Origin: Dactylosporangium siamense
GTDB taxonomy: Bacteria > Actinomycetota > Actinomycetes > Mycobacteriales > Micromonosporaceae
Length of the DNA: 64,000 nt
Assembly: GCF_016862795.1 (NCBI RefSeq)
Contig: NZ_BONQ01000015.1
Span: 1 to 64,000 of the forward strand
Direction: 5' to 3'
Position 1 is the stretch's first letter. Every line of letters starts with the position of its first letter. Shown piece by piece: positions 1 through 64,000 of this stretch. The position numbers and the translations under genes were made by a program. Below the pieces are notes generated by a model. The model did not search any database, was not told where the DNA came from, and was given only the letters and a program-made list of their open reading frames with translations.

Positions 1-47
1 CCGATCCAGCCGGCGGACCCGCTTGGCCGGGTGCGCCGACTCCCCGG

Positions 48-932
48 TCATCGCCGCCCCGCATCGTGGTCGAAGTCGTCGTGGTCGCAGTCGAGGAATC
101 CCGACACGATCCGGTGGAACTGGGCCGGCCGCTCCTCCTGCAGGTGGTGGGCGGCGCGGTCCATCACGTGCACATTGCCGCGCGGGACCATCCTCGCCAG
201 CATCAGCGGGTAGTCCGGCGTGAGGAACGCGTCGTGCATCCCCCAGCAGAACAGCACCGGAGCCTGGATCCGGCCGAGCTCCGCGGTCAGGTCCTGCCAT
301 TCGCCGCGCGGCTCGTCGCTGGCACCGGCCAGCTCGCGCTCCCGAGGGTCGAGGCTCTGCTCATACCGCATCGTGACGGTCCCGTCCGGCACCGCGTCGG
401 GGTCGAACCATTCCAGGCTCGCGATGAGGTGCCGCATCTTGTCCCAGGTCGGTCCGCCCTCACCGTAGTAGGCGTTGCGGGCGTTGCGGCCGCGACGGCC
501 ACGCTCCGGCAGCGGCGCGGTCGGTCCGTAGAAGACCGGCATGGAGCCGGTGACGACGAGCGAGCGGACCCGCTCGGGATAGTTCGCCGCCAGGCACAGC
601 GCGATCGTGCCGCCCCACGAGTTGCACACGAAGTCGGCGCGCGCGATATCCAGAGCGTCCAGAAGCGCGACCGTCTTCGTCGCGTGGTGGTCCCACATCG
701 GCCCGGTGATCCGGCTCATGTCGGAGCGGCCGTACTGCAGCAGGTCCACCAGCAGGCAACGGCGCTGCGCGGCGAACAGCGGGGCGACGGGCCCGAAGTC
801 GCTCCAGGCGGTGCAGCCAGGGCCGCCCCCGTGCAGGAACACCGTCGGCGTGCCGTCGCCCAGGTCGTGGTAGTGGAATCGGGTCCCGTCGGCGTCGACG
901 AAGCGACCGGGTGGCGCGGGCTGACTGTCCAT
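48..932 (-). CDS. alpha/beta hydrolase, meta-cleavage product (C-C) hydrolase-like
   Basis: 294 aa. The oxyanion loop HGGGPGCTAWSDF (about residues 34-46) is the signature of C-C hydrolases of the BphD/MhpC type, which split vinylogous 1,5-diketones made by extradiol ring cleavage. The nucleophile elbow is CNSWGG (S105), the acid D234 (GMHDAF) and the base H262/H263 (AAHHLQEE). A GTG at 968 would add 12 residues, but the ATG at 932 is preferred: an operator-like dyad at 974-992 sits exactly 42 bp upstream of it, as seen before the neighbouring gene. No Shine-Dalgarno precedes the ATG, which fits a leaderless mRNA. The protein could act on the product of the extradiol dioxygenase at 25243-26184. 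The exact substrate is unknown. Confidence 0.8.
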   Translation of the reverse strand: MDSQPAPPGRFVDADGTRFHYHDLGDGTPTVFLHGGGPGCTAWSDFGPVAPLFAAQRRCLLVDLLQYGRSDMSRITGPMWDHHATKTVALLDALDIARADFVCNSWGGTIALCLAANYPERVRSLVVTGSMPVFYGPTAPLPERGRRGRNARNAYYGEGGPTWDKMRHLIASLEWFDPDAVPDGTVTMRYEQSLDPRERELAGASDEPRGEWQDLTAELGRIQAPVLFCWGMHDAFLTPDYPLMLARMVPRGNVHVMDRAAHHLQEERPAQFHRIVSGFLDCDHDDFDHDAGRR

Positions 933-973
933 GCCGTCATGGTGGCGAGGTGGGCCGGGCCGGGACACGAACT

Positions 974-992
974 CGGTCCGGTGGCCGGACCC
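974..992. promoter_or_regulatory. LysR-type operator dyad (site F)
   Basis: CGGTCCGGTGGCCGGACCC matches the CGGTCC-N7-GGACCG family with one arm mismatch. It keeps GGT-N11-ACC, the T-N11-A spacing of LysR-type boxes. It lies between two minus-strand genes, 42 bp upstream of the ATG at 932. Confidence 0.55.
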
Positions 993-998
993 CCCGGT

Positions 999-1391
999 TC
1001 ACTCGAAGAAGGCGTCCCAGGCGGCCTCGTCGTAGGCCATGTGCTGGCAGCTGACGAGGCGGCCGCCGGCGACCTCGAAGACCACCGCCTGGGCCACGTC
1101 GAGCGTCCGGCCGTCCGGCCGGCTCGCCCGCGCGCGGGTGAGCGCGACGGCGTGCCGGTCGCTGCCCAGGAAGTCGACCGGGTGGGCCGCGTAGTCGCCG
1201 GCGGTCCAGGTCATGATCTGCTGGAAGTTGGCCAGCACCGCGTCGAGGCCCACGGTCTCGCCCGACGCCGGGCCGTGCCCGCCGACCCGCCAGACGATGT
1301 CGGCGGCGAACAGCGCCCGGATCGTGGCCAGGTCGCCGGACTCGAAGGCCGCGAAGGCCCGCCGGACGAGGTCCGCGTTCGGATGTTCCAT
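999..1391 (-). CDS. SnoaL-like / NTF2-fold polyketide-cyclase-type protein
   Basis: 130 aa, typical of the SnoaL/ketosteroid-isomerase NTF2 fold: the opening NADLVRRAFAAFESGDLATIRALFAADIVW and the VFEVAGGRLVSCQHMAYDEAAWDAFF ending are characteristic. Family members are small-molecule isomerases, hydratases or cyclases, but many are uncharacterised, so no reaction is assigned. The ATG at 1391 has no Shine-Dalgarno and lies exactly 42 bp from the perfect dyad at 1433-1451, so it appears to be the first gene of a transcript continuing into the C-C hydrolase (30-66 bp downstream), which also has its own dyad. Confidence 0.75.
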   Translation of the reverse strand: MEHPNADLVRRAFAAFESGDLATIRALFAADIVWRVGGHGPASGETVGLDAVLANFQQIMTWTAGDYAAHPVDFLGSDRHAVALTRARASRPDGRTLDVAQAVVFEVAGGRLVSCQHMAYDEAAWDAFFE

Positions 1392-1432
1392 CGGCGCAGC
1401 GTGCCGGGCACCGGCCGGACCGGCACGCCGGT

Positions 1433-1451
1433 CGGTCCGCCCAGCGGACCG
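1433..1451. promoter_or_regulatory. LysR-type operator dyad (site A)
   Basis: CGGTCCGCCCAGCGGACCG is a perfect 8-3-8 inverted repeat of the CGGTCC-N7-GGACCG family, 42 bp upstream of the SnoaL-like ATG at 1391. Its position relative to the start codon is identical to that of site F. Confidence 0.65.
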
Positions 1452-1503
1452 CGGCGCGCGCCGGCCGGGGGCGGGCGCGCGCCGGGTGCCGGCCGGTCGG
1501 CGG

Positions 1504-2538
1504 CTACAGGGCGTCGGTCTTGAGGTAGGTCTTGCCGTCGCGGGTCTCGAACTTCACGTCGAGGGGCTGGGCGATCTGCTGGTCCCACGGCACCCACTTG
1601 TCGACGTTGGACTTGTCGATGCGCGGCATGGTGACGTGGATTTCCTTGGCGGGCGCCGGTTGGCCGTCGACGGCCTGCTGCGCGAGCTGGACCATCATCT
1701 TCGCGTAGGCGACCGGCACGACGCTCCAGGTCGCGAGGAGCTTGCCGCCCTTGACGAACTCGACCTCGACCGGGTTGGCGTTGAGGCTGACGACCTTCGG
1801 GTTGAAGCTGCCGCCGAGGGCGCTCACCGCCCCGACGGCGGCGAGGGTGTTCCAGGCGAAGAGCCCGTGGACCGAGCCGCCGTGGCGCTGCTTGAACTGC
1901 TCGGCGAAACCGCGGGCCTCCGCGTCGGTGTTCTGCGTCATGAACTTGGTGTCGAGCACCTGCATCCCGGCGGCCTTGGCGCCGTCGTCGAAGCCCTGCT
2001 TGCGGGTGATCAGGAGGTCGGCGATCTGCTCGCCCTGGATGGCGACCGCCGGGCCGCCGCCGTTCTCGGCGAGATACTTCGCCGCGGCCTGCGACGCCTC
2101 GAAGTTGTCGGTGACGAGGTTGACGAAGTACTCGCCGCTGTTGCTCTTGCCCTCCTGCACGATGATCGGGATCTTCTTGTCCCGGGCGCGCTGGAAGGCC
2201 GGCTGCAGGCCGTTGGTGTCGATCGGCGCGACCAGCAGGACGTTGACGCCGCGCTGGATGAGGCTGTCGATGTCGGAGAGCTGCTGGTTGGGGTTGAAGT
2301 TGGCGTCGGCGACGTAGACCTCGCCGCCGCGGTCCTTCACGTGCTTCTCGACGGTCTTGATCATCGCTTCGAAGGTGGGTTCGCGGGCGATGGCCACGGA
2401 GTATCCGACGATGAGCTTCTTCGCGCCGGCGCCGCTGGAGGCGGTGCCGGACGGACTGACGGGTTCCGCGGCGCAGCCGGCGGCACCGGCCGCGAGGGCC
2501 AGGCCGATGGCGAGCAGGGTTCGGCGACTGGTTCGCAC
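1504..2538 (-). CDS. sugar-type ABC transporter substrate-binding lipoprotein
   Basis: 344 aa periplasmic-binding-protein of the ribose type (type 1 fold, Peripla_BP_4). The N-terminus MRTSRRTLLAIGLALAAGAAGC is a signal peptide with a lipobox ending at C22, so the protein is anchored outside the membrane. Body motifs such as NPNQQLSDIDSLIQRGVNVLLVAPIDTNG and VTDNFEASQAAAKYLAENGG are typical of the family. It is the last gene of the importer operon ATPase-permease-SBP. Ligands of this family include sugars but also aromatic and other ring compounds; given the surrounding catabolic genes the ligand is probably the pathway substrate (inference). Confidence 0.88.
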   Translation of the reverse strand: MRTSRRTLLAIGLALAAGAAGCAAEPVSPSGTASSGAGAKKLIVGYSVAIAREPTFEAMIKTVEKHVKDRGGEVYVADANFNPNQQLSDIDSLIQRGVNVLLVAPIDTNGLQPAFQRARDKKIPIIVQEGKSNSGEYFVNLVTDNFEASQAAAKYLAENGGGPAVAIQGEQIADLLITRKQGFDDGAKAAGMQVLDTKFMTQNTDAEARGFAEQFKQRHGGSVHGLFAWNTLAAVGAVSALGGSFNPKVVSLNANPVEVEFVKGGKLLATWSVVPVAYAKMMVQLAQQAVDGQPAPAKEIHVTMPRIDKSNVDKWVPWDQQIAQPLDVKFETRDGKTYLKTDAL

Positions 2539-2565
2539 GTGGGCTCCTCTGGGGGTGGTCCGGGA

Positions 2566-3621
2566 TCAGGTGGTGGTGGTGCGGCTGCGGCGTTTGCGCA
2601 GCAGATCGGCGAGCACCGCGAGGACCAGCACGACGCCGGTGGCGACGCCCTCCCAGAACGGTGAGATGCCGGCGGAGCCGAGGCCGTTGTCGAGCACGCC
2701 GAGGAACAGCGTGCCGAGCAGCGTGCCGAGCATCGTGCCGACGCCGCCCATGAAGCTCGTGCCGCCGAGCAGCACGGCGGCGGCCACGGTCAGCTCGATG
2801 CCGACGGCCGCGCTCGGCGACGCCGCGCTGAGCCGGATCGACAGCATCACCCCGGCCACGGCCGACATCGCCGCCGTGATCGCGTAGACGGAGGCGCGGA
2901 CCGCGCTCACGTTGATGCCCGCGAGCCGGGCCGCCTCCGGGTTGCCGCCGACGGCGTAGATCATGCGGCCGTATCCGGTGTACCGCAGCACCAGCGTCCC
3001 GACGAGGAAGACGCCCAGCGCGACGAGGACCTGCGCGGGCACGCCGAACACGGAGGCCTCGCCCATCCGCCGGATGGTCTCGTCGCCGTAGAGGCTGATC
3101 GTGTTGCCGCGGTCGGTGAGCAGCTTGCCGAGGTTGGTGAAGACGTAGGAGGTGCCGATCGTGACGACGAAGAAGTTGAGGCCCAGCCCCGCGATCAGCC
3201 CGCCGTTGACGAGCAGGCCGAGCGCCGTGCCGAGGACGACGACGACGGGCACCGCGAGCCACGGCGACAACCCGGCGTCGGTGACGAGCCGGCCGAACAG
3301 CATGGTCGTCAGCACGACGGTGCCGCCGACGGACAGGTCGACGCCGCCGGTCAGCAGCACGAAGGTCATGCCGACGGCGAGCACGAGCAGCACCGCGTTG
3401 GTCTCCAGGACGAGCAGCAGGTTGCTCATCGTGCCGAAGTACGGCTGGGTGACGCGCAGGACGACGACGAGCAGCAGCAGGACGGAGCCGACGCCGGCGT
3501 AGGAGGCGATCGCCTGCCGCAGCCGGGCCAGCTGTTTGCCGGTCGGCCGGGGCAGCCGGTTGTTCTCGCCCGGGTCGCTGGCCTGGTGGGACCGTGGTGC
3601 GTCGGTGTGGTGGACGGTCAT
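2566..3621 (-). CDS. ribose-type ABC transporter permease
   Basis: 351 aa RbsC-family inner-membrane permease with a long cytoplasmic N-terminus and about ten hydrophobic segments. It contains the family stretch GGVDLSVGGTVVL near residue 110 and ANTxGG-like loops such as AVGGNPEAARLAGI. The ATG at 3621 is 5 bp after the ATPase stop, so the two are co-transcribed, and the SBP follows 27 bp downstream. It forms the membrane channel with the ATPase 3627-5150. Confidence 0.9.
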   Translation of the reverse strand: MTVHHTDAPRSHQASDPGENNRLPRPTGKQLARLRQAIASYAGVGSVLLLLVVVLRVTQPYFGTMSNLLLVLETNAVLLVLAVGMTFVLLTGGVDLSVGGTVVLTTMLFGRLVTDAGLSPWLAVPVVVVLGTALGLLVNGGLIAGLGLNFFVVTIGTSYVFTNLGKLLTDRGNTISLYGDETIRRMGEASVFGVPAQVLVALGVFLVGTLVLRYTGYGRMIYAVGGNPEAARLAGINVSAVRASVYAITAAMSAVAGVMLSIRLSAASPSAAVGIELTVAAAVLLGGTSFMGGVGTMLGTLLGTLFLGVLDNGLGSAGISPFWEGVATGVVLVLAVLADLLRKRRSRTTTT

Positions 3622-3626
3622 CTGGG

Positions 3627-5150
3627 TCAGGTCACCTTTCCCCCGGCGGACAGCAACGCGATCCGCTCTTCGGTGGCGCGGGAGCGGGGCAGTTCACCGG
3701 CGACGGCACCGTCGTGCAGGACCAGCACCCGGTCGCACAGGCCGATCAGTTCGAGCAGGTCGGAGGAGGCGATGAGCACCCCGATCCCGCCGGTGACGAG
3801 CTCGCCGATGAAGGTGTAGATCTCGTGCTTGGCGCCGACGTCGACGCCGCGGGTCGGCTCGTCGAGCAGCAGGATCCGCGGGTGCCGGGCCACCGCCTTG
3901 GCCAGCAGCACCTTCTGCTGGTTGCCGCCGGAGAGGTGACTTACCGGCGCCTCGATGTCCCGGCAGCGGATCTTGAACCGGTTGACCGCCCGGTTGGCCC
4001 GCAGGTCGCGGAGGTGCCGGTCGGTGCGCCCGAACGTGGAGAGCCAGACGATCGCCAGGTTGTCGGCGATGCCGGCGTCCAGGTGCAGGCCCTGGGCACG
4101 CCGGTCCTCGGGCACGAACCCGATGCCGGCCCGCATCGCCGACCTCGGCGAGCCGGACTCGACCTCGGTGCCCGCGACCGTGACGAACCCCTGCTCCCGG
4201 GGCCGGACGCCGGCGATGGACTCCAGCAGCTCGGAGCGGCCGGCGCCGACCAGGCCGGCGAGGCCGACCACCTCACCGGCGTGCACGGTGAGGTCGACCG
4301 GCGCCGGGGTGCGGTCGTTGACCAGGCTCGACACGACCAGTGCCGGCCGGCCGACGCGGACCTTCGGTTTGGCGTAGAGGTCGCGCAGGGACCGGCCCAC
4401 CATGGCCGAGCTGATCCGCTCGTCGTCCAGCTCGTCGCGGCCGAGCTCGGCCACCAGGCGGCCGTCGCGCAGGACGACGGCCCGGTGCGCGAGCCGGCGG
4501 ATCTCCCGCAGCCGGTGGGTGATGAAGACGGTCGCCACGCCCTCGTCGGCGAGCGCGGTGACGATGGTGAACAGCCGCTCCGGGTTCGGCAGCCGGGTGG
4601 TCGCCTCGTCCAGGATCAGCACCCGCGGGCGGGTGGCGATCGCCTTGGCGACCTCGACGAGCTCCCGGTCGCCCTGGCGCAGCGCGCTGAACGGGGTCAG
4701 CGGGTCCAGGTCGAGGCCGACCCTGCGCAGGTGCGGGGTGGCCGCCGCGACCGCGTCGCGGCGCCGGGCGAGGGCGGCCGGCCGGGTGAAGCGCGGCAGC
4801 ACGACGTTCTCCGCGACGCTCATCGCCGGCACGCAGGTGAGCTCCTGGGTGACCATGGCGATGCCGGCCCGCAGCGCGTCGCGGGGGCTGCCGAAGCGCG
4901 CCGGCCGGCCGCCGACGGTCAGCCGGCCGGTGTCGGGGCGCACGGCCCCGGCCAGGATCCGGGCGAGGGTCGACTTGCCCGAGCCGTTCTCGCCCGCGAG
5001 GGCGACGATCTCCCCGGGGACGACGGTGAGGTCGGCCCCGTCCAGGGCGCGTACCGCGCCGAACTGCTTGCCGATGCCGGCGGCCACGACGACCGGGGCC
5101 GGCGCCACCAGCGGCAGCAGCACGGTCTCCCCGTCGGAGCTCTGGTCCAT
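3627..5150 (-). CDS. ribose-type ABC transporter ATPase (two nucleotide-binding domains)
   Basis: 507 aa RbsA/MglA-type fused ATPase. The first domain has Walker A GENGSGKSTLA, a degenerate signature LRQGDRELVE and Walker B LILDEATT. The second has a degenerate Walker A (GLVGAGRSEL), a canonical LSGGNQQ signature and Walker B LLLDEPTRGVD; this asymmetry is normal for the family. The ATG at 5150 is chosen because GGAAGG lies 6 bases upstream; an in-frame GTG/ATG extension to 5219 has no such site and would run over the operator at 5181-5196. It is the first gene of the importer operon, divergent from the flavin reductase operon. Confidence 0.9.
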   Translation of the reverse strand: MDQSSDGETVLLPLVAPAPVVVAAGIGKQFGAVRALDGADLTVVPGEIVALAGENGSGKSTLARILAGAVRPDTGRLTVGGRPARFGSPRDALRAGIAMVTQELTCVPAMSVAENVVLPRFTRPAALARRRDAVAAATPHLRRVGLDLDPLTPFSALRQGDRELVEVAKAIATRPRVLILDEATTRLPNPERLFTIVTALADEGVATVFITHRLREIRRLAHRAVVLRDGRLVAELGRDELDDERISSAMVGRSLRDLYAKPKVRVGRPALVVSSLVNDRTPAPVDLTVHAGEVVGLAGLVGAGRSELLESIAGVRPREQGFVTVAGTEVESGSPRSAMRAGIGFVPEDRRAQGLHLDAGIADNLAIVWLSTFGRTDRHLRDLRANRAVNRFKIRCRDIEAPVSHLSGGNQQKVLLAKAVARHPRILLLDEPTRGVDVGAKHEIYTFIGELVTGGIGVLIASSDLLELIGLCDRVLVLHDGAVAGELPRSRATEERIALLSAGGKVT

Positions 5151-5180
5151 ATGCTGCCTTCCGAGCCGGTTGTGTCTTTG

Positions 5181-5196
5181 CGTGACGCTCGTCACG
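5181..5196. promoter_or_regulatory. IclR-type operator candidate, site 1
   Basis: CGTGACGCTCGTCACG is a perfect 7-2-7 inverted repeat 31 bp upstream of the ABC ATPase start. The same pattern recurs twice more in this divergent promoter region and once upstream of the iclR gene (24369-24384). Confidence 0.65.
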
Positions 5197-5243
5197 AGAA
5201 CGTGCGTCGTTCGTACCATGCCACCGCCGCTGACTCAAGGACT

Positions 5244-5258
5244 CGTGACGGTCGTCAG
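5244..5258. promoter_or_regulatory. IclR-type operator candidate, site 2
   Basis: CGTGACGGTCGTCAG is the CGTGACG-N2-CGTCACG pattern lacking the final base pair. It lies in the middle of the divergent region between the importer and the oxidative operon. Confidence 0.55.
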
Positions 5259-5304
5259 AGAATCGTTGTGTACCGGGGGCGGGGCTGTTAGCGTCTCACT
5301 ATGT

Positions 5305-5320
5305 CCTGACGGCCGTCACG
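5305..5320. promoter_or_regulatory. IclR-type operator candidate, site 3, with plausible promoter just upstream
   Basis: CCTGACGGCCGTCACG matches the same dyad. A plausible plus-strand promoter precedes it (TTGTGT at 5265-5270, TAGCGT at 5289-5294), so the site would cover the transcription start region and act as a repressor site for the flavin reductase operon (inference). Confidence 0.55.
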
Positions 5321-5331
5321 AAAGCATCAAG

Positions 5332-5865
5332 ATGACTGACTTGATCGGCGTAGTCCCCGACCGGGCCGCCCCGGATGCCGCCGCGGTGCTGCGCATCGAA
5401 CAGTTCAAGCGCGTGATGGGCCGCTACCCGACCGGCGTCGTGGTCCTCGCGACCACCGTCGACGGCGAGCCGCACGGCATGGCGGTGAACTCGTTCACGT
5501 CGCTCTCGCTCGACCCGATGCTGGTGCTCTTCTGCGTCGACCGGGCCTCCACGACCTGGCCGCACGTGCGCCGGGCGGGCCGCTTCGCGGTCAGCGTCCT
5601 CGGTGCCGGGCAGCAGGAGGTGTGCCGCACCTTCGCCCGCCGGGGCGCCGACCGGTTCAACGGGGTCGGCTGGAGCGCCAACCACTCCGGCCAGCCGGTG
5701 CTGCACGAGGCCGTCGCCTGGCTCGACTGCGTCACCACCGCCATCCACCCCGGCGGCGACCACCTCATCGTGGTCGCCGAGGTGCTCCGGGCCGAGGACC
5801 GCGACGGCGGCGCGCCGCTCGTCTTCCACCGGGGCCGCCTCAGCGCCCTCACGGAAGCCGCCTGA
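5332..5865 (+). CDS. flavin reductase (HpaC-like) partner of two-component monooxygenases
   Basis: 177 aa, the usual size of the FMN-binding split-barrel flavin:NAD(P)H reductases. The segment RVMGRYPTGVVVLATTVDGEPHGMAVNSF followed by SLDPMLVLFC is diagnostic. Such enzymes supply reduced flavin to LLM- or acyl-CoA-dehydrogenase-fold oxygenases; two LLM oxygenases lie in the same operon (6754-8106 and 9036-9998). Start at 5332 was chosen because homology begins soon after; the ribosome-binding site is weak. It is the first gene of the plus-strand operon and is preceded by three IclR-type dyads. Confidence 0.88.
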   Translation: MTDLIGVVPDRAAPDAAAVLRIEQFKRVMGRYPTGVVVLATTVDGEPHGMAVNSFTSLSLDPMLVLFCVDRASTTWPHVRRAGRFAVSVLGAGQQEVCRTFARRGADRFNGVGWSANHSGQPVLHEAVAWLDCVTTAIHPGGDHLIVVAEVLRAEDRDGGAPLVFHRGRLSALTEAA

Positions 5866-5911
5866 CATCGGTCCGCCGGGCCATCCGCTCAGCCACCCCG
5901 CAAGGAGAGCC

Positions 5912-6757
5912 ATGTCCACCACGACCACCCCGGTGCCGCCCCGCTGGCACACCGAGCCCCGGACCGTCGACGTGCACGGTGTCCCGGTCGCCTACCGGCG
6001 GGCCGGGACCGGGCCGCCGACGCTGTTTCTGCACGGGCACTGGCTCACCCGGCGCTGGCTGCCGTTCCACGAGCAGCTCAGCGAGCGGGCCGACGTCATC
6101 GCGCCGGAGCTGCCGGGATTCGGCGCCACGCCGGCCGCCCCGTGGATCCGCGACCGCACCGACCTGGTGCTGTTCCTGCGCGACCTGCTCGACGCCCTCG
6201 GCACGGACAGGGTCCACGTCGCCGGCTACGGCCTCGGCGGCTGGATCGCCGCCGACCTCGCCTGCCACTTCCCGGAGCGGGTGGCCCGGCTGAGCCTGCT
6301 CGCCCCGTTCGGCCTGCGGGTGCCCGAGCAGCCGATCGCCGACATCTTCGCCATGAACCCGGCCGACTACGCCGATCGCTACTTCAACGCCGCGGCCGAC
6401 GGCTTCGACGACTGTGTCCCCGGCGTCGGCACCGCCGACCTCGGCGGCGTCGAGGAGTTCGCGCACCGCTACGGCGAGCTCGGCGCGGCCGGGGCGCTGA
6501 TCTGGACCCGCCGCTACGACCTGGCCCTCGAGTGGCGGCTGCCCTGGCTGCGGGAGCGGGGACTGCCGGCCCGGGTGGTGACCGGCGAGCTGGACCGGAT
6601 CGTGCCGGCCGGCCATCCGCGGCGGTGGGCCGAACTGCTCGGCGCCGACCTCGTCACGGTCGCCGGCATCGGCCACGCGCTGCTCCTGCAGGCGCCGAAG
6701 GCCACCGCCGACGCCGTCATCCCCGCCCCTGCCCCCGTCGAGGAGCACCAGTCGTGA
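5912..6757 (+). CDS. alpha/beta-hydrolase-fold protein lacking the nucleophile serine
   Basis: 281 aa. The fold is clear: oxyanion strand TLFLHGHW (residues 37-44), PELPGFG, acid motif GELDRIVP and base motif GIGHALLL. The nucleophile elbow reads GYGLGG, so glycine 107 stands where serine should be. Hydrolysis by the standard mechanism is therefore unlikely. It may be a cofactor-free lyase or dioxygenase-like member or a binding protein. AAGGAGA at 5902-5908 supports the ATG at 5912. Its stop overlaps the GTG of the LLM oxygenase by four bases, so the two are translationally coupled and probably act together. Confidence 0.8.
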   Translation: MSTTTTPVPPRWHTEPRTVDVHGVPVAYRRAGTGPPTLFLHGHWLTRRWLPFHEQLSERADVIAPELPGFGATPAAPWIRDRTDLVLFLRDLLDALGTDRVHVAGYGLGGWIAADLACHFPERVARLSLLAPFGLRVPEQPIADIFAMNPADYADRYFNAAADGFDDCVPGVGTADLGGVEEFAHRYGELGAAGALIWTRRYDLALEWRLPWLRERGLPARVVTGELDRIVPAGHPRRWAELLGADLVTVAGIGHALLLQAPKATADAVIPAPAPVEEHQS

Positions 6758-8106
6758 ACCGTCTCGAGTTCTACATGTTCCACTTGATGCCCTACCCGTT
6801 CATCCCGCCCGGCGAGGACCTGGAGTCGACCTGGGTCACGCTGCCCAACACGCACTTCGACGCCCGCACCGCCCACAAGCTCTACCTGGAGTACATGGAC
6901 CAGCTCGTCTCCTGCGAGCGGCTGGGCTACGACGGCATCATCGTCAACGAGCACCACCAGAACGCCTTCGGCACCATCGCGGCGCCGAACGTCTGGGCCG
7001 CCTATCTCGCCGCCCGGACCAGCCGCATCCGCATCGGCATCGTCGGCAACGCGCTCCCGCTCCACCTCAACCCGCTGCGGGTCGCGGAGGAGATCGCGAT
7101 GGTCGACATCATCTCCGGCGGGCGGATCATCTCCGGGCACGTGCGCGGCATGGGTGCGGAGTACCACTCGTCCGGCCAGAACCCGACGGTGTCCAAGGCC
7201 CGGTTCTGGGAGGCGCACGACCTGATCCTCAAGGCGTGGACCAGCGACGGCCCGTTCACCTGGCAGGGCGAGCACTACGACATCGAGCACGCCAACATCT
7301 GGCCCAAGCCGCTGCAGCGGCCGCACCCGCCGATCTGGCTGCCGGGCACCGGGTCGGCCGACACGATCGACGAGGCCGCGAGGCGGCGCATCCCCTACAT
7401 GCAGACGACGACGTCGAACCACGTGACGAAGAAGTCGTTCGAGACCTACCGGCGGGTGTGCGAGGAGAAGTACGGCTACGAGGCCGCGCCCACGCAGCTG
7501 GCCCGGGTCGTGCCGACCTACGTGGCGGAGACCGACGCCCAGGCCCGCCGCGAGTTCATGCCGCACGTCATGTGGTTCTTCCGGACCGGGCTGCGCATCC
7601 CCATGCACCACCTGATGCCCCCCGGCTACAACACCGCGGAGTCCTTCCTGCGCGGGATGAAGGGCCGGATGGCGGCCGGCGTGAAGGACTTCTGGAACCT
7701 CAGCTACGACGAGCTGATCGACCTCGGGTACATCATCGTCGGCTCACCGCAGACCGTCGCGGAGAAGTACGCGGAGCAGCAGGAACAGTACGGTCTGGGT
7801 GCGATGATCAGTGCCGGGGGCCACCTCGGTTCGATGCCGCACTGGATGGTCATGAAGAACATGCAGATCATGGCCGAGGAGGTCATGCCGCACTTCCGCG
7901 AGCAGGGCCGGCCGGTGTGGGCCGACACCCGGCCCGCCGGCGCGACGACGGTGTCCGAGCACGCCGCCACGGTCGGCCGGCCCCCGATCGAGCCGGTGCT
8001 GCGCCTGGACAACGGCAAGGACCTGCCGGCGCGCACCGGCCACATCCCGGAGGTCCTCGCCGAGACCCTCGGACAGGCCCTCGGACCATCCCTTGGACAG
8101 GACTGA
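6754..8106 (+). CDS. LLM-class flavin-dependent monooxygenase
   Basis: 450 aa bacterial-luciferase-like TIM barrel. Typical motifs are GYDGIIVNEHHQNAFG (about residues 52-67), RIRIGIVGNALPLHLNPLRVAEEIAMVDIISGGR, and HPPIWLPGTGSADTIDEAA. The long C-terminal tail after the barrel (about 60 residues) is not part of the domain. It would oxidise its substrate with O2 and reduced FMN delivered by the reductase at 5332. GTG start at 6754 lies in a GTGA overlap and follows GAGGAGC. Substrate unknown. Confidence 0.85.
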   Translation: MNRLEFYMFHLMPYPFIPPGEDLESTWVTLPNTHFDARTAHKLYLEYMDQLVSCERLGYDGIIVNEHHQNAFGTIAAPNVWAAYLAARTSRIRIGIVGNALPLHLNPLRVAEEIAMVDIISGGRIISGHVRGMGAEYHSSGQNPTVSKARFWEAHDLILKAWTSDGPFTWQGEHYDIEHANIWPKPLQRPHPPIWLPGTGSADTIDEAARRRIPYMQTTTSNHVTKKSFETYRRVCEEKYGYEAAPTQLARVVPTYVAETDAQARREFMPHVMWFFRTGLRIPMHHLMPPGYNTAESFLRGMKGRMAAGVKDFWNLSYDELIDLGYIIVGSPQTVAEKYAEQQEQYGLGAMISAGGHLGSMPHWMVMKNMQIMAEEVMPHFREQGRPVWADTRPAGATTVSEHAATVGRPPIEPVLRLDNGKDLPARTGHIPEVLAETLGQALGPSLGQD

Positions 8107-8108
8107 CC

Positions 8109-9011
8109 ATGCTCGTATGGCTCCCGCCGGACCTCGCGCCGGCCGACCTCGGCCCGCTGCCGGAGACCGTCCGGCCGGCCGGCTTCGGCACCGGCGACCC
8201 GGCCGGGGTCGAGGTCGTCGTGCTGGCCCCGCCGCAGCGCGGCGACTTCGCCGCCCGGCTGCCCGAGCTGACCGGGCTGCGCCTGGTGCAGACCCTCAAC
8301 GCCGGGATCGACTGGGTGCCGGCGCTGCCGGCGGGAGTCACGCTGTGCAACTCCGGCGACGTGCACAGCGGGCCCGTCGCCGAGTGGATCGTCGGGGTGA
8401 TCCTCGCGATGCGCCGGCGGCTGGTCGACTTCGCCCGCCGCAGCGACTGGGACGGCGCCGCGAACACCGCCTTCTCCGCCGCCGCGGGCACCGACGACCT
8501 GGCGGACGCGACCGTCCTCGTGGTCGGCTACGGCTCGATCGGCCGCGCCCTGCACGCGCGGCTGACCCCCTTCGGCGCGCACGTCGTCGGGGTCCGGCGC
8601 GGCGGCCCGGACACCCTCGCCGACCTGCCCGCGCTGCTGCCGGCGGCGGACGTCGTCGTGCTGCTCGTCCCGCAGACGGCACAGACCACGGGCCTCGTCG
8701 ACGCCGCCTTCCTCGCCCGGATGCGACCCGGGGCGCTGCTGGTCAACGCCGCCCGCGGTGGTCTCGTCGACACCGCGGCGCTGCTGGCCGCGGTCCGGGC
8801 CGGTCACGTCCGGGCCGCGCTCGACGTCACCGACCCCGAGCCGCTCCCGGCCGGTCATCCGCTCTGGGCCGAGCCCGGGGTGCTCGTCACCCCGCACACC
8901 GCCGGCTCGGTCAGCCGCTGGCGGCAGCGGGCGGCTCGGCTGGTCGGCGCGCAGCTGCGCCGCTACGCGGCCGGCGAACCGTTGGATCACCGGCGCGAGG
9001 CCGGCTACTAA
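8109..9011 (+). CDS. D-2-hydroxyacid dehydrogenase family protein
   Basis: 300 aa. The Rossmann motif VVGYGSIGRAL lies near residue 140, and the catalytic set is recognisable: arginine in NAARGG, glutamate in DVTDPEPLP, histidine in TPHTAGS. These NAD(P)-dependent enzymes interconvert 2-keto and 2-hydroxy acids, such as fragments released after ring cleavage. It starts 3 bases after the LLM oxygenase stop, in the same operon. The N-terminal substrate domain is short, consistent with the smaller glyoxylate-reductase-like members. Confidence 0.85.
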   Translation: MLVWLPPDLAPADLGPLPETVRPAGFGTGDPAGVEVVVLAPPQRGDFAARLPELTGLRLVQTLNAGIDWVPALPAGVTLCNSGDVHSGPVAEWIVGVILAMRRRLVDFARRSDWDGAANTAFSAAAGTDDLADATVLVVGYGSIGRALHARLTPFGAHVVGVRRGGPDTLADLPALLPAADVVVLLVPQTAQTTGLVDAAFLARMRPGALLVNAARGGLVDTAALLAAVRAGHVRAALDVTDPEPLPAGHPLWAEPGVLVTPHTAGSVSRWRQRAARLVGAQLRRYAAGEPLDHRREAGY

Positions 9012-9035
9012 CGCTCTCGATCGAAGGACACGCAC

Positions 9036-9998
9036 ATGGAGATAGGCGTCTACGTCCCCAGCGGGGTGCCGGGAGTCACCGGCCGCACGGTGCTCGACTG
9101 GGCGAGGCAGGCCGACCGCGGCCCGTTCTCCTCCGTCGCGGTCGCCGACCGGTTGCGGTACGGCAACCTCGAACAGCTCACCACCCTCGCCGCGGTCGCC
9201 GCGGTGACCGAGCGGGTCCGGATCGTGGCCGGCATCGCCCTGGCGCCGCTGCGTCCGGGCGTGCTCTGGGCGAAGGAGGTCGCGACCGTCGCCGCCTACG
9301 CGCCGGGCCGGCTCACGCTCGGCGTCGGCATCGGCGGGCGGGCCCAGGACTACGAGTGCGCGGGCGTGCCGTGGTCGCGGCGCGGCACCATCCTCGACGA
9401 GCACCTGGAGACCCTCGACGGCCTGCGCGGGCACACCGACGAGCAGCAGCTCGGCCCGGCGCTCGGCGCCGTTGAGATCCTCGTCGGCGGGGCGTCGGCG
9501 CCGGCCCTGCGGCGGCTGACCCGGCACGGCGACGGCTACCTCGGCGGCGGGCTCACCCCAGAGATCTTCGGCGCCGAGGCGTTCGCGTGCACGCTCGCCT
9601 GGCGGGCGGCCGGCCGGCCCGGCCGCCCCCGGCTGGTCGCGTCGTGCTGGTATGCGTCGAGCACCGACGTCGAGGACGCCGCCAGCGACTTCCTGCGCTC
9701 CTACCTGTGGCAGGGTGGCCCGCCCGCGTTCGTCAACAGCGGCATCGCGCGCGGCGACGACGGGATCCGTGCGGCCGTCGAGCAGTACCGCGACCAGGGC
9801 GCCGACGAGCTGATCTTCTTCCCGTGCGGCAGCGACGTCGCCGAGCTGGACTGGCTGGCCGAGCGGGTGCCCGGCCTGCCCGACCCGCCCCGCGGCGAGC
9901 CGCGCCCGCCGGCCGTGCCGCCGGCCTTCGACCCGGCCGCGACCGTGCCCGGCACCAACGGCGTCGTCGTCGGCGCCGGCGCGCCGGCGCGCGCATGA
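9036..9998 (+). CDS. LLM-class flavin-dependent oxidoreductase (paralogue of 30087-31064)
   Basis: 320 aa single-domain luciferase-like protein. It opens MEIGVYVPSGVPGV and has SSVAVADRLRYGNL, RLTLGVGIGGRAQDYE and the ending VPGTNGVVV. It is clearly related along its whole length to the protein at 30087-31064, which opens MDIGVVLPSGIPGV. The 5-base run GAAGGA precedes the ATG. The last codons overlap the next gene by ATGA. Likely F420- or FMN-dependent; the family does not let me choose. Confidence 0.82.
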   Translation: MEIGVYVPSGVPGVTGRTVLDWARQADRGPFSSVAVADRLRYGNLEQLTTLAAVAAVTERVRIVAGIALAPLRPGVLWAKEVATVAAYAPGRLTLGVGIGGRAQDYECAGVPWSRRGTILDEHLETLDGLRGHTDEQQLGPALGAVEILVGGASAPALRRLTRHGDGYLGGGLTPEIFGAEAFACTLAWRAAGRPGRPRLVASCWYASSTDVEDAASDFLRSYLWQGGPPAFVNSGIARGDDGIRAAVEQYRDQGADELIFFPCGSDVAELDWLAERVPGLPDPPRGEPRPPAVPPAFDPAATVPGTNGVVVGAGAPARA

Positions 9999-10801
9999 CG
10001 TCCTACGGGTACTGCCCGACCGTCCACGGGCAGCTGCACTACGCGGAGAGCGGCGCGGGCCCGGCGGTGCTGCTGCTGCACCAGACGCCCCGCTCCCACG
10101 ACGAGTACCGCGACGTGCTGCCGATCCTCGCCGGCGCCGGGTTCCGCGCCATCGCCATGGACACCCGCGGCTTCGGCCGCTCGGCGGCACCGCCGGCGGC
10201 GGCGACGATCGAGGACTACGCCGACGGCGTCACGGCCCTGCTCGACGCCCTCGGCCTCGACCGCGTGCACCTGGTCGGTCACCACACCGGCGGCGTCGTC
10301 GCCGTCGAGGTGGCCGCCCGGTGGCCGGACCGGGTCGACCGGCTGGTGCTGTCCTCCACGCCCTACCTGGACGCGGAGGCCCGGGCCGCGCGGGCCGGCC
10401 GGCCCCCGATCGACGACGGGCCGCTGAGTCCCGACGGCGCCCACCTGGCGCAGCTGTGGCAGCGCCGGCAGGCGTTCTACCCCGCCGGGCGGCCCGACCT
10501 GCTGGCGAGGTTCGTGCGCGACGCGCTCGCGGCCTCCTCGCTCGAGGACGGCCACCGGGCCGTCTCCCGGTACCGCATGGAGGAGCGCCTCCCCGCGGTG
10601 CGCGCCCGGACGCTGCTCATCGGGGCCGACGCCGACCCGTACGCGTTCGTGGACCTGGAGCGGATGCGCGCCGCCCTGCCGGCCGCCGCGTGCGTCGTGC
10701 TCGCCGGCGGCGGCGTGCCGCTGCCCGACCAGATGCCGGCCGAGTTCGCCGCGGCGGTGCTCGGCTTCCTGCCCACCCCCAACGCTGAGGAGCTCGCATG
10801 A
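9995..10801 (+). CDS. alpha/beta-hydrolase-fold protein with GHHTGG elbow (no serine)
   Basis: 268 aa. Fold motifs are LLLHQTPRSHDEY (oxyanion region) and MDTRGFGRS. The elbow reads GHHTGG, with histidine 97 in the serine position. The acid position (GADADPYAF) is present, but the base histidine is replaced by glycines (AGGGVPLP). Two of three triad residues are therefore absent. Proteins with a GHHTG elbow do recur in annotated genomes (recollection), so this is a subgroup rather than a random mutation. It overlaps both neighbours by ATGA and sits between an LLM enzyme and an MDR reductase. Confidence 0.78.
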   Translation: MTSYGYCPTVHGQLHYAESGAGPAVLLLHQTPRSHDEYRDVLPILAGAGFRAIAMDTRGFGRSAAPPAAATIEDYADGVTALLDALGLDRVHLVGHHTGGVVAVEVAARWPDRVDRLVLSSTPYLDAEARAARAGRPPIDDGPLSPDGAHLAQLWQRRQAFYPAGRPDLLARFVRDALAASSLEDGHRAVSRYRMEERLPAVRARTLLIGADADPYAFVDLERMRAALPAAACVVLAGGGVPLPDQMPAEFAAAVLGFLPTPNAEELA

Positions 10802-11721
10802 AGGCCGTCCGGCTGCACGCGTTCGGCGCCGACCCGGTGCTCGACGAGGTCGCCGACCCCGATCCCGCGGCGGGGGAGACGCTGGTGCGCATCACCGCCG
10901 CGGCCGCCGGGCACCTCGACCGCACCATCATCGCCGGTGACTTCCTCGACCCGCCGCCGCTGCCCTACGTGCCCGGCGTCGAGGGTGCCGGCGTGGTCGT
11001 GTCGTCGGGGCGGCACCCGGCCGGCACCGCGGTCTGGGTGCGTGGCGGCGGGCTCGGCGTGAGCCGCGCCGGGACCTGGGCCGAGCTCGTGGCCGTGCCC
11101 GACGACGCCGTGCACCCGATGCCGGACGGCTGCGACCCGAGGCTGGCCGCCTGCTTCTTCACCGCCGTCACCACCGCCCACGTGGCCCTGACCGACGTGG
11201 CCGGGCTGCGGGCCGGTGAGCGGGTCGCCGTCACCGGCGCCGCCGGCTCGGTCGGCGCCGTCGTCGTGCAGCTGGCCGCGGCCGCCGGTGCCGCCTCCAT
11301 CACCGGGCTGGTGAGCGACGCCGGCCGCGCCGCTCAGGTGCCCCCGCCGGGCCGGGCGGTGATCGGCACCGACCCCGGCGACGTCGACCTGCTCATCGAC
11401 ACGATGGGCGGCCCGGACCTGCCGGCGATCCTGCGGCACGTGGTGCCCGGCGGCCGGGCGGTGCTCGTCGGCTACGTGTCCGGCACCCGGCTGGAGCTGG
11501 ACCTGTCCCAGGACCTCATCCAGCGCGACGTCACGCTGCTGCCGGTGAACATGCTCCGGCGGCAGGTCAGCGCCCGCGCGGCGGCCCGGGGGCTGCTGGA
11601 GCGCCTCAGCCGCGGCGACCTGCGCCTGCCGGTCACCGAGTTCCCCCTCGCCGACGTTGCGCCGGCCATGCGGGCCCTCGCCGCGGGCGAGATCCACGGC
11701 CGCCTGGTCCTGCTGCCCTAG
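10798..11721 (+). CDS. quinone-oxidoreductase-type MDR (zinc-free)
   Basis: 307 aa. The medium-chain reductase layout is clear: N-terminal GroES-like domain (YVPGVEGAGVV near residue 57), then the nucleotide motif VTGAAGSVGAVVVQLA. The cysteine and histidine ligands of zinc alcohol dehydrogenases are absent, placing it with NADPH:quinone or enone reductases. It is the last gene of the 5332-11721 operon. Its TAG stop shares the CTAG tetranucleotide with the stop of the convergent NifU-like gene. Confidence 0.85.
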   Translation: MKAVRLHAFGADPVLDEVADPDPAAGETLVRITAAAAGHLDRTIIAGDFLDPPPLPYVPGVEGAGVVVSSGRHPAGTAVWVRGGGLGVSRAGTWAELVAVPDDAVHPMPDGCDPRLAACFFTAVTTAHVALTDVAGLRAGERVAVTGAAGSVGAVVVQLAAAAGAASITGLVSDAGRAAQVPPPGRAVIGTDPGDVDLLIDTMGGPDLPAILRHVVPGGRAVLVGYVSGTRLELDLSQDLIQRDVTLLPVNMLRRQVSARAAARGLLERLSRGDLRLPVTEFPLADVAPAMRALAAGEIHGRLVLLP

Positions 11722-11996
11722 GCACCTTCCGGCCCGAGCAGCGCGGCCATCCGCCGGGCGGCGTGCGGGGAGACCCGCACGCCCTCGGCCCGCATCTCCC
11801 GCACGCCGGGCACGGCCGACAGCAGCGGCGCGACGAGCGCGCCGAAGGTGGTCGGCCGGAACGCGCACCCGGTGCACATCCCGGTGAACCGCACCGTCAC
11901 CCCGTCCTCGCCGGCGGCGGTGACCTCGACCGCGCCCGCGTGCGCCGCGAGGCGCCGGTTCACCGCCGCCACCGCGCCGGCCAGTGCGTCAGTCAC
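11718..11996 (-). CDS. NifU-like C-terminal domain protein
   Basis: 92 aa. It keeps the NifU_C core: VRFTGMCTGCAFRPTTFGALVAPLL includes the CxxC pair that binds a Fe-S cluster or iron. The rest of NifU is absent. GTG at 11996 overlaps the end of the amidohydrolase-like gene by 8 bases. A dedicated NifU-like carrier next to oxidative catabolic genes may serve the Rieske oxygenase at 27410-28645 (inference). Confidence 0.75.
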   Translation of the reverse strand: MTDALAGAVAAVNRRLAAHAGAVEVTAAGEDGVTVRFTGMCTGCAFRPTTFGALVAPLLSAVPGVREMRAEGVRVSPHAARRMAALLGPEGA

Positions 11997-12462
11997 CGTA
12001 GAGCTCCCGCCGTTTCGCCGCGATGTCGATGCCCAGGTAGAACTTGAACGACCTGGCGCCGAGGTCCTCGGCCTGCTCGCGCATGCTGTCCAGCGCGAAG
12101 TCGACGCCGCGGTGCATCGGGTCGACACCGCCGCAGAACAGCACCCGGTCGGGATAGGCGGCGGCGAAGTCGTAGTTGCGCCGGACCGGCGCCCAGAAGT
12201 CGACGAACCAGTCGAACACCGGGACGGTCTGGGCCATCGCCATGTCGACCGGCGACCGGACGAACACCAGGTCGTACATCTCCTCGACGCCGGTGCGCCC
12301 GGCCCAGTCGGTGGTGACACCGTGCAGCGGCCGCAGCGCGTCGCCGACGCCGACGACCAGGTCGCGGGCGTGCCGGGCGTTGACCGGGCCGGGGGCCAGG
12401 TCGTCGTCGCTCATCGCGTGCAGGTGCACCACCGAGTCGAAGACGAAAAGGTCGTCGATCAC
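11989..12462 (-). CDS. amidohydrolase-family protein, N-terminal half only
   Basis: 157 aa from a GTG at 12462 preceded by GGAGGACGACC. It begins with the amidohydrolase opening VIDDLFVFDSVVHLH, containing the first-strand HxH metal pair, and continues through FCGGVDPMHRG to SFKFYLGID, then stops. Amidohydrolases of this type are usually 300 residues or more, so the distal metal and catalytic residues are missing. No continuation is visible in another frame; the NifU-like gene follows directly. It may be a truncated relic or a minimal partner. Coupling to the NifU-like gene by an 8-base overlap suggests it is still translated. Confidence 0.6.
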   Translation of the reverse strand: MIDDLFVFDSVVHLHAMSDDDLAPGPVNARHARDLVVGVGDALRPLHGVTTDWAGRTGVEEMYDLVFVRSPVDMAMAQTVPVFDWFVDFWAPVRRNYDFAAAYPDRVLFCGGVDPMHRGVDFALDSMREQAEDLGARSFKFYLGIDIAAKRRELYGD

Positions 12463-12572
12463 CGCGGTCGTCCTCCGCCGCCGGTGAGCCCGGCGGCCAG
12501 GAGAAGTCGCCGGCGGCTCAACGCTTTCGGTGGCTGCTGCACGAGGTCCTCGCATTCATCGGGACATGGACA

Positions 12573-12591
12573 TGGTTCACGGTATGGACCG
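12573..12591. promoter_or_regulatory. LysR-type operator dyad, weaker (site G)
   Basis: TGGTTCACGGTATGGACCG keeps GGT-N11-ACC with imperfect arms. It lies 86 bp upstream of the secreted-protein ATG at 12677. Its counterpart H lies 84 bp upstream of the paralogous gene at 21843. Confidence 0.45.
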
Positions 12592-12676
12592 AACGGCTCG
12601 GCCCGGGTGCGGGCCGCCGCGCACGATGACGGCACGCCCGGCGAGCCGCCGGGTCATCGCCATCGCAGGAGGTTCC

Positions 12677-13147
12677 ATGCGCAAAGCGTTCGTCGCGGCA
12701 GCCGTCGCGGCACTCGGGTCCGCACTGCTGCCCGCGACCGCGGCACACGCCTCGACCCACGTCACCTACTACGAGACGGCGGGAAGCGTCATCTTCGTGC
12801 CGGCGTGCACGCCGACGCCGGCCGACCCGACCTGCGACCCGCGCGGCGCGGGCAGCTGGTTCAGCTCGACCGGACCGCTGAGCCTCACCCAGGGCGGCGC
12901 CGCGGTGGGTTCGGTGAGCACGTACTGCCTCACCACCCGCAAGGTCGGTGCCGACTACTACGGCACCTGCACCGACGTCCTGTACACCCCGGCCGGCACC
13001 TTCGAGGCGACCGGCGAGATCAACGAGAGCGCGCTGGAACGGTTCGTGCCGCAGCAGCTGCCGCTCACCAACGGCCACACCGGAACCCTTACCGTGCAAC
13101 AGGTCACCTACCCCGACGTCTTCGTCCTGACCGTCGACGCGAACTGA
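12677..13147 (+). CDS. small secreted protein, paralogue of 21373-21843
   Basis: 156 aa. It has a classic signal peptide (MRKAFVAAAVAALGSALLPATAAHA) and a mature part of about 130 residues, beta-rich by composition, with three or four cysteines (VPAC..DPTCDP, YCLTT, GTCTDV). The same length and the motifs YYET, DPTCDPRG, GADYYG and TGEINES.LERF recur in the protein at 21373-21843. The pattern faintly recalls allene-oxide-cyclase/dirigent-like barrels, but I do not assign it. AGGAGG at 12667-12672 fixes the start. Function unknown; LysR-type sites upstream of both copies suggest co-regulation with catabolism. Confidence 0.7.
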   Translation: MRKAFVAAAVAALGSALLPATAAHASTHVTYYETAGSVIFVPACTPTPADPTCDPRGAGSWFSSTGPLSLTQGGAAVGSVSTYCLTTRKVGADYYGTCTDVLYTPAGTFEATGEINESALERFVPQQLPLTNGHTGTLTVQQVTYPDVFVLTVDAN

Positions 13148-13215
13148 CGTCCACGCCGCGGCCGCCGGCATCCTCATCGTCGGCCGGGTCGCGGACAGCG
13201 GTCCAATACCTGCGA

Positions 13216-13255
13216 CCGCGGGCGGTGATAGGCCACCGGTTATCACCGCCCGCGG
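13216..13255. promoter_or_regulatory. perfect 15-bp inverted repeat upstream of lysR
   Basis: Arms CCGCGGGCGGTGATA and TATCACCGCCCGCGG are perfectly complementary with a 10-base spacer. It ends 17 bp before the LysR ATG and 68 bp after the secreted-protein stop. It could terminate the upstream gene or be an autoregulatory LysR site (GATA-N10-TATC core). No T-run follows, so the operator reading is slightly favoured. Confidence 0.5.
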
Positions 13256-13272
13256 CCGCGCCGGGAGACCCG

Positions 13273-14271
13273 ATGGTTGAACCGAACATCCGGCTGCTGC
13301 GGTACTTCCTCGCGGTGGCCGAGGAGCTCAACGTCGGCCGCGCCGCGCGCCGGCTCTACGTGTCCCAGCCGGCGCTCAGCCAGCAGCTGCGCCGGCTGGA
13401 GCACGACCTCGGCGTGGAGCTGTTCCACCGCTCCAGCCGCGGGATGCGCCTGACGGAGTCGGGCGCCGTGCTGCTGCCGGTCGCCGAGGAGGTGGTGCGC
13501 GCCGCCGACCGCCTCATCGCCACCGCGGGCGCCCGGCCGGGCCGGCGGGGGCTCGTCGTCGGCTTCGTCGGCAACGGTCTCGGGCACCTCAACGCGGCCG
13601 TCCGCGACGACTACGCCCGCCGGATGCCGCGCGTGGACCTGCTGCTGCGTCAGGTCGAGGTGCAGGACCAGCTGGAGTCCCTGCGCTCCGGCCAGGTCGA
13701 CGTCGCGCTGGCCCGGCTGCCGGTGCGGGAGACCGACCTCACCGTGGTGCCGTTCTTCGCCGAGCCGCGCCTGGTGTGCCTGCCCGCGGCCCACCGGCTC
13801 GCCGGGCGGTGCCACGTCGACGTGGACGCCCTGGCCGGCGAGGTCTTCCTGGCGGTGCCGGAGCGCTCGCCGCGGCACTGGCGGGAGTTCTGGCTGGCGC
13901 AGCCGCGCCCGGGCGGCGCCCCGGTGCGGCTGGGACCGTCGTTCGGCACCGCGGAGGAGGCCCTGCAGCTCGTCGCCGCGGGCCACGGCGTGCTGCTGGT
14001 GGCGGCCACGTTCCGGGACGGGTACTCGCGTGAGGAGCTGCGGTTCGTGCCGGTGCGTGGCCTGGCGCCGTCGCGGGTGGCCCTGGCCTGGCGAGGTGAG
14101 CAGCCGCCGCCCGGTGGACGGGAGCTGCTCACCACCTTGCGGTCGGTCGCCGCCCGCACGGAGCGCGGCGGCGCCGCGGCGTTCGCGGCACTCGGCTGCG
14201 AGCACGGCGACGGTGCGGCCGAGCACCGCGACGGCTCACCGGGTGCGGCGACCGGGGCCCGGTCCGCCTGA
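13273..14271 (+). CDS. LysR-family transcriptional regulator
   Basis: 332 aa. The N-terminal winged helix is canonical (IRLLRYFLAVAEELNVGRAARRLYVSQPALSQQLRRLEHDLG, residues 4-46), followed by the inducer-binding domain (LRSGQVDVALARLP; TAEEALQLVAAGHGVLL). The C-terminal 30 residues are low-complexity. ATG at 13273 follows GGGAGA. LysR regulators bind T-N11-A dyads; eight CGGTCC-N7-GGACCG sites with that spacing surround the island's promoters, and one overlaps the 3' end of this gene. This makes it the best candidate for their regulator, likely with a pathway metabolite as co-inducer. Confidence 0.9.
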   Translation: MVEPNIRLLRYFLAVAEELNVGRAARRLYVSQPALSQQLRRLEHDLGVELFHRSSRGMRLTESGAVLLPVAEEVVRAADRLIATAGARPGRRGLVVGFVGNGLGHLNAAVRDDYARRMPRVDLLLRQVEVQDQLESLRSGQVDVALARLPVRETDLTVVPFFAEPRLVCLPAAHRLAGRCHVDVDALAGEVFLAVPERSPRHWREFWLAQPRPGGAPVRLGPSFGTAEEALQLVAAGHGVLLVAATFRDGYSREELRFVPVRGLAPSRVALAWRGEQPPPGGRELLTTLRSVAARTERGGAAAFAALGCEHGDGAAEHRDGSPGAATGARSA

Positions 14272-14278
14272 TGGACCG
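14260..14278. promoter_or_regulatory. LysR-type operator dyad (site B)
   Basis: CGGTCCGCCTGATGGACCG has perfect CGGTCC/GGACCG arms. It overlaps the lysR stop codon and lies 77 bp upstream of the ATG of the metallo-beta-lactamase-fold gene that opens the 14355-19252 operon. Confidence 0.65.
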
Positions 14279-14354
14279 GTGCGCTCAGCGGCACCGGGGC
14301 GGCGGCGCGATGCTGCCGGGGCCGCCACAGAGCCAAGCAGCAGAGGAGGTCGAC

Positions 14355-15314
14355 ATGAGCAGGCAGTTCGCGTCATCGGCGGATCTCACCGACAAGACCG
14401 AGACGCTCGAGGTCGTCGGCGAGGGTGTCTACGCCCTCACGGCCGAGGGGGATCCGAACGTCGGCGCGGTCGAGGGCGAGGACTTCGTCGTCTGCTTCGA
14501 GGCCCGGGCCACGCCGGTCGCCGCGGCGGCCTGGCTGGCGAAGCTGCGCACGTACACCGACAAGCCGGTGCGCTACCTGGTCCTGTCGCACTACCACGCC
14601 GTGCGGGTGCTCGGCGCGGCCGCGTTCGACGCGCGGGACATCGTCGCGCACGAGATGACCCGCACGCTCATCGACGAGCGCGGCCGGCAGGACTGGGAGT
14701 CGGAGCAGGGCCGCATGCCGCGGCTGTTCCGCGAGCCCGGGTCGATCCCCGGGCTGACCCATCCGACGGTCACGTTCTCGGACCGGTTCACGATCCCGCT
14801 CGGCGGGACCCGGGGCGATCTGATCCTGCAGTACTGCGGCCGTGGCCACACGGCCGGCGACATCGTCGCCTGGCTGCCGGGGCAACGGGTGCTGTTCGCG
14901 GGTGACCTGGTGGAGGCGCGGGCCGCCCTGTACACCGGTGACGCCTTCCACGCCGACTGGTCGACCGCGACGCTGGACCGGGTCGCCGCCCTCGGCGCCG
15001 AGACGCTCATCGGCGGCCGGGGCGCGGTGGCGGTCGGCCGGGACGCCGTGGCCGCCGCGATCGGGCAGACCCGGCACTTCCTCACGGTGATGCGCGAGAC
15101 GGTCGGTGGCGTGCACGCCACCGGCGGAACGGTCCAGGAGGCGTTCGGCCGGGCGCATGCGGCGCTCGTGCCGCAGTACGGCGGCTGGCCCATCTTCGAG
15201 CACTGCCTGCCGTTCAACGTGCAGCGGCTCTGGGACGAGCTGTCCGGCATCGACTGGCCGGAGATCTGGACCGCCGAGCGGGACCGCGAGGTGTGGGCCG
15301 GGATGCAGCCATGA
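14355..15314 (+). CDS. metallo-beta-lactamase-fold protein with HxH-A-V-R motif
   Basis: 319 aa. The fold is indicated by the strand YLVLSHYHAVRVLG (H79, H81), the third-ligand region GRGHTAGD and LFAGDLV. In the usual HxHxDH motif the D and last H are V83 and R84, so the second metal site cannot form normally. A subgroup with SHYHAVRVLG is familiar to me, so it is probably a lineage feature. GAGGAGGT at 14343-14350 fixes the ATG; an in-frame ATG at 14310 lacks such a site. First gene of a four-gene overlapping operon. Confidence 0.8.
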   Translation: MSRQFASSADLTDKTETLEVVGEGVYALTAEGDPNVGAVEGEDFVVCFEARATPVAAAAWLAKLRTYTDKPVRYLVLSHYHAVRVLGAAAFDARDIVAHEMTRTLIDERGRQDWESEQGRMPRLFREPGSIPGLTHPTVTFSDRFTIPLGGTRGDLILQYCGRGHTAGDIVAWLPGQRVLFAGDLVEARAALYTGDAFHADWSTATLDRVAALGAETLIGGRGAVAVGRDAVAAAIGQTRHFLTVMRETVGGVHATGGTVQEAFGRAHAALVPQYGGWPIFEHCLPFNVQRLWDELSGIDWPEIWTAERDREVWAGMQP

Positions 15315-17047
15315 GCGGGCATGAGGCACCGGTGCTGGTCGTCGGCGCGGGTCCGGTCGGGATGGTCGCGGCGTTGCTCCTCGCTCGCCACGGCGTGCCG
15401 TCGGTGGTCGTGGAGGCCAGTGCGGAACGCGACCCGACCGGCTCGAAGTCCATCTGCGTCCAGCGTGACGTCCTGGACATCTACGACCGGGTCGGCGTCG
15501 CCGACGAGCTCGTCGCCGAGGGCGTCTACTGGCAGGTCGCCCGCACCTACTACGCCGAGCAGGAGCTGTTCGCCACGACGTTCCCGGCGGCCGGGCAGAG
15601 CGCCTACCCGCCCTGGATCAACCTCGGGCAGCAGCGCATCGAGGAGCTCCTCGCCGCCCGCGTCGCCGGCGAGCCGCTGGTCGACCTCCGCTTCGGTCAC
15701 CACGTCGTGGCGCTGCGGCAGGACGCCGAAGGGGTCACGGTCCGCTGCACCACGCCGACCGGCCCGGTCGACCTCACCGGCACGCACCTCGTCGCCGCCG
15801 ACGGCGCCGCCAGCACCGTGCGCAACATGCTCTGGCTCGACTTCCCCGGCCAGTCCTTCGGCGACCGCTTCCTCATCGCCGACATCCGGGCGGAGCTGCC
15901 GTTCCCGGCCGAGCGCCGGTTCCACTTCGACCCGCCCTGGAACCCCGGCCGGCAGGTGCTGCTGCACCCGCAGCCGGACTCCGTCTGGCGCATCGACTGG
16001 CAGGTCCCGGAGGACTACGACCTGGCCGCCGACACCGCCTCGGGGCGGCTCGACGAGCGGATCCGCCGGATCGTGGGCGGCGCGCCGTACGAGGTCCAGT
16101 GGCTGTCGGTGTACCGGTTCCATCAGCGGCTGGCCAGCCGGATGCTGGTCGGCCGGGTGCTGCTCGCCGGGGACGCCGCGCACCTCATGTCGCCGTTCGG
16201 CGCGCGCGGGCTCAACTCCGGTGTGCAGGACGCGGAGAACGCCGCCTGGAAGATCGCGTTCGACCGCCGCGGCGACGGCGGGCCGGCGCTGCTGCCGAGC
16301 TACGAGCACGAACGGCTGGCCGCCGCCCGGGAGAACCTGCGCGTCACCGGCGACACCATGCGGTTCCTGGTGCCGCAGGACGAGGCGGAGGCGCGGCGGC
16401 GGCGCGAGATCCTCCAGAGTGCCCTGCGCGACCCGGCGGCCCGCCGGCTGGTGAACTCCGGCAAGCTCGCCGAGCCCTACTGGTACGTCGACTCACCGCT
16501 GACGTCCGGCCCGCCACCGGCGGACTTCCCGGTGGCCCCCGGGGTGCCACGCCCACCGGTGGCCGGCGTGCTCTGCCCGGACGGGCCGCTCACCGGCGCC
16601 GGGGAGCCGTCGCGGGTGCGGCGGCTGTTCGGCTCGGGGTTCGTGCTGCTGCGCGGAGCCGCCGCGGCGGGTGCGCCGGACACAACGCCCAACACAACGC
16701 CGGACACAGGGCCGGGCACACGGCCGGACACAGGGCCGGACACAGGGCCGGGCACACGGCCGGACACAGGGCCGGACACACGGCCGGACAGAGCCCCTGG
16801 CGCAGCGCCGGGCGCGGGCCCGGACCTGCCCGTGCACACCGTCACCGGTCCCGTCGCGGAGGCGCTCGACGCGCGCCCGGACCGGGTGTTCCTGATCCGT
16901 CCGGACGGCTACCTGGCGGCCGTGCTCGACGCGCCCACACCGACCGACCTCCGCGCCGCGCTGCACAGGGCGAGCGGCCGCACCGACGACAGCGAAGGGG
17001 ACCACCGTGGACCTGACCGGGTTCCGCGGCACACTGCTGCGGCCTGA
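15311..17047 (+). CDS. aromatic-ring FAD monooxygenase (class A, MhpA-like)
   Basis: 578 aa. It has the dinucleotide motif VVGAGPVGMVAALLLARHG (from residue 7), the DG motif VAADGAAST, and GDAAHLMSPFGARGLNSGVQDAENAAWK, which binds the FAD pyrophosphate. The layout resembles 3-hydroxyphenylpropionate-type hydroxylases, with a C-terminal thioredoxin-like domain that forms part of the substrate loop. Residues about 456-493 are a PDTG/GTRP repeat linker not normally present. ATG overlaps the upstream stop (ATGA). The last 41 bases overlap the next gene. Likely ring hydroxylation before extradiol cleavage (inference). Confidence 0.87.
   Translation: MSGHEAPVLVVGAGPVGMVAALLLARHGVPSVVVEASAERDPTGSKSICVQRDVLDIYDRVGVADELVAEGVYWQVARTYYAEQELFATTFPAAGQSAYPPWINLGQQRIEELLAARVAGEPLVDLRFGHHVVALRQDAEGVTVRCTTPTGPVDLTGTHLVAADGAASTVRNMLWLDFPGQSFGDRFLIADIRAELPFPAERRFHFDPPWNPGRQVLLHPQPDSVWRIDWQVPEDYDLAADTASGRLDERIRRIVGGAPYEVQWLSVYRFHQRLASRMLVGRVLLAGDAAHLMSPFGARGLNSGVQDAENAAWKIAFDRRGDGGPALLPSYEHERLAAARENLRVTGDTMRFLVPQDEAEARRRREILQSALRDPAARRLVNSGKLAEPYWYVDSPLTSGPPPADFPVAPGVPRPPVAGVLCPDGPLTGAGEPSRVRRLFGSGFVLLRGAAAAGAPDTTPNTTPDTGPGTRPDTGPDTGPGTRPDTGPDTRPDRAPGAAPGAGPDLPVHTVTGPVAEALDARPDRVFLIRPDGYLAAVLDAPTPTDLRAALHRASGRTDDSEGDHRGPDRVPRHTAAA
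16676..16790 (+). repeat. in-frame 12-base tandem repeat inside the FAD monooxygenase
   Basis: Units such as CCGGACACAGGG and CCGGGCACACGG repeat in tandem, encoding PDTG/PGTR units. The array keeps the frame and lies between the FAD/substrate domains and the C-terminal domain, so length variation would alter only a linker. Confidence 0.85.
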
Positions 17048-18383
17048 AGATCCGGGGTACGACCCGGCACGGCACGTGTTCAACCGGCGGTTCGACCGCC
17101 GCCCGGCGCTGCTCGCGCGCCCGCGCGACACGGCGGACGTGGCGGTCGCCGTCCGGGCGGCACGGGCCGCCGGCGCCCGCCTCGCCGTGCGGGGCGGCGG
17201 GCACAACTTCGCCGGCTACGCGGCCCAGGACGGCGGCCTCGTGCTCGACACGCGCGGCCTGCGCGACCTGCACGTCGACCGGGAGGCCGGCGTGTTCACC
17301 GTGGGCGCCGGGCTGACCTGGGGCGAGGCCGACACGTTCTCGCACCGCTACGGCCTGGCCACCGCGGGCGGCTCGATGTCGAAGGTCGGGGTCGCCGGGT
17401 TCACGCTCGGCACCGGCCTGGGCTGGCTCGCCCGCGCCTACGGGCTGGCCGGGGACAACCTGGTCGGCGCCACCGTGGTCACCGCCGACGGGACCGTCAT
17501 GGAAGCCGACGCCGAGCGGGAGCCGGACCTGTACTGGGCGCTGCGCGGCGGCACGCCGAACTTCGGCGTGGTGACCAGCCTGCGGTTCCGGCTCCACCCG
17601 GTGCACACCGTGCTCGGCGGCACGCTGGTGTTCGGCATCGACGACGCCGCCCGGGTGATCCGCGCCGTGCGGGACGCGACCGTCGCCGCCCCGGCCGCGC
17701 TGAGCTGGGCGGCCGTGCTCGTCACCGCGCCGCCGGCCGAACCGTGGCCGGCCGGGGTGCGGGGCCGGCCGGTGCTGCTGCTGCCCGTCGCCTGGTGCGG
17801 GGCGCCCGGCGAGGGGGAGCGGGTGCTGGCCGGCGTCCGGGCCGCCGCCGGCCCGGCACTGCTCGACCTCGTCACCGCGATGCCGTATCCCGCGTTCCAG
17901 CGGCAGGCCGACGAGTCCGCGCCCGACGGGGCCCGCTGGGACGTGCGCTCCGAATGGCTGTCCACAGTGGACGACGAGGCGGTCGACGCGCTCGTCGACG
18001 GCGCCCGCGCCGGCCGGGCCCCGCTGTCGGAGGTGCTCATCCGCCCGCTCGGCGGGGCACTCACCGACGGGCCCGACACGCCGTTCTCGTTCCGTCACGC
18101 GGGCTGGCTGCTGGAGGTGCTGACCGGGTGGTGGCCCGGCGACCCGGACGAGGACGGGCACCTCGACTGGATGGAGCGGACCTGGCGCAGCCTCTGCCGG
18201 GTCTCCGCCGGCGGCCCGTGCGTGAGCCACCTCGGCGTCGGCGAACCGCCGGAGCGCACCCGGGCCGCGTTCAGCCCGGCCGTGCACGCCCGCCTGGTGG
18301 CGGTGAAGCACCGGTTCGACCCGGACGGGTTCTTCCAGGCGGCCCCGCAGCTCGGCGATGAGGAGCGGCCATGCTCGTCGTGA
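17007..18383 (+). CDS. FAD-linked oxidase, berberine-bridge-enzyme type
   Basis: 458 aa. The PCMH FAD domain contains RGGGHNFAGYA, whose histidine is the usual covalent flavin attachment, then SKVGVAGFTLGTGLGWLARAYGLAGDNLVGA. The cysteine used by bicovalent members is absent, so attachment would be single. A C-terminal BBE motif region (AVHARLVAVKHRFDPDGFF) closes the protein. These oxidases oxidise alcohols, aldehydes or ring carbons with O2. GTG at 17007 follows AAGGGG. It overlaps the FAD monooxygenase by 41 bases and the next gene by 13. Confidence 0.85.
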   Translation: MDLTGFRGTLLRPEDPGYDPARHVFNRRFDRRPALLARPRDTADVAVAVRAARAAGARLAVRGGGHNFAGYAAQDGGLVLDTRGLRDLHVDREAGVFTVGAGLTWGEADTFSHRYGLATAGGSMSKVGVAGFTLGTGLGWLARAYGLAGDNLVGATVVTADGTVMEADAEREPDLYWALRGGTPNFGVVTSLRFRLHPVHTVLGGTLVFGIDDAARVIRAVRDATVAAPAALSWAAVLVTAPPAEPWPAGVRGRPVLLLPVAWCGAPGEGERVLAGVRAAAGPALLDLVTAMPYPAFQRQADESAPDGARWDVRSEWLSTVDDEAVDALVDGARAGRAPLSEVLIRPLGGALTDGPDTPFSFRHAGWLLEVLTGWWPGDPDEDGHLDWMERTWRSLCRVSAGGPCVSHLGVGEPPERTRAAFSPAVHARLVAVKHRFDPDGFFQAAPQLGDEERPCSS

Positions 18384-19252
18384 CCGGCCCGACCGGCAAC
18401 GTCGGCGCCGAGCTCGTCCGGCTGCTCCTGGCCGAAGGCGTCGCGTTCCGGGCCGCCGCGCACGACCCCGACGGTGCCCGGCGCGAGCACGGCCGGCCGG
18501 ACCTGCCGGTCGTGCGCCTGGACTACGACGACCGCGGCACCTGGCCGGCCGTGCTCGACGGCGTCGACACGCTGTTCCTGCTGTTCCCGGTGCCGTCGCC
18601 GGGGGCGGTGCGCACCCGGATGCTGCCGTTCGTCGACGCCGCCGTGGCCGCCGGCTGCCGGCACATCGTCTACCTCTCGGTGTTCGGCGGCGACTCGGCG
18701 AAGATCATCCCGCACTACCCGGTCGAGCGGCACATCGAGCGCTCCGGCGTCGCGTACACGATCCTGCGGTGCAGTTTCTTCATGCAGAACCTGTGCCGCC
18801 GGCTGTCGACGCACGGCGTCGACATCATGGACCGGGACGAGGTGTTCGTGCCGGCCGGCCGGGGCCGCATCACGTTCCTCGACGCCCGCGACGCCGCCCT
18901 GGTCGCGCTGCGGGCGATCCGGGCGCCCGCCGAGCACCACAACACCGCCTACGCGCTGACCGGGCCCGAGCGGCTCGACTTCTACGAGGTCGCCGAGGTG
19001 CTGTCGGAGCGGTTCAACCGCACGGTGCGCTACCGCCGGCCGTCGGTGCCGCGGTTCTGGTGGCGGTTGCGCCGGCGGGGCGTCACGTTCGACACGATCG
19101 CGTTCATGACGGCGGTGTACACGCTCACCCGGCTGGGCCGCAACGAGCCGGTCACCGGGGACCTGGCCCGGCTGCTGGACGGCTCGCCGCGGGCCCTGCC
19201 GCAGTTCGTGACCGACTACCGGCCGCGGTTCGAGCAGCGGGCCTGGACCTGA
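18371..19252 (+). CDS. NmrA-like NAD(P)-binding (atypical SDR) protein
   Basis: 293 aa. The N-terminal motif VVTGPTGNVGAELVRLLLAEG and the segments RHIVYLSVFGGDSAKIIPHYPVERHIERSGVAYTILRCSFFMQN are typical of the NmrA/HSCARG group. A YxxxK catalytic pair is not evident, so it may be a reductase with an atypical site or a redox sensor. It is the last gene of the 14355-19252 operon and is followed by a strong bidirectional hairpin. Confidence 0.83.
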   Translation: MLVVTGPTGNVGAELVRLLLAEGVAFRAAAHDPDGARREHGRPDLPVVRLDYDDRGTWPAVLDGVDTLFLLFPVPSPGAVRTRMLPFVDAAVAAGCRHIVYLSVFGGDSAKIIPHYPVERHIERSGVAYTILRCSFFMQNLCRRLSTHGVDIMDRDEVFVPAGRGRITFLDARDAALVALRAIRAPAEHHNTAYALTGPERLDFYEVAEVLSERFNRTVRYRRPSVPRFWWRLRRRGVTFDTIAFMTAVYTLTRLGRNEPVTGDLARLLDGSPRALPQFVTDYRPRFEQRAWT

Positions 19253-19302
19253 CACCTGAACCGGGACCGGGCCGGCGCACCGGCCCGGTCCCGGCGGTGT
19301 CA
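19250..19302. terminator. strong bidirectional hairpin between convergent genes
   Basis: Arms CCGGGACCGGGCCGG (19261-19275) and CCGGCCCGGTCCCGG (19280-19294) form a perfect 15-bp stem with a CGCA loop. Outer TGACACC and GGTGTCA extend the dyad. It separates convergent operons ending at 19252 and 19300. Confidence 0.75.
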
Positions 19303-20118
19303 GCCCTCGGCGAGGAAGTCGAGCACGAGCCGGTTCCAGCGCTCCGCCGCCTCGATCTGCGGGCAGTGCCCGCAGCCGTCGACGACCTCCAGCCGGGCGT
19401 CCGGGATCCGGGTCGCGACCGCCGCCGCGAAGCCCGGCTCCTTCAGCCGGTCCTGCGCGCCGGCGACGACGAGCACCGGCACGGTGATCCGCTCGTAGGG
19501 CGTCGGGTCGCCGGCCGGCGGTGGGGGAGCGTCCGGCCGGCGCAGCGCCAGCGACGCGAACGCCTCGAACGCGCCGGGCTGCGCGGACATCTCGTGCAGG
19601 GCACCGACGTAGGCGTCGTCGTCGGCGAAACGGGGGTCGGCGAACACCATCCGGACCTGTTCGCGCATGCCGTCGAGGGTGCCGTCGTAAGCCATCAGCC
19701 GCTGCCGGACGGCGGCGCCGAGCGGCGGCCCCCCGGCGCTGGTGAGCACCGCCCGGCGGACCGGCAGCACCGGCGTCGCGGCGGTGAGGTCCCGCAGCAG
19801 CACGGCACCGCCCATCGACAGGCCGACCACGTCGGCCCGCCGCACCCCGAGCTCCTCCAGCAGCCGGGCCAGGTGCTGCAGCATCCGGCCGGTGCGGTCG
19901 GCGAAGTCGACGAGCTTCGCGGAGCGGCCGAAGCCGAGCCAGTCGGGCGCGATCACCCGGTGCCGGCCGGCGAGGGCGCCGATGTTGTGCGCCCACGCGG
20001 TCTCGGCGGCCTCGCCGTGCGCGCCGCCGTGCAGCAGGACGACCGCCGGGGCGTCGGCCGGCCCGGCGGTCAGCACGTGCGTGTCGATCCCGTCGACCCG
20101 CACCAGGTCACCCCTCAT
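19300..20118 (-). CDS. alpha/beta hydrolase with intact triad
   Basis: 272 aa. Motifs: VVLLHGGAHGEAAE (oxyanion), GLSMGG with S101, acid GAQDRLKEP, base GCGHCPQIE. It falls near C-C hydrolases and epoxide-hydrolase-like enzymes, but the substrate cannot be read. The start ATG at 20118 overlaps the acyl-CoA dehydrogenase stop by ATGA, so the two form one transcript and may act on the same thioester- or ester-linked intermediate. Confidence 0.83.
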   Translation of the reverse strand: MRGDLVRVDGIDTHVLTAGPADAPAVVLLHGGAHGEAAETAWAHNIGALAGRHRVIAPDWLGFGRSAKLVDFADRTGRMLQHLARLLEELGVRRADVVGLSMGGAVLLRDLTAATPVLPVRRAVLTSAGGPPLGAAVRQRLMAYDGTLDGMREQVRMVFADPRFADDDAYVGALHEMSAQPGAFEAFASLALRRPDAPPPPAGDPTPYERITVPVLVVAGAQDRLKEPGFAAAVATRIPDARLEVVDGCGHCPQIEAAERWNRLVLDFLAEG

Positions 20119-21290
20119 CGGACTGCCGCCTGTGGCAAAGCCGGCAGTGCCGCCGCGATGCCGAGCCGCAGCACGTCGCGGGTGAAGTCGCAGGCGTAGC
20201 CGACCCAGGCGTCGCCGAGCAGCCCCGAGACCGGCGAGTCGGCGGCCACCCCGGCACCGCCGAAGATCTCCATCGCCCGCTGCGCGTTGGCGATCGCGGC
20301 GTCGACGGCCACCGTCTTCGCCGCCGCGGCGCCGTATGCCATCGCGTCCGCCGGGTCGTCGTCGACGGTCCTCGCGGCGTCGTGCACGACGAGACGGGCC
20401 GTGCGCAGGTCCACGTACATGTCGGCGAGTTTCAGCGCGACCGGCCCGTGCTCGATGAGCGGGCGGCCCCAGCTGATCCGCCGGCGGGCGTAGGTCACGG
20501 CCTGTTCGTAGGCGGTGCGGGCCAGCCCGACGAAGCACGCGGCGAGCCCGATGGGCATCTCCGGCAGCCCGGCGAGCAGCCCGGCCGCGCGGTGCTCGGC
20601 GCCGACGAGGGCGTCGGGGCCGACCCGCACGTCGTCCAGGAGGACCTCCGCGTGATGGGCGCCCGGCCAGCCGATGAGCTCGGTGCGTGGGCCGCAGGAC
20701 AGCCCGGGCGTGCCCGCGGGCACGAGGAACATCGACAGGCCCTGGGCGGGCGCGGCGGCCGGGTCGGTCCGGGCCAGGACCAGGTAGCTGTCGGCGACGC
20801 CGGCGTTGGTGACGAAGCCGCACTTCGCGCCGTTGAGCAGGTATCCGCCGCCGTCCTGGCGCACCGCGCTGGTGCGGATGCCGACCGCCGGGCCGGGCGA
20901 CGGGCAGAACAGGTCCGACCCGGCGACGTCGGCCTCGTTCAACGCCCCCGCCAGCAGCGGCGGCGGTCCGGTGCCGACGAGGGCCCGCTGGGCGGGGTTG
21001 CCGGTCCGGGCCAGCAGGGCCGCCAGCCCGGCCGGCAGGTTGACCGCGTTGGCCGCGAACGCGACGTCGGCGGCGCCGAGCTCCTCCAGGACCAGGACGA
21101 GGTCCAGGCAGGTGCCGCCGGTGTCGAGCGGCGGGTCCGGTGGCAGCAGGATGGAGGTGAGGCCCAGTGCGCCGGCCGCGGCGTGCGCGCGCCGGAAGTC
21201 CTCCGGCGTGCGGCCGACCGGCAGGTGCTGCCGGGCGAACCGGCGCGCGGTGTCCCGCAGCAGCGCCCGTTCGGTGGTGTCCGTTGACAT
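20115..21290 (-). CDS. acyl-CoA dehydrogenase family protein
   Basis: 391 aa, normal for the family. Motifs: LNEADVAGSD with the following GGGYLLNGAKCGFVTNAGVADSYLVLART in the beta domain, and the C-terminal helix region YARRRISWGRPLIEH and AMEIFGGAGVAADSP. It would desaturate an acyl-CoA or act as a flavin oxygenase-like member; the catalytic base cannot be placed with certainty. ATG at 21290 lacks a Shine-Dalgarno and lies 43 bp from the perfect dyad at 21333-21351, the same geometry as two genes at the left end. Confidence 0.85.
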   Translation of the reverse strand: MSTDTTERALLRDTARRFARQHLPVGRTPEDFRRAHAAAGALGLTSILLPPDPPLDTGGTCLDLVLVLEELGAADVAFAANAVNLPAGLAALLARTGNPAQRALVGTGPPPLLAGALNEADVAGSDLFCPSPGPAVGIRTSAVRQDGGGYLLNGAKCGFVTNAGVADSYLVLARTDPAAAPAQGLSMFLVPAGTPGLSCGPRTELIGWPGAHHAEVLLDDVRVGPDALVGAEHRAAGLLAGLPEMPIGLAACFVGLARTAYEQAVTYARRRISWGRPLIEHGPVALKLADMYVDLRTARLVVHDAARTVDDDPADAMAYGAAAAKTVAVDAAIANAQRAMEIFGGAGVAADSPVSGLLGDAWVGYACDFTRDVLRLGIAAALPALPQAAVR

Positions 21291-21327
21291 GTGGTCGTCG
21301 TACCGGATGGGCCGCCCGGTGCGCTGC

Positions 21328-21356
21328 CACCCCGGTCCGGTGACCGGACCGGGGTG
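21328..21356. promoter_or_regulatory. LysR-type operator dyad with extended arms (site E)
   Basis: The core CGGTCCGGTGACCGGACCG (21333-21351) belongs to the CGGTCC-N7-GGACCG family. The dyad extends to 13-bp arms, CACCCCGGTCCGG and CCGGACCGGGGTG. It lies 43 bp upstream of the acyl-CoA dehydrogenase ATG and 17 bp after the stop of the secreted-protein gene, so it could also terminate that transcript. Confidence 0.6.
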
Positions 21357-21372
21357 CCTGAGGGTCGGATGA

Positions 21373-21843
21373 TCACCAGCGCCGCAGGGTGAGCTTGAAG
21401 ACCTTCGGGTAGACGACCTGCTGCACCGTGAGCGTGCCGCGGTGCACGTTGAGCGTCTGGGGTTCGAACCGTTCCAGCCCGCTCTCGTTGATCTCGCCGG
21501 TCGCCACGACGACGCCCTGCGCGGTGTACAGCGTGTCGGTGCAGAAGCCGTAGTAGTCGGCGCCGTACTTGAACGTGGTGAGGCAGCTGGTCGTGACGGT
21601 GCCGATCCCGGTGCCGCCCTGCGTGGCGGACAGGGCGCCGGTGGAGATGAAGACGCTGCCGGGCCCGCGCGGGTCGCAGGTCGGGTTGCCGGGCCCGGGA
21701 ATGCACGCCGGGATGAACGTGACGTCACCGTCGGCGACGGTCTCGTAGTACACGGTGGTGGACCCGCCGGTCGCGTGTGCGGCCTGACCGGTCACGAGCA
21801 GTGCTGCCACGACGGTCGACAGCAGGAGCAGGAACCTTCGCAT
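21373..21843 (-). CDS. small secreted protein, paralogue of 12677-13147
   Basis: 156 aa, the same length as its paralogue. Signal peptide MRRFLLLLSTVVAALLVTGQAAHA, then a mature domain sharing VYYET, IPAC, NPTCDPRGPGS, CLTTFKYGADYYGFCTDTLY and TGEINESGLERFEPQ with the other copy. Cysteine positions match. TGGAGG four bases upstream supports the ATG at 21843; a GTG at 21891 would place an odd extension before the signal. Function unknown; it could be an exported binding or cyclase-like barrel. Confidence 0.72.
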   Translation of the reverse strand: MRRFLLLLSTVVAALLVTGQAAHATGGSTTVYYETVADGDVTFIPACIPGPGNPTCDPRGPGSVFISTGALSATQGGTGIGTVTTSCLTTFKYGADYYGFCTDTLYTAQGVVVATGEINESGLERFEPQTLNVHRGTLTVQQVVYPKVFKLTLRRW

Positions 21844-21926
21844 CGAGCCTCCAGGGAGTGGTCGGAGCGGTCGGTGCTGCGCAGCCGGCACAGCATGGCG
21901 CGCTCGCCGCCGGGTGGCGACGCGGA

Positions 21927-21945
21927 CGGTTCAGTCAGCGGACCA
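21927..21945. promoter_or_regulatory. LysR-type operator dyad, weaker (site H)
   Basis: CGGTTCAGTCAGCGGACCA keeps GGT-N11-ACC with imperfect arms. It is 84 bp upstream of the secreted-protein start at 21843 (minus strand) and is also upstream of the divergent gene at 22029. Confidence 0.42.
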
Positions 21946-22028
21946 CGAAGCGTCGCGATGTTGGCACGCGCTGCTACGGTCCCGGCACTGCACACCCGGT
22001 GCCGTCCTGGACGATGAAGGAGGTGCGT

Positions 22029-22625
22029 ATGCGACGGTGGACCATCCGTTCGCTGCTCGCCGTGCTGGTGGCCACCGCGGCCCTGTTCGGTTCGGCGGCC
22101 CCGGTGGCCGCGGGATCGGGCCCGCCGCCGGCCGACGAGGTGGAGCCGGCGTGGTTCGGCGGCGGCCCGATCACGCTGTACGTGCTGCTGCCGGGCGATC
22201 CGAACGGCCCGCCGCCGGCGCCCGATCCCGCGTTGCCCGCCGCGGACGTGTTCCTGATCGCGCCGGTGGACGCGGCGCACCCGCAGGACCCGGGCGTGGT
22301 CATCCCGTCGCCGCCGGCGCCGTTCCCGATCGTCGTGCCGGTGCACGACACCGTGGTGGCGACGTCGCGGCCGTACGCGTGGCGGGCCAACTGCTTCGGC
22401 GTCCAGGTGCTGCCGGGCCCGGCGGCGACGGCGCGGACGGTGCTCACCCGGCCGGATCCGAACGGGGGCGCGACGCTGGCCTATGCGTTGCGGTTCGGGG
22501 CCCGGACCGTGCCGCTGACGAGCGCCGCCGTCATCGCCGTGGGCGCCCGCCTCGGCCTGCTGACCCTGGACCGCTCGTGGCCGGGCTACGGGGGCACGTG
22601 CTGGACGGGGCGGCCACGCCGGTAA
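22029..22625 (+). CDS. secreted protein of unknown function
   Basis: 198 aa with signal peptide MRRWTIRSLLAVLVATAALFGSAAPVAA. The mature part is proline-rich at first (PGDPNGPPPAPDPALPAADVFLIAPVD) and then likely beta-structured, ending in a single CWTG. Two cysteines (ANCFGVQ and TCWTG) could form a disulfide. I recognise no family. AAGGAGG at 22017-22023 sets the start. It is divergent from the secreted protein at 21373-21843 and shares its short promoter region. Confidence 0.65.
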   Translation: MRRWTIRSLLAVLVATAALFGSAAPVAAGSGPPPADEVEPAWFGGGPITLYVLLPGDPNGPPPAPDPALPAADVFLIAPVDAAHPQDPGVVIPSPPAPFPIVVPVHDTVVATSRPYAWRANCFGVQVLPGPAATARTVLTRPDPNGGATLAYALRFGARTVPLTSAAVIAVGARLGLLTLDRSWPGYGGTCWTGRPRR

Positions 22626-22652
22626 GGGGGATGGGGATGCGGGGCGGGGAGG

Positions 22653-23537
22653 TCAGCTCGCGGTCACGCCGCAGGTCTCGCGGACGTGTCGCAGCGCCCG
22701 CTCCTGGAGCAGCCCGTGCAGCTCCAGGAACAGGGTCCGGGCCTCCTCGCCCTCCCACTTGTGGGGGATCACCTCGGTCGGCAGCCCGGGATCGAGGTAC
22801 GGGAACCGGCGCCACCGGTGCAGGGTGGTCGTGTAGTCGGTGAAGGCGGCGGCGTCGTCGAGCTGGTTGGCGCGCCGCCACCGGCGCAGCACCGGGCGGC
22901 TCAGCGCGAGGAACTCCCCGTAGAGGCGGCGCAGCTCGTCGAGGTCCCAGGAGCGCGCGACCATGTTGGTCACGGTGTCGAAGCCGTGGTAGACGGAGAC
23001 GAAGACGTCGACGTGCCCGGCCAGGCCGATGGCCGTGATGGTGGACTCGAGCTCGGGCCGCAGCCGGGCCGGCGCGATCCACAGGCCGCTGCCGAGGTTG
23101 CCGAACCCGAGCCAGATCAGGCGGGTCCGCAGCACGTGCCGCTGGCTGCGCATGGCCTCCGGCACGGAGAACGACACGATGACCCAGCCGTCCGCCAGCG
23201 TCGCCGCCGTCGTCGTGGCGAAGATGCGCCGGTCCGCCTCGTCGAGCAGCTGCAGCGACGTCTCGGTGAGGGCGTAGCCGCGCTGGCTGTCGTGGCGGAC
23301 CCGCTCGATGAGCCCGCTGTCGATCATGCGGGCGACGGCGGCCCGGGTGCCGGCCTCGTCGACGCCGAGCGCGCCCATGAACGTGATCAGGTCGGTGCCG
23401 CGGATCCAGCCGCCGATCTGCCGGACGTACGCGCCGAACACGTCGAGGATGAGCGCCTTCGGCCGGCGTGCGGTGTCGTCGACGAGCGGGAACCCGGCCC
23501 GGCTGATGGCTTGCCCGGCGCGGCCTGTGCTCGGCAT
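22653..23537 (-). CDS. PaaX-family transcriptional repressor
   Basis: 294 aa. N-terminal winged helix (ALILDVFGAYVRQIGGWIRGTDLITFMGALGVDEAGTRAAVARMIDSGLIER), the Cas2-like middle domain (DGWVIVSFSVPEAMRSQRHVLRTRLIWLGFGNLGSGLWIAP) and the PaaX C-terminal domain are all present. Relatives repress phenylacetate catabolism by sensing an aryl-CoA thioester. CAGGAG precedes the ATG. It sits alone between secreted-protein and iclR genes; its target site is not identified. It suggests that a CoA thioester intermediate is sensed in this island (inference). Confidence 0.88.
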   Translation of the reverse strand: MPSTGRAGQAISRAGFPLVDDTARRPKALILDVFGAYVRQIGGWIRGTDLITFMGALGVDEAGTRAAVARMIDSGLIERVRHDSQRGYALTETSLQLLDEADRRIFATTTAATLADGWVIVSFSVPEAMRSQRHVLRTRLIWLGFGNLGSGLWIAPARLRPELESTITAIGLAGHVDVFVSVYHGFDTVTNMVARSWDLDELRRLYGEFLALSRPVLRRWRRANQLDDAAAFTDYTTTLHRWRRFPYLDPGLPTEVIPHKWEGEEARTLFLELHGLLQERALRHVRETCGVTAS

Positions 23538-23609
23538 GCGGCTCCTGACGTGCTGGAATGCGGATCGGTTGGGGATCGACGGGTGATGCCGGGTCGATCG
23601 TAGCGAGGG

Positions 23610-24350
23610 TCAGCCGGTCAGCGCCGTGGTGACCCGTTCCCCGGCGGTGCGGATCGCCGAGATCAGTTTCGGCACGTTGGCCCGGTGGGTCGGCGCCGTG
23701 ACGGCGAGGGCGGCGACGATCGAGCGTTGCGGCCCGAACAGTGGCACGGCGACGGACAGGTAGCCGAGGCGGGTCTCCTCGAACTCGGTGAAGTAGCCGT
23801 CGCGCCGGACCCGGGCCAGCTGGGCGGTGAGGTGCCCGGGCTGGGTGACCGTGTAGGGCGTGGCGGCGGTCAGGCCGCCGCGGACGACGTCGATCGTGAG
23901 CGACTGCGGCGAGTGCGCGAGGATCACCTTGCCGGTGGAGGTGCTGTGCAGCGGCAGGTGCCCGCCGACCCGCGACGGCCGGCTCACCCGCCGGCTGCCG
24001 AGCTTCTCCAGGTACAGCACGGTGAGGCCGGAGCGCACGGCGAGGTGGACGCTCTCGCCGGTGGCGAGGAAGACGTCCTCGATGTGCGGCCGGGCCGCCT
24101 CGGCCAGGATGCGGTGGCGGGGGACCCGCTGGCCGATCTCGAACAGTCGCAGGCCCAGACGGTAGTCCGTGCCGGAGCGTTCGAGCAGTCCCCAGCCGGT
24201 GAGCTCCTGGCAGATCCGGTAGACCGTGGCCTTGGCCAGGCCGGACCGGCGCACGAGCTCACCGAGGGACAAGCCGTCGTCTTCGGTGCCGAAGACGTCG
24301 ACGATGCGTTGTGCCTTGCCGAGCAGCGAGATCGCGCTGTCAACGGTCAT
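23610..24350 (-). CDS. IclR-family transcriptional regulator
   Basis: 246 aa. Winged helix (GLSLGELVRRSGLAKATVYRICQELTGWGLLER) and effector domain (HSTSTGKVILA, GYFTEFEETRLGYLSVAVPLFG) are canonical. The ATG at 24350 is preceded by the dyad at 24369-24384. Identical-pattern dyads lie in the divergent importer/oxidative promoter at 5.2 kb, so this regulator probably controls those operons and itself. It is the last gene of the Rieske-M20-LigB-hydrolase transcript. Confidence 0.9.
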   Translation of the reverse strand: MTVDSAISLLGKAQRIVDVFGTEDDGLSLGELVRRSGLAKATVYRICQELTGWGLLERSGTDYRLGLRLFEIGQRVPRHRILAEAARPHIEDVFLATGESVHLAVRSGLTVLYLEKLGSRRVSRPSRVGGHLPLHSTSTGKVILAHSPQSLTIDVVRGGLTAATPYTVTQPGHLTAQLARVRRDGYFTEFEETRLGYLSVAVPLFGPQRSIVAALAVTAPTHRANVPKLISAIRTAGERVTTALTG

Positions 24351-24368
24351 GCGGTGATTATATGTTTC

Positions 24369-24384
24369 CGTGACCGCCGTCACG
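24369..24384. promoter_or_regulatory. IclR-type operator candidate upstream of iclR
   Basis: CGTGACCGCCGTCACG matches CGTGACG-N2-CGTCACG with one mismatch. It overlaps the stop codon of the hydrolase gene and lies 19 bp from the iclR start. Confidence 0.6.
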
Positions 24385-25246
24385 CAATAGCGAACTCCTG
24401 GAGGAAGGCGAGGCTCAGCGCGTTGTAGGCCTCGGCCCGCTCGTGCTGCGGCCAGTGCCCGCACTCCTTGAAGATCTTCAGGCGGGCGCCGGGGATCGCC
24501 GCGGCCAGCGCCGCACCCTCCGGGACCGCGCCGAACGGGTTCTGCGTGCTCCACACCACCAGCGTCGGCGCCTGGACCCGGCCCAGCTGCTCGGGCGTGA
24601 GCAGGTTCCGCTCGCGGATCTGCGGCTCCTGCAGGCACAGCAGGTGCGGCAGGCCCTTGACGAAGTCCGGCTGGTGGTAGATGGCGTGCCGGACCTCGAC
24701 CAGCTCGTCGCTGACGTCCGCGGCCGGATCGAACATCAGCAGCTCGAGCCGCTTGCGGGTGAGCGCGATGTCGTCGGTGAGCACCGCCTCCGTGGTGCTG
24801 TTCCGGATCCGTGCCATGACGGCCGGGTCGGCCTTGGTGCCGCCGGGGCACAGCAGCTGCAGCGAGCCGACCCGCTGCGGGGCGTCGGCCGCGAGCCGAG
24901 CCGCGACCCAGCCGCCGAGCGACTCGCCGACGAGGTGGGCCCGCGGGGCGCCGATCGCGTCGAGGTACGCCACGAGGTGGTCACGGTACGTGGGGATCTC
25001 GTAGCGGTAGCCGGGCTTGTCGGTGTAGCCGTGCCCCACCATGTCGATGGCGTGGCAGCGGTAGCCGGCGTCGGCGTGCGCGCGCAGGTTGCGCACGAAC
25101 GCCTCCAGGTGCCCGCTGGTGCCGTGCAGGAACACCACCGGCTCGCCGTCGGCCGGTCCGCACTGCAGGGACCGGGTCATGATGCCGTCGGCGTCGACCG
25201 AGGTCAGGCTGAACTCGGTGCCGGCGAGCGTGGTCCAGATCGTCAT
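24380..25246 (-). CDS. alpha/beta hydrolase, meta-cleavage pathway type
   Basis: 288 aa. Motifs: VVFLHGTSGHLEAF (oxyanion), IDMVGHGYTDKP, GESLGG with S109, and the base ECGHWPQHE. The acid position reads WSTQNPFG, with asparagine where aspartate is expected, so either the acid is elsewhere or activity is altered. It is translationally coupled (ATGA) to the extradiol dioxygenase gene, so hydrolysis of the ring-cleavage product is the natural role. A second C-C hydrolase candidate lies at 48-932. Confidence 0.82.
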   Translation of the reverse strand: MTIWTTLAGTEFSLTSVDADGIMTRSLQCGPADGEPVVFLHGTSGHLEAFVRNLRAHADAGYRCHAIDMVGHGYTDKPGYRYEIPTYRDHLVAYLDAIGAPRAHLVGESLGGWVAARLAADAPQRVGSLQLLCPGGTKADPAVMARIRNSTTEAVLTDDIALTRKRLELLMFDPAADVSDELVEVRHAIYHQPDFVKGLPHLLCLQEPQIRERNLLTPEQLGRVQAPTLVVWSTQNPFGAVPEGAALAAAIPGARLKIFKECGHWPQHERAEAYNALSLAFLQEFAIA

Positions 25247-26184
25247 GGGGAGTCCTCCGGGGCAATGATGGTGGCGACGGCCATGCCGGTCAGCCACTCG
25301 GGCATCTCTTCGTAGGCCAGGACGGTGCCCGGCACGAACCGCAGCGCCGCGGCCATGATCAGCCAGCTGCGGATCTCCTGGCCGCCGTTGCCGGCGAGCA
25401 GTTCGAGGTCGGCCGTGCTCAGCTCGGCCAGCGTCGCCAGCTCGCCGGCACGCACGCGGCGGAGCAGGTCGTGGTCGAACGTCGGCGTGATGCACGGCTG
25501 CGCGGCGCGGATGATCTGCCGGCGGCGCGGGTCGAAGCGCTGCCAGTCGCCGCGGCCGTCGAGCCACGCCTCGACCATGAAGCGCTCGTCTTCGCCGTGC
25601 GGGTCGCGCCAGTCCGGCCACGGCAGGCGGTGCGACAGGCCGCCGGAGCCGACCACGGCGACGCGCCGGTCGACCGGGAAGGTGGCGACCGCCTCGGCGA
25701 CGGCCGTGCCGAGCGCCGCGCAGCGCGCCAGGGTCGGCAGCGGCGGCGCGAACATGTTGACGACGAGCGGCACGATCGGCAGGTCACCGGTCAGGTACTG
25801 GATGGCGTGCGACTGCCCGTGGTCGATCTGCAGGCGGGCCGAGTACGCCAGGTCGAAGTGCTGCCGTTCGACGAGGTCCTCCGCCAGGTGGCGGGCCAGC
25901 GCCACGTCGACCCGCTGCGGCCCGGCCGGCGTGCCCGACTCGCCGGACGCGTGCACCTCGCCCACACCAAGGGTGAAGGGCGGGATCAGGTCGAGCCAGA
26001 AGCCGCGGAAGTGGTTGGACCCGACGACGACGACCGTGTCGGCGCCGCTGTCCTGGATGGCCTGGCGGGCGTCGGCGAGCGCCGTGCGGAACCGGGTCGC
26101 GCGATCCGGATGCACCGCCTGGTCCCAGTGGGTGTTCATGAGCGTCGAGTGCGACGCACCGACGCCGATCACGATCTCAGCCAC
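25243..26184 (-). CDS. extradiol ring-cleavage dioxygenase (LigB superfamily, MhpB-like)
   Basis: 313 aa. Landmarks follow E. coli MhpB (2,3-dihydroxyphenylpropionate 1,2-dioxygenase): GASHSTL (H12), SNHFRGFWLDLIPPFTLGVG (H58), LQIDHGQSHAIQYL (H122) and VVGSGGLSHRLP (H185). H12 and H58 are the likely iron ligands and H122/H185 the acid-base pair. It would open a catechol-type ring beside a hydroxyl using Fe(II) and O2. GTG at 26184 follows AGGAG; the 16-base overlap with the M20-like gene shows coupling. Confidence 0.88.
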   Translation of the reverse strand: MAEIVIGVGASHSTLMNTHWDQAVHPDRATRFRTALADARQAIQDSGADTVVVVGSNHFRGFWLDLIPPFTLGVGEVHASGESGTPAGPQRVDVALARHLAEDLVERQHFDLAYSARLQIDHGQSHAIQYLTGDLPIVPLVVNMFAPPLPTLARCAALGTAVAEAVATFPVDRRVAVVGSGGLSHRLPWPDWRDPHGEDERFMVEAWLDGRGDWQRFDPRRRQIIRAAQPCITPTFDHDLLRRVRAGELATLAELSTADLELLAGNGGQEIRSWLIMAAALRFVPGTVLAYEEMPEWLTGMAVATIIAPEDSP

Positions 26185-27413
26185 ATGCGCTCCTGTTCTG
26201 CGCACAGCGCCGCCGCGACCCGGACGAGCAGGCGGGCGAGGCGTGCGGTCTCGGTGAGGCTGACGGTGTTCATGCCCAGCGCGAAGTCGGTGGTCCCGGG
26301 CACCTTCGCCATGCCGACCCGGGCGGTCGGGATGCCGCGGGCGCGCAGGATGTTGGCGTCGGTGGCCCCGGACAGCCCGACCGGCCAGGTGTGCGCCCGG
26401 CCGTGCTCGGCCTGCCAGGCGTCCACCGCCGCCTCGACGACCGGCGCGCCGGGGTCCGTGCGCGTGCCGGGAATCGACAGGACCATCTCCACGGTGGCGT
26501 CCGGGTCGACCGCGCGGACCGCCGCCGCCAGCTCCCGGTGGGCGGCGGAGGGCGTGGTCCGCGGCGACAGCCGCAGGTCCACCCGGATGCGGCAGGCCGC
26601 CGGGGTGACCGCGGCCAGCCGCCGCCAGCCCCCGTCGATCGCCGCGACGATGCCCTGCGGCGCCACCTGGCCGTCGGTGTGGCGGGCCGTGTACCGCGGG
26701 AACCAGCGTTCGAGCGCGTCGACGACGGCGGCCGCGGCGGCGATGGCGTTGCGGTACGGCAGGAGGTGGCGGCTGCCGGCGTACGTGTGCGTGCCGTGGG
26801 TGACGACGTCGAACCAGGCCAGGCCGACCTCCTCGTGCAGGACGCCGGTGCCGGGCTTGGCGATGACCGCGTGGTCGGCGTGGACGCCCCGCTCCAGCAG
26901 GAACGAGCAGCCGGCGCCCTGGCCGGTGTTGGCCCGGGCCGAGCCGGGCAGCGCGTTGCCGGGCATCCCGCCGGCGCCGAACGCGACGATGACCGTGCCC
27001 GGCAACGGCGGCCCCGCCGCGAGGGCCACGCCGGCGGCCAGCACCGCGGCGGCGTGTCCCTTCGGGTTGCCCGCGCCCAGGCCGGTCACCAGGTCGCCGT
27101 CGACCACGGCACGCGGGCGGTGGTCGGGCCGCAGCACCGGCCCGATCCACGGCAGGTCGTGCTCCGGCTCGCCGGTGGTCAGCGTGTCGATCGGCGCGTA
27201 CAGCAGCAGGGCCGGGCCGTCCCCGGACCCGCGCAGCACGGCGTAGGCGTTGGCCTGCTCGGCGTCGATGTCCTGCAGCCGGCCGTCCAGCCCGTGCTCG
27301 CGCAGCAGCCCCACGACGCGGTCGGCGAGCGGGCGCTCCCGACCGGTCGGGCTGGCCGTGTCCACGAGGGCCGTCACGGCCGTGCGGACCAGCGCCTCGT
27401 CGACCCGGATCAC
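26169..27413 (-). CDS. M20-peptidase-like protein with degenerate metal site
   Basis: 414 aa. The overall M20 layout is present, including the dimerisation-domain region and the ending SGATDANILRARGIPTARVG. The metal ligands are largely gone: LYAPID has P74 for histidine; GAGNPKG has N116 for the bridging aspartate; FGAGGMPG has G148-G149 for the Glu-Glu pair; the final histidine region reads GTTDFALG. A two-zinc amidohydrolase mechanism is therefore unlikely. It is coupled to the Rieske gene (GTGA) and to ligB, so it may bind or process a pathway intermediate by another mechanism. Confidence 0.8.
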   Translation of the reverse strand: MIRVDEALVRTAVTALVDTASPTGRERPLADRVVGLLREHGLDGRLQDIDAEQANAYAVLRGSGDGPALLLYAPIDTLTTGEPEHDLPWIGPVLRPDHRPRAVVDGDLVTGLGAGNPKGHAAAVLAAGVALAAGPPLPGTVIVAFGAGGMPGNALPGSARANTGQGAGCSFLLERGVHADHAVIAKPGTGVLHEEVGLAWFDVVTHGTHTYAGSRHLLPYRNAIAAAAAVVDALERWFPRYTARHTDGQVAPQGIVAAIDGGWRRLAAVTPAACRIRVDLRLSPRTTPSAAHRELAAAVRAVDPDATVEMVLSIPGTRTDPGAPVVEAAVDAWQAEHGRAHTWPVGLSGATDANILRARGIPTARVGMAKVPGTTDFALGMNTVSLTETARLARLLVRVAAALCAEQERMWLRS

Positions 27414-28645
27414 GGCCGGACCCGGTGGACCTGGGTGCGGCGGAACCGGGCCAGTGCGTGGCTGCGCGGCCCGGCCACCGCCGGCCTCCCGGTCGGCTCC
27501 ATCTTGCCGGCCACGACGTCCTCGCACAGCCGCCGCCACTCGGTGAGCGACACGTCCGGCCGGTAGAGGCGCTCCGGCGGCGCGTCGGTCACGTCGACCA
27601 TCCAGGCGTCCTGGGCGGAGAAGTCGCCGTGGAACAGCCAGCGGATCGCGGCCAGGTACTTGCACCAGAACCAGGCCGCCGCGCCGGTGCCGCCGAAGTT
27701 CACCATGACCCCGACGTACCGGTGCCGCCGCTCGTCGACCGGCACGTAGAACTCGTAGTGGATGAACCGCGGATAGGCGATCCGCAGCACCCCCGGCATC
27801 GCGATCGAGGCGAAGCCCGGGAAGTCCTGCGCCGCGATCACCGGGTCGACCCGGCTCGTGCCGCCGGTGTTGCCGACGTTGGACACGTGGGTGCCTTCGG
27901 CGGGTGGACGGTTCACCTTCCACCACCGGTGGCTCGTCCACCGCCCGAGGCCCGGGAAGTCCGCGTGCCAGTGCTGCGCGTCCTGCACCCGGTAGATCCA
28001 CCGGCCGCGGCGCACGATGTGGGTCTCGTTCCAGACCGGCATCGACTTGAACAGCCGCCACAGCGACGTGCGGTGCAGGTACTTGGCGTGGCCCTCGTCG
28101 TAGCCGTTCTCGGCGGCGAAGCGCCAGTTGCCGTCCCGCCGCTGCATCCGCCCGCCGAGGACGAACGACGTGCCGACCAGCTCCTCCGGCAGCTGCGCGT
28201 CGATCGGCGGGGCCGGCTCGTCGGCCGCCGGGACGTACACCCAGACCATGCCGAGCCGTTCGGCCACCGCATACGTGCCGACGGTCACCTTGCCGCAGAT
28301 CGGCGACGCCGGCCCGTCGGTGATGACCGCGGCCAGCCGGCCGGTCGGCAGGTCGAACGTCCAGCCGTGGTACGGGCAGGACAGCGTGCCGGGGAACTGC
28401 TGGTTGCCCAGCGACAGCGGGACGCCCCGGTGCGGGCAACGGTCGTGCAGCGCGTAGACGGTCCCGGCGTCCCGGACGAGCGCGATCTTCTCCCCGCACA
28501 GCATCACGGCGACCGGACGGCCGCGGATCTCGCTGGACCAGCCGACCGGATACCAGTAGCCCCGGAATCCCGCGGCCGCGGCCTGGTAGTTGGGCCAGGT
28601 CGACCAGTCGCGCCGGCCGACGCCCCGCGCCGGAGCCGCGGTCAT
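27410..28645 (-). CDS. Rieske non-haem iron oxygenase, alpha subunit
   Basis: 411 aa. The Rieske [2Fe-2S] motif is CPHRGVPLS (C70, H72) with CPYHGWTFD (C90, H93). The mononuclear iron motif is ENGYDEGHAKYLHRTS (N180, D183, H186, H191). It is an aromatic or alicyclic hydroxylase or demethylase; no beta subunit or dedicated ferredoxin/reductase is nearby, so electron transfer partners must come from elsewhere. The ATG at 28645 lacks a Shine-Dalgarno and overlaps the stop of a 14-codon leader ORF (ATGA), which probably delivers ribosomes. First enzyme gene of the minus-strand meta-cleavage operon. Confidence 0.9.
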   Translation of the reverse strand: MTAAPARGVGRRDWSTWPNYQAAAAGFRGYWYPVGWSSEIRGRPVAVMLCGEKIALVRDAGTVYALHDRCPHRGVPLSLGNQQFPGTLSCPYHGWTFDLPTGRLAAVITDGPASPICGKVTVGTYAVAERLGMVWVYVPAADEPAPPIDAQLPEELVGTSFVLGGRMQRRDGNWRFAAENGYDEGHAKYLHRTSLWRLFKSMPVWNETHIVRRGRWIYRVQDAQHWHADFPGLGRWTSHRWWKVNRPPAEGTHVSNVGNTGGTSRVDPVIAAQDFPGFASIAMPGVLRIAYPRFIHYEFYVPVDERRHRYVGVMVNFGGTGAAAWFWCKYLAAIRWLFHGDFSAQDAWMVDVTDAPPERLYRPDVSLTEWRRLCEDVVAGKMEPTGRPAVAGPRSHALARFRRTQVHRVRP

Positions 28646-28686
28646 GACGCGGCGCCGATGACGTGGTGGCAGGGTCGCATGTTCAT
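28642..28686 (-). CDS. leaderless short leader peptide coupled to the Rieske gene
   Basis: The ORF encodes MNMRPCHHVIGAAS and ends TCATGA, overlapping the Rieske start codon. Its ATG lies 43 bp from the dyad at 28729-28747, the same distance at which other dyads precede leaderless ATGs in this window. Neither ATG has a Shine-Dalgarno. The reading is a leaderless transcript whose peptide couples translation of the Rieske gene. The Cys and paired His codons leave open an attenuation role. Confidence 0.45.
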   Translation of the reverse strand: MNMRPCHHVIGAAS

Positions 28687-28728
28687 GGGGGCATCGTGTG
28701 TGCCCGCCCCCGCCCGTGAGAACGATCC

Positions 28729-28747
28729 CGGTCCGCCTGGTGGACCG
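28729..28747. promoter_or_regulatory. LysR-type operator dyad (site C)
   Basis: CGGTCCGCCTGGTGGACCG has perfect outer arms and differs from site B by one base in the spacer. It lies 84 bp from the Rieske ATG and 43 bp from the leader ORF start. Confidence 0.65.
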
Positions 28748-28765
28748 TACCCCCGGGCCCGGGAC

Positions 28766-28784
28766 CGGTCCGCTGGCCGGACCG
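28766..28784. promoter_or_regulatory. LysR-type operator dyad (site D)
   Basis: CGGTCCGCTGGCCGGACCG has perfect arms and lies 83 bp upstream of the MFS ATG at 28867. Sites C and D are 37 bp apart, so the divergent Rieske and MFS transcripts have one site each. Confidence 0.65.
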
Positions 28785-28866
28785 CCTGCCTGGTGCCGGT
28801 CCGGCCCGGCCACCAGGATGTGCCGACCGCGGCTGCGGCTGGGTCTACGAAGCGAGGCGATCCGTG

Positions 28867-30084
28867 ATGAGCACCGCCGGCCTCACCGAACCACATCACC
28901 TGCCGGCCGTCCCGCCGCAGGCCGGTGCCCTCCAGGGCGTCCTGCTGCTGGCCGGGAGCTGCCTGCCCGTCCTCGGCGGGGTGCTCATCGCACCGGTGCT
29001 GCCACGGATGCAGGACCATTTCGCCTCGGTCGGCGGCGCCGCCGTGCTGGTGCCCGTCGCGCTGACGATCCCGTCGCTCTGCATCGCGCTGCTCGCGCCG
29101 GTCGCCGGCGCCGTCGCCGACCGGATCGGCCGCCGGCCGCTGCTCATCGGGGCACTGCTGGCCTACGCCGTGTTCGGCACCGCGCCGCTGTGGCTGACGT
29201 CGCTGCCCGCGATCGTGGCCAGCCGGGCGCTGGTCGGCGTCACCGAGGCGGCCATCATGACCTGCTGCACGACGCTGCTGGGCGACTACTACGACGGGGC
29301 CCGGCGCAACCGGTACCTCGGGCTCCAGGTCATGGTCACCTCCCTGGCGGCGTCGGTGTTCTTCGTCCTCGGCGGCGTCCTCGGCGGGTCGGGGTGGCGC
29401 ACACCGTTCTGGCTGTACCTGGCGAGCCTGCTGCTGGCACCGCTGATGGCGGTCGCGCTGATCCGGCCGGCCCGGGCGGCGACCGGGTCCGGCGACGACG
29501 CCGCCCCGGCCGGGACTCCGTGGCGGCCGCTGTTGGTGCCGTGCGCGCTCACGCTCGCCGGCGCCGTGCTCTTCTACGTGATGCCGGTCGAGGGCAGCTA
29601 CCTCCTCGACGCGCTCGGCGTCGAGGACACCGCGGTGATCGGTGCCGTCACCGGCGCCGCCGCCCTCGCTACCGCCATCGGCGGCGCCCTGTCGGGGCGG
29701 GTGTCGACCGGCCGGGCCGGCCGCCTGCTGCCGGTGGAGCTCCTCGTCGTCGCGGCCGGCCTGGCCGTCATCTGGCTCGGGCGGTCGAGCCTCCCGGTCA
29801 CCGTCGCCGGCCTCGTCGTGGCGAGCGTCGGCGCCGGGTTCCTGCTGCCGACCCTGCTCATCTGGACGATGAGCCTGCTGCGGTTCGAGCACCGGGGACG
29901 CGGCACGGGACTGTGGACCTCCACCTTCTTCCTCGGCCAGTTCCTCTGCCCGCTGATCGTGCTCGGCCTGAGCGCCGGCACCGGCAGCCTGTTCGGCGCC
30001 GTCGGCGTGCTGGCGCTGTTCGCGGTCCTGATGGCCGTCCCGGCGCGCCTGGTCGCGCGGCGCATCCAGGGTCAGGCGGTCTGA
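28867..30084 (+). CDS. MFS transporter
   Basis: 405 aa with about twelve hydrophobic segments. The loop 2-3 signature GAVADRIGRRPLL (about residues 79-91) is typical of drug:H+ antiporter or metabolite MFS carriers. GTG at 28864 and ATG at 28867 are both possible. A 15-codon frame from GTG 28820 ends in TGATG over this start, so coupling is possible here too. It is divergent from the Rieske operon and shares its promoter region, suggesting uptake or export of a pathway compound. Confidence 0.85.
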   Translation: MSTAGLTEPHHLPAVPPQAGALQGVLLLAGSCLPVLGGVLIAPVLPRMQDHFASVGGAAVLVPVALTIPSLCIALLAPVAGAVADRIGRRPLLIGALLAYAVFGTAPLWLTSLPAIVASRALVGVTEAAIMTCCTTLLGDYYDGARRNRYLGLQVMVTSLAASVFFVLGGVLGGSGWRTPFWLYLASLLLAPLMAVALIRPARAATGSGDDAAPAGTPWRPLLVPCALTLAGAVLFYVMPVEGSYLLDALGVEDTAVIGAVTGAAALATAIGGALSGRVSTGRAGRLLPVELLVVAAGLAVIWLGRSSLPVTVAGLVVASVGAGFLLPTLLIWTMSLLRFEHRGRGTGLWTSTFFLGQFLCPLIVLGLSAGTGSLFGAVGVLALFAVLMAVPARLVARRIQGQAV

Positions 30085-30086
30085 GC

Positions 30087-31064
30087 ATGGACATCGGTGT
30101 GGTGCTGCCGAGCGGCATTCCCGGGGTCGACGGCCGCGTGGTCGTGGAGTGGGCGCGCCGGGCCGACGCCGGCCCGTTCTCCTCGGTCGCGGTCCCCGAC
30201 CGGCTGCGGTACGACAACCTCGACCTGATGATGACCCTGGCGGCGGCCGCCGCGGTCACCCGTCGCGTCCGGATCATGAGCAACGTCCTGCTCACCCCGC
30301 TGCGGCCTTCGCCATGGCTGGCCAAGCAGGTCGGCACCCTGACCGCGCTCGCCCCGGACCGGGTCACGCTGGGCGTCGGCGTGGGGGCGCGCCGGCAGGA
30401 CTACGAGACCGCCGGCGTGCCGTGGCAGCGGCGCGGCGCGCTGCTCGACGAGCAGCTGGCGGCGCTCACCTCCCGGCCGGCGCACGACGACGAGCAGCTG
30501 GTCGGGCCGGCGCCGAGGGGCGCAGTGGAGATCCTCATCGGCGGTGCGTCGCAGCGGGCCCTCGACCGCCTGGTCGCGCACGGCGACGGCTACGTCGCCG
30601 GTGGGATCCGGCCCGAGTTCTTCTCCGCCGAGGCGGCCGCCTCGGTCGCCGCGTGGCGGCGGGCCGGCCGGTCCGGTCGCCCCCGGCTGGTCGCCGGCGG
30701 CTGGTTCAGCTCCAGCGAGGACCTCGACGACGACGCGAGCCGGTGGCTGGCGTCGTACTTCCGCCAGGGCGGTCCGCCGGGCTTCGTCAACTCCGGCATC
30801 TGCCGGGGCACCGCCGGTGTCACGGAACAGATCCGGCGCTTCCGCGCGGCCGGCGCGGACGAGGTCATCCTCTTCCCCTGCACCGCGGACCTCGCCGAGC
30901 TCGACTGGCTGGCGGAGCTGGTGTCAGGGCTGGCCGACATGCCGGTCGGCGAACCCGCCTTCCCGGCGGCCGGGCCGCCCTTCGACCCGCACGCCGTGGT
31001 GCCCGGCACCGCCGGGGTCCGGGTGTACGGCGCAGCGGAGGGGCCGCCCGCAGACTCCCGCTAA
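30087..31064 (+). CDS. LLM-class flavin-dependent oxidoreductase (paralogue of 9036-9998)
   Basis: 325 aa. It opens MDIGVVLPSGIPGVDGR and carries SSVAVPDRLRYDNLDLMMTLAAAAAVT, RVTLGVGVGARRQDYETAGVPW, EILIGGASQRALDR and QGGPPGFVNSGI, matched block by block in the 9036-9998 protein. It follows the MFS gene by 2 bases, so the two are one transcript. Reaction unknown; flavin or F420 dependence cannot be separated from sequence alone. Confidence 0.82.
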   Translation: MDIGVVLPSGIPGVDGRVVVEWARRADAGPFSSVAVPDRLRYDNLDLMMTLAAAAAVTRRVRIMSNVLLTPLRPSPWLAKQVGTLTALAPDRVTLGVGVGARRQDYETAGVPWQRRGALLDEQLAALTSRPAHDDEQLVGPAPRGAVEILIGGASQRALDRLVAHGDGYVAGGIRPEFFSAEAAASVAAWRRAGRSGRPRLVAGGWFSSSEDLDDDASRWLASYFRQGGPPGFVNSGICRGTAGVTEQIRRFRAAGADEVILFPCTADLAELDWLAELVSGLADMPVGEPAFPAAGPPFDPHAVVPGTAGVRVYGAAEGPPADSR

Positions 31065-31141
31065 TGCCCTTTTTACGGCAAATATCCGCATACAGGAGTT
31101 TATGCCGTTTAGGGTGAGTCAGCCTGCTTGACATACGGGGG

Positions 31142-33784
31142 ATGAGCAGCTTGACACACACCTTGAGGATCCGGCGGCTGGTGGCCACCACCGTGCTGGG
31201 CGCGCTGGCGGTGCCGCTGTGCGTGTTCGGGCCGGGAGCTACGTCCGCGACGGCGTCGACCACGTGCACACCGGTGACCTACACCGACTGCGCCCGCTTC
31301 GGCTACACCGGCGCCGACGAGACGTTCACCGTCCCGGCCGGCGTCACCGGTCTCCGAGTGAAGCTCTGGGGCGCCGGCGGCGCGAACGGCGACGGGGCCA
31401 AGGGCGGCGGTGGCGGCTTCACCACGGGGACCCTCACCGTCACACCCGGGCAGGTCCTCAAGATCACGGTCGGCCAGGCCGGCCAGCAGCACTCCGTCGT
31501 CGGGACCTACGGCGGGGGCGGCCGCGGCGGCATCTCGGGCGGCGGCCTGACCGAGAGCGTCAGCGACGGCGGCAGCGGCGGCGGGATGTCGGCGGTCTGG
31601 GGCACCTCCTACGGGGTGGATCCGAAGTTCATCGCCGGTGGCGGCGGTGCCGGCGCGATCGACACGACCCGCGACGCGGGCGGCGGTGGCGGCACCACCG
31701 GCGGGGCCGGCGTGAACGTCGCCTCCGGCGGCGGCGCGACCCAGTCCGTGGCCGGCAGCCCCGGCAACAACGGCTGCGGCGAGGCCGACTGGGGCGGGAT
31801 GTACTCCGGCGGGGCCGGCGGCGACGGCTACAAGGGTGGCGGCGGCGGTGGCGGCGGCTACTTCGGCGGTGGCGGCGGCGACTGCGTGCCCAGCCCCCTG
31901 AGCGCCGCGCTGTCGGGCGCCGGTGGCGGCGGGTCCGGATACAAGGCCGTCACCGGAGTCTCGGCGGCGTCCACCGTCCAGGCGGTCGACGAGAACTCCG
32001 CCGGGGCGGGTGACGGGTTCCACACGGCCGGCATCGGCGACGCCGAGGGCAACGGCATGGTCGTGATCCAGTGGACCGCCCCACCGACCGCGTCCCCGCT
32101 GACCTCGTCCGGACCTTACGGCCTGCCGCAGACCGCGACCGCGACCATCCCGTTCGACGGCTCGGTGAGACTGCTGGACGGCGCCAGCCAGCCGGCGACC
32201 ACCGTGACGCTGGTGCCCGCCGAGGGCACGTACACCCTCGCCGTGGGCACGGGCGTCATCACCTTCACCCCCGCGAACGGCTTCACCGGTGTCGCGGCAC
32301 CGGTCACGTACAAGCTGACGGCCGACTCGCTGTCGGCGACGTCGACCTACACCCCGACCGTCGGACCGCCCCCGGGGCCGACGGCGGCGCCGCTGACGAG
32401 CGCCGGCGTGGGCACCGCGCCCCAGACCGCGACCGTGGCGAGCTGCGAGGGCTGCACGGTGACGCTGCTGAGCGCCGGCGGCCAGCCGGCCACCACGGTG
32501 ACCGTGGCCCAGCAGGGCAGCTACACCCGCACCGGATCCGTCCTCACGTTCACGCCGGTCAAGGGATTCGCCGGGGTCGCCACGCCGGCCGGGTACCGGA
32601 TCACCGACAGCGAGAGCCGCACCGCCACCTCCACGTACACGCCGACGGTCACCAAGCCCGCGCCGCCGCACGCGGTGGCGAAGACGAGCACCGGCCTGGG
32701 GACGGCCGCGCAGTCGGCCGCCGTCGACGTGCCCGACGGCGTGACCGTGACCCTGCTCGACGGCGCGGATCCGGTGTCCACGGTGACGCGGTCCGGCGAG
32801 GGCACCTACGGCTGGAGCGGCACCGACCAGCGGCTCACGTTCAGCCCGGTGGCCGGGTTCGTCGGCGTCGCCGGATCGGTCGCCTACCGCGTGACCGACG
32901 CGTACCAGCAGCACGACGACTCCACGTACACGGCGACCGTCACGAAGCCGCCGCCGCCGGCCGCGCCGGACCGCACCACGTCCGGTGTCGGTGTCACGCC
33001 GCAGACGGCGACGCTGCCGGTGCCGGCGAGCGGCAGCATCGCGCTGATCGACGCGAACGGCAACCCGACCACGTCGCTGTTCATCGAGGCCAAGGGCACC
33101 TACACGCTGACCCTCGCCCCGGCCACGACGGCCACTGCGGCCACCGCGGCCACTGCGGCCACCGCGTCCGTCACGGCCACCGCGTCCGCCGCCGGCACGG
33201 TGCCGAATCCGTCGCCACAGGCGGGCAGCGCGCTCGTGACGTTCACGCCGGTGCTCGGCTTCCACGGCCAGCTGCCGCCGGTCCCGTACATGGTGACCGA
33301 CGCCTACGGGCAGACCGCGAACGCGACCTACACGCCGCTGGTGACGATCCCCGGGCCGCCGGAGACGCCGTCGCGCAACACCACCGGACCGGTGGACGAG
33401 ACGCAGACGGCACAGCTCGCGGTGCCCAGCGGCGGGTCGATCACGCTGCTCGACGCGCGCGGCCGGCCGGCGACGCTGGTGCGGATCCCGGGGCAGGGCA
33501 CCTACATCCTGCAGCCGGCGAACGGGAAGATCAGCTTCGTGGCCGTGAACGGCTTCACCGGCCAGGCGAAGGCGGTCCGGTACCGGGTGATCGACGCCTA
33601 CGGGCAGACCGCGGAGTCGACCTACGCCGCCAACGTGGTGCCGTCGACGCTCGCGGTGACCGGCCTCGGGCTGGTCAACCTGATCCTGGTGGGCGCCTCG
33701 ATGATCTCGACCGGCGCGGCCCTGGTCGGCCTGGGTTCCCGGCGGCGCGGCACCGCGGTGCCGATCGCGGTGGCCAGCCGGTAG
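31142..33784 (+). CDS. sortase-anchored surface protein: Gly-rich domain plus five CshA-type repeats
   Basis: 880 aa. Signal peptide of about 38 residues; a glycine-rich domain (about 46-305) with GGGGGGGGYFGGGGG-like stretches; then five repeats of about 95 residues of the CshA fibril type (LLDG..QPATTVT..GTYT....ITFTP..GFTG.A..V.Y..TD....STYTPTV). LAVTG at 837-841, a hydrophobic segment and RRRG form a LAxTG sorting signal of the sortase E type. Repeat 4 has an Ala/Thr insertion from a nucleotide repeat. ATG at 31142 follows GGGGG closely. It is probably a long surface fibril for adhesion or aerial-growth structure (inference). Confidence 0.82.
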   Translation: MSSLTHTLRIRRLVATTVLGALAVPLCVFGPGATSATASTTCTPVTYTDCARFGYTGADETFTVPAGVTGLRVKLWGAGGANGDGAKGGGGGFTTGTLTVTPGQVLKITVGQAGQQHSVVGTYGGGGRGGISGGGLTESVSDGGSGGGMSAVWGTSYGVDPKFIAGGGGAGAIDTTRDAGGGGGTTGGAGVNVASGGGATQSVAGSPGNNGCGEADWGGMYSGGAGGDGYKGGGGGGGGYFGGGGGDCVPSPLSAALSGAGGGGSGYKAVTGVSAASTVQAVDENSAGAGDGFHTAGIGDAEGNGMVVIQWTAPPTASPLTSSGPYGLPQTATATIPFDGSVRLLDGASQPATTVTLVPAEGTYTLAVGTGVITFTPANGFTGVAAPVTYKLTADSLSATSTYTPTVGPPPGPTAAPLTSAGVGTAPQTATVASCEGCTVTLLSAGGQPATTVTVAQQGSYTRTGSVLTFTPVKGFAGVATPAGYRITDSESRTATSTYTPTVTKPAPPHAVAKTSTGLGTAAQSAAVDVPDGVTVTLLDGADPVSTVTRSGEGTYGWSGTDQRLTFSPVAGFVGVAGSVAYRVTDAYQQHDDSTYTATVTKPPPPAAPDRTTSGVGVTPQTATLPVPASGSIALIDANGNPTTSLFIEAKGTYTLTLAPATTATAATAATAATASVTATASAAGTVPNPSPQAGSALVTFTPVLGFHGQLPPVPYMVTDAYGQTANATYTPLVTIPGPPETPSRNTTGPVDETQTAQLAVPSGGSITLLDARGRPATLVRIPGQGTYILQPANGKISFVAVNGFTGQAKAVRYRVIDAYGQTAESTYAANVVPSTLAVTGLGLVNLILVGASMISTGAALVGLGSRRRGTAVPIAVASR
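33117..33192 (+). repeat. tandem repeat encoding Ala-Thr tract in the surface protein
   Basis: Alternating GCCACTGCG and GCCACCGCG units encode ATAATAATA-type sequence inserted in the fourth CshA-type repeat. The frame is kept. Confidence 0.75.
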
Positions 33785-33843
33785 CGCGGCCGCGCCCGGT
33801 GACGCTGTAACCGCGACCGGGCCGGGCCGATACCATCGGCCGC

Positions 33844-34221
33844 ATGGACGACGATGAGTGGACAGTGGCGCGGCACCTGGCGGGCAGGCCCGCCGGGACC
33901 GTCGCGCTCTACCATCGGTTCATCGAGCTGGCCGAGGCGTGCGGGCCGTTCACCTACGCCATCGCGAAGACCGCGATCACGCTGAAGGGGACCCGGCGGG
34001 GATTCGCCGGCGCGAGCCCGGGCGCCAGGTGGCTGGAGGGGTACCTCGACCTGCGGCGGCCCCTCGAGGACCCGCGGATCCGCCGGGCCACGCCGTACAC
34101 GAAGCGCCTGTTCGTCAACCGCTACCGCGTCGTCTCGCTCGGCGAGCTCGACGACGACTTCGCCGGCTGGCTGGCCGAGGCCTACCAGGTCGGCCAGGGC
34201 GGGCACCTCGCGAACCCGTGA
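33844..34221 (+). CDS. DUF5655-type protein
   Basis: 125 aa soluble protein. The segment FTYAIAKTAITLKGTRRGFAGASP followed by WLEGYLDLRRPLEDPRIRR and the end LGELDDDFAGWLAEAYQ match my recollection of the DUF5655 family, which may bind DNA or another ligand. No partner is evident; it lies 59 bp after the surface-protein gene and 82 bp before a membrane-protein gene, with no clear operon signal. Confidence 0.65.
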   Translation: MDDDEWTVARHLAGRPAGTVALYHRFIELAEACGPFTYAIAKTAITLKGTRRGFAGASPGARWLEGYLDLRRPLEDPRIRRATPYTKRLFVNRYRVVSLGELDDDFAGWLAEAYQVGQGGHLANP

Positions 34222-34303
34222 TCGTGGATATGCTCGTCCAAGCATCCGTACTCGGCGGGCGGGTGCGCACGGCATCGAACGACCCGAACGAAGGAGTCGT
34301 GGC

Positions 34304-35170
34304 GTGGCCCTGTCCGGCGATGCCCCGTCCAGCCGAACCCGCTGGCTGGACGCCGTCGACGTGCTCGCCGTCATCGTGGTGGTGATCCTGGCGGCCCGTC
34401 AGTTGCGCCCGCTCGTCGAGGCGGGGGCCTTCCTCGCGCGGACAGGCGACCCGCTGTCCGTCGTGCCGTGGGAGGCGTGGCCCCGCGCGGGCGCCTGGCT
34501 CGCGATCAGCGTCGCGGTCCTGTCCGGGTGGCGGACCGTCGCGGCGCTGGGCGCCTGGGCGGGCGTGCTGTTCGAGATCGTCGTCGCCCTCCCGCACGAC
34601 GCCGTCCCGCTGGACCTGCGGCTGTGGCCACCGGCGCTGGCGACCGTGGCGGCGGTGCTGGTGAGCGGCTCTGCCGCGGCCGCACATGGCACCGCCTGGC
34701 GGCACGACCGGCTCGGCCACGGCGGGCACCGGCTGCTCGCGGCGGCGGCCGCGGTCACCGCACTGTCGGCGGCGGCGATCCCGCTGCTCGGCGACTATTA
34801 CGAGCCGCTGCCCGGGACCACCGGCGACCCGGGGTGGCACGTCAGCTTCGTCGTCTCGTCGAATCTCGCCCGGGCCGTCGCCGGCGTGACGTTCGCGGCG
34901 ATCGCGGCGCTCGCCCTGGCGGCCGGCACGGTGGCCGACCGGGCCGTGCGATCCAGGGTGCACACGCTGATGGCGGCCGGCGCGGCCGGGTTCGTCGCGA
35001 TCCAGCTCGGGTTTCCGCGGCCGTTCGGCGCGCTGGACTACCCGGTGCTGGCGCACCCCGCCCAGGCGGCGGTGTTCCTCCTGGTGCCCGGCCTCGTGCT
35101 CGGTGCCGGGCGGTGGTGGATCAGGTCCGCCGAGCGGCCGCATTTGCGCGAAGCGGCCGGCGGCGCCTGA
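34304..35170 (+). CDS. integral membrane protein of unknown function
   Basis: 288 aa with about seven hydrophobic segments (for example VLAVIVVVILAARQL, LAISVAVLSGW, FLLVPGLVLGAGRWW). No family recognised. GTG at 34304 follows AAGGAG by 7 bases. A charged loop (DYYEPLPGTTGDPGWHVSF) lies in the middle. It appears to be transcribed alone. Confidence 0.7.
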   Translation: MALSGDAPSSRTRWLDAVDVLAVIVVVILAARQLRPLVEAGAFLARTGDPLSVVPWEAWPRAGAWLAISVAVLSGWRTVAALGAWAGVLFEIVVALPHDAVPLDLRLWPPALATVAAVLVSGSAAAAHGTAWRHDRLGHGGHRLLAAAAAVTALSAAAIPLLGDYYEPLPGTTGDPGWHVSFVVSSNLARAVAGVTFAAIAALALAAGTVADRAVRSRVHTLMAAGAAGFVAIQLGFPRPFGALDYPVLAHPAQAAVFLLVPGLVLGAGRWWIRSAERPHLREAAGGA

Positions 35171-35283
35171 CCGCACGGGACAGCGTGTCCAGGCCGGTTC
35201 GTCAATACCCCTTCCATACTCGCCACCACCGACCGCTCGGCGACGGTCGGCGATGGCACGCATCCATGGGAGGAGACCACCAC

Positions 35284-35568
35284 GTGAACACCGTCCTCCG
35301 GGCACGGGTTCTGGGCACCGCCGTCTTGACCGCCCTGCCCCTCGCTCTACTGCCGGCCCTGCCGGTGCACGCCGGGCCCGGCTCCGGCACCGTCGAGAGT
35401 GACGCCGCACTCGCCGCCCGCTGGCGTGTCAGCCCGGTGTTCTCCCTCGACGGCGACGGTGTGCGCGCGAAGGGCATCCTGTCCGGCGGCAACGACTCCA
35501 CGCTCATGCTGTTTCAGGACTGGGCCGACGTGATCCGCCTGTACAACGCGTATCCACGGACCGCCTGA
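35284..35568 (+). CDS. small secreted protein
   Basis: 94 aa from GTG at 35284 preceded by GGAGGAG at 35268-35274. An N-terminal signal peptide ends near PVHA; the mature chain of about 64 residues has no cysteine and no recognised motif. It is followed by a hairpin terminator, so it is probably a monocistronic exported peptide. The antiparallel neighbour is tetR. Confidence 0.55.
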   Translation: MNTVLRARVLGTAVLTALPLALLPALPVHAGPGSGTVESDAALAARWRVSPVFSLDGDGVRAKGILSGGNDSTLMLFQDWADVIRLYNAYPRTA

Positions 35569-35574
35569 GACCGG

Positions 35575-35604
35575 CCGGGGTGCGGCGGGAGCGCCGCATC
35601 CCGG
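35575..35604. terminator. hairpin between secreted-protein and tetR genes
   Basis: CCGGGGTGCGGCG and CGCCGCATCCCGG pair over 13 bp with one G-T wobble and a GGAG loop. It separates convergent genes ending at 35568 and 35612. Confidence 0.65.
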
Positions 35605-35611
35605 ACCCGGG

Positions 35612-36295
35612 TCAGCGCCGGCGCAGGCCGTCCATCAGGAGGGTGAGCAGGCGCTCGAGGCGGTTGGCGTCGGCCGGGCCGCGGTCGGTGGCCCAGGCGA
35701 TGCCGGTGGCCTGGATGAGCAGGTCGGTGGCGTTGACGTCGGTGCGCACCGCGCCGGTGCGCTGCGCCTCCGTGAGCAGGCGGGTGGCCGCGGTCTGGAT
35801 CACGCCGCACGAGTGGTGCAGCGGGCCGGTCGGTTCGCGCAGCGAGGCGAGGACCGAGGCGGGCAGGACCTGGAACGATTTCGTGTAGGCCACGAACTCG
35901 CGCAGCCAGGTGCCCAGCGCCTCGGCCGGGTCGGTGGTGGGGTCCGGCTCGTGCGCGGCCAGCTGCTCGAAGCGCTCGCGCACGACCGCCTCGATCAGCG
36001 CCTCCCGGGTGGGGAAGTGGCGGTAGAGGGTCGCGTTGCCGACGCCGGCGCGCTGGGCGATGCCGTCCAGCGAGGCCTCGGCGCCGTGCTCGTGGAAGGC
36101 CTCGGTCGCGGCGGCGACGAGGCGTTCGTAGTTGCGGCGGGCGTCGGCGCGGGCACCCCGCCGCACCAGCGCGGGTGCCGGCGTCGCCGTGGGCGCAGCG
36201 GCGGCAGGCGGCGGGGCGGTGGGCTGGCGCGGGGGTGCCGGTGCCGGCGGGGTGGCGGTGGCCGTGCCCGCGGCGGGGCTGCGCCGGGCGGCCAT
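35612..36295 (-). CDS. TetR-family repressor
   Basis: 227 aa. After an unusual Pro/Ala-rich N-terminal extension of about 45 residues comes a canonical TetR helix-turn-helix (AFHEHGAEASLDGIAQRAGVGNATLYRHFPTREALIEAVV). ATG at 36295 was preferred over 36304 because AGGA is 8 bases upstream of it. It is divergent from an MFS efflux gene and two GGGG-N5-CCCC dyads lie between them; the nearer overlaps its probable transcription start (TACGAT then AGGGGG). The same dyads recur at 49.27-49.31 kb, so it likely also controls the genes there. Confidence 0.88.
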   Translation of the reverse strand: MAARRSPAAGTATATPPAPAPPRQPTAPPPAAAAPTATPAPALVRRGARADARRNYERLVAAATEAFHEHGAEASLDGIAQRAGVGNATLYRHFPTREALIEAVVRERFEQLAAHEPDPTTDPAEALGTWLREFVAYTKSFQVLPASVLASLREPTGPLHHSCGVIQTAATRLLTEAQRTGAVRTDVNATDLLIQATGIAWATDRGPADANRLERLLTLLMDGLRRR

Positions 36296-36314
36296 CAGCG
36301 CCATCCTGCTTGCA

Positions 36315-36335
36315 AAACGGGGACCATCCCCCTAT
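36315..36335. promoter_or_regulatory. TetR operator candidate 1 (GGGG-N5-CCCC)
   Basis: AAACGGGGACCATCCCCCTA, with GGGG at 36319-36322 and CCCC at 36328-36331. It lies just upstream of tetR and overlaps its predicted start region. Equivalent sites are at 36349-36369, 49264-49284 and 49293-49314. Confidence 0.65.
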
Positions 36336-36348
36336 CGTAACATCGCAT

Positions 36349-36369
36349 AAACGGGGATAGTCCCCGGTA
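36349..36369. promoter_or_regulatory. TetR operator candidate 2 (GGGG-N5-CCCC)
   Basis: AAACGGGGATAGTCCCCGGT, centred 34 bp from candidate 1 and 47 bp upstream of the MFS ATG. Confidence 0.65.
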
Positions 36370-36415
36370 GTGCCTGGGCTGATCTCGGCCGGCGCTTGCG
36401 CACGTGAGGATCTTC

Positions 36416-37855
36416 ATGTCTGCTTCCACGGCCACGTCCAGCCCGGCTGCGCCGAAGCACGGCGCCGGACGGCTCGGCAAACACCCGGGAGTCATCCTCG
36501 CCCTGCTCGTGACCTGCTACCTGATGATCATCGTGGACAACAACGTGGTAACCATCGCGCTGCCGCAGATCCAGGACAGCCTGCACATGTCCGCGACCGG
36601 CCTGTCGTGGGTGCTGAGCTCCTACACGCTGACGTTCGGCGGGCTGCTGCTGCTCGGCGGCCGGGCCGGTGACGTGTTCGGCCGCCGCCGCGTCTTCGTG
36701 ACCGGGGTGGTCCTGTTCACCGTCAGCTCGCTGCTGGGCGGCCTGGCCACCACGGCGTGGTGGTTGCTGGCCGCCCGCGCCGTGCAGGGCCTCGGTGCCG
36801 CGCTGGCGTCCCCGGGTGCGATGGCGTTGCTGATGACCAACTTCAAGGAAGGCCCGGCCCGCAACCGGGCCCTGGCGGTGTATTCCACGCTCGCGGGCCT
36901 CGGCATGGCGATCGGCATGATCCTCGGCGGCCTGCTGACCGAGTGGACCTCGTGGCGCTGGGTGCTGTTCATCAACGTGCCGTTCGGTGTCGTCGTCGCC
37001 GTCCTGACGCCGATCTACATCGCCGACCCGGAGCGCCACCCCGGCCGGGTCGACATCGCCGGCGCGCTGACCGGCACCGCCGCCACGGCCGCGCTGGTGT
37101 ACGGGTTCATCCGCGCCTCCGAGGTCGGCTGGGGTGACCCGCTGACGCTGTCCGCCTTCGCCGCGGCCGTCGTGCTCCTCGCCGTGTTCCTGGTGGTGCA
37201 GCGGCTGGTCCCGCACCCGACGGTGCCGCTGCAGCTCTTCGCCGACCGCAACCGGGCCGCCGGCTACGCCACCGTGCTGCTGACCATGGCGTGCCTGTTC
37301 GGTGTGCTGTTCTTCATCTCCCAGTTCCTGCAGGACATCCTGCACTACTCGGCGCTGCAGGCCGGTCTGGCCTTCCTGCCCATGGCGGCCGGCATGTTTG
37401 GCATGTCCCGATGCACGCCCTGGCTGCTGCCCCGGGTCGGGGCCTTGCGGCTGATTTTGATCGGGCTGGCGGTGGTGGCCGGCGGTGCTGGGTGGCTGTC
37501 GCGGCTCGGCGAGCACACCGCCTACGCGCCCGGCCTGCTGGTGCCGATGCTCATGCTCGGCGTCGGCATCGGCACGTTCCTGATGCCGCTGACCGCCCTC
37601 ATCCTCGGCGGGGTGGCGCCCCGCGACGCGGGCGCGGCCGCCGGGGTCATGCAGACGATGCAGCAGGTGGGCGGGTCGCTCGGCCTGGCGATCCTGGTGA
37701 CGGTGTACGGCACGACGCTGCGCCACGGTGCCGCGTCCACCCCGGCGCTGACCGCGCACGCAATGGGCAACGCATTCGTCGCGGCCACCGTCAGCGTGGT
37801 CCTGGCCTTCATCCTCGTCGCCGTCGCGATCCGTCCCTCGCGGCGTGCGGCCTGA
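36416..37855 (+). CDS. MFS efflux transporter, DHA2 (14-TM) type
   Basis: 479 aa with about fourteen hydrophobic segments. Signature regions are LMIIVDNNVVTIALPQIQDSLHMS (motif of DHA2 TM1), GRAGDVFGRRRVF (motif A) and GLGMAIGMILGGLLTEWTSWRWVLFINVPFG (motif C). Such proton antiporters export drugs or terpenoids and are commonly repressed by a divergent TetR protein, as here. ATG at 36416 follows GAGGA. Given the terpenoid genes downstream, self-protection or product export is plausible (inference). A hairpin at 37887-37917 ends the transcript. Confidence 0.88.
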   Translation: MSASTATSSPAAPKHGAGRLGKHPGVILALLVTCYLMIIVDNNVVTIALPQIQDSLHMSATGLSWVLSSYTLTFGGLLLLGGRAGDVFGRRRVFVTGVVLFTVSSLLGGLATTAWWLLAARAVQGLGAALASPGAMALLMTNFKEGPARNRALAVYSTLAGLGMAIGMILGGLLTEWTSWRWVLFINVPFGVVVAVLTPIYIADPERHPGRVDIAGALTGTAATAALVYGFIRASEVGWGDPLTLSAFAAAVVLLAVFLVVQRLVPHPTVPLQLFADRNRAAGYATVLLTMACLFGVLFFISQFLQDILHYSALQAGLAFLPMAAGMFGMSRCTPWLLPRVGALRLILIGLAVVAGGAGWLSRLGEHTAYAPGLLVPMLMLGVGIGTFLMPLTALILGGVAPRDAGAAAGVMQTMQQVGGSLGLAILVTVYGTTLRHGAASTPALTAHAMGNAFVAATVSVVLAFILVAVAIRPSRRAA

Positions 37856-37886
37856 CCGATCCGGCATTCCCGGACGCGAACACAGC

Positions 37887-37917
37887 AGCCGTGCCGTGGT
37901 GTACCCGCGGCACGGCT
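37887..37917. terminator. hairpin after the MFS gene
   Basis: AGCCGTGCCG and CGGCACGGCT form a perfect 10-bp stem with an 11-base loop, 32 bp after the MFS stop. Confidence 0.65.
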
Positions 37918-37953
37918 CGCTGTCCGGACGCCCACGTCGGTGTCGTCAATAAT

Positions 37954-38003
37954 CTATTCAACCGATCGGAATAGTTGACAATAGAAGAGGTGCCTGGCAC
38001 ATT
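37954..38003 (+). promoter_or_regulatory. dyad and promoter for the terpene operon
   Basis: A locally A+T-rich stretch contains CTATTC-N9-GAATAG (37954-37974) with outer GTCAA/TTGAC. It is followed by TTGACA (37975-37980) and CACATT (37998-38003) at 17-bp spacing, a good sigma-70-like promoter. The core AACCGATCG (37960-37968) also occurs at 49336-49344. The dyad abuts the -35 box, so an activator or repressor (perhaps the cluster IclR protein) may bind there. Confidence 0.5.
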
Positions 38004-38069
38004 TGTCCGTGTCGATCCAGGTGGCCAGTGGGTCGGTATCCCGGATTGTGGACACCCTCAGGAGGGCCC

Positions 38070-40622
38070 ATGGAACACGGCGTCCAGACCGGTCAGGTGC
38101 GGGAGTTCTACCTGCCCGAGCTGCCGAGACTGCTGCCCGTCGCGTACCACCCCGACGCCGCCCGCATCGAGTTCACGTCCAACGGGTGGATCCGGCGGTG
38201 GCTCGGCGACACCTTCGCCGCCGAGGCCGACCTGGCATTCTTCCTGCGCCAGCGCAACGGCATCTACGGGCCGCTGACCGTGCCGGCGGCGGAGCGCCAA
38301 CGGGCGCAGGACATCGCCGACTGGTACCAGTACGTCACCGTCATCGACAGCTTCGTGTCAGACCGCTCGGCGCTCGGCGCCAGCGACACCGCGGCCCGCG
38401 AGGTCTTCGCCGCCCTCATGGCCGAGTTTCGCGGCGCCGCGCCGCCGGCCGCCGACGGCGGGAGGTACGGCGCGGCCGGCCGGGACCTGTGGCGGCGCAT
38501 CAGCCCCGGCCTGAGCCGGGCCCAGGTGCGGCGCTTCGGCGACAGCCTGGAAGCGTTCCTGCGCGGCTGCGCCACCGAGATCAAGGCCAAGCTCACCGGC
38601 GAGGTGCCGGACTACGAGGCCTGCCTGGCCGTGCGGCTGGACAGCTTCGGCTGCGACTTCATCGAGCTGATGACGGAGTACGGCGCGGCCGTCGACATGA
38701 CGGAGTTCATCGGCGAGCTGGCCGACGTGCACCTCCACTGCCGGCGGCAGATGATCATCGTCAACGACCTGCTGTCGTGGCGCAAGGAACACGCCCAGGA
38801 CGACAAGATGACGGTCGTCCGGGTCCTCATCGAGCGCGAAGGGTACGACCTGCAGCCGGCCGTGGACCGCCTGTGCGGCCTCGTCGAGCACCACGAGCGG
38901 GCCTACATCGCCGCCCGCGACGAGGTCCTCGCGGGTCCGCTGGGCGGGCGCGAGGACATCCGCGCCTACCTGCGCGGCCTGGACCACCTCATCGGCGGCA
39001 GCCAGGAGTTCGAGTACCTCACGCCCCGCTACTACGGCGACGGTTCGGTCTGGGATGGCAGCACCCACGGCTGGCTCGACCTCGACGCCCCGGTGGCCCG
39101 GTTCCGGGAGACCCCCAGGAGCCCGGCCACCGAATCCACTGTGGACATCGGGAACGACGCGGCGCGCTGCCCGGTGCCGCACGGACCGCCGGCGAGCCGG
39201 GAGAAGCGGGCGAACCAGGAGCCGCGCAAGCCCGCGGACCGGCCGCAGCGGACCTTCGCCGTGGCGCCCGGTGCGGTGCCGGTGCTCGGGCACGCCCTGC
39301 AGCTCTGGCGCCGGCCGCTGGGGTTCCTCAAGCAGCTGCCCGCCCTCGGCGACCTGGTCGAGATCCGGCTCGGCTCGCGGCCGGCCTACCTGGCCTGCCA
39401 TCCCGACGTCGTCATGCAGGTCCTGCTCGACTCGCGGACCTTCGACAAGGGCGGCCCGCTGTTCGAGAAGGCCCGCCTGCTCGTCGGCAACGGCCTGGTG
39501 AGCTCGGAGTGGGAGGACCACCGCCACCAGCGCCGGATGCTGCAGCCCGCGTTCCACCACGCGCGGATGCGCGGGTACGTGTCGCTGATGGCGGAGGAGA
39601 TCGACGCGGTGACGGACGCCTGGCACGAGGGTGAGGCCTTCGACGTCAGCGACGCCATGCACGCACTGACCCTGCGGATCACCGCGCGCACGATGTTCGG
39701 CACCACCGTCGGCGACCGGGCGATCCCCGAGGTGGCCTACTGCATGCCCATCATCATGCGCGGGGTGTACCAGCGGATGGTCGCCCCGGTCGGGTGGCAC
39801 GAGAAGGTGCCGACACCGGGCAACCGCCGCTTCGACGCGGTCCGGGCCCGCATGCACGACGTGATCCGGGAGACCATCGAGGACACCCGGCGGTCCGCCG
39901 TCGACCGCGGCGACCTGCTGTCGATCCTGGTCAACGCCCGCGACGATGAGACCGGGGGGAAGCTGACCGACGAGGAGATCTACGACCAGGTCATGACCCT
40001 GCTGATCGGTGGGACGGAGACCACCGGCAACACCATGGCGTGGGTCTTCCACATCCTCGGCCAGCACCCGGAGGTAGAGCGCCGCCTGCACGCCGAGATC
40101 GACGACGTGCTCGGCGGGCGGGCGCCCGGCTTCGACGACCTGCCCCGGCTGACCTTCACCTGGCAGGTGCTGCAGGAGACGCTGCGGATGTACCCGCCGG
40201 CCTGGCTGCTCACCCGCACCACCACCAAGGAGACCGAGCTGGCCGGGCGGCGGATCGCACCCGGGTCGATCGTCATGTACAGCCCCTACGCGCAGGGGCA
40301 CAACCCGGCGCTGTTCCCCGACCCGGAGGTCTTCGACCCGGACCGGTGGCTGCCGGAACGCGCCAAGGGCCTGCCGCGCGGCGCGATGGTCCCGTTCAGC
40401 ATGGGCAACCGCAAGTGCATCGGCGACACGTTCGGCCAGGCCGAGACCACGCTGACCCTGGCGACGATCGCAACCGGATGGCGGCTGCGCCCCCAGGCGG
40501 GTGCCGGGCCGCAGACCGCGGTGCCGAAGGCGTCGCTGGGCACCGGGCGCCTGCTCATGCTGCCCCGCCGCCGCGACCGCAGTCCGGTGTCCGCCCCGCC
40601 GGTCCTGACCGACGTGCGCTGA
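38070..40622 (+). CDS. terpene synthase-cytochrome P450 fusion protein
   Basis: 850 aa in one uninterrupted frame. Residues 1-345 are a class I terpene synthase: Asp-rich motif IDSFVSD (D93, D98; second Asp of DDxxD is Ser), NSE triad NDLLSWRKE (232-240) and the terminal RY pair (320-321). A linker (about 346-395) rich in Pro, Arg and Glu follows. Residues about 396-850 are a P450: I-helix GGTETT (647-652), ETLR (703-706) and FSMGNRKCIG with haem-ligand C783. CAGGAGGG at 38059-38066 sets the start. It should cyclise a prenyl diphosphate and oxidise the hydrocarbon in one polypeptide. Redox partners are not encoded nearby. First gene of the terpene operon. Confidence 0.92.
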   Translation: MEHGVQTGQVREFYLPELPRLLPVAYHPDAARIEFTSNGWIRRWLGDTFAAEADLAFFLRQRNGIYGPLTVPAAERQRAQDIADWYQYVTVIDSFVSDRSALGASDTAAREVFAALMAEFRGAAPPAADGGRYGAAGRDLWRRISPGLSRAQVRRFGDSLEAFLRGCATEIKAKLTGEVPDYEACLAVRLDSFGCDFIELMTEYGAAVDMTEFIGELADVHLHCRRQMIIVNDLLSWRKEHAQDDKMTVVRVLIEREGYDLQPAVDRLCGLVEHHERAYIAARDEVLAGPLGGREDIRAYLRGLDHLIGGSQEFEYLTPRYYGDGSVWDGSTHGWLDLDAPVARFRETPRSPATESTVDIGNDAARCPVPHGPPASREKRANQEPRKPADRPQRTFAVAPGAVPVLGHALQLWRRPLGFLKQLPALGDLVEIRLGSRPAYLACHPDVVMQVLLDSRTFDKGGPLFEKARLLVGNGLVSSEWEDHRHQRRMLQPAFHHARMRGYVSLMAEEIDAVTDAWHEGEAFDVSDAMHALTLRITARTMFGTTVGDRAIPEVAYCMPIIMRGVYQRMVAPVGWHEKVPTPGNRRFDAVRARMHDVIRETIEDTRRSAVDRGDLLSILVNARDDETGGKLTDEEIYDQVMTLLIGGTETTGNTMAWVFHILGQHPEVERRLHAEIDDVLGGRAPGFDDLPRLTFTWQVLQETLRMYPPAWLLTRTTTKETELAGRRIAPGSIVMYSPYAQGHNPALFPDPEVFDPDRWLPERAKGLPRGAMVPFSMGNRKCIGDTFGQAETTLTLATIATGWRLRPQAGAGPQTAVPKASLGTGRLLMLPRRRDRSPVSAPPVLTDVR

Positions 40623-40645
40623 GCACACCACGAGAGGGGACAGCG

Positions 40646-41695
40646 ATGAACCAGCCCAACCCCGTGCTGACGGCGCCGGCACTCCGCGGCTCGGACCCCC
40701 TGGAACGCTGCCGGGACCTGGTGACACCGGCGCTGCGCGGCACCGTCGACCGGCTGCACCCCGACCTGGCCCGGCTGGCCGCGTACAGCTTCGGCTGGAC
40801 CGAAGCCGCGGGCGGCGGTGGCAGCGGCAAGAGCGTCCGCCCGGCCCTCGCGCTGCTGTCGGCCGAGGCGGTCGGCGGCACGGCGGAAGCGGCCGTCCCC
40901 GGTGCTGTGGCGGTCGAACTGGTGCACGTCTTCTCCCTGGTGCACGACGACATCATGGACGGCGACGAGCGGCGGCGGCACCGCCCTACGCTGTGGAAGG
41001 CGTTCGGCGTCGGGCCGGCCCTGCTCGTCGGCGACGCGTTGCTGGCCCTGGCCGCCGACGTGCTGGCCCGCACGCCCGACGCGGTCGCCCTCGCCGCCGC
41101 CGGGCAGCTGTCCGGCATGCTGGTCGACCTGTCCAACGGCCAGGCCGAGGACCTCGCCTTCGAAGGCCGCCCATGGACCGGGCCGCAGGCGGTCACCCTG
41201 GCCGACTACCAGCGGCTGGCGCTGCTGAAGACCGGGGCCCTGCTCGGCTGCGCCACCGGCCTCGGCGCGCTGCTCGGCGGCGCGCCCGCCGAGGTGGTCA
41301 CGACCATGACGCAGTTCGGCCGGCAGCTGGGGGTGGCGTTCCAGGCGGTCGACGACCTGCTGGGCATCTGGGGCGACCCGGCGGCCACCGGCAAGCCCGT
41401 CTTCAGCGACCTCCGGGCGCGCAAGAAGACGCTGCCGGTCGTCGCGGCGCTCGGAGCGCTCGGCCCGGCGGCCACCGAGCTGGCCGCGCTGCTGGGCACG
41501 CCGCACACCGACGAGCGGGCGCTGCGCCGGGCCGCGGACCTGATCGACGCGGCCGGCGGCCGGGCCCTCGCCGCCGAGCACGCCCGGCGGCACCTCGACG
41601 GCGCGCGGCGGAGCATCGACGCGGCCGCGGTGGACCCGACCGCCGCGGCGCAGCTGCACCAGATGGTGGCGTTCATCGTCGACCGCGCCCACTGA
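40646..41695 (+). CDS. polyprenyl diphosphate synthase (FPP/GGPP type)
   Basis: 349 aa trans-isoprenyl diphosphate synthase. First Asp-rich motif HDDIMDGDERRRHRPT (D101, D102, D105) and second motif FQAVDDLLGIWGD (D236, D237) are intact. It makes the allylic substrate for the fusion synthase; chain length cannot be fixed, though a Phe five residues before the first motif and no insertion in it resemble GGPP-type enzymes. It begins 23 bp after the fusion gene, with GAGAGGGGA upstream, so it is in the same operon. Confidence 0.9.
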   Translation: MNQPNPVLTAPALRGSDPLERCRDLVTPALRGTVDRLHPDLARLAAYSFGWTEAAGGGGSGKSVRPALALLSAEAVGGTAEAAVPGAVAVELVHVFSLVHDDIMDGDERRRHRPTLWKAFGVGPALLVGDALLALAADVLARTPDAVALAAAGQLSGMLVDLSNGQAEDLAFEGRPWTGPQAVTLADYQRLALLKTGALLGCATGLGALLGGAPAEVVTTMTQFGRQLGVAFQAVDDLLGIWGDPAATGKPVFSDLRARKKTLPVVAALGALGPAATELAALLGTPHTDERALRRAADLIDAAGGRALAAEHARRHLDGARRSIDAAAVDPTAAAQLHQMVAFIVDRAH

Positions 41696-41757
41696 CGGAC
41701 CGCCGGCGGCCCAGGCCGCCCCACTGACCGACCGCTCACGGCCCACGGAGGTTTCCG

Positions 41758-43116
41758 ATGACCGCCACGCTCCAGCCCACGCCCACCCGCATCCCGGGGC
41801 GGCTGCCGCTGCTCGGGCACATGCACCGGCTGCTGGCCGACCCGCGCGGCTTCTTCCGGTCGCTGCACGGCACCGGCGACGACGTCGTCGTCATCCGCCT
41901 CGGCCCGAGCCCGGCGTACGTGATCAACGACCGGACGCTGGTGCACCAGATCCTCACCAGGGACGTCCGCAAGCTGGACAAGGGTCTGGCGTATGAGAAG
42001 TCCGCCCCGTTCCTGGGTGACGGGCTGCTCAACTCGACCGAGCCGACGCACATGGCGCACCGGCGCCTGATGCAACCGGCGTTCCACCACACGCAGATCG
42101 CCCGCTACGTGGAACAGATGCGGGAGGCGGCCGCGGCCCGGGTCAACGGCTGGCACGACGGCCGGCGGATCGAGATGGACCAGGAGATCCACGCGTTCGC
42201 GGTGGCGGTGGTGTGCCGGGCGCTGTTCTCCTCCGGCCTGGGCGACTCGGTCGCCGTCGACGTGGAGGAGTCGTTGCCGGTCCTGCTCAAGGGCGTCACC
42301 CGGCGCATCGCGCTGCCCGTGGGGTGGCTGGAGAAGCTGCCGACCCCGGGCAACCGGCGGTTCGACGCGGCCCGGCAGCGGCTGGCCGGCTCCCTCGGCG
42401 GCGTCATCGAGGAGTACCGCCGGCGCGGGGTCGACCACGGCGACCTGATGGCGATCCTGCTGGAGGCGCGGGCCGAGGACGGCGGGCCGGGCCTGACCGA
42501 CCAGCAGGTGCACGACGAGGCGATGGCCCTGTTCCTGGGCGGCGTGGAGACCGCCCGGGACGTGCTGAGCTGGGCCTTCCACCTCATCGGTGGGCACCCG
42601 GAGGTGCAGCGCGGGATCGCTGCCGAGGTCGACGCGGTGCTGGCGGACCGCCCGCTGGGCTACGAGACGCTGGGCGAGCTGAAGTACGTGCGGCAGGTCA
42701 TCACCGAGACGCTGCGGCTGTACCCGCCGGCGTGGCTGCTGACCCGCCGCACGGTCACCGAGCTCGAACTCGGCGGGCACGTGATCCCGCCCGGCAGCAA
42801 CGTGCTGTTCTCGGTGCACGCGATCCAGCGCGACCCGGCCGTGTACCCCGAGCCGGACACGTTCGACCCGCAGCGCTGGCGCGATCCGGGCACACCGGCC
42901 CTGCTGCGCACCGCCTTCCTGCCGTTCGGCGCGGGCAACCGCAGCTGCATCGGCGAGCCGTTCGCCTGGGCCGAGATGGTCGTCTTCATCGCCACCGTCG
43001 CGCGCCGCTGGAGCGTGCACGGCGTGCCCGGGCACCCGATCCGGCCGGCGCGTTCACCGATGCTGCAGCCGCGGGACCTGCCGCTGATCGTGTGGTCCCG
43101 CCCCGGCGCCAGATGA
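41758..43116 (+). CDS. cytochrome P450 (related to the fused P450 domain)
   Basis: 452 aa. I-helix GGVETA (261-266; the usual second Thr is Ala), ETLRLYPPAWLLTRRTV and haem motif FGAGNRSCIG with C397. It shares LPTPGNRRFDA, FHH and PPAWLLTR blocks with the P450 half of the fusion protein, so the two are paralogues. CGGAGG at 41745-41750 precedes the ATG. It likely performs a later oxidation of the terpene. The stop overlaps the IclR start (ATGA). Confidence 0.92.
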   Translation: MTATLQPTPTRIPGRLPLLGHMHRLLADPRGFFRSLHGTGDDVVVIRLGPSPAYVINDRTLVHQILTRDVRKLDKGLAYEKSAPFLGDGLLNSTEPTHMAHRRLMQPAFHHTQIARYVEQMREAAAARVNGWHDGRRIEMDQEIHAFAVAVVCRALFSSGLGDSVAVDVEESLPVLLKGVTRRIALPVGWLEKLPTPGNRRFDAARQRLAGSLGGVIEEYRRRGVDHGDLMAILLEARAEDGGPGLTDQQVHDEAMALFLGGVETARDVLSWAFHLIGGHPEVQRGIAAEVDAVLADRPLGYETLGELKYVRQVITETLRLYPPAWLLTRRTVTELELGGHVIPPGSNVLFSVHAIQRDPAVYPEPDTFDPQRWRDPGTPALLRTAFLPFGAGNRSCIGEPFAWAEMVVFIATVARRWSVHGVPGHPIRPARSPMLQPRDLPLIVWSRPGAR

Positions 43117-43877
43117 TGAGCGTCGCCGTGACGCCCCCGCTGTCAGGCCTCAGCGGAGCCGGGCGGGCGATCGAGCGTTCGTATCTCGTGCTGGGCAACC
43201 TCCCGGCCGACGGCGGCTCGATCGGGGTGTCGGAGGTGGCGCGGCGCACCGGCCTGCCGAAGTCCACCGCGTTTCGCATCCTGTCGCTCCTGACCAGCCT
43301 GCGGCTGGCCGACCGGCGGGACAACGGCTACCGGCTCGGGCACCGGATCATCGAGCTGGCCGGGCAGTCGGGCCGGCCGCGCGCCTCCGTGCTGCGCGAC
43401 CGGCTCCTGCCGCACCTGCTCGACCTGTTCGCGCTCACCGGGCACGCCGTGTACCTGGGCGTGCCGCACGACGAGGGCGTGCTGTGCCTGGAGGACCTGC
43501 ACGGGCACCAGGCGGTGCCACTGCCGGTGCGGCTGGGGCGGATCACGCCCGCGCACCGCACCGCGATGGGCCGCATCCTGCTCGCCTTCGACCCGGACGT
43601 GCCGGCCGGCGCGGACGCACCCGCCGGGCTGGACGCGGACCTCGACCGGCTCCGCGCGGGCGGTCTCGCCGTGGACACCGGCGCATTCCGGGGGGCCTTC
43701 CGGGCCGGCGTCGACTGCGTCGCGGCTCCGGTCTGGGCGCCGGGCCGGCGTATCGCCGCCGCGCTCATGGTGGCCGGCCCGGCCGGCCGGGCCGACGTCG
43801 CGCGGGTGTCCCGGCAGGTGCGGGAGGCTGCGGCCGCCGCCTCCCACACGCTGCGCACGGACGTCACGCGACGCTGA
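43113..43877 (+). CDS. IclR-family regulator of the terpene cluster
   Basis: 254 aa. Winged helix ([48 protein letters not shown]) and the IclR effector domain ([20 protein letters not shown]) are present. It is coupled to the P450 gene, so it is made with the biosynthetic enzymes and probably regulates the cluster. Its 3' end overlaps convergent ispG by 14 bases. ATG at 43116 is an alternative start. Confidence 0.85.
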
Positions 43878-45039
43878 CCGTCGGGCCCGCGCCCTTCGCT
43901 CCGGACGCTTCGGATGACAGGTCGACGCCCAGGTCCTCGGCGATCTGGACGGCGTGCGCGACGAGGGTCTCCACGATCTGCGCCTCCGGCACGGTGGCCA
44001 CGACCTTCCCCTGGACGAAGATCTGCCCCTTGCCGTTGCCGGACGCGACGCCCAGGTCGGCCTCCCGCGCCTCGCCGGGGCCGTTGACGACGCAGCCCAT
44101 CACGGCCACCCGCAGCGGCACCGGGAACCCTTCGAGGGCCGCGGTCACCCGCTCGGCGAGGGTGTACACGTCGACCTGCGCCCGGCCGCAGGACGGGCAG
44201 GAGACGATCTCCAGCCCCCGCTGCCGCAACCCCAGGGACTCCAGGATCTGGGTGCCGACCTTGATCTCCTCGACCGGCGGGGCGGACAGCGACACCCGGA
44301 TGGTGTCGCCGATGCCGCCGGCGAGGAGCACTCCGAAGGCCACCGCCGACTTGATCGTGCCCTGGAACGCCGGCCCGGCCTCGGTCACGCCCAGATGCAA
44401 CGGATACGGGCACGCCTCGGCCAGCAGCCGGTACGCCCGGACCATGACGACCGGGTCGTTGTGCTTGACGGAGAGCTTGATGTCGTGGAAGCCGTGCTCC
44501 TCGAACAGCGAGCACTCCCACAGCGCGGACTCGACGAGCGCCTCCGGCGTCGCCCGGCCGTGCTTGCGCAGGAGCCGCGGATCCAGGGAACCGGCGTTGA
44601 CGCCGATCCGGATGGGGATGCCCGCCGCCGATGCCGCCTGCGCGATCTGCCCCACCTTGTCGTCGAACTGCTTGATGTTGCCCGGGTTGACCCGCACGGC
44701 GGCGCAGCCGGCGTCGATCGCGGCGAACACGTACCGGGGCTGGAAGTGGATGTCGGCGATCACCGGGATCCGTGACTTGCGGGCGATCGCCGGCAGTGCG
44801 TCGGCGTCGTCCTGCGACGGCACGGCGACCCGGACGATCTGACAGCCGGCCGCGGTCAGTTCGGCGATCTGCTGCAGGGTGGCGTTCACGTCCGCGGTCG
44901 GTGTGGTCGTCATCGACTGCACGGAGACCGGGGCGCCGCCGCCGACGGGCACCGGGCCGACCATCACCTGCCGGGACCGTCGCGGTGCGGCCAGTGGGGC
45001 CATCGGTGGGCGGGGCAGCCCGAGCGCTGTCACCGTCAT
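43864..45039 (-). CDS. ispG: 4-hydroxy-3-methylbut-2-en-1-yl diphosphate synthase
   Basis: 391 aa, normal for bacterial IspG/GcpE. Motifs: [15 protein letters not shown] at the N-terminus, [28 protein letters not shown], and the [4Fe-4S] cysteines in SCPSCGRAQ and [17 protein letters not shown]. It converts MEcPP to HMBPP in the MEP pathway. It follows dxs by 4 bases. The last residues overlap the IclR gene tail to tail. Primary-metabolism ispG genes are usually elsewhere next to dxr, so this is probably a dedicated second copy (inference). Confidence 0.95.
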
Positions 45040-45043
45040 GTCG

Positions 45044-46825
45044 TCACACTCCCTGCCAGGTGAAGGTTGCGGTGTACGTGTCGGCGACCGCTGCGGCCAG
45101 CTGGTCGGCGTCCAGGCCGATGTCGGTGAGCACCTCGGCGCGTGCGGCGTGGGCCAGGAAGCGCCGGGGGATGCCGAAGTTGCGCAGCGGGGTGTGCACG
45201 CCGGCGTCGCGCAGTTCCTGCGCCAGCACCGAGCCGACCCCGCCGCAGCGGCTGTTGTCCTCCACGGTGACCACGAGGTGGTACCGGGCGGCGAGGGCCA
45301 CGACCGCCGGGTCCAGCGGCGTCACCCAGCGCGGGTCGAGGACCGTCGCGTCGATGCCCCGCCCGGCGAGCAGCTCGGCGGTGCGCACCGCGACCGGTGC
45401 CATCGCACCCACGCCCAGGATCAGCACGTCCGGGTCGGTGCCGCGGGTCAGGACGTCGGCGGTGCCGCAGCGGCCGACGGCGGGGATGTCCGCCGGGACG
45501 GTGCCCTTCGGGAACCGCAGCGCGGTGGGCGCGTCGGTGACGTCCAGGGCCTCCCGCAGCTCGGCCCGCAGGGTCGCCGCGTCGCGGGGCGCCGCGACCC
45601 GCAGGCCGGGCATGAGCTGCAGCAGCGACAGGTCCCACATGCCGTGGTGGCTCGGGCCGTCGTTGCCGGTGATGCCGGCCCGGTCCAGCACCAGCGTCAT
45701 CGGCGTGCGGTGCAGCGCCGCGTCCATGAGCACCTGGTCGAAGGCGCGGTTGAGGAAGGTGGCGTAGATGGCGACGACCGGGTGCAGCCCGCCGAGGCTG
45801 AGCCCGACCGCGGAGGTCACCGCGTGCTGCTCGGCGATGCCGACGTCGAAGACCCGGCCGGGGTGCGCGGCCGCGAACGCGTCCAGGCCCACCGGCTGCA
45901 GCATCGCGGCGGTGACGGCGACCACGTCGGCACGGTCGGCGCCCACCTGGACCATCTCCTCGGCGAACACGGACGTCCAGCTCCGCCCGCCCGCCCCGGC
46001 CAGGGGCCGACCGGTGGCCGGGTCGATGACGCCGACGCTGTGGAACTGGTCCGCCTCGTCCTGCTCCGCCGCCGGATATCCGGCGCCCTTGCGGGTGACG
46101 CAGTGCACGACGACCGGCTCCGGCAGGTCGCGGGCCTGCCGCAGGACCTGCTGGACGGCGTCCAGGTCGTGCCCGTCGACCGGCCCGAGGTAGCGCAGGC
46201 CCAGCTGCTCGAACGCCGCGGCGCCGCCGGTGGATCCGGCGCGCAGCGCGGTCAGGTGCTCGGCCAGGCCGCCGACGGTGGGCGCGTAGGAGCGGCCGTT
46301 GTCGTTGAGCACCACCACGACGTTCGGCGACCGGGCCGCGGCGATGTTGTTCAGCGCCTCCCAGGACATGCCGCCGGTCAGCGCGCCGTCGCCGACGACC
46401 GCGACGACGTGCCGGTCGACCTCGCCGCGCAGCCGGTACGCCTTGGCGAGGCCGTCGGCGTAGCTCAACGCGGTCGAGGCGTGGGAGTTCTCGATGATGT
46501 CGTGCGGTGATTCGGCCCGGGACGGGTAGCCGGACAGCCCGTCCTTGCGGCGCAACCCGTCCAGCTGCCCGGCCCGGCCGGTGAGGATCTTGTGGACGTA
46601 CGCCTGGTGGCCGGTGTCGAACAGGATCCGGTCCCGCGGTGAGTCGAAGACCCGGTGGACGCCGAGCGTCAGCTCGACCACGCCCAGGTTCGGCCCGAGG
46701 TGCCCGCCGGTGCGGCTCACCCGGTCGATGAGCAGCCGGCGGATCTCGGCGGCGAGCTCCCGCAGGGCGTCGCGACCCAACGTCCGCAGGTCGTGCGGCT
46801 CTCGGATGGAGTCCAGTACTGCCAT
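45044..46825 (-). CDS. dxs: 1-deoxy-D-xylulose-5-phosphate synthase
   Basis: 593 aa, slightly shorter than typical Dxs. The thiamine diphosphate motif [16 protein letters not shown] spans 145-160, and [14 protein letters not shown] and [20 protein letters not shown] are diagnostic. It commits pyruvate and glyceraldehyde 3-phosphate to the MEP pathway and is the usual flux-controlling enzyme, so a local copy would raise prenyl precursor supply. It is divergent from ispH and leads a dxs-ispG transcript. Confidence 0.95.
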
Positions 46826-46992
46826 GGTGCTCCTTCGCCCGGATGTTCGGCGGCGGGCGTGCCGCCCACCCTGTGGTCTACGGCGTCGGGCGCGGCCGCG
46901 ACCAGACGTGCGTGCCGTCGGGCGGAACGCGGGCCTCGGGCGGGACCCCGCCCCGCTCCTACGATCACCGGGTCGAACAAGGGAGGCGACTC

Positions 46993-48177
46993 ATGCCGGC
47001 TCAAGTCATCACCGGTGCGGTGCCGCGACGCGACGGGCTCGCCGCCGGTGACGTGCTCGTCCCCGACGGGGACGACAACCCGTTGCTGACGGCCGAACTG
47101 CGGCACCGGGGCCTGCGGGTGCACACCGGCACCTGGGCGTCCTTCGGGCTGCCGGCGCCGCCGGCGCCGGCCGTCGCCGTGTACACAGTGGACGGTCCGG
47201 ACGGCACCGGCACGGTCGGCGCGGTGCTGGCCGGCTGGCACGCCGCGGCCGGGGCGCGCACTGTGCTGCTACCGCAGCCGCAGTCGTTCTGCGCCGGGGT
47301 CGAGCGGGCCATCGAGATCGTCGAGGAGGCGCTGGCCCGGTTCCCGCACCCGGTCTACGTCCGCAAGCAGATTGTGCACAACCTGCACGTGGTGCGCGAC
47401 CTCGCGGACCGGGGCGCCGTCTTCGTCGACGAACTGGACGAGGTACCCGCAGGGGCGACTGTGGTGTTCTCCGCCCACGGCGTCGCGCCGTCCGTACACC
47501 AGGAAGCCGCCGGACGCCGGTTGCGGGTGATCGACGCGACCTGCCCCCTGGTCACCAAGGTGCACAGCGAGGTGCGCCGCTTTGCCCGGCGGGACCACCA
47601 GATCGTGCTCATCGGGCATGCCGGGCACGAGGAGGCCGAAGGCACCCTCGGCGAGGCGCCGGAACGCACCCGGCTCGTGCAGACCGCGGCGGACGTCGCG
47701 GCGCTGCCGGACATCGACGGACCCGTCGCCTACGTGACCCAGACCACCCTGGCCGTCGACGAGGTGACCGCGGTGGTCGCCGCGCTGCGCGAACGGTTCC
47801 CGCAGATCACCGGGCCCGGCAGCGATGACGTCTGCTACGCCACCACCAACCGGCAGCGGGCGGTCCTCGCGGTCGCGGGGGAGTCCGATCTGGTGTACGT
47901 GGTCGGTTCGCGGAACTCGTCGAACTCGGTGCGCCTGGTGGAGCTCGTCGAGCGGGCCGGGAAGTCGGCCCGGCTCATCGAGGACGTCACCGGTGTCCGG
48001 CTGGCCGAGCTGGCCGGCGCCACGACGGTCGGGCTGACCGCGGGCGCGTCGGCGTCGCCGACCCTGGTCGCGCGGATCGTGCGCAGCCTGCGCCGGCTCG
48101 GGCCGGTCGAGGTGGTCGAGCGCCGGGTCGCCACGGAGACCATCACCTTCAACCTGCCCCGCGAGCTGGCCTCATAG
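46993..48177 (+). CDS. ispH: 4-hydroxy-3-methylbut-2-enyl diphosphate reductase with N-terminal extension
   Basis: 394 aa; IspH is normally about 310-330. The three cluster cysteines are C100 (QSFCAGVERA), C184 (DATCPLV) and C281 (DDVCYATTNRQ), with spacing near that of E. coli IspH. About 85 extra residues precede the catalytic core and resemble no domain I know. GGGAGG precedes the ATG at 46993. It forms IDP and DMADP. Its 3' end overlaps the convergent oxidoreductase by 6 bases. Confidence 0.93.
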   Translation: MPAQVITGAVPRRDGLAAGDVLVPDGDDNPLLTAELRHRGLRVHTGTWASFGLPAPPAPAVAVYTVDGPDGTGTVGAVLAGWHAAAGARTVLLPQPQSFCAGVERAIEIVEEALARFPHPVYVRKQIVHNLHVVRDLADRGAVFVDELDEVPAGATVVFSAHGVAPSVHQEAAGRRLRVIDATCPLVTKVHSEVRRFARRDHQIVLIGHAGHEEAEGTLGEAPERTRLVQTAADVAALPDIDGPVAYVTQTTLAVDEVTAVVAALRERFPQITGPGSDDVCYATTNRQRAVLAVAGESDLVYVVGSRNSSNSVRLVELVERAGKSARLIEDVTGVRLAELAGATTVGLTAGASASPTLVARIVRSLRRLGPVEVVERRVATETITFNLPRELAS

Positions 48178-49275
48178 CGCCACCCTCCGGACCCGCTCGA
48201 CCAGGTCGTGGTAGCGCTCGGCGGTGCGGAAGTCGGGGTGGGCCGGGCGGCCCTCCCCGATCGCCCGGGCGATCTCCCGGTAGAGCGCGGCGACGTTGGC
48301 GGGCGGTCCGGCCGGGACGCCGGCGGGGACCGTGCGGTACCCGTCCGGCACTGGCAACGGCTCGGCCCGGCCGTCCCCGGTGGCGAGGAGCACGGTCCAG
48401 TCCGCGATCTGCATCGACCCGCCGGGCTGGGCCGGGGTGACGGTGAGCGAGCCGGCGCTGCCGAGGATCCGCAGCTGGAATCCGGCCGCGCCGCTGGGAC
48501 TGCCGCCTTGCACGGCCACCGACAGCACCCCGCCGCCGGCCAGGACACCGCCGATGACGACCTGGTTGGCGCGGCCCACCGCGACGGGTTCGCCGGTCTC
48601 GGCGACGGTCGCGAGGGGCGTGGTGTTGGCGACGACCGCGGTGAGCTCGCGCGGCTCGCCGACCAGGTCGGCGAGGGTGGCGAGGAGGTGCGCGCCGGAG
48701 ACGCTCAGCAGGTCCACGCCGGCGGCGGGGTCGGCCGCCCAGGCCTGCGCCCGCGGGATGCGGTCGCCGCCGAGGGCGCCCGGCGCGGCGAAGACGGCGG
48801 CGGCGGACCAGATCCCGCCGATCCGGCCGCCCGCGACGAGGTCCCGCACGAAGCGCGCCGAGGGGGAATGCAGGCCCTGCAGGCCGACGGCGTGCACCAC
48901 GCCCGATCCGGCCGCCAGGTCCGCCAGCTCCCGCGCCTCGGCGGCGTCGACGGCGAGGGGCCACTCGCAGTAGACGTGCTTGCCTGCCGCGAGGGCGGCC
49001 CGGATCACCGCGCGGTGCGCGGGCACCCGCACCGCGACCGTGACGAGGTCGACGTCGGGGTGGCGGGCCAGCTCGCCGGCGTCACCGAAGGCCAGGGGCA
49101 CGCCGTGGGCGTCGGCGGTCCGGCGGGCACTGTCCAGTGTGGACGCCGCGACGGCGGTCAGCTCGAACTCGGGGAGCGCGGCGAGGGCGGGCAGGTGCGC
49201 GCGGAGCGCCCAGCCGCCCGAGAGGCTCGCGCCGACCAGCCCGACCCGGATCGATGAGTTGCTAAACGGGGTCAC
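48172..49275 (-). CDS. Gfo/Idh/MocA-family oxidoreductase
   Basis: 367 aa. The N-terminal Rossmann motif is RVGLVGASLSGGWALRAHLPAL; the conserved EWPLAV (EKP-like) loop occurs near residue 100. Such NAD(P)-dependent enzymes oxidise sugars, cyclitols or small ketones. The start is uncertain: GTG 49275 is 7 bases after a TACCAT -10-like box, consistent with a leaderless mRNA; ATG 49305 would lie inside an operator. Two GGGG-N5-CCCC sites cover this start region. Confidence 0.82.
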   Translation of the reverse strand: MTPFSNSSIRVGLVGASLSGGWALRAHLPALAALPEFELTAVAASTLDSARRTADAHGVPLAFGDAGELARHPDVDLVTVAVRVPAHRAVIRAALAAGKHVYCEWPLAVDAAEARELADLAAGSGVVHAVGLQGLHSPSARFVRDLVAGGRIGGIWSAAAVFAAPGALGGDRIPRAQAWAADPAAGVDLLSVSGAHLLATLADLVGEPRELTAVVANTTPLATVAETGEPVAVGRANQVVIGGVLAGGGVLSVAVQGGSPSGAAGFQLRILGSAGSLTVTPAQPGGSMQIADWTVLLATGDGRAEPLPVPDGYRTVPAGVPAGPPANVAALYREIARAIGEGRPAHPDFRTAERYHDLVERVRRVAL

Positions 49276-49284
49276 TCCCCCTAT
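49264..49284. promoter_or_regulatory. TetR operator candidate 3 (GGGG-N5-CCCC)
   Basis: AAACGGGGTCACTCCCCCTA overlaps the likely start codon of the Gfo/Idh gene. The flanking AAAC and CTAT match the tetR-proximal site at 36315. Confidence 0.65.
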
Positions 49285-49292
49285 GGTACGTG

Positions 49293-49314
49293 AAACGGGG
49301 AGCATCCCCGAATA
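49293..49314. promoter_or_regulatory. TetR operator candidate 4 (GGGG-N5-CCCC)
   Basis: AAACGGGGAGCATCCCCGAA, centred 29 bp from candidate 3, between the Gfo/Idh gene and the ABC operon. Confidence 0.65.
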
Positions 49315-49375
49315 GTTGTGGCTAAAACCATATCTAACCGATCGATGTTATCGACAAATCGGGGGAGCGCTTTCG

Positions 49376-50971
49376 ATGAGACACCTGGTGCCGTCGGCGG
49401 CCGCCGTGGCATTCCTGATCGCGGGCTGCGGCGCCGGCGACGCGGCGGGTTCGTCGGCCCAGGCGGGCGGCACCCTCACCGTCGCGGTGACCTCCGACCC
49501 GCAGTGCCTCGACCCGCAGCAGGCCGGCAGCAGCGACGCGATCACCGTGAACCGGCAGTTCGTCGACTCCCTGACCGACCACGACCCGGACACCGGCAAG
49601 CTCGGCGGCTGGCTCGCCACCTCCTGGGAGGCCGACCCGAAGGCCACCAGCTTCACCTTCCACCTGCGGGAGGGCGCCACGTTCAGCGACGGGACCCCGG
49701 TCGACGCCCAGGCCGTCAAGGACAACTTCGACGGGCTCGTCAAGCTCGGCGCCAAGGCCGTGCAGGCCGCCACGTATCTGTCCGGCTATCGCGAGAGCGT
49801 CGTGGTCGACCCGCGCACGGTCCGGGTCGAGTTCGCCAAGCCCAACGCGCAGTTCCTCGAGGCCACCTCGACCACCAGCCTCGGCCTGGTCGCGAAGTCC
49901 AGCCTGGCCCAGCCGGCCGCCGACCGCTGCGCCAACGGCGTCGTCGGCTCCGGGCCGTTCCTGCTCGAGCAGTACACCCGCAACCAGCAGGTCGTGCAGC
50001 GCCGCCGGGACGGCTATGCCTGGAGCCCGGCGCGGATCACGAACCGCGGCGCCGCGTACCTCGACCGCCTGGTCTTCAAGATCGTGCCGGAGGCGAACGT
50101 CCGGGTCGGGCTGCTCGAGTCCGGGCAGGCCGACGCCGTGCTCGGGGTCGGCCCGCAGGACACCGACCGGGTCAAGCGGGCCGGGCTGGTCATCTCGGCC
50201 CGGCCCAACCCGGGCCTGGTCTACGGGATCAACGTCAACCGGTCCCGCCCCCTGGTCGCCGACGGCGCGGTGCCCCGCGCGATCCAGCGCGCGGTCGACC
50301 GCCGCCAGGTCGTCGACACCATCCTGAGCCCGGACTACCACCCGGCCACCAGCGTGCTGTCCGCCCCCACCCTGGGCTACGTCGACCTCGGCGGGAAGCT
50401 GTCCGCCGACCCGGCCGCCGCCACCGAGATCCTCACCACCGCCGGGTGGGTGCCCGGCGCGGACGGCATGCGGGTCCGCAACGGCCAGCGGCTCAGCCTG
50501 GTGGTGCGCTACTACACCCCGGACTCCGGCCTGGCCCAGTCCAGCCTGGAGCTGATCCAGCAGCAGCTGAAGAAGATCGGCGTGGACGTCGTGCTGAAGC
50601 CGACCCCGGTGGCCCAGGCGATCCAGACGTTCAAGGACGGCGACTACGACCTGATCTGGGGCAACGCCTCGGCCGCGGACCCCGACATCCTGCGCAACTA
50701 CTTCACCGTCCAGGGCCTCAACGCCGTCCGGCTGACCGCCGGGCCGTTGCAGGACGCCCTCTACGCCCAGGCCGGCGAGGGTGACCCGGCCCGCCGGGCG
50801 CAACAGGTGGCCCTGGCACAGCAGCTGCTGCTCGACGACGGCTGGGCGATCCCCGTATACGAGCCGACCACCGTCGTCGGGCTGTCGGCGAAGGTCCGCG
50901 GGGTGCGCTTCGACGCCGCGTCGCGCCTGCAGTTCATCGACGTCCAACGCGCGGGAAAGGGTGGCAAGTGA
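49376..50971 (+). CDS. oligopeptide-type ABC transporter substrate-binding lipoprotein
   Basis: 531 aa, SBP family 5. The signal peptide ends in a lipobox LIAGC, then GGTLTVAVTSDPQCLDPQQAGSSD, the family opening. FTFHLREGATFSDGTPVDAQAVKDNF is also typical. GGGGAG nine bases upstream supports ATG 49376. It binds peptides, nickel complexes or other small organics outside the cell. First gene of an importer operon whose second gene is an LLM monooxygenase, hinting at import of that enzyme's substrate. Confidence 0.9.
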   Translation: MRHLVPSAAAVAFLIAGCGAGDAAGSSAQAGGTLTVAVTSDPQCLDPQQAGSSDAITVNRQFVDSLTDHDPDTGKLGGWLATSWEADPKATSFTFHLREGATFSDGTPVDAQAVKDNFDGLVKLGAKAVQAATYLSGYRESVVVDPRTVRVEFAKPNAQFLEATSTTSLGLVAKSSLAQPAADRCANGVVGSGPFLLEQYTRNQQVVQRRRDGYAWSPARITNRGAAYLDRLVFKIVPEANVRVGLLESGQADAVLGVGPQDTDRVKRAGLVISARPNPGLVYGINVNRSRPLVADGAVPRAIQRAVDRRQVVDTILSPDYHPATSVLSAPTLGYVDLGGKLSADPAAATEILTTAGWVPGADGMRVRNGQRLSLVVRYYTPDSGLAQSSLELIQQQLKKIGVDVVLKPTPVAQAIQTFKDGDYDLIWGNASAADPDILRNYFTVQGLNAVRLTAGPLQDALYAQAGEGDPARRAQQVALAQQLLLDDGWAIPVYEPTTVVGLSAKVRGVRFDAASRLQFIDVQRAGKGGK

Positions 50972-52299
50972 TGCCGGCGACCAGGGAACTGCACCTCAAC
51001 GTCAACCTGCTCGGCGGCCTCGGCGAGCACCCCGGCGCGTGGCGCTGGCCGGGCACCGACCCGCTGTCGTTCCTGCACGTCGACCGTTACGTCGAGGCCG
51101 CCGTCGTGGCCGAGCGCGGCACCCTGGACGCGGTGTTCCTGGCCGACTCGCCGGGCATCGTGCAGGACATCCACACCCTGCCCCCGTACAACGGCCTCGA
51201 ACCGACGCTGGTGCTGACCGCCATCGCGCGGGCCACCGAGCGGATCGGGCTGATCGGCACCGCCTCCACCAGCTACAACGAGCCCTACAACGTGGCCCGC
51301 CGGTTCATGACCCTGGACCTGATCAGTCACGGCCGGGTCGCCTGGAACGCGGTCACCACCTACAACTCGGCGTCGGCGCGCAACTTCGGCGGCACCGAAC
51401 CGACCCGCGAGCAGCGCTACTCCCGTGGCAACGAGTTCGTCGACGTGGTCCGGGCCCTGTGGACCAGCTGGCAGCCGGGGGCCCTGATCGCCGACGAGGT
51501 CACCGGCCAGTTCGCCGACCCGGACCGGATCCGCCCGATCGAGCACGTCGGCGAGCACTTCACGGTGCGCGGCGCACTCACCCTGCCACCGTCGGAGCAG
51601 GGCTACCCGGTCATCTACCAGGCGGGCGGCGGGGTCGAGGGCCGCGACCTCGCCGGGCGCACCGCCGACGCGGTCTTCTCCGCCGCCGTCGACGAGCAGG
51701 ACGCCCGGACCAACGCCGCGGCCATCCGCCGGGCCGCGCTCGGCTACGGCCGCGCCCCCGACTCGATCATCATCCTGCCCGGGCTGCGCACCTCGGTCGC
51801 CAGCACCGAACGCGAGGCCGTCCAGCGGCGCGAGGCGCTGCGCGACCTCGCCGACCAGACCGGCGTCCTCAAGGGCCTGGCCACCAAGCTGCGGGTCGAC
51901 GCCGGCGCGCTGCACCTGGACCACCCGGTGCCGCCGCAGCTGCTGACCGAGGTGCACGGCCCGGCCGGGCCCGGCGAGGACACGCTGCTGCGGCAGGCCC
52001 GGCAGGGCAGCACGGTCCGCGAGCTGCTGCGCGCCTTCGGTCCCGGGCACCTCGTCGCCGTCGGCACGCCGGAGCACGTGGCCGACACCATCGAACGGTG
52101 GTTCTCCTCGGGCGCGGCGGACGGGTTCAACCTGATGCCCGACACGCTGCACGACGGGCTGCCCGACTTCGTCGACCACGTGATCCCGATCCTGCGCCGC
52201 CGCGGGCTGTTCCGGACCGGGTACCGGGGCACCACCCTGCGGGAGCACTACGGGCTGCCGGTGCCGGTGCCGGCCCGGCCGGTGGCACTGGCCGGATGA
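50968..52299 (+). CDS. LLM flavin monooxygenase of the NtaA/SnaA/DszA type
   Basis: 443 aa. Landmarks: LHLNVNLLGGLGEHPGAWRWPGTDP, FLADSPGIVQDIHTLPPYNGLEPTLVLTAIARATERIGLIGTASTSYNEPYNVARRFMTLDLISHGRVAWNAVT, all diagnostic of this subfamily, which cleaves C-S or C-N bonds or oxidises with FMNH2. The start overlaps the SBP stop (GTGA). No flavin reductase is adjacent; the one at 5332 or another must serve it. Embedded in the ABC operon, it probably acts on the imported compound. Confidence 0.9.
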   Translation: MMPATRELHLNVNLLGGLGEHPGAWRWPGTDPLSFLHVDRYVEAAVVAERGTLDAVFLADSPGIVQDIHTLPPYNGLEPTLVLTAIARATERIGLIGTASTSYNEPYNVARRFMTLDLISHGRVAWNAVTTYNSASARNFGGTEPTREQRYSRGNEFVDVVRALWTSWQPGALIADEVTGQFADPDRIRPIEHVGEHFTVRGALTLPPSEQGYPVIYQAGGGVEGRDLAGRTADAVFSAAVDEQDARTNAAAIRRAALGYGRAPDSIIILPGLRTSVASTEREAVQRREALRDLADQTGVLKGLATKLRVDAGALHLDHPVPPQLLTEVHGPAGPGEDTLLRQARQGSTVRELLRAFGPGHLVAVGTPEHVADTIERWFSSGAADGFNLMPDTLHDGLPDFVDHVIPILRRRGLFRTGYRGTTLREHYGLPVPVPARPVALAG

Positions 52300-53267
52300 C
52301 ACGCTACGTCGCGCAGCGGGCGGTCCGGGCGCTGTTCGTACTGTGGGCCGCCTTCACCGTGTCGTTCGCGATGCTGTACCTGCTGCCGGGCGACCCGGTC
52401 TCGGTCATGCTGGGCGGCTCGGCCGGCACCTACACCCCGGCACAGATCGACGACCTGCGCAGCCAGTACGGCCTGGACCGCTCCGTGCCCGGGCAGTACG
52501 TGACGCAGCTGTGGCACGCGCTGCACGGCGACTTCGGCACGTCGATCCGCACCGGTGCCCCGGTCGCCCCGATGCTCGCCCAGGCGCTGCCGCAGACGGC
52601 GCTGCTGGCCCTCACCGCGTTCGTCCTGGCCGTGGTGGGCGGGCTCGGCATCGCGCTGGCGGCCACGTCCAGCCGGCGCCCCGCCGTGCGGCAGGTCCTG
52701 CTGTCGCTGCCCGGCATCGGCACCTCCGTGCCGACGTTCTGGGTCGGGTTGCTCCTGGTCGACTTCGTCTCGTTCCGGTGGCGGCTGCTGCCCGCGCTGG
52801 GCAACGACGGCTGGCAGAGCCTGGTCCTGCCGGCGGTCACCCTGGCCCTGCCGTGCGGCTCGGTGCTCGCCCAGGTGTTCGCCAAGAGCCTGCGCGACAC
52901 GCTGCGGGAGCCGTACCTGGACACCGCCCGGGCCAAGGGGGCCGGCCGGGCCCGGGTCCACCTGCGGCACGCGGCCCGCAACGCCGCGCTGCCAGCCGTG
53001 ACCCTGAGCGGCATCATCGTCGGCAACCTGCTCGCCGGGGCGGTGGTCGTGGAGACCGTGTTCTCCCGCGAGGGCGTCGGCCGGATCACCGCGGAGGCGG
53101 TCCTTGGCCAGGACATCCCCGTCGTGCAGGGCGCCGTGGTGCTCGGCGCGGTCGGGTTCGTCCTGGTCAACCTGGCCGTCGACGCCGCGTATCCGGTCCT
53201 GGACCCGCGGATCACCACCGGCCGGCCCGTCCCCCGGAAGGAGGCCGACCCGCGATGGTCGATCTGA
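52296..53267 (+). CDS. peptide-type ABC transporter permease (DppB-like)
   Basis: 323 aa. N-terminal RAVRALFVLWAAFTVSFAMLYLLPGDPV and the loop SLRDTLREPYLDTARAKGAGRARVHLRHAARNAALP (EAA loop) are characteristic. Six membrane segments predicted by eye. ATGA overlap with the LLM gene. Confidence 0.92.
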   Translation: MTRYVAQRAVRALFVLWAAFTVSFAMLYLLPGDPVSVMLGGSAGTYTPAQIDDLRSQYGLDRSVPGQYVTQLWHALHGDFGTSIRTGAPVAPMLAQALPQTALLALTAFVLAVVGGLGIALAATSSRRPAVRQVLLSLPGIGTSVPTFWVGLLLVDFVSFRWRLLPALGNDGWQSLVLPAVTLALPCGSVLAQVFAKSLRDTLREPYLDTARAKGAGRARVHLRHAARNAALPAVTLSGIIVGNLLAGAVVVETVFSREGVGRITAEAVLGQDIPVVQGAVVLGAVGFVLVNLAVDAAYPVLDPRITTGRPVPRKEADPRWSI

Positions 53268-54079
53268 CCGCTCCGGCCCTCGCCCCGCTGCGCCGCTTCG
53301 ACCTGGTGCTCTGCGGCCTGTGGCTGGCCGTGGTGGCCGGCTGGGCGGTGCTGCCCGGGGTGTTCAGCCGGCAGGACCCCCTGGCCGGGGTCGCCGCGGA
53401 GCGCCTGCAGCCACCCTCGTTGCGGCACCTGCTCGGCACCGACCACCTCGGCCGTGACCTGTTCGCCCGGGTGGTGCACGGCGCCGCGCTGTCGCTGCAG
53501 GCGGCCCTGATCGCGGTCGGTGTCGCCCTCGTCGTGGGCTCGGCCGTGGGCCTGGCCGCCGGCTCACTGGGCCGCTGGGCCGACGCGCTGATCATGCGGG
53601 TCGTCGACGTCATGCTCGCCATCCCCGCCCTGCTGACCGCCCTCGCCCTGATCACCGCGCTCGGCTTCGGCACGGTGCAGGTCGCGGTCGCCGTCGGCAT
53701 CGCCACCGCCGCGACCTTCGCCCGGGTGATGCGGGCCGAGGTGCTGCGGGTCCGCGCCGCGCCCTACATCGGCGCGGCCCGCTGCGCCGGCAGCCGCGGC
53801 TGGTGGATCGCCCTGCGGCACGTCCTGCCCAACACGGCCGGGCCGGTCCTGGTCCTCGCGGCCCTCGAGTTCGGCGCGGCGATCCTGTTCATCTCCACCC
53901 TCAGCTTCCTCGGCCTCGGCGCCGCCCCACCGGCCCCCGAATGGGGCGCCCTGGTGTCGGGCGGGCGCAACTTCCTCAACACCGCGTGGTGGCTGACCAC
54001 GCTGCCCAGCCTCACCGTGGCCGGCATCGTCCTGGCCGCCAACCGCATCGCGCGGGAGCTGGAGCACCGCCGTGACTGA
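53255..54079 (+). CDS. peptide-type ABC transporter permease (DppC-like)
   Basis: 274 aa. HLLGTDHLGRDLFARVVHGAALSL is the family hallmark, followed by the EAA loop (EVLRVRAAPYIGAARCAGSRGWWIALRHVLPN). GGAAGGAGG at 53236-53244 precedes the ATG. Overlaps the DppB-like gene by 13 bases and pairs with it in the membrane. Confidence 0.92.
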   Translation: MVDLTAPALAPLRRFDLVLCGLWLAVVAGWAVLPGVFSRQDPLAGVAAERLQPPSLRHLLGTDHLGRDLFARVVHGAALSLQAALIAVGVALVVGSAVGLAAGSLGRWADALIMRVVDVMLAIPALLTALALITALGFGTVQVAVAVGIATAATFARVMRAEVLRVRAAPYIGAARCAGSRGWWIALRHVLPNTAGPVLVLAALEFGAAILFISTLSFLGLGAAPPAPEWGALVSGGRNFLNTAWWLTTLPSLTVAGIVLAANRIARELEHRRD

Positions 54080-55802
54080 CCTGCTTTCCGTGCGTGGACT
54101 GCGGGTCAGCTACCGCACCGGCCGCCATACCGTCCCGGCGGTCGCCGGCGTCGACCTGACCGTGCGGCGCGGCGAGGTCGTCGCGGTCGTTGGCGAGTCC
54201 GGCTCCGGCAAGAGCACCCTGGCGCACGCGGTCATCGGCCTGCTGCCGGAGCACGCCCGGACCGAGGCGGGCACGGTCCTGTTCGCCGGCACCGACCTGC
54301 TGACCGGCACCGACCGGCACCTGCGGGCAGTGCGCGGCCGGGGCATCGGGTTCATCCCGCAGGACCCCGTCGGCTCGCTGAACCCGGTGTTGCCGGTCGG
54401 TGCCCAGGTCGCCGAGGTGCTGCACATCCACCGCCGGGCCACCAGCCGGCGTGACGCCCTCGACCAGGCGGTCGACCTCCTCGATCGGGCCGGGCTGCCG
54501 GACCCGCGGCGGTGCGCCCGCCAGTATCCGCACCAGCTCTCCGGCGGCATGTGCCAGCGGGTGCTCATCGCCATCGCCCTCGCCGGCCGGCCGCAGCTGC
54601 TGATCGCCGACGAACCGACCAGCGCCCTGGACGTGACCGTCCAGCGCCAGATCCTCGACCACCTCGAGGTCCTTGCCCGGGACACTGGCACCGCCGTCCT
54701 GCTGATCACCCACGACCTCGCCGTCGCCGCCGACCGGGCCCAGCAGATCGTGGTGCTGTCGCAGGGCCGGGTGGTGGAGCGGGGGCCGGCCAGGGCGCTG
54801 CTGGCCGGCCCGGCGCACCCCTACACCCGGCGGCTGGTCGCCGACGCGCCCCGCCTGACCGACCACCGCCTGGAGTCCGGCGCTGCCCGGCCCGCCGCCG
54901 GGACACCGCTGCTCAGCGTGCGTGGGCTCAGGAAGGTGTACCGCGGCACGCCCGCCGTCGACGGCATCGACTTCGACGTGGCCCGCGGCGAGACCCTCGC
55001 CCTGGTCGGGGAGTCCGGCTCCGGCAAGTCCACCACGGCCCGGCTCCTCGTCGGGCTGGACCCGCCGACCGCCGGCGCCGTCCGCTTCGACGGCGCCGAC
55101 GTCGCGGCTCTGGACCGCGCCGGCCGGCGCGACCTGCACCGGCGGATCCAGATCGTGGAGCAGAACCCCTACGCCGCCATGGACCCACGCTTCACCGTCC
55201 GGCAGGTCGTGGAGGAGCCGCTGCGCGCCTTCCGCACCGGCGACCGGGTCGCCCGGCAGGCCCGCGTCGCGGAGCTGCTGGACCAGGTGGCGCTGGCCGC
55301 GTCGGTGGCCGCCCGCCGCCCGGCGGAGCTGTCCGGCGGCCAGCGCCAGCGGGTGGCCCTGGCCCGGGCTCTGGCCCTGGGCCCGCAGCTGCTGATCTGC
55401 GACGAGCCGGTGTCTGCCCTGGACGTCACCGTGCAGGCGCAGATCCTGCGGTTGCTGGCCCGGCTGCAGGCCGAGCTCGGGCTGTCCATGCTGTTCATCA
55501 CCCACGACCTGGCGGTGGTCCGCCGGATCGCCGACCGGGTGGCGGTGATGTGGGCGGGCCGGCTGGTGGAGACCGGCGCCGCCGACGACGTCCTGACCGG
55601 CCCCGGCCATCCGTACACCCGCAGCCTCCTGGCGGCGGTGCCCGGCGTGGACCGTGCGGAGGAGGCGCCGGTGCCCGGCGCGGACCGGGCGGAGGAGGCG
55701 CCGGTGCCCGGCGTGGACCGGGCGGAGGCGGTGCTGAACGGCGGCGTGTCCGGTGTGGACGGACAGGCTCACCATGGCCGGTCGGACACCCGGAGCCGGT
55801 GA
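54072..55802 (+). CDS. fused DppD-DppF-type ABC ATPase
   Basis: 576 aa with two complete ATPase domains. Walker A GESGSGKST occurs at about 41 and 315; signatures LSGGMCQR and LSGGQRQR; Walker B LLIADEPTSALD and LLICDEPVSALD. One polypeptide replaces the usual DppD and DppF pair. The C-terminus carries a 33-base tandem repeat (AEEAPVPG-type). GTG at 54072 overlaps the permease stop by 8 bases. It powers the importer. Confidence 0.9.
   Translation: MTDLLSVRGLRVSYRTGRHTVPAVAGVDLTVRRGEVVAVVGESGSGKSTLAHAVIGLLPEHARTEAGTVLFAGTDLLTGTDRHLRAVRGRGIGFIPQDPVGSLNPVLPVGAQVAEVLHIHRRATSRRDALDQAVDLLDRAGLPDPRRCARQYPHQLSGGMCQRVLIAIALAGRPQLLIADEPTSALDVTVQRQILDHLEVLARDTGTAVLLITHDLAVAADRAQQIVVLSQGRVVERGPARALLAGPAHPYTRRLVADAPRLTDHRLESGAARPAAGTPLLSVRGLRKVYRGTPAVDGIDFDVARGETLALVGESGSGKSTTARLLVGLDPPTAGAVRFDGADVAALDRAGRRDLHRRIQIVEQNPYAAMDPRFTVRQVVEEPLRAFRTGDRVARQARVAELLDQVALAASVAARRPAELSGGQRQRVALARALALGPQLLICDEPVSALDVTVQAQILRLLARLQAELGLSMLFITHDLAVVRRIADRVAVMWAGRLVETGAADDVLTGPGHPYTRSLLAAVPGVDRAEEAPVPGADRAEEAPVPGVDRAEAVLNGGVSGVDGQAHHGRSDTRSR
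55638..55730 (+). repeat. 33-base tandem repeat in the ATPase C-terminus
   Basis: Two full units and one of 27 bases encode VPG(V/A)DRAEEAP. They lie after the last ATPase element, in frame. Confidence 0.8.
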
Positions 55803-56167
55803 TGCGCCCGGCGGCTGCCGCCGTCCGGGGACGTGCGCCGGCCGACACGTGGCCGGTCGGCTGGCCGCTGATCCGGGCGATGGCGGCGACCCACCTGGAC
55901 GGCGGCCGCGATGTGGTCCTGCCGCGGTACTTCGCCGTCGTCGAGGAGATCGCGGGGTTCGAGTGGCTCGCCCGCGAGAGCGACGACCCGTGGATCCGGC
56001 ACCACCACCACCGGCTCGTCGAGCTCGGCGGCGATCCGGTCGTGCCCGCCGCCATGGACGACAACCTGATGACGCTCGTCCGCCACCGCCCGGGGACCGT
56101 GGTGGTGCCGAGCGCGGCGGGAGCCGTGCAGGAGACCTACGAACTCCTGGCCGCCGCCCTGCGGTGA
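55799..56167 (+). pseudogene. fragment of a P-loop kinase-like (AAA) protein lacking the P-loop
   Basis: About 122 aa. The segment ATHLDGGRDVVLPRYFAVVEEIAGFEWLA resembles the part of zeta-toxin/AAA-type kinases after the nucleotide core, and HHHHRLVELGGDP...MDDNLMTLVRHRPGTVVVPSAAG resembles their C-terminal end. The P-loop and the segment between these two parts (after the glutamate-rich strand) are missing, so this looks like an internally and N-terminally deleted remnant. The start overlaps the ATPase stop (GTGA), so it may still be translated. A small functional protein is the alternative. Confidence 0.5.
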
Positions 56168-56243
56168 TCCACGACCGTCAGCCGGAACGGGTCGTGGATT
56201 CGGCGGAGGGCGGGTCCGCCGGGTGCTCGTTACAGTGCCCACC

Positions 56244-56585
56244 ATGGACCTTGTCGACGGGTGGGACGACGAGACCGTCCAGGACGCCGTCGACGCCCTG
56301 CAGGACATGGTGCTCTGGGAGATGTCGCCGCAGCGGTGGGAGCACGTCAACGAGCTCATGGGGCTGATCGACGTGGCGTTCCGCGCCCGTGACGTCGGGG
56401 CGCTCCGCGCGGCGGTCCTCGAGCTGGAGGCCGGCGGCGTGATCCGGCTCGGGCGGATCGGCAGCAAGGTCGAGACCAAGATCCCGCCGCCGGTCTTCGA
56501 GCGGCGCAACACGCTGGTGCACACGCTGACGTCCGAGCACCGAGACCCGCCGGAGGACGGTCGTGACAGCAGCCGGCCTGGTTGA
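56244..56585 (+). CDS. CATRA-associated small protein-like
   Basis: 113 aa mostly helical protein: DETVQDAVDALQDMVLWEMSPQRWEHVNELMGLIDVAFRARDVGALRAAVLELEAGGVIRLGRIGSK, then RNTLVHTL. From memory this matches the small protein that accompanies CATRA (caspase and TPR repeat-associated) proteins in actinobacteria. ATG at 56244 has a purine-poor leader; GTG at 56223 is an alternative. It overlaps the next gene by 23 bases, so the pair is coupled. Confidence 0.6.
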   Translation: MDLVDGWDDETVQDAVDALQDMVLWEMSPQRWEHVNELMGLIDVAFRARDVGALRAAVLELEAGGVIRLGRIGSKVETKIPPPVFERRNTLVHTLTSEHRDPPEDGRDSSRPG

Positions 56586-58755
56586 GCCCGAGTTCGTCGT
56601 CCACCTCTTCGCCCCCACCGACGGGCCGGACGCCGGCGCGGCGCTGGCGGGTGTGCGCGCGCTGTGGGAGAACTGCCGCGCCCAGCTCGGCATGACCCAG
56701 CCGATCGTGGAGGTCCAGCTGCGCGCCGACCTGCCCGCCGACCTCACGGAGGGGCCCGACGGTGCCGTCGCCGGCCGGCAGGACCCGACCGTGCAGTTCC
56801 AGGCGATCGCCCGCCGCGAGCACGACGTCCTCAACGTCTCCTTCGCCATCGCGGCGCCCGACGCCGTGCCGCGTTCCCGGACCCGGCTGGGCTCGGCGCT
56901 GCCGCCCGGCTGGCACGAGTTCCACCGCTGGTGGCGCACGCTCGGCGCGGGCACGGGGCTGCTCGGCGGTGCCGTCGTGCTGCTCGCCAAGAGCGAGGAC
57001 CCGGCGGGGGTCGACCTCCGCACGGCGGTGCCCGCCCAGGAGGACGACGGGGACGGCTGGTGGGAGGCGGGTTTCGCGCTGCACGGCTTCGCCGGCTGGG
57101 AGACGACGCCGGCCGGCACGCACGGCACCCGGCGCCTGGTGCTGCTGGCCGGGCTGGACGAGGACGCGGAGCTCAGCCGGTTCGCGTGGAGCGACGGCGG
57201 CACCGCCCTGCCGCCGCTGGGCCGCTACCTCATGCACGCGGCGAAGCTGCGCTACCAGGCCCGGGTGCTCGGCGACGGCGGGCAGCTGGCCCGGCTCCGG
57301 CGGCGGGTCACCGGCCGCCTCGACGAGCTGACCGCCCGGCTGCGCGAGCCCGGTGGGCCGGGCCGGGCCGCGGCCGCCGACCTCGCCGGCGACCGGGCCG
57401 ACCTGGCCGCCACCCTGCAGTCCCTGCGGGTGATGCGGCGCACCGTGGACATCGCGCGGGGCAACATGGCCGGGATCCTCGACGGGCCGCTGCCGGCCGA
57501 CGCCCCGCTCGGCGACTGGCTGGCCCAGCAGCTCGTGGACGACACCGACCTGCTCGAGGCGGCCTGGGAACGCGCGGAGCGGGTCGCGGCCATGCTCGGC
57601 GCGGCGGGCCCGGCGCCCGAGCCGCAGCCCGCGCCGGCGGCGGATCCGGCGCCGTCCCCGCCGCCTCCGGCGGAGGTCGAGCACCGCGTCGGTTTCGACG
57701 TCGACGTCGTCAACTACAGCGGCCGCTCGACGCCGCGGCAGTTCGAGGTGCAGCGCAGGGTCGGCGGCATGATCGAGCGGATCCTCGCCCGCGTCGGCGT
57801 GCCCGTGCACGAGACCGACCGGCAACCGGCCGGCGACGGCATGATGGTCGTGCTGCCCGCGAGCGTGCCGGCCGACGTGGCGCTCCCGGCGCTCCTGCAC
57901 GGCTGGCGGGCGCAGGTGGTGGCGGACAACGCCGAGCACCCGCACGACCGGATCCGGCTGCGGCTGTCCGTGGGCTCCGGGCCGTTCACCCGGTCCGCGA
58001 TCGGGTTCAGCGGCCAGGCGATCATCGAGGTCGGCCGGCTGCTCGACTGCCAGGCGCTGCGGCAGGCGGTGCTCGACCACCCGGACGCGGACCTGGTCGC
58101 GATCGTCGCCGACCGCACCTACCGGGACGTGGTCGGCGAGGGGTACCCGGGACTGCGGCCCGAGGCGTTCGAACCGGCCGAGATCACGATCAAGACGTAC
58201 CAGGGCCGGGCCTGGCTGTGGACCGGCGGCGCCCCGGCCGGACCGCCCCGGCCGGACCGGCACCCGGTCGCCGCGAGCCGCGACGTGTTCGTCATCCACG
58301 GTCCGGGACCGCAGCCGCGCAAGGACATGTTCGAGCTGCTGCGCGCGCTCGACCTGCGCCCGCTCGGCTGGGAGGACATGGTGACCCGGACCGGCCGGCC
58401 GGCCCCCCGGCACGACGAGATCCTCGCGACGGCCTTCGCGGCCGGGCCGGGCGTGCTCGTCGTCATGGCCCCCGGCGAAGAGGCGGACGTGCTGATCCGG
58501 GCCGGCCGGGCGCTGGCGCTCAAACCGGACCACACGATCCCCGTCCAGGTCGGCGCGGTCGCCGCCACCGAACTGGACCGGCGGCAGCCCGTCCGGCTCA
58601 CCCGCGACACGGCCGACGCCAGCGTCGTCTTCCAGCACGAGGTCGCCCAGCGGCTGCGGGCCGTCGGCTATCCGGTCGACACCAGCGGCGCCGACTGGTC
58701 CGACGCGGAGCGGTTCCGCGGGCTGCTGCGGCACCCACCCGACCCTCGGCGGTGA
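56563..58755 (+). CDS. CATRA-type conflict-system protein with cyclase-like and TIR-like domains
   Basis: 730 aa. Residues 1-345 resemble CATRA proteins (EFVVHLFAPTDGPDAGAALAGVRALWENCRAQLGMT; LGRYLMHAAKLRYQARVL). A Pro/Ala linker (346-372) follows. Residues 375-560 resemble a class III nucleotide cyclase: FDVDVVNYS (D381) and AGDGMMVVLP (D425), the two metal aspartates. Residues 573-705 resemble the nucleotide-binding TIR-like domain (DVFVIHGPG; ILATAFAAGPGVLVVMAP), but the Glu expected in the NVLFEAG motif is R646 (DVLIRAG). GTG at 56563 follows GGAGGA. Role in self-defence or signalling is inferred. Confidence 0.65.
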   Translation: MTAAGLVEPEFVVHLFAPTDGPDAGAALAGVRALWENCRAQLGMTQPIVEVQLRADLPADLTEGPDGAVAGRQDPTVQFQAIARREHDVLNVSFAIAAPDAVPRSRTRLGSALPPGWHEFHRWWRTLGAGTGLLGGAVVLLAKSEDPAGVDLRTAVPAQEDDGDGWWEAGFALHGFAGWETTPAGTHGTRRLVLLAGLDEDAELSRFAWSDGGTALPPLGRYLMHAAKLRYQARVLGDGGQLARLRRRVTGRLDELTARLREPGGPGRAAAADLAGDRADLAATLQSLRVMRRTVDIARGNMAGILDGPLPADAPLGDWLAQQLVDDTDLLEAAWERAERVAAMLGAAGPAPEPQPAPAADPAPSPPPPAEVEHRVGFDVDVVNYSGRSTPRQFEVQRRVGGMIERILARVGVPVHETDRQPAGDGMMVVLPASVPADVALPALLHGWRAQVVADNAEHPHDRIRLRLSVGSGPFTRSAIGFSGQAIIEVGRLLDCQALRQAVLDHPDADLVAIVADRTYRDVVGEGYPGLRPEAFEPAEITIKTYQGRAWLWTGGAPAGPPRPDRHPVAASRDVFVIHGPGPQPRKDMFELLRALDLRPLGWEDMVTRTGRPAPRHDEILATAFAAGPGVLVVMAPGEEADVLIRAGRALALKPDHTIPVQVGAVAATELDRRQPVRLTRDTADASVVFQHEVAQRLRAVGYPVDTSGADWSDAERFRGLLRHPPDPRR

Positions 58756-58953
58756 CGCGACCGGCGCGGTCCGCCGAGGGGTGTCCGGGCCGACTCGGCA
58801 CGTCCGGCCGATGCAGTCCGGCTAGACAGTTGCGACGCTCGATGCAGGTCAAGCCGCGGAGGGTCGCGTCGCCGCCGGTCAGCTGCGGCTTGTCCGCCGG
58901 GACCGCATCTCGGGCGCCGCTGGTGCTCAGGGCGTTCCACCAGAAGGGGGGCC

Positions 58954-58981
58954 GGTGGCGGCGCAGGAATGCGCCGCCACC
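58954..58981. terminator. strong hairpin between convergent genes
   Basis: GGTGGCGGCGCA and TGCGCCGCCACC form a perfect 12-bp stem with a GGAA loop. It lies in the 274-bp gap between convergent genes ending at 58755 and 59030; the rest of the gap shows no gene. Confidence 0.75.
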
Positions 58982-59029
58982 TGTGTGTCCGCTCGGCAAT
59001 GGCGTGAACGCGCGATACCGGCTGTCGCC

Positions 59030-59647
59030 CTATCGCGCCGTCACGGCGTCGCGGATGAGGTCCGTGAGGTGGCTGGCGACCCGGGAGGCGACCACGTTGC
59101 CCTCGTGCACCACCATCAGGTCCTCCACCACGCACGCGGGCGGGGTGTGGTCCAGGGTCGCGGCCAGCTTGGGGTTGCGGGCCACCCAGGTCAGCAGCTC
59201 GCGCACGATCGCGTCCTCGGCGGCCTGGGCCGTGGCGGGTGCGGTCTCGGCGAACCTGCGCAGCACCCGCTCCCGGTGCTGCCAGAACGACCACACCTTG
59301 GCCTCGTCGAGCAGCTGGGACACGGCGTCCTTGCGCTGGTAGCGCAGCGCGAGCTGGATGGAGTGGCTGCGGCCGTCCTTGATGAGGGCGCCGATCATGC
59401 GGTGCCGGGCGTGGGCGCCGGTCACCTCGTAGAAGGTGCTGCGGCAGCCGCGGGGCTCGGCGGCGTCGACGATGCTGCGCCAGCTCAGGGGCTCACCGGG
59501 CCGGTGCTCCACGAGCCGGGCCACCGAGCGGAAGTAGACGCTCTTGGTGTGCCAGTGGTTGCGCTTGATCGAGGGGTTGTCGGCGAGGCCGTGAAACCAG
59601 CGGCCGACGACGGTGTTGCCCAGTTCTGCGGTGAATGCTCGTGACAT
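59030..59647 (-). CDS. HTH-like (TetR-type fold?) regulatory protein of unknown family
   Basis: 205 aa. LSWRSIVDAAEPRGCRSTFYEVTGAHA resembles the TetR helix-turn-helix, although the rest does not match a family I know. KDAVSQLLDEAKVWSFWQHRERVLRRFAE is probably a helical effector region. CAGGAG precedes the ATG at 59647. A GGCATCACGT-type repeat (59702-59721) lies 55 bp upstream. It follows the FAD monooxygenase on the same strand by 66 bp. Confidence 0.6.
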   Translation of the reverse strand: MSRAFTAELGNTVVGRWFHGLADNPSIKRNHWHTKSVYFRSVARLVEHRPGEPLSWRSIVDAAEPRGCRSTFYEVTGAHARHRMIGALIKDGRSHSIQLALRYQRKDAVSQLLDEAKVWSFWQHRERVLRRFAETAPATAQAAEDAIVRELLTWVARNPKLAATLDHTPPACVVEDLMVVHEGNVVASRVASHLTDLIRDAVTAR

Positions 59648-59701
59648 CGCTCGACTCCTGCCGTTCGTCAAGGGCGAGCGTTCCCGCCGGGGGGTGTGCG
59701 G

Positions 59702-59721
59702 GGCATCACGTGTTCACGTGG
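59702..59721 (-). promoter_or_regulatory. GGCATCACGT-type repeat, copy 1
   Basis: GGCATCACGTGTTCACGTGG overlaps the 3' end of the FAD monooxygenase and is 55 bp upstream of the HTH-like gene. It matches copy 2 (61383-61402) at 17 of 20 bases. On the gene strand it contains CGTGA-N3-CGTGA. Confidence 0.5.
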
Positions 59722-61312
59722 TCTTGTGGCCGCTGACCAGATCCAGCACGTCGTGCCAGCGCTCGGGTGCGACGTCGTCACGCCAGGCGATGCACTGGTC
59801 GGGGCGCAGCAGGACCAGCCGGCGGTCCCAGCAGGCGCGGACGGACGCGTCGGTGAGCGGCAGGTGCAGCATCGGGATGCCGCGGCTGCGGGCCGCCGTC
59901 ACGAGGTCCCGGCCGGCGGCGTCGTCGGTCAGGTCGACCAGGGTGAACTGCTTGCCGAAGCAGTCGAAGAGCTGGCTGCCGTCGGTGAGCCGCACCGCCG
60001 GCGCCCGGCCGCCCGGCCAGGTGCTCGGGGTGATCGTCGGGCCGTGCAGGTTCGACGGGCCGCTCCGCTCGTGCCAGATGACCGACGAGGACGTGTACCG
60101 GCCACCGAACCGGAAGCCGAGGCCGTCGAGGAGCCGCGTCTCCTGCTGCAGGATCCCGGCCAGGAACTCCCGCGGCGCGCCGGCGTCCACGAGCCGGCTG
60201 AACCGGCGCAGCGTCTCCAGCTGCCGGGCCAGCAGTTCCCGGTCCATGAGGGCGCGCGGCCGGCGCTCCAGCTCGTAGCTGTCCAGCAGCAGGCTGCCGG
60301 CCCAGCCGTTCAGGGTGGCGGCGAGTTTCCAGCCCAGGTCGACCGCGTCGCCGATGCCGGTGGCGACGGTGTTGCCGATCGGATGGAACCGGTGGGCCGC
60401 CTCGCCGAGCAGGAACACCGAGCCGCGGCGGTAGGTCTCGGCCACCGCGAGGGCGTCGTCCCATTGGGTCACCCCGAGCAGCTCGGAGGTGCCCAGGCAC
60501 CCGCCGATCCTGCGGTGCAGCAGCGCGATCGGGTCGGCGGTCACCGGTTCGTCGGGTGTCATCCGGAAGTGCCCGACCCAGGTGTCGCGCTCCTCCCGCG
60601 ACACCAGCGCGACGCCGCCGACGATGACGGTCGACAGGCCGGGACCGTGCGACCAGAGACTCAGGTCCCGGTTGCGGAAGGACACCGAGCAGTACTGCGC
60701 GGGCGGCTGCAGCTCGTCCATGGAGACCTCGATGCAGCGCCGCACCGTGCTCTGCGCGCCGTCGCACCCCGCGATGTAGTCGGCCTTGATGACGCTGCCC
60801 GTGCCGGTGCGCACGTCCATGACGGTGGCCGACGTGCCCTCGCTGTCGACGCGCAGGTCGGTGAAGGTCCAGCCCTCACGGAGGTCGACGAGCTTCTCGT
60901 CGTGCAGGGCGTCGCGGAGGTGGCGGGCCAGGTGCGTCTCGGAGATCTGCTGGTGCTGCTCGACCGGCGCGCTGCCGTCGTTGACGGTCGCGTAGCGGCC
61001 GCGGAGCTGGTTGATGGACGGGTACTGCGCCACGAGCACCGGCGGCTGGTCGAGTCCCTGGCTCCACACGACGTTGGTGGCCGAGTCGGGGTCGACCCCG
61101 TTCCTGCGGATCTTCGTGGCGAGGCCGAGCCGGCGTAACAGCTCCATGCTGCGGCCGTCGAGGAACCCTACGTCAGGGCGTCGTGGCAGGCCGGTGCCGC
61201 GTTCCACGACGATGCTCGCCACGCCGTGGTGCGCCAGTTCGAGCGCGAGGATCGCGCCGACCGTGCCCGCGCCCACCACCAGCACCGGTGTCCGCAGCGT
61301 TGAGGTGGTCAT
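59714..61312 (-). CDS. class A FAD-dependent aromatic monooxygenase (RdmE/PgaE-like)
   Basis: 532 aa. VLVVGAGTVGAILALELAHHG (dinucleotide motif), CDGAQSTVRR (DG motif) and LGEAAHRFHPIGNTVATGIGDAVDLGWKLAATLNG are all present, with a C-terminal thioredoxin-like domain. The layout resembles polyketide hydroxylases of aromatic antibiotic pathways. GGGGGAA precedes the ATG at 61312. Copy 2 of the GGCATCACGT repeat lies 71 bp upstream. With a LAL regulator beside it, it may belong to a biosynthetic locus that continues beyond the window. Confidence 0.85.
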   Translation of the reverse strand: MTTSTLRTPVLVVGAGTVGAILALELAHHGVASIVVERGTGLPRRPDVGFLDGRSMELLRRLGLATKIRRNGVDPDSATNVVWSQGLDQPPVLVAQYPSINQLRGRYATVNDGSAPVEQHQQISETHLARHLRDALHDEKLVDLREGWTFTDLRVDSEGTSATVMDVRTGTGSVIKADYIAGCDGAQSTVRRCIEVSMDELQPPAQYCSVSFRNRDLSLWSHGPGLSTVIVGGVALVSREERDTWVGHFRMTPDEPVTADPIALLHRRIGGCLGTSELLGVTQWDDALAVAETYRRGSVFLLGEAAHRFHPIGNTVATGIGDAVDLGWKLAATLNGWAGSLLLDSYELERRPRALMDRELLARQLETLRRFSRLVDAGAPREFLAGILQQETRLLDGLGFRFGGRYTSSSVIWHERSGPSNLHGPTITPSTWPGGRAPAVRLTDGSQLFDCFGKQFTLVDLTDDAAGRDLVTAARSRGIPMLHLPLTDASVRACWDRRLVLLRPDQCIAWRDDVAPERWHDVLDLVSGHKTT

Positions 61313-61382
61313 CCGGCTTCCCCCTGTCGTCAGCGCGCGTGACGCACGCATCACGCAATGCTGCGACGGGGGAGCGGGTTTC

Positions 61383-61402
61383 GGCATCACGTACTCACGC
61401 GG
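61383..61402 (-). promoter_or_regulatory. GGCATCACGT-type repeat, copy 2
   Basis: GGCATCACGTACTCACGCGG, 71 bp upstream of the FAD monooxygenase start and just after the LAL-regulator stop. See copy 1 at 59702. Confidence 0.5.
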
Positions 61403-61425
61403 TACCGGCCGCCGGTGTCACGGCC

Positions 61426-64000
61426 TCAGGGTGTCGGCTGCCGCTCGGCGACGAGGCGGGCGAGGTCGACCCGGCTCGCGATGCCGAGCTTGCTGAAGAT
61501 CTTGCGCAGGTGACTGTCGACCGTGTGGATGGACACGAACAGGGCGTCCGCGACCTCACGGTTGCGCTTGCCCTTCGCCACGAGCAGCGCGACCTTGCGC
61601 TCGGCCTCGGTCAGCTGCCGCAGGCAGGCCGGGCCGGCGTCCACCGCCGGGGACGGAACCGGGCGCTGACCGAGGAGCGCCTCGAGCCGGGGCACGGCAC
61701 GGCGCGCGCCGGCCGCCGTGACGATCCCGAGGGCCTCGCCGGCGTACGCGCGGCCGGTCGTGACGTCGCCGGCGGCGACCGCGAGGTTCGCGGCGTCCTC
61801 CAGCGCCGCCGCCAGCCCCAGGACGCGGGGGGTGCGGCGGAACGCGTCGACGGCCCGCCGCAGGCGCTCCGGGTCCGCGCGGAACAGGCCGTCGGCGTGG
61901 GCCGCGGCGGCGGCGAGGGAGAGGACGGCCGGGTTGTGCTCGGCGAGCCGCCGCGCGCTGGCCACGACGACCGCGGCGCGGGCCCGGTCCTGCGCCCGCA
62001 GCGCGATGCGGACGAGCTCGGCCGCGGCGGCCGGGTCCTGCGTGATGAGCGCGGGCCGCTCGGGCATCGCGTCGTGGATGCCGGCCAGGGCGTCCATCGC
62101 GGCCTCGGGGCCCACGGTCTCGTCCAGCAGCACCGCCTCGGCCCACGCGACGTCCTCGGGCGCGGCGGTGATCCCGGTCGCGGTGAGGCGGCGCATGTGC
62201 GTGCGGTAGTCCGTCGCCTGGGCCGGATCGCCCCGCACGACACTGAGCCTGATCAGCGCCCCCAGCAGCGGGACGGCCAGCTGGTGGGTGGTCAGCCGCT
62301 CGGCGGCGGCGACGCCCGCGTCGGCCTCGGTGATCGCGTCGTCGATCTGCCCGCGCGCGGCGAGCAGCGCGGTCTGGTAGTAGTGCCACAGCGGCTCGGA
62401 CCAGGCCGTCCCGAGCCGCTCGGACTCCTCCCGGCCGCGCAGGTAGGTCCGCTCGGCGTCGTCGAACCGGTCGACGGCGGCCAGGGCGTTGCCCAGCCAG
62501 ATCCTCGGGTGCCGGTGGACCGCGGAGCCGCCGACCCGGTCCGCCGTCCGGGTCGCCTGGTGCGCGAACGCGAGGGACTCCTCGAGCCGCCCTTCGGCCT
62601 GCGCCACCAGGCTGCGGGCGGTGAGCCCGAAGACCGTCGCGCCGAACGCGCCGGAGATCTCGCCGGCGGTTGCCGCGCTGGCCCCGGAGCGGTCCGCCTC
62701 CCGGAGGTCGCCGACGTAGAAGAGGGCGTGCGCGCGGATCGCGAACAGTTTCGCGGTGAGCCCGTGGTCGATGCCGGTGATCTCCAGCGCCTGGTCGGCG
62801 TAGTCGACCGCGGTCGCGTTCTTCCCGGCGTGCTTGAACGCCTCGGCCAGGCCGAGCAGCAGCGTGCCCTCCGTGGCGGGGTCGAGGCCGGCCCGCAGCG
62901 CGGTCCGGCCCAGGTTGTGCGCCTGCTCGAGCCGGCCGGCCGAGGCGAGCAGCCGGACGGCGTCGGCGATCAGCGTGCCGCGCTCCGGGTCCTCCACGCC
63001 GATCAGGTCCAGGGCGTGGACGATCAGGTCCGCCGCGGTGCCGGGCGCCAGGCCGGACACCTCCCTCGCCGCCGTGTGCAGGATCGTCACCGCCTCGCGG
63101 GCACCCTCCCCGCCGCTCTTGAGCAGGTGCTCGGCCACCTCGACCGGCGGGCGCCGCTCCGCCCGGCTGATCATGGCCGCCTCCCGGTGCAGGAGCGCGC
63201 GGACCGACTCGTTGAGCGTGCCGTAGACGGCCAGCCTGACCAGGTCGTGGGCGAAGCAGAGCGCGTCGTCGTCGTGGGTGAGCAGCCGGGCCGCCGTGGC
63301 CTCCTCCACCAGGGGCACCAGCTGGGCCGGTGGGCGGTCGAGCAGCCCGGCGACGGCGCTGATCCGGAACGGGCGGCCGAACACCGACCCCGTGCGCACC
63401 AGCCGCTGGGCGTCCTCGGACAGCCCGTTGAGGATCTGCTCGACGATGGTGATGAAGCTCGACGGCAGCTCGTCGCCGGTCACGGTGGCGACGCCCCGGC
63501 TGAACACCATCTGGCCGTTCATGCGCAGCGCGGTCATGAGCTGTTCCACCTGCAGCGGCACCCCGCCGCACCCGCCCGCCAGGGCGAGCACCGTGTTGTC
63601 GACCTTGGCGGCGACCGCCTGCTCGCAGAGCCGGGCCACCGCGGGCTCGTCGATCGCCCGGATGGACAGCCGCTCGGCCCCGTTGCGCAGCAGCCACGAC
63701 AGCACCTGCTGCCCGGGGGTGTTGGTCGAGCCGGGCCGGTGCGCGAAGACCCACCGGACCGCGCTGGACGCGAGCGCCGGGACCAGCTCCCGGACGGCGA
63801 GCGCGCTGAGCTCGTCCATCCATTGGGCGTCGTCAATTGAAATGATCATGGGCCGGTGTGCCGCGAATTCCTCGAGCGCCTCGCGGAGCCGGTCCAGCGT
63901 GCGGTACTGACTTTCCTGTGTGTCAGTGAGCCAGGTGAATGTGTCGGTGGCCGGCTGGCAGTTTCGCAGCGCCGAGGCGAGCGTGACCAGCGGCGCGGCC
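61426..64000 (-). CDS. LuxR-family large ATP-binding (LAL) regulator, 5' end beyond window
   Basis: At least 858 residues are visible and the frame stays open to base 64000, so the start and Walker A lie outside. The Walker B region (MIISIDDAQWMDELS) is seen at the start of the visible part; LVRTGSVFGRPFRISAVAGLL and long TPR-like helical repeats follow. The C-terminal LuxR helix-turn-helix is LTEAERKVALLVAKGKRNREVADALFVSIHTVDSHLRKIFSKLG. Such proteins switch on secondary-metabolite or catabolic clusters. The two GGCATCACGT-type repeats nearby are candidate targets. Confidence 0.9.
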   Translation of the reverse strand, partial: AAPLVTLASALRNCQPATDTFTWLTDTQESQYRTLDRLREALEEFAAHRPMIISIDDAQWMDELSALAVRELVPALASSAVRWVFAHRPGSTNTPGQQVLSWLLRNGAERLSIRAIDEPAVARLCEQAVAAKVDNTVLALAGGCGGVPLQVEQLMTALRMNGQMVFSRGVATVTGDELPSSFITIVEQILNGLSEDAQRLVRTGSVFGRPFRISAVAGLLDRPPAQLVPLVEEATAARLLTHDDDALCFAHDLVRLAVYGTLNESVRALLHREAAMISRAERRPPVEVAEHLLKSGGEGAREAVTILHTAAREVSGLAPGTAADLIVHALDLIGVEDPERGTLIADAVRLLASAGRLEQAHNLGRTALRAGLDPATEGTLLLGLAEAFKHAGKNATAVDYADQALEITGIDHGLTAKLFAIRAHALFYVGDLREADRSGASAATAGEISGAFGATVFGLTARSLVAQAEGRLEESLAFAHQATRTADRVGGSAVHRHPRIWLGNALAAVDRFDDAERTYLRGREESERLGTAWSEPLWHYYQTALLAARGQIDDAITEADAGVAAAERLTTHQLAVPLLGALIRLSVVRGDPAQATDYRTHMRRLTATGITAAPEDVAWAEAVLLDETVGPEAAMDALAGIHDAMPERPALITQDPAAAAELVRIALRAQDRARAAVVVASARRLAEHNPAVLSLAAAAAHADGLFRADPERLRRAVDAFRRTPRVLGLAAALEDAANLAVAAGDVTTGRAYAGEALGIVTAAGARRAVPRLEALLGQRPVPSPAVDAGPACLRQLTEAERKVALLVAKGKRNREVADALFVSIHTVDSHLRKIFSKLGIASRVDLARLVAERQPTP

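Follow-up and report, generated by a model that had tools for sequence, protein, structure and literature searches.

A one-frame fusion of a VenA-type diterpene synthase and a cytochrome P450 in Dactylosporangium siamense and its relatives

The 64,000-nucleotide stretch of Dactylosporangium siamense DNA analysed here (contig NZ_BONQ01000015.1, positions 1 to 64,000; the window) holds a single reading frame in which a terpene synthase is followed by a cytochrome P450, which raises the question of whether this is a natural bifunctional enzyme, what it makes and whether joining the two activities matters. Enzymes related to either half are usually made separately. The gene runs on the forward strand from an ATG at 38,070 to a TGA at 40,622, encodes 850 residues and has a Shine-Dalgarno sequence, AGGAGG (38,060..38,065, forward strand), 4 nt upstream of its ATG. 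Pfam places Terpene_syn_C_2 at residues 84-276 (E 4.8e-26) and p450 at residues 401-820 (E 5.7e-80), both far over the cut-off. The first-pass annotation, made from the letters of the sequence, had described one 850-residue frame carrying a class I terpene synthase and a complete P450 and had proposed this domain search; the frame, the domains and the motifs bear that description out, every motif that it quoted is located in the sequence, and its coordinates for the frame are correct. The reading that we favour, with a probability of roughly 0.78, is a natural bifunctional diterpene synthase-cytochrome P450, a venezuelaene-type synthase/oxygenase related to VenA, the venezuelaene A synthase of Streptomyces venezuelae: the synthase half would fold a scented venezuelaene-type diterpene, and the P450 half probably oxidises it next.

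Whether the frame recurs elsewhere was addressed with a scan of genome contigs that gave 44 loci, followed by 14 further stretches from other genomes. Fusions with no N in the frame were found in Dactylosporangium fulvum (L001, a complete genome), whose two halves are 86% and 91% identical to those of the window, in Kitasatospora phosalacinea (L005) and in two Protofrankia-family genomes (L114 and L115, frames of 886 and 908 residues), in both of which Pfam confirmed both domains. The window and these four genomes thus share what marks a natural fusion, an uninterrupted frame kept in other genomes. Protofrankia coriariae (L004) and Frankia CiP1 are probably fused as well; they were left out of the proven fusions because a run of 147 N (L004) or the contig ends (CiP1) fall in the linker. 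Across the 21 compared genomes with a VenA-type synthase, the synthase is fused in 5 and undecided in 2, the P450 is the next gene in 12 and was not found in 2, a tally made without loci that have a relative of the P450 but no VenA-type synthase (L007, L008, L010-L018, L030, L033 and weaker ones; the synthases of L013 and L018 are distant, at 27-28%). All 12 unfused loci in which the P450 was found (L002, L009 and L116-L125) carry it on the same strand as the synthase, and none turned up in the stretches taken from L126 and L127. One genome, G010, has a second VenA-type match (57%). The fused state spans three families, with both halves conserved: D. fulvum belongs to the Micromonosporaceae, Protofrankia to the Frankiaceae and Kitasatospora to the Streptomycetaceae.

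Wider surveys, for which the E-value limit was set separately and only the best first-look candidates were scored, found such a synthase in 9 of 392 genomes of the Streptomyces group (E 1e-80), all in frames of 393-510 aa, which are too short for a fusion, in 3 of 150 genomes of the window's family, the window counted (E 1e-40), and in 7 of 35 of the Protofrankia family (E 1e-60). A whole-protein search of the genus of K. phosalacinea (E 1e-100) matched 43 of 70 genomes, nearly always through the P450 half alone; a close synthase half was present among the 70 in K. phosalacinea only, and G014, G018 and G059 gave spans over both halves at 33-34% identity with one stop inside. When Actinomycetota were drawn evenly, the one match among 396 genomes (E 1e-25) was the window itself. 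None of 152 matching plasmid records had 80% of the query covered in one place, and apparent in-frame synthase-P450 spans on plasmids H10 and H3 were rejected, as a stop lies between the genes in both. In sum, a synthase of known type and its usual P450 partner are genuinely fused in nature here; the fusion is conserved and, as far as these surveys go, rare.

How the fusion arose bears on whether it matters. A joint tree of both halves from 19 genomes unites seven fused or probably fused proteins with three unfused pairs in one group (99/98), and the unfused genomes inside it (G622, G623 and G627) all belong to the Protofrankia family; trees of single halves were restricted to rows above 40% identity for the synthase, 48% for the P450 and 60% for a second P450 (below). 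Constraining the seven fused proteins together without those three changed the log-likelihood by -21.9 (p-AU 0.045), which is borderline and concerns a group that was defined once a first tree had been seen. The fewest changes between fused and unfused states, with the two undecided genomes uncounted, is 2, a number that cannot tell gain from loss and fits either two separate fusions or a single fusion that was later undone once. The ease of such an origin can be seen in Streptomyces sp. ISL-1 (L002), where synthase and P450 share a frame that is broken by just one TGA. The P450 there likely starts at a GTG 3 nt past this TGA, behind a ribosome-site-like AAGGAGC within the end of the synthase gene, so that loss of one stop would fuse the genes. 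This arrangement and the three unfused genomes within the fused group lend weight to the most serious alternative, which we hold at a little under even odds: that the fusion is a neutral by-product of one stop lost between coupled genes, the enzymes being equally good apart. It is also in keeping with the linker (about residues 350-395, some 45 residues; mapped as about residues 351-393 at 39,120..39,248, forward strand), which is little conserved except for CPVPH (39,168..39,182, forward strand), but retention of that motif in an otherwise changing linker speaks against neutrality, as does the spread of the fused state over three families with both halves conserved.

The linker evolves fast. 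By a simple count method that is less reliable for the farther pairs, pN/pS of synthase, linker and P450 was 0.22, 0.68 and 0.26 in the comparison with D. fulvum, 0.36, 0.83 and 0.39 with L114, and 0.48, 1.04 and 0.61 with K. phosalacinea; judged from the D. fulvum comparison, both halves are under purifying selection. Linkers differ widely in length and sequence among the fused proteins. CPVPH recurs in those of D. fulvum, P. coriariae, L114 and L115 and is absent from that of K. phosalacinea; outside these linkers, among 140 sequences scanned in frames of at least 200 aa, [GR]CPVPH occurs only in L041 and L043. An AlphaFold2 model (29 rows) has a mean pLDDT of 81, a pTM of 0.57 and pLDDT below 50 at residues 315-389, and gives no confident domain arrangement. 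Its alignment covers the synthase with only 7 rows, and the model was built with the L018 synthase row misplaced onto P450 columns; since, besides this thin coverage, the C-terminal stretch of the synthase (315-349) is also low, the low linker pLDDT says little about flexibility, and the model would agree, weakly, with two domains loosely tethered to each other.

The first-pass annotation had further suggested that fusion would channel the hydrocarbon to its first oxidation. Beyond physical tethering this finds no support in a fast-evolving linker with low pLDDT (itself weak evidence) and in a fused group that includes three unfused genomes. True channelling, in which the domains would dock and hand the hydrocarbon over via a defined interface, is unlikely in our estimation: the halves are physically joined in five proven genomes and hydrocarbon intermediates are poorly soluble, as general knowledge has it, but the linkers vary widely in length and sequence, unfused genomes fall within the fused group, and the structure model (weak, given its synthase coverage) shows no confident arrangement of the domains. 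More doubtful still is that this could be the first bacterial diterpene synthase-P450 in which fusion shapes the product, for example by the P450 capturing the hydrocarbon before its release, with CPVPH aiding haem handling or docking.

The identity of the synthase half (residues 1-350; 38,070..39,119, forward strand) is indicated by its closeness to VenA, to which 237 of 340 aligned residues (69.7%) are identical. A PDB search by sequence ranks VenA (7y9g) first with 509 bits, the runner-up reaching 190, and a Foldseek search with the model of the whole fusion also has VenA on top. VenA numbering was fixed at DSFVSD, since the residue numbers of the stored chain are shifted by 9; a single 'R221K' in PMC10325987 misfits this numbering and was taken as a slip for Arg211, and position 219 is Trp in one printing and Phe in the chain. 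All 21 VenA residues checked from those discussed in PMC10325987 are identical in the synthase half, among them the aromatic cavity residues (VenA Tyr88, Trp107, Tyr108, Phe185, Phe215, Phe219 and Phe338).

The synthase half also has the features of the subclass D(S/T/N)XX(X)D/E proposed by the VenA authors (PMC10325987, 2023): an Asp-rich motif without its second Asp (DSFVSD, residues 93-98, VenA 115-120; 38,346..38,363), a conserved Gln/Glu about 30 residues upstream (Gln61, VenA Gln83), the NSE triad Asn232/Ser236/Glu240 within NDLLSWRKE (residues 232-240; 38,763..38,789), the PPi sensor Arg189 and the Arg320-Tyr321 pair (VenA Arg344-Tyr345; 39,027..39,032), all on the forward strand. The aligned rows vary at the Asp-rich motif (DSFVSD, DSLVSD, DTFVSD, DNLAAD, DNLAVD and DDLAMD, with DDAIAG in G099), and the pattern was not found in the G001 row of the synthase alignment. 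In VenA, Asp115 binds Mg2+, and the part of the second Asp is played by Ser116 together with Gln83 (PMC10325987). This relationship makes the synthase half an orthologue of VenA, and with the explanation given in 2023 the Ser in place of the second Asp is therefore not new: the first-pass annotation had seen the Ser correctly, but what it called a mechanistic oddity was already accounted for in VenA, with both Gln and Ser conserved here. It had also left FPP and GGPP side by side as substrates. VenA accepts FPP and GPP too (PMC10325987); because of the VenA relationship and the GGPP-synthase-like gene next in the operon (below), GGPP seems the more likely main substrate.

As to the product, a VenA homologue that is 97% identical to it yields venezuelaene A (PMC12015392), and the 30% sequence difference between VenA and the synthase half leaves room for another skeleton. 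That the synthase half yields something other than venezuelaene A draws on this overall difference and on the single substitutions that shift the product of VenA (PMC10325987), but we regard it as improbable, as the VenA cavity residues checked from that paper are identical here.

The P450 half (residues 394-850; 39,249..40,619, forward strand), assigned by Pfam, NCBIfam and PDB search, has its I-helix motif (GGTETT, residues 647-652; 40,008..40,025), its ExxR motif (ETLR, residues 703-706; 40,176..40,187) and its Cys-ligand, haem-thiolate loop (FSMGNRKCIG, residues 776-785; 40,395..40,424) intact on the forward strand, and its P450 fold was recognised by Pfam and by Foldseek on the model. CYP170A1 is the nearest solved P450 by sequence; the half scores 453 bits where the equivalog cut-off of pentalenene oxygenase (NF045812) is 800, and 415.9 where that of the CYP170A1 family (NF051859, albaflavenone monooxygenase/terpene synthase) is 700. 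On the tree it clusters, with moderate support (82/89), with the P450 encoded directly after VenA-type genes, and the second P450 of four loci stands apart from this group. The fused P450 thus groups as an orthologue of the P450 that follows venA-like genes, to which it is about 56% identical, a distance that, together with scores far under the NCBIfam cut-offs, does not allow its reaction to be named. Chemically, venezuelaene B is the 5-oxo derivative of venezuelaene A (PMC10301674), and the ketone oxidation leading to it is one that the fused P450 may perform.

The genes that follow would fit such a pathway. A polyprenyl diphosphate synthase gene starts 23 nt past the fusion gene (40,646..41,695, forward strand); it belongs to the polyprenyl synthetase family by Pfam and is GGPP-synthase-like, with 296 of the 475 bits of the GGPP synthase cut-off (NF045549) and f2_encap_cargo4 as best family (388.9 of 450). 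Such a gene also follows in L001, L003, L004, L005 and L114, and was not found in the 14 kb taken from L115, which include a 597-base N run. Next come a separate P450 of another subfamily (P450b; 41,758..43,116, forward strand), with relatives in L001, L003, L004 and L114, and, overlapping it by 4 nt, an IclR-type regulator (43,113..43,877, forward strand; Pfam) that is also present in L001 and L005 and has a weaker relative (31%) in the unfused L119. Each fused locus read has one P450 of the fused subfamily, and a P450 of another subfamily lies in the Dactylosporangium and in three Frankia/Protofrankia-type loci. Farther on, ispG (gcpE; 43,864..45,039) and dxs (45,044..46,825) are on the reverse strand and ispH (lytB; 46,843..48,177), with about 140 residues ahead of its domain, on the forward strand, all identified by Pfam and NCBIfam. 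Full-length dxs and ispG lie elsewhere in the same genome (contigs C33 and C35), so that the copies in the window are second copies. Of the loci read, only the two from Dactylosporangium have these MEP genes next to the fusion.

These parts suggest the following sequence of events. Extra dxs and ispG copies, with ispH alongside, would furnish C5 units, and the product of the gene next to the fusion would supply GGPP; in the VenA paper, VenD served for GGPP supply (PMC10325987). The N-terminal half would ionise GGPP by means of three Mg2+ ions, which Asp93 (VenA Asp115) and the NSE triad would hold, with Ser94 and Gln61 substituting for the missing second Asp; its cyclisation product would be venezuelaene A or a closely related 5-5-6-7 compound. 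This hydrocarbon would then be oxidised by the C-terminal P450, perhaps at the position of the venezuelaene B ketone, with electrons from redox partners presumably encoded elsewhere, and P450b could oxidise the product further. The flexible linker would give a 1:1 ratio and proximity of the halves, acting as a tether and not as a built tunnel.

That both halves are read as one chain is also apparent from the gene itself. GC3 is 0.92-1.00 across all 150-nt windows of the fusion gene, linker included, so coding runs on through the linker and a frameshift reading fails; the gene pick behind this codon-position profile took wrong-strand ORFs at places (e.g. over the GGPP synthase gene), which touches the profile and frame choice only. 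A separate start of the P450 was considered and rejected, as none of the six in-frame GTG codons at residues 336-411 is preceded, by eye, by a Shine-Dalgarno sequence. The assembly is a draft of 296 contigs, but a sequencing or assembly artefact that joined two genes, including the frameshift near 39.1 kb that the first-pass annotation had named as its refuting case, is excluded for practical purposes by the gap-free fusions in D. fulvum, K. phosalacinea, L114 and L115 and by the unbroken GC3.

Metabolic engineers build synthase-P450 fusions with the aim of higher yields. Here, one enzyme pair exists naturally in fused and in unfused form, and possibly in a form that split again after fusion. 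With such matched natural proteins, and with a solved structure and an established product for a near relative of one half, any benefit of fusion for hydrocarbon oxidation becomes directly testable. In Dactylosporangium, Kitasatospora and the Protofrankia family, the loci further mark gene clusters whose products are likely to be oxidised venezuelaenes.

No characterised bacterial terpene synthase-P450 fusion came up among the papers listed in searches of PubMed Central, a source outside which most subscription papers and bioRxiv lie, and a text search of the main text of the VenA paper (PMC10325987) returned neither 'fusion' nor 'P450'. The nearest architecture by name is Pseudomonas Ps706, given one line as 'Fused terpene synthase/P450' in PMC8719888, where a methyltransferase and an IPP isomerase are listed with it; the comparison is by description only. 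CYP170A1 (3dbg/3el3) combines distinct monooxygenase and farnesene synthase sites within the P450 itself, according to the title of 3el3, whereas the synthase here is a separate classical domain. Euthailol cyclase (PMC11574762) likewise joins a bacterial diterpene cyclase to another domain, but was rejected as a cyclase-P450 fusion: its partner is described there as a truncated HMBPP reductase that lacks most catalytic residues and is proposed to act as a lid. VenA of S. venezuelae (7y9g/7y9h; PMC10325987), the closest in sequence, motifs (DSFVSD, the Gln/Ser swap, NSE and RY) and cavity, is a free-standing synthase, whereas its counterpart here is the N-terminal half of an 850-residue protein. 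The same holds for the oxidative partner: two genomes of the Streptomyces group (L120 and L121) have a synthase that shares 98% identity with VenA, in the gene order synthase-P450-P450-GGPP synthase, and there the first P450, not the second, is orthologous by tree to the fused one and has the same place and strand, but is a separate protein.

Within the linker that joins the synthase and P450 halves of the fusion protein, the short motif CPVPH (39168-39182) is conserved although the rest of the linker changes fast, and we take it to be reminiscent of a Cys-Pro haem-regulatory motif. Two P450-related frames, detected because they match the fusion's P450 half at 28% (L041, 8393-10738; L043, 7991-10762), both carry RCPVPHPE at their end.

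Upstream of the fusion lie a TetR regulator and an MFS exporter in divergent orientation (35612-37855), both of which are kept in Dactylosporangium fulvum (79% and 91%, respectively), where synthase and P450 are also fused. This pair may represent the export genes of the fusion cluster. Adjoining the fusion, dxs and ispG (43864-46825) are second copies, the other copies of the genome being located on contigs C33 and C35. In the ispH frame (46843-48177), the LytB domain begins only at residue 141 of 444, and the stretch of about 140 residues ahead of it may reflect a start-site matter or an extra domain.

On plasmid NZ_CP108303.1 (locus L139, 2317-6649), the final part of the fusion's synthase half finds an alignment in a "hypothetical protein". 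Behind this gene come two for P450s and one for a small Rieske 2Fe-2S protein, the latter being a possible built-in redox partner. Among the genomes of the genus of Kitasatospora phosalacinea, whose own locus is fused, three (G014, G018 and G059) hold distant synthase and P450 matches in one frame with a single internal stop, and, as candidates, these spans may hint at further natural fusions in sister strains. Genome G000 harbours two terpene synthase domains within one 720-aa frame (C39, 8651-10363), presumably a germacradienol/geosmin-type synthase, and additional synthase matches lie on C96 and on C52, where a P450 match adjoins.

Elsewhere in the window are two more proteins: one of 880 aa (31142-33784), in which a glycine-rich domain occurs together with five matches to the CshA surface-adhesin repeat, and a CATRA-N/CATRA-C protein of the caspase- and TPR-repeat-associated family (56563-58755).
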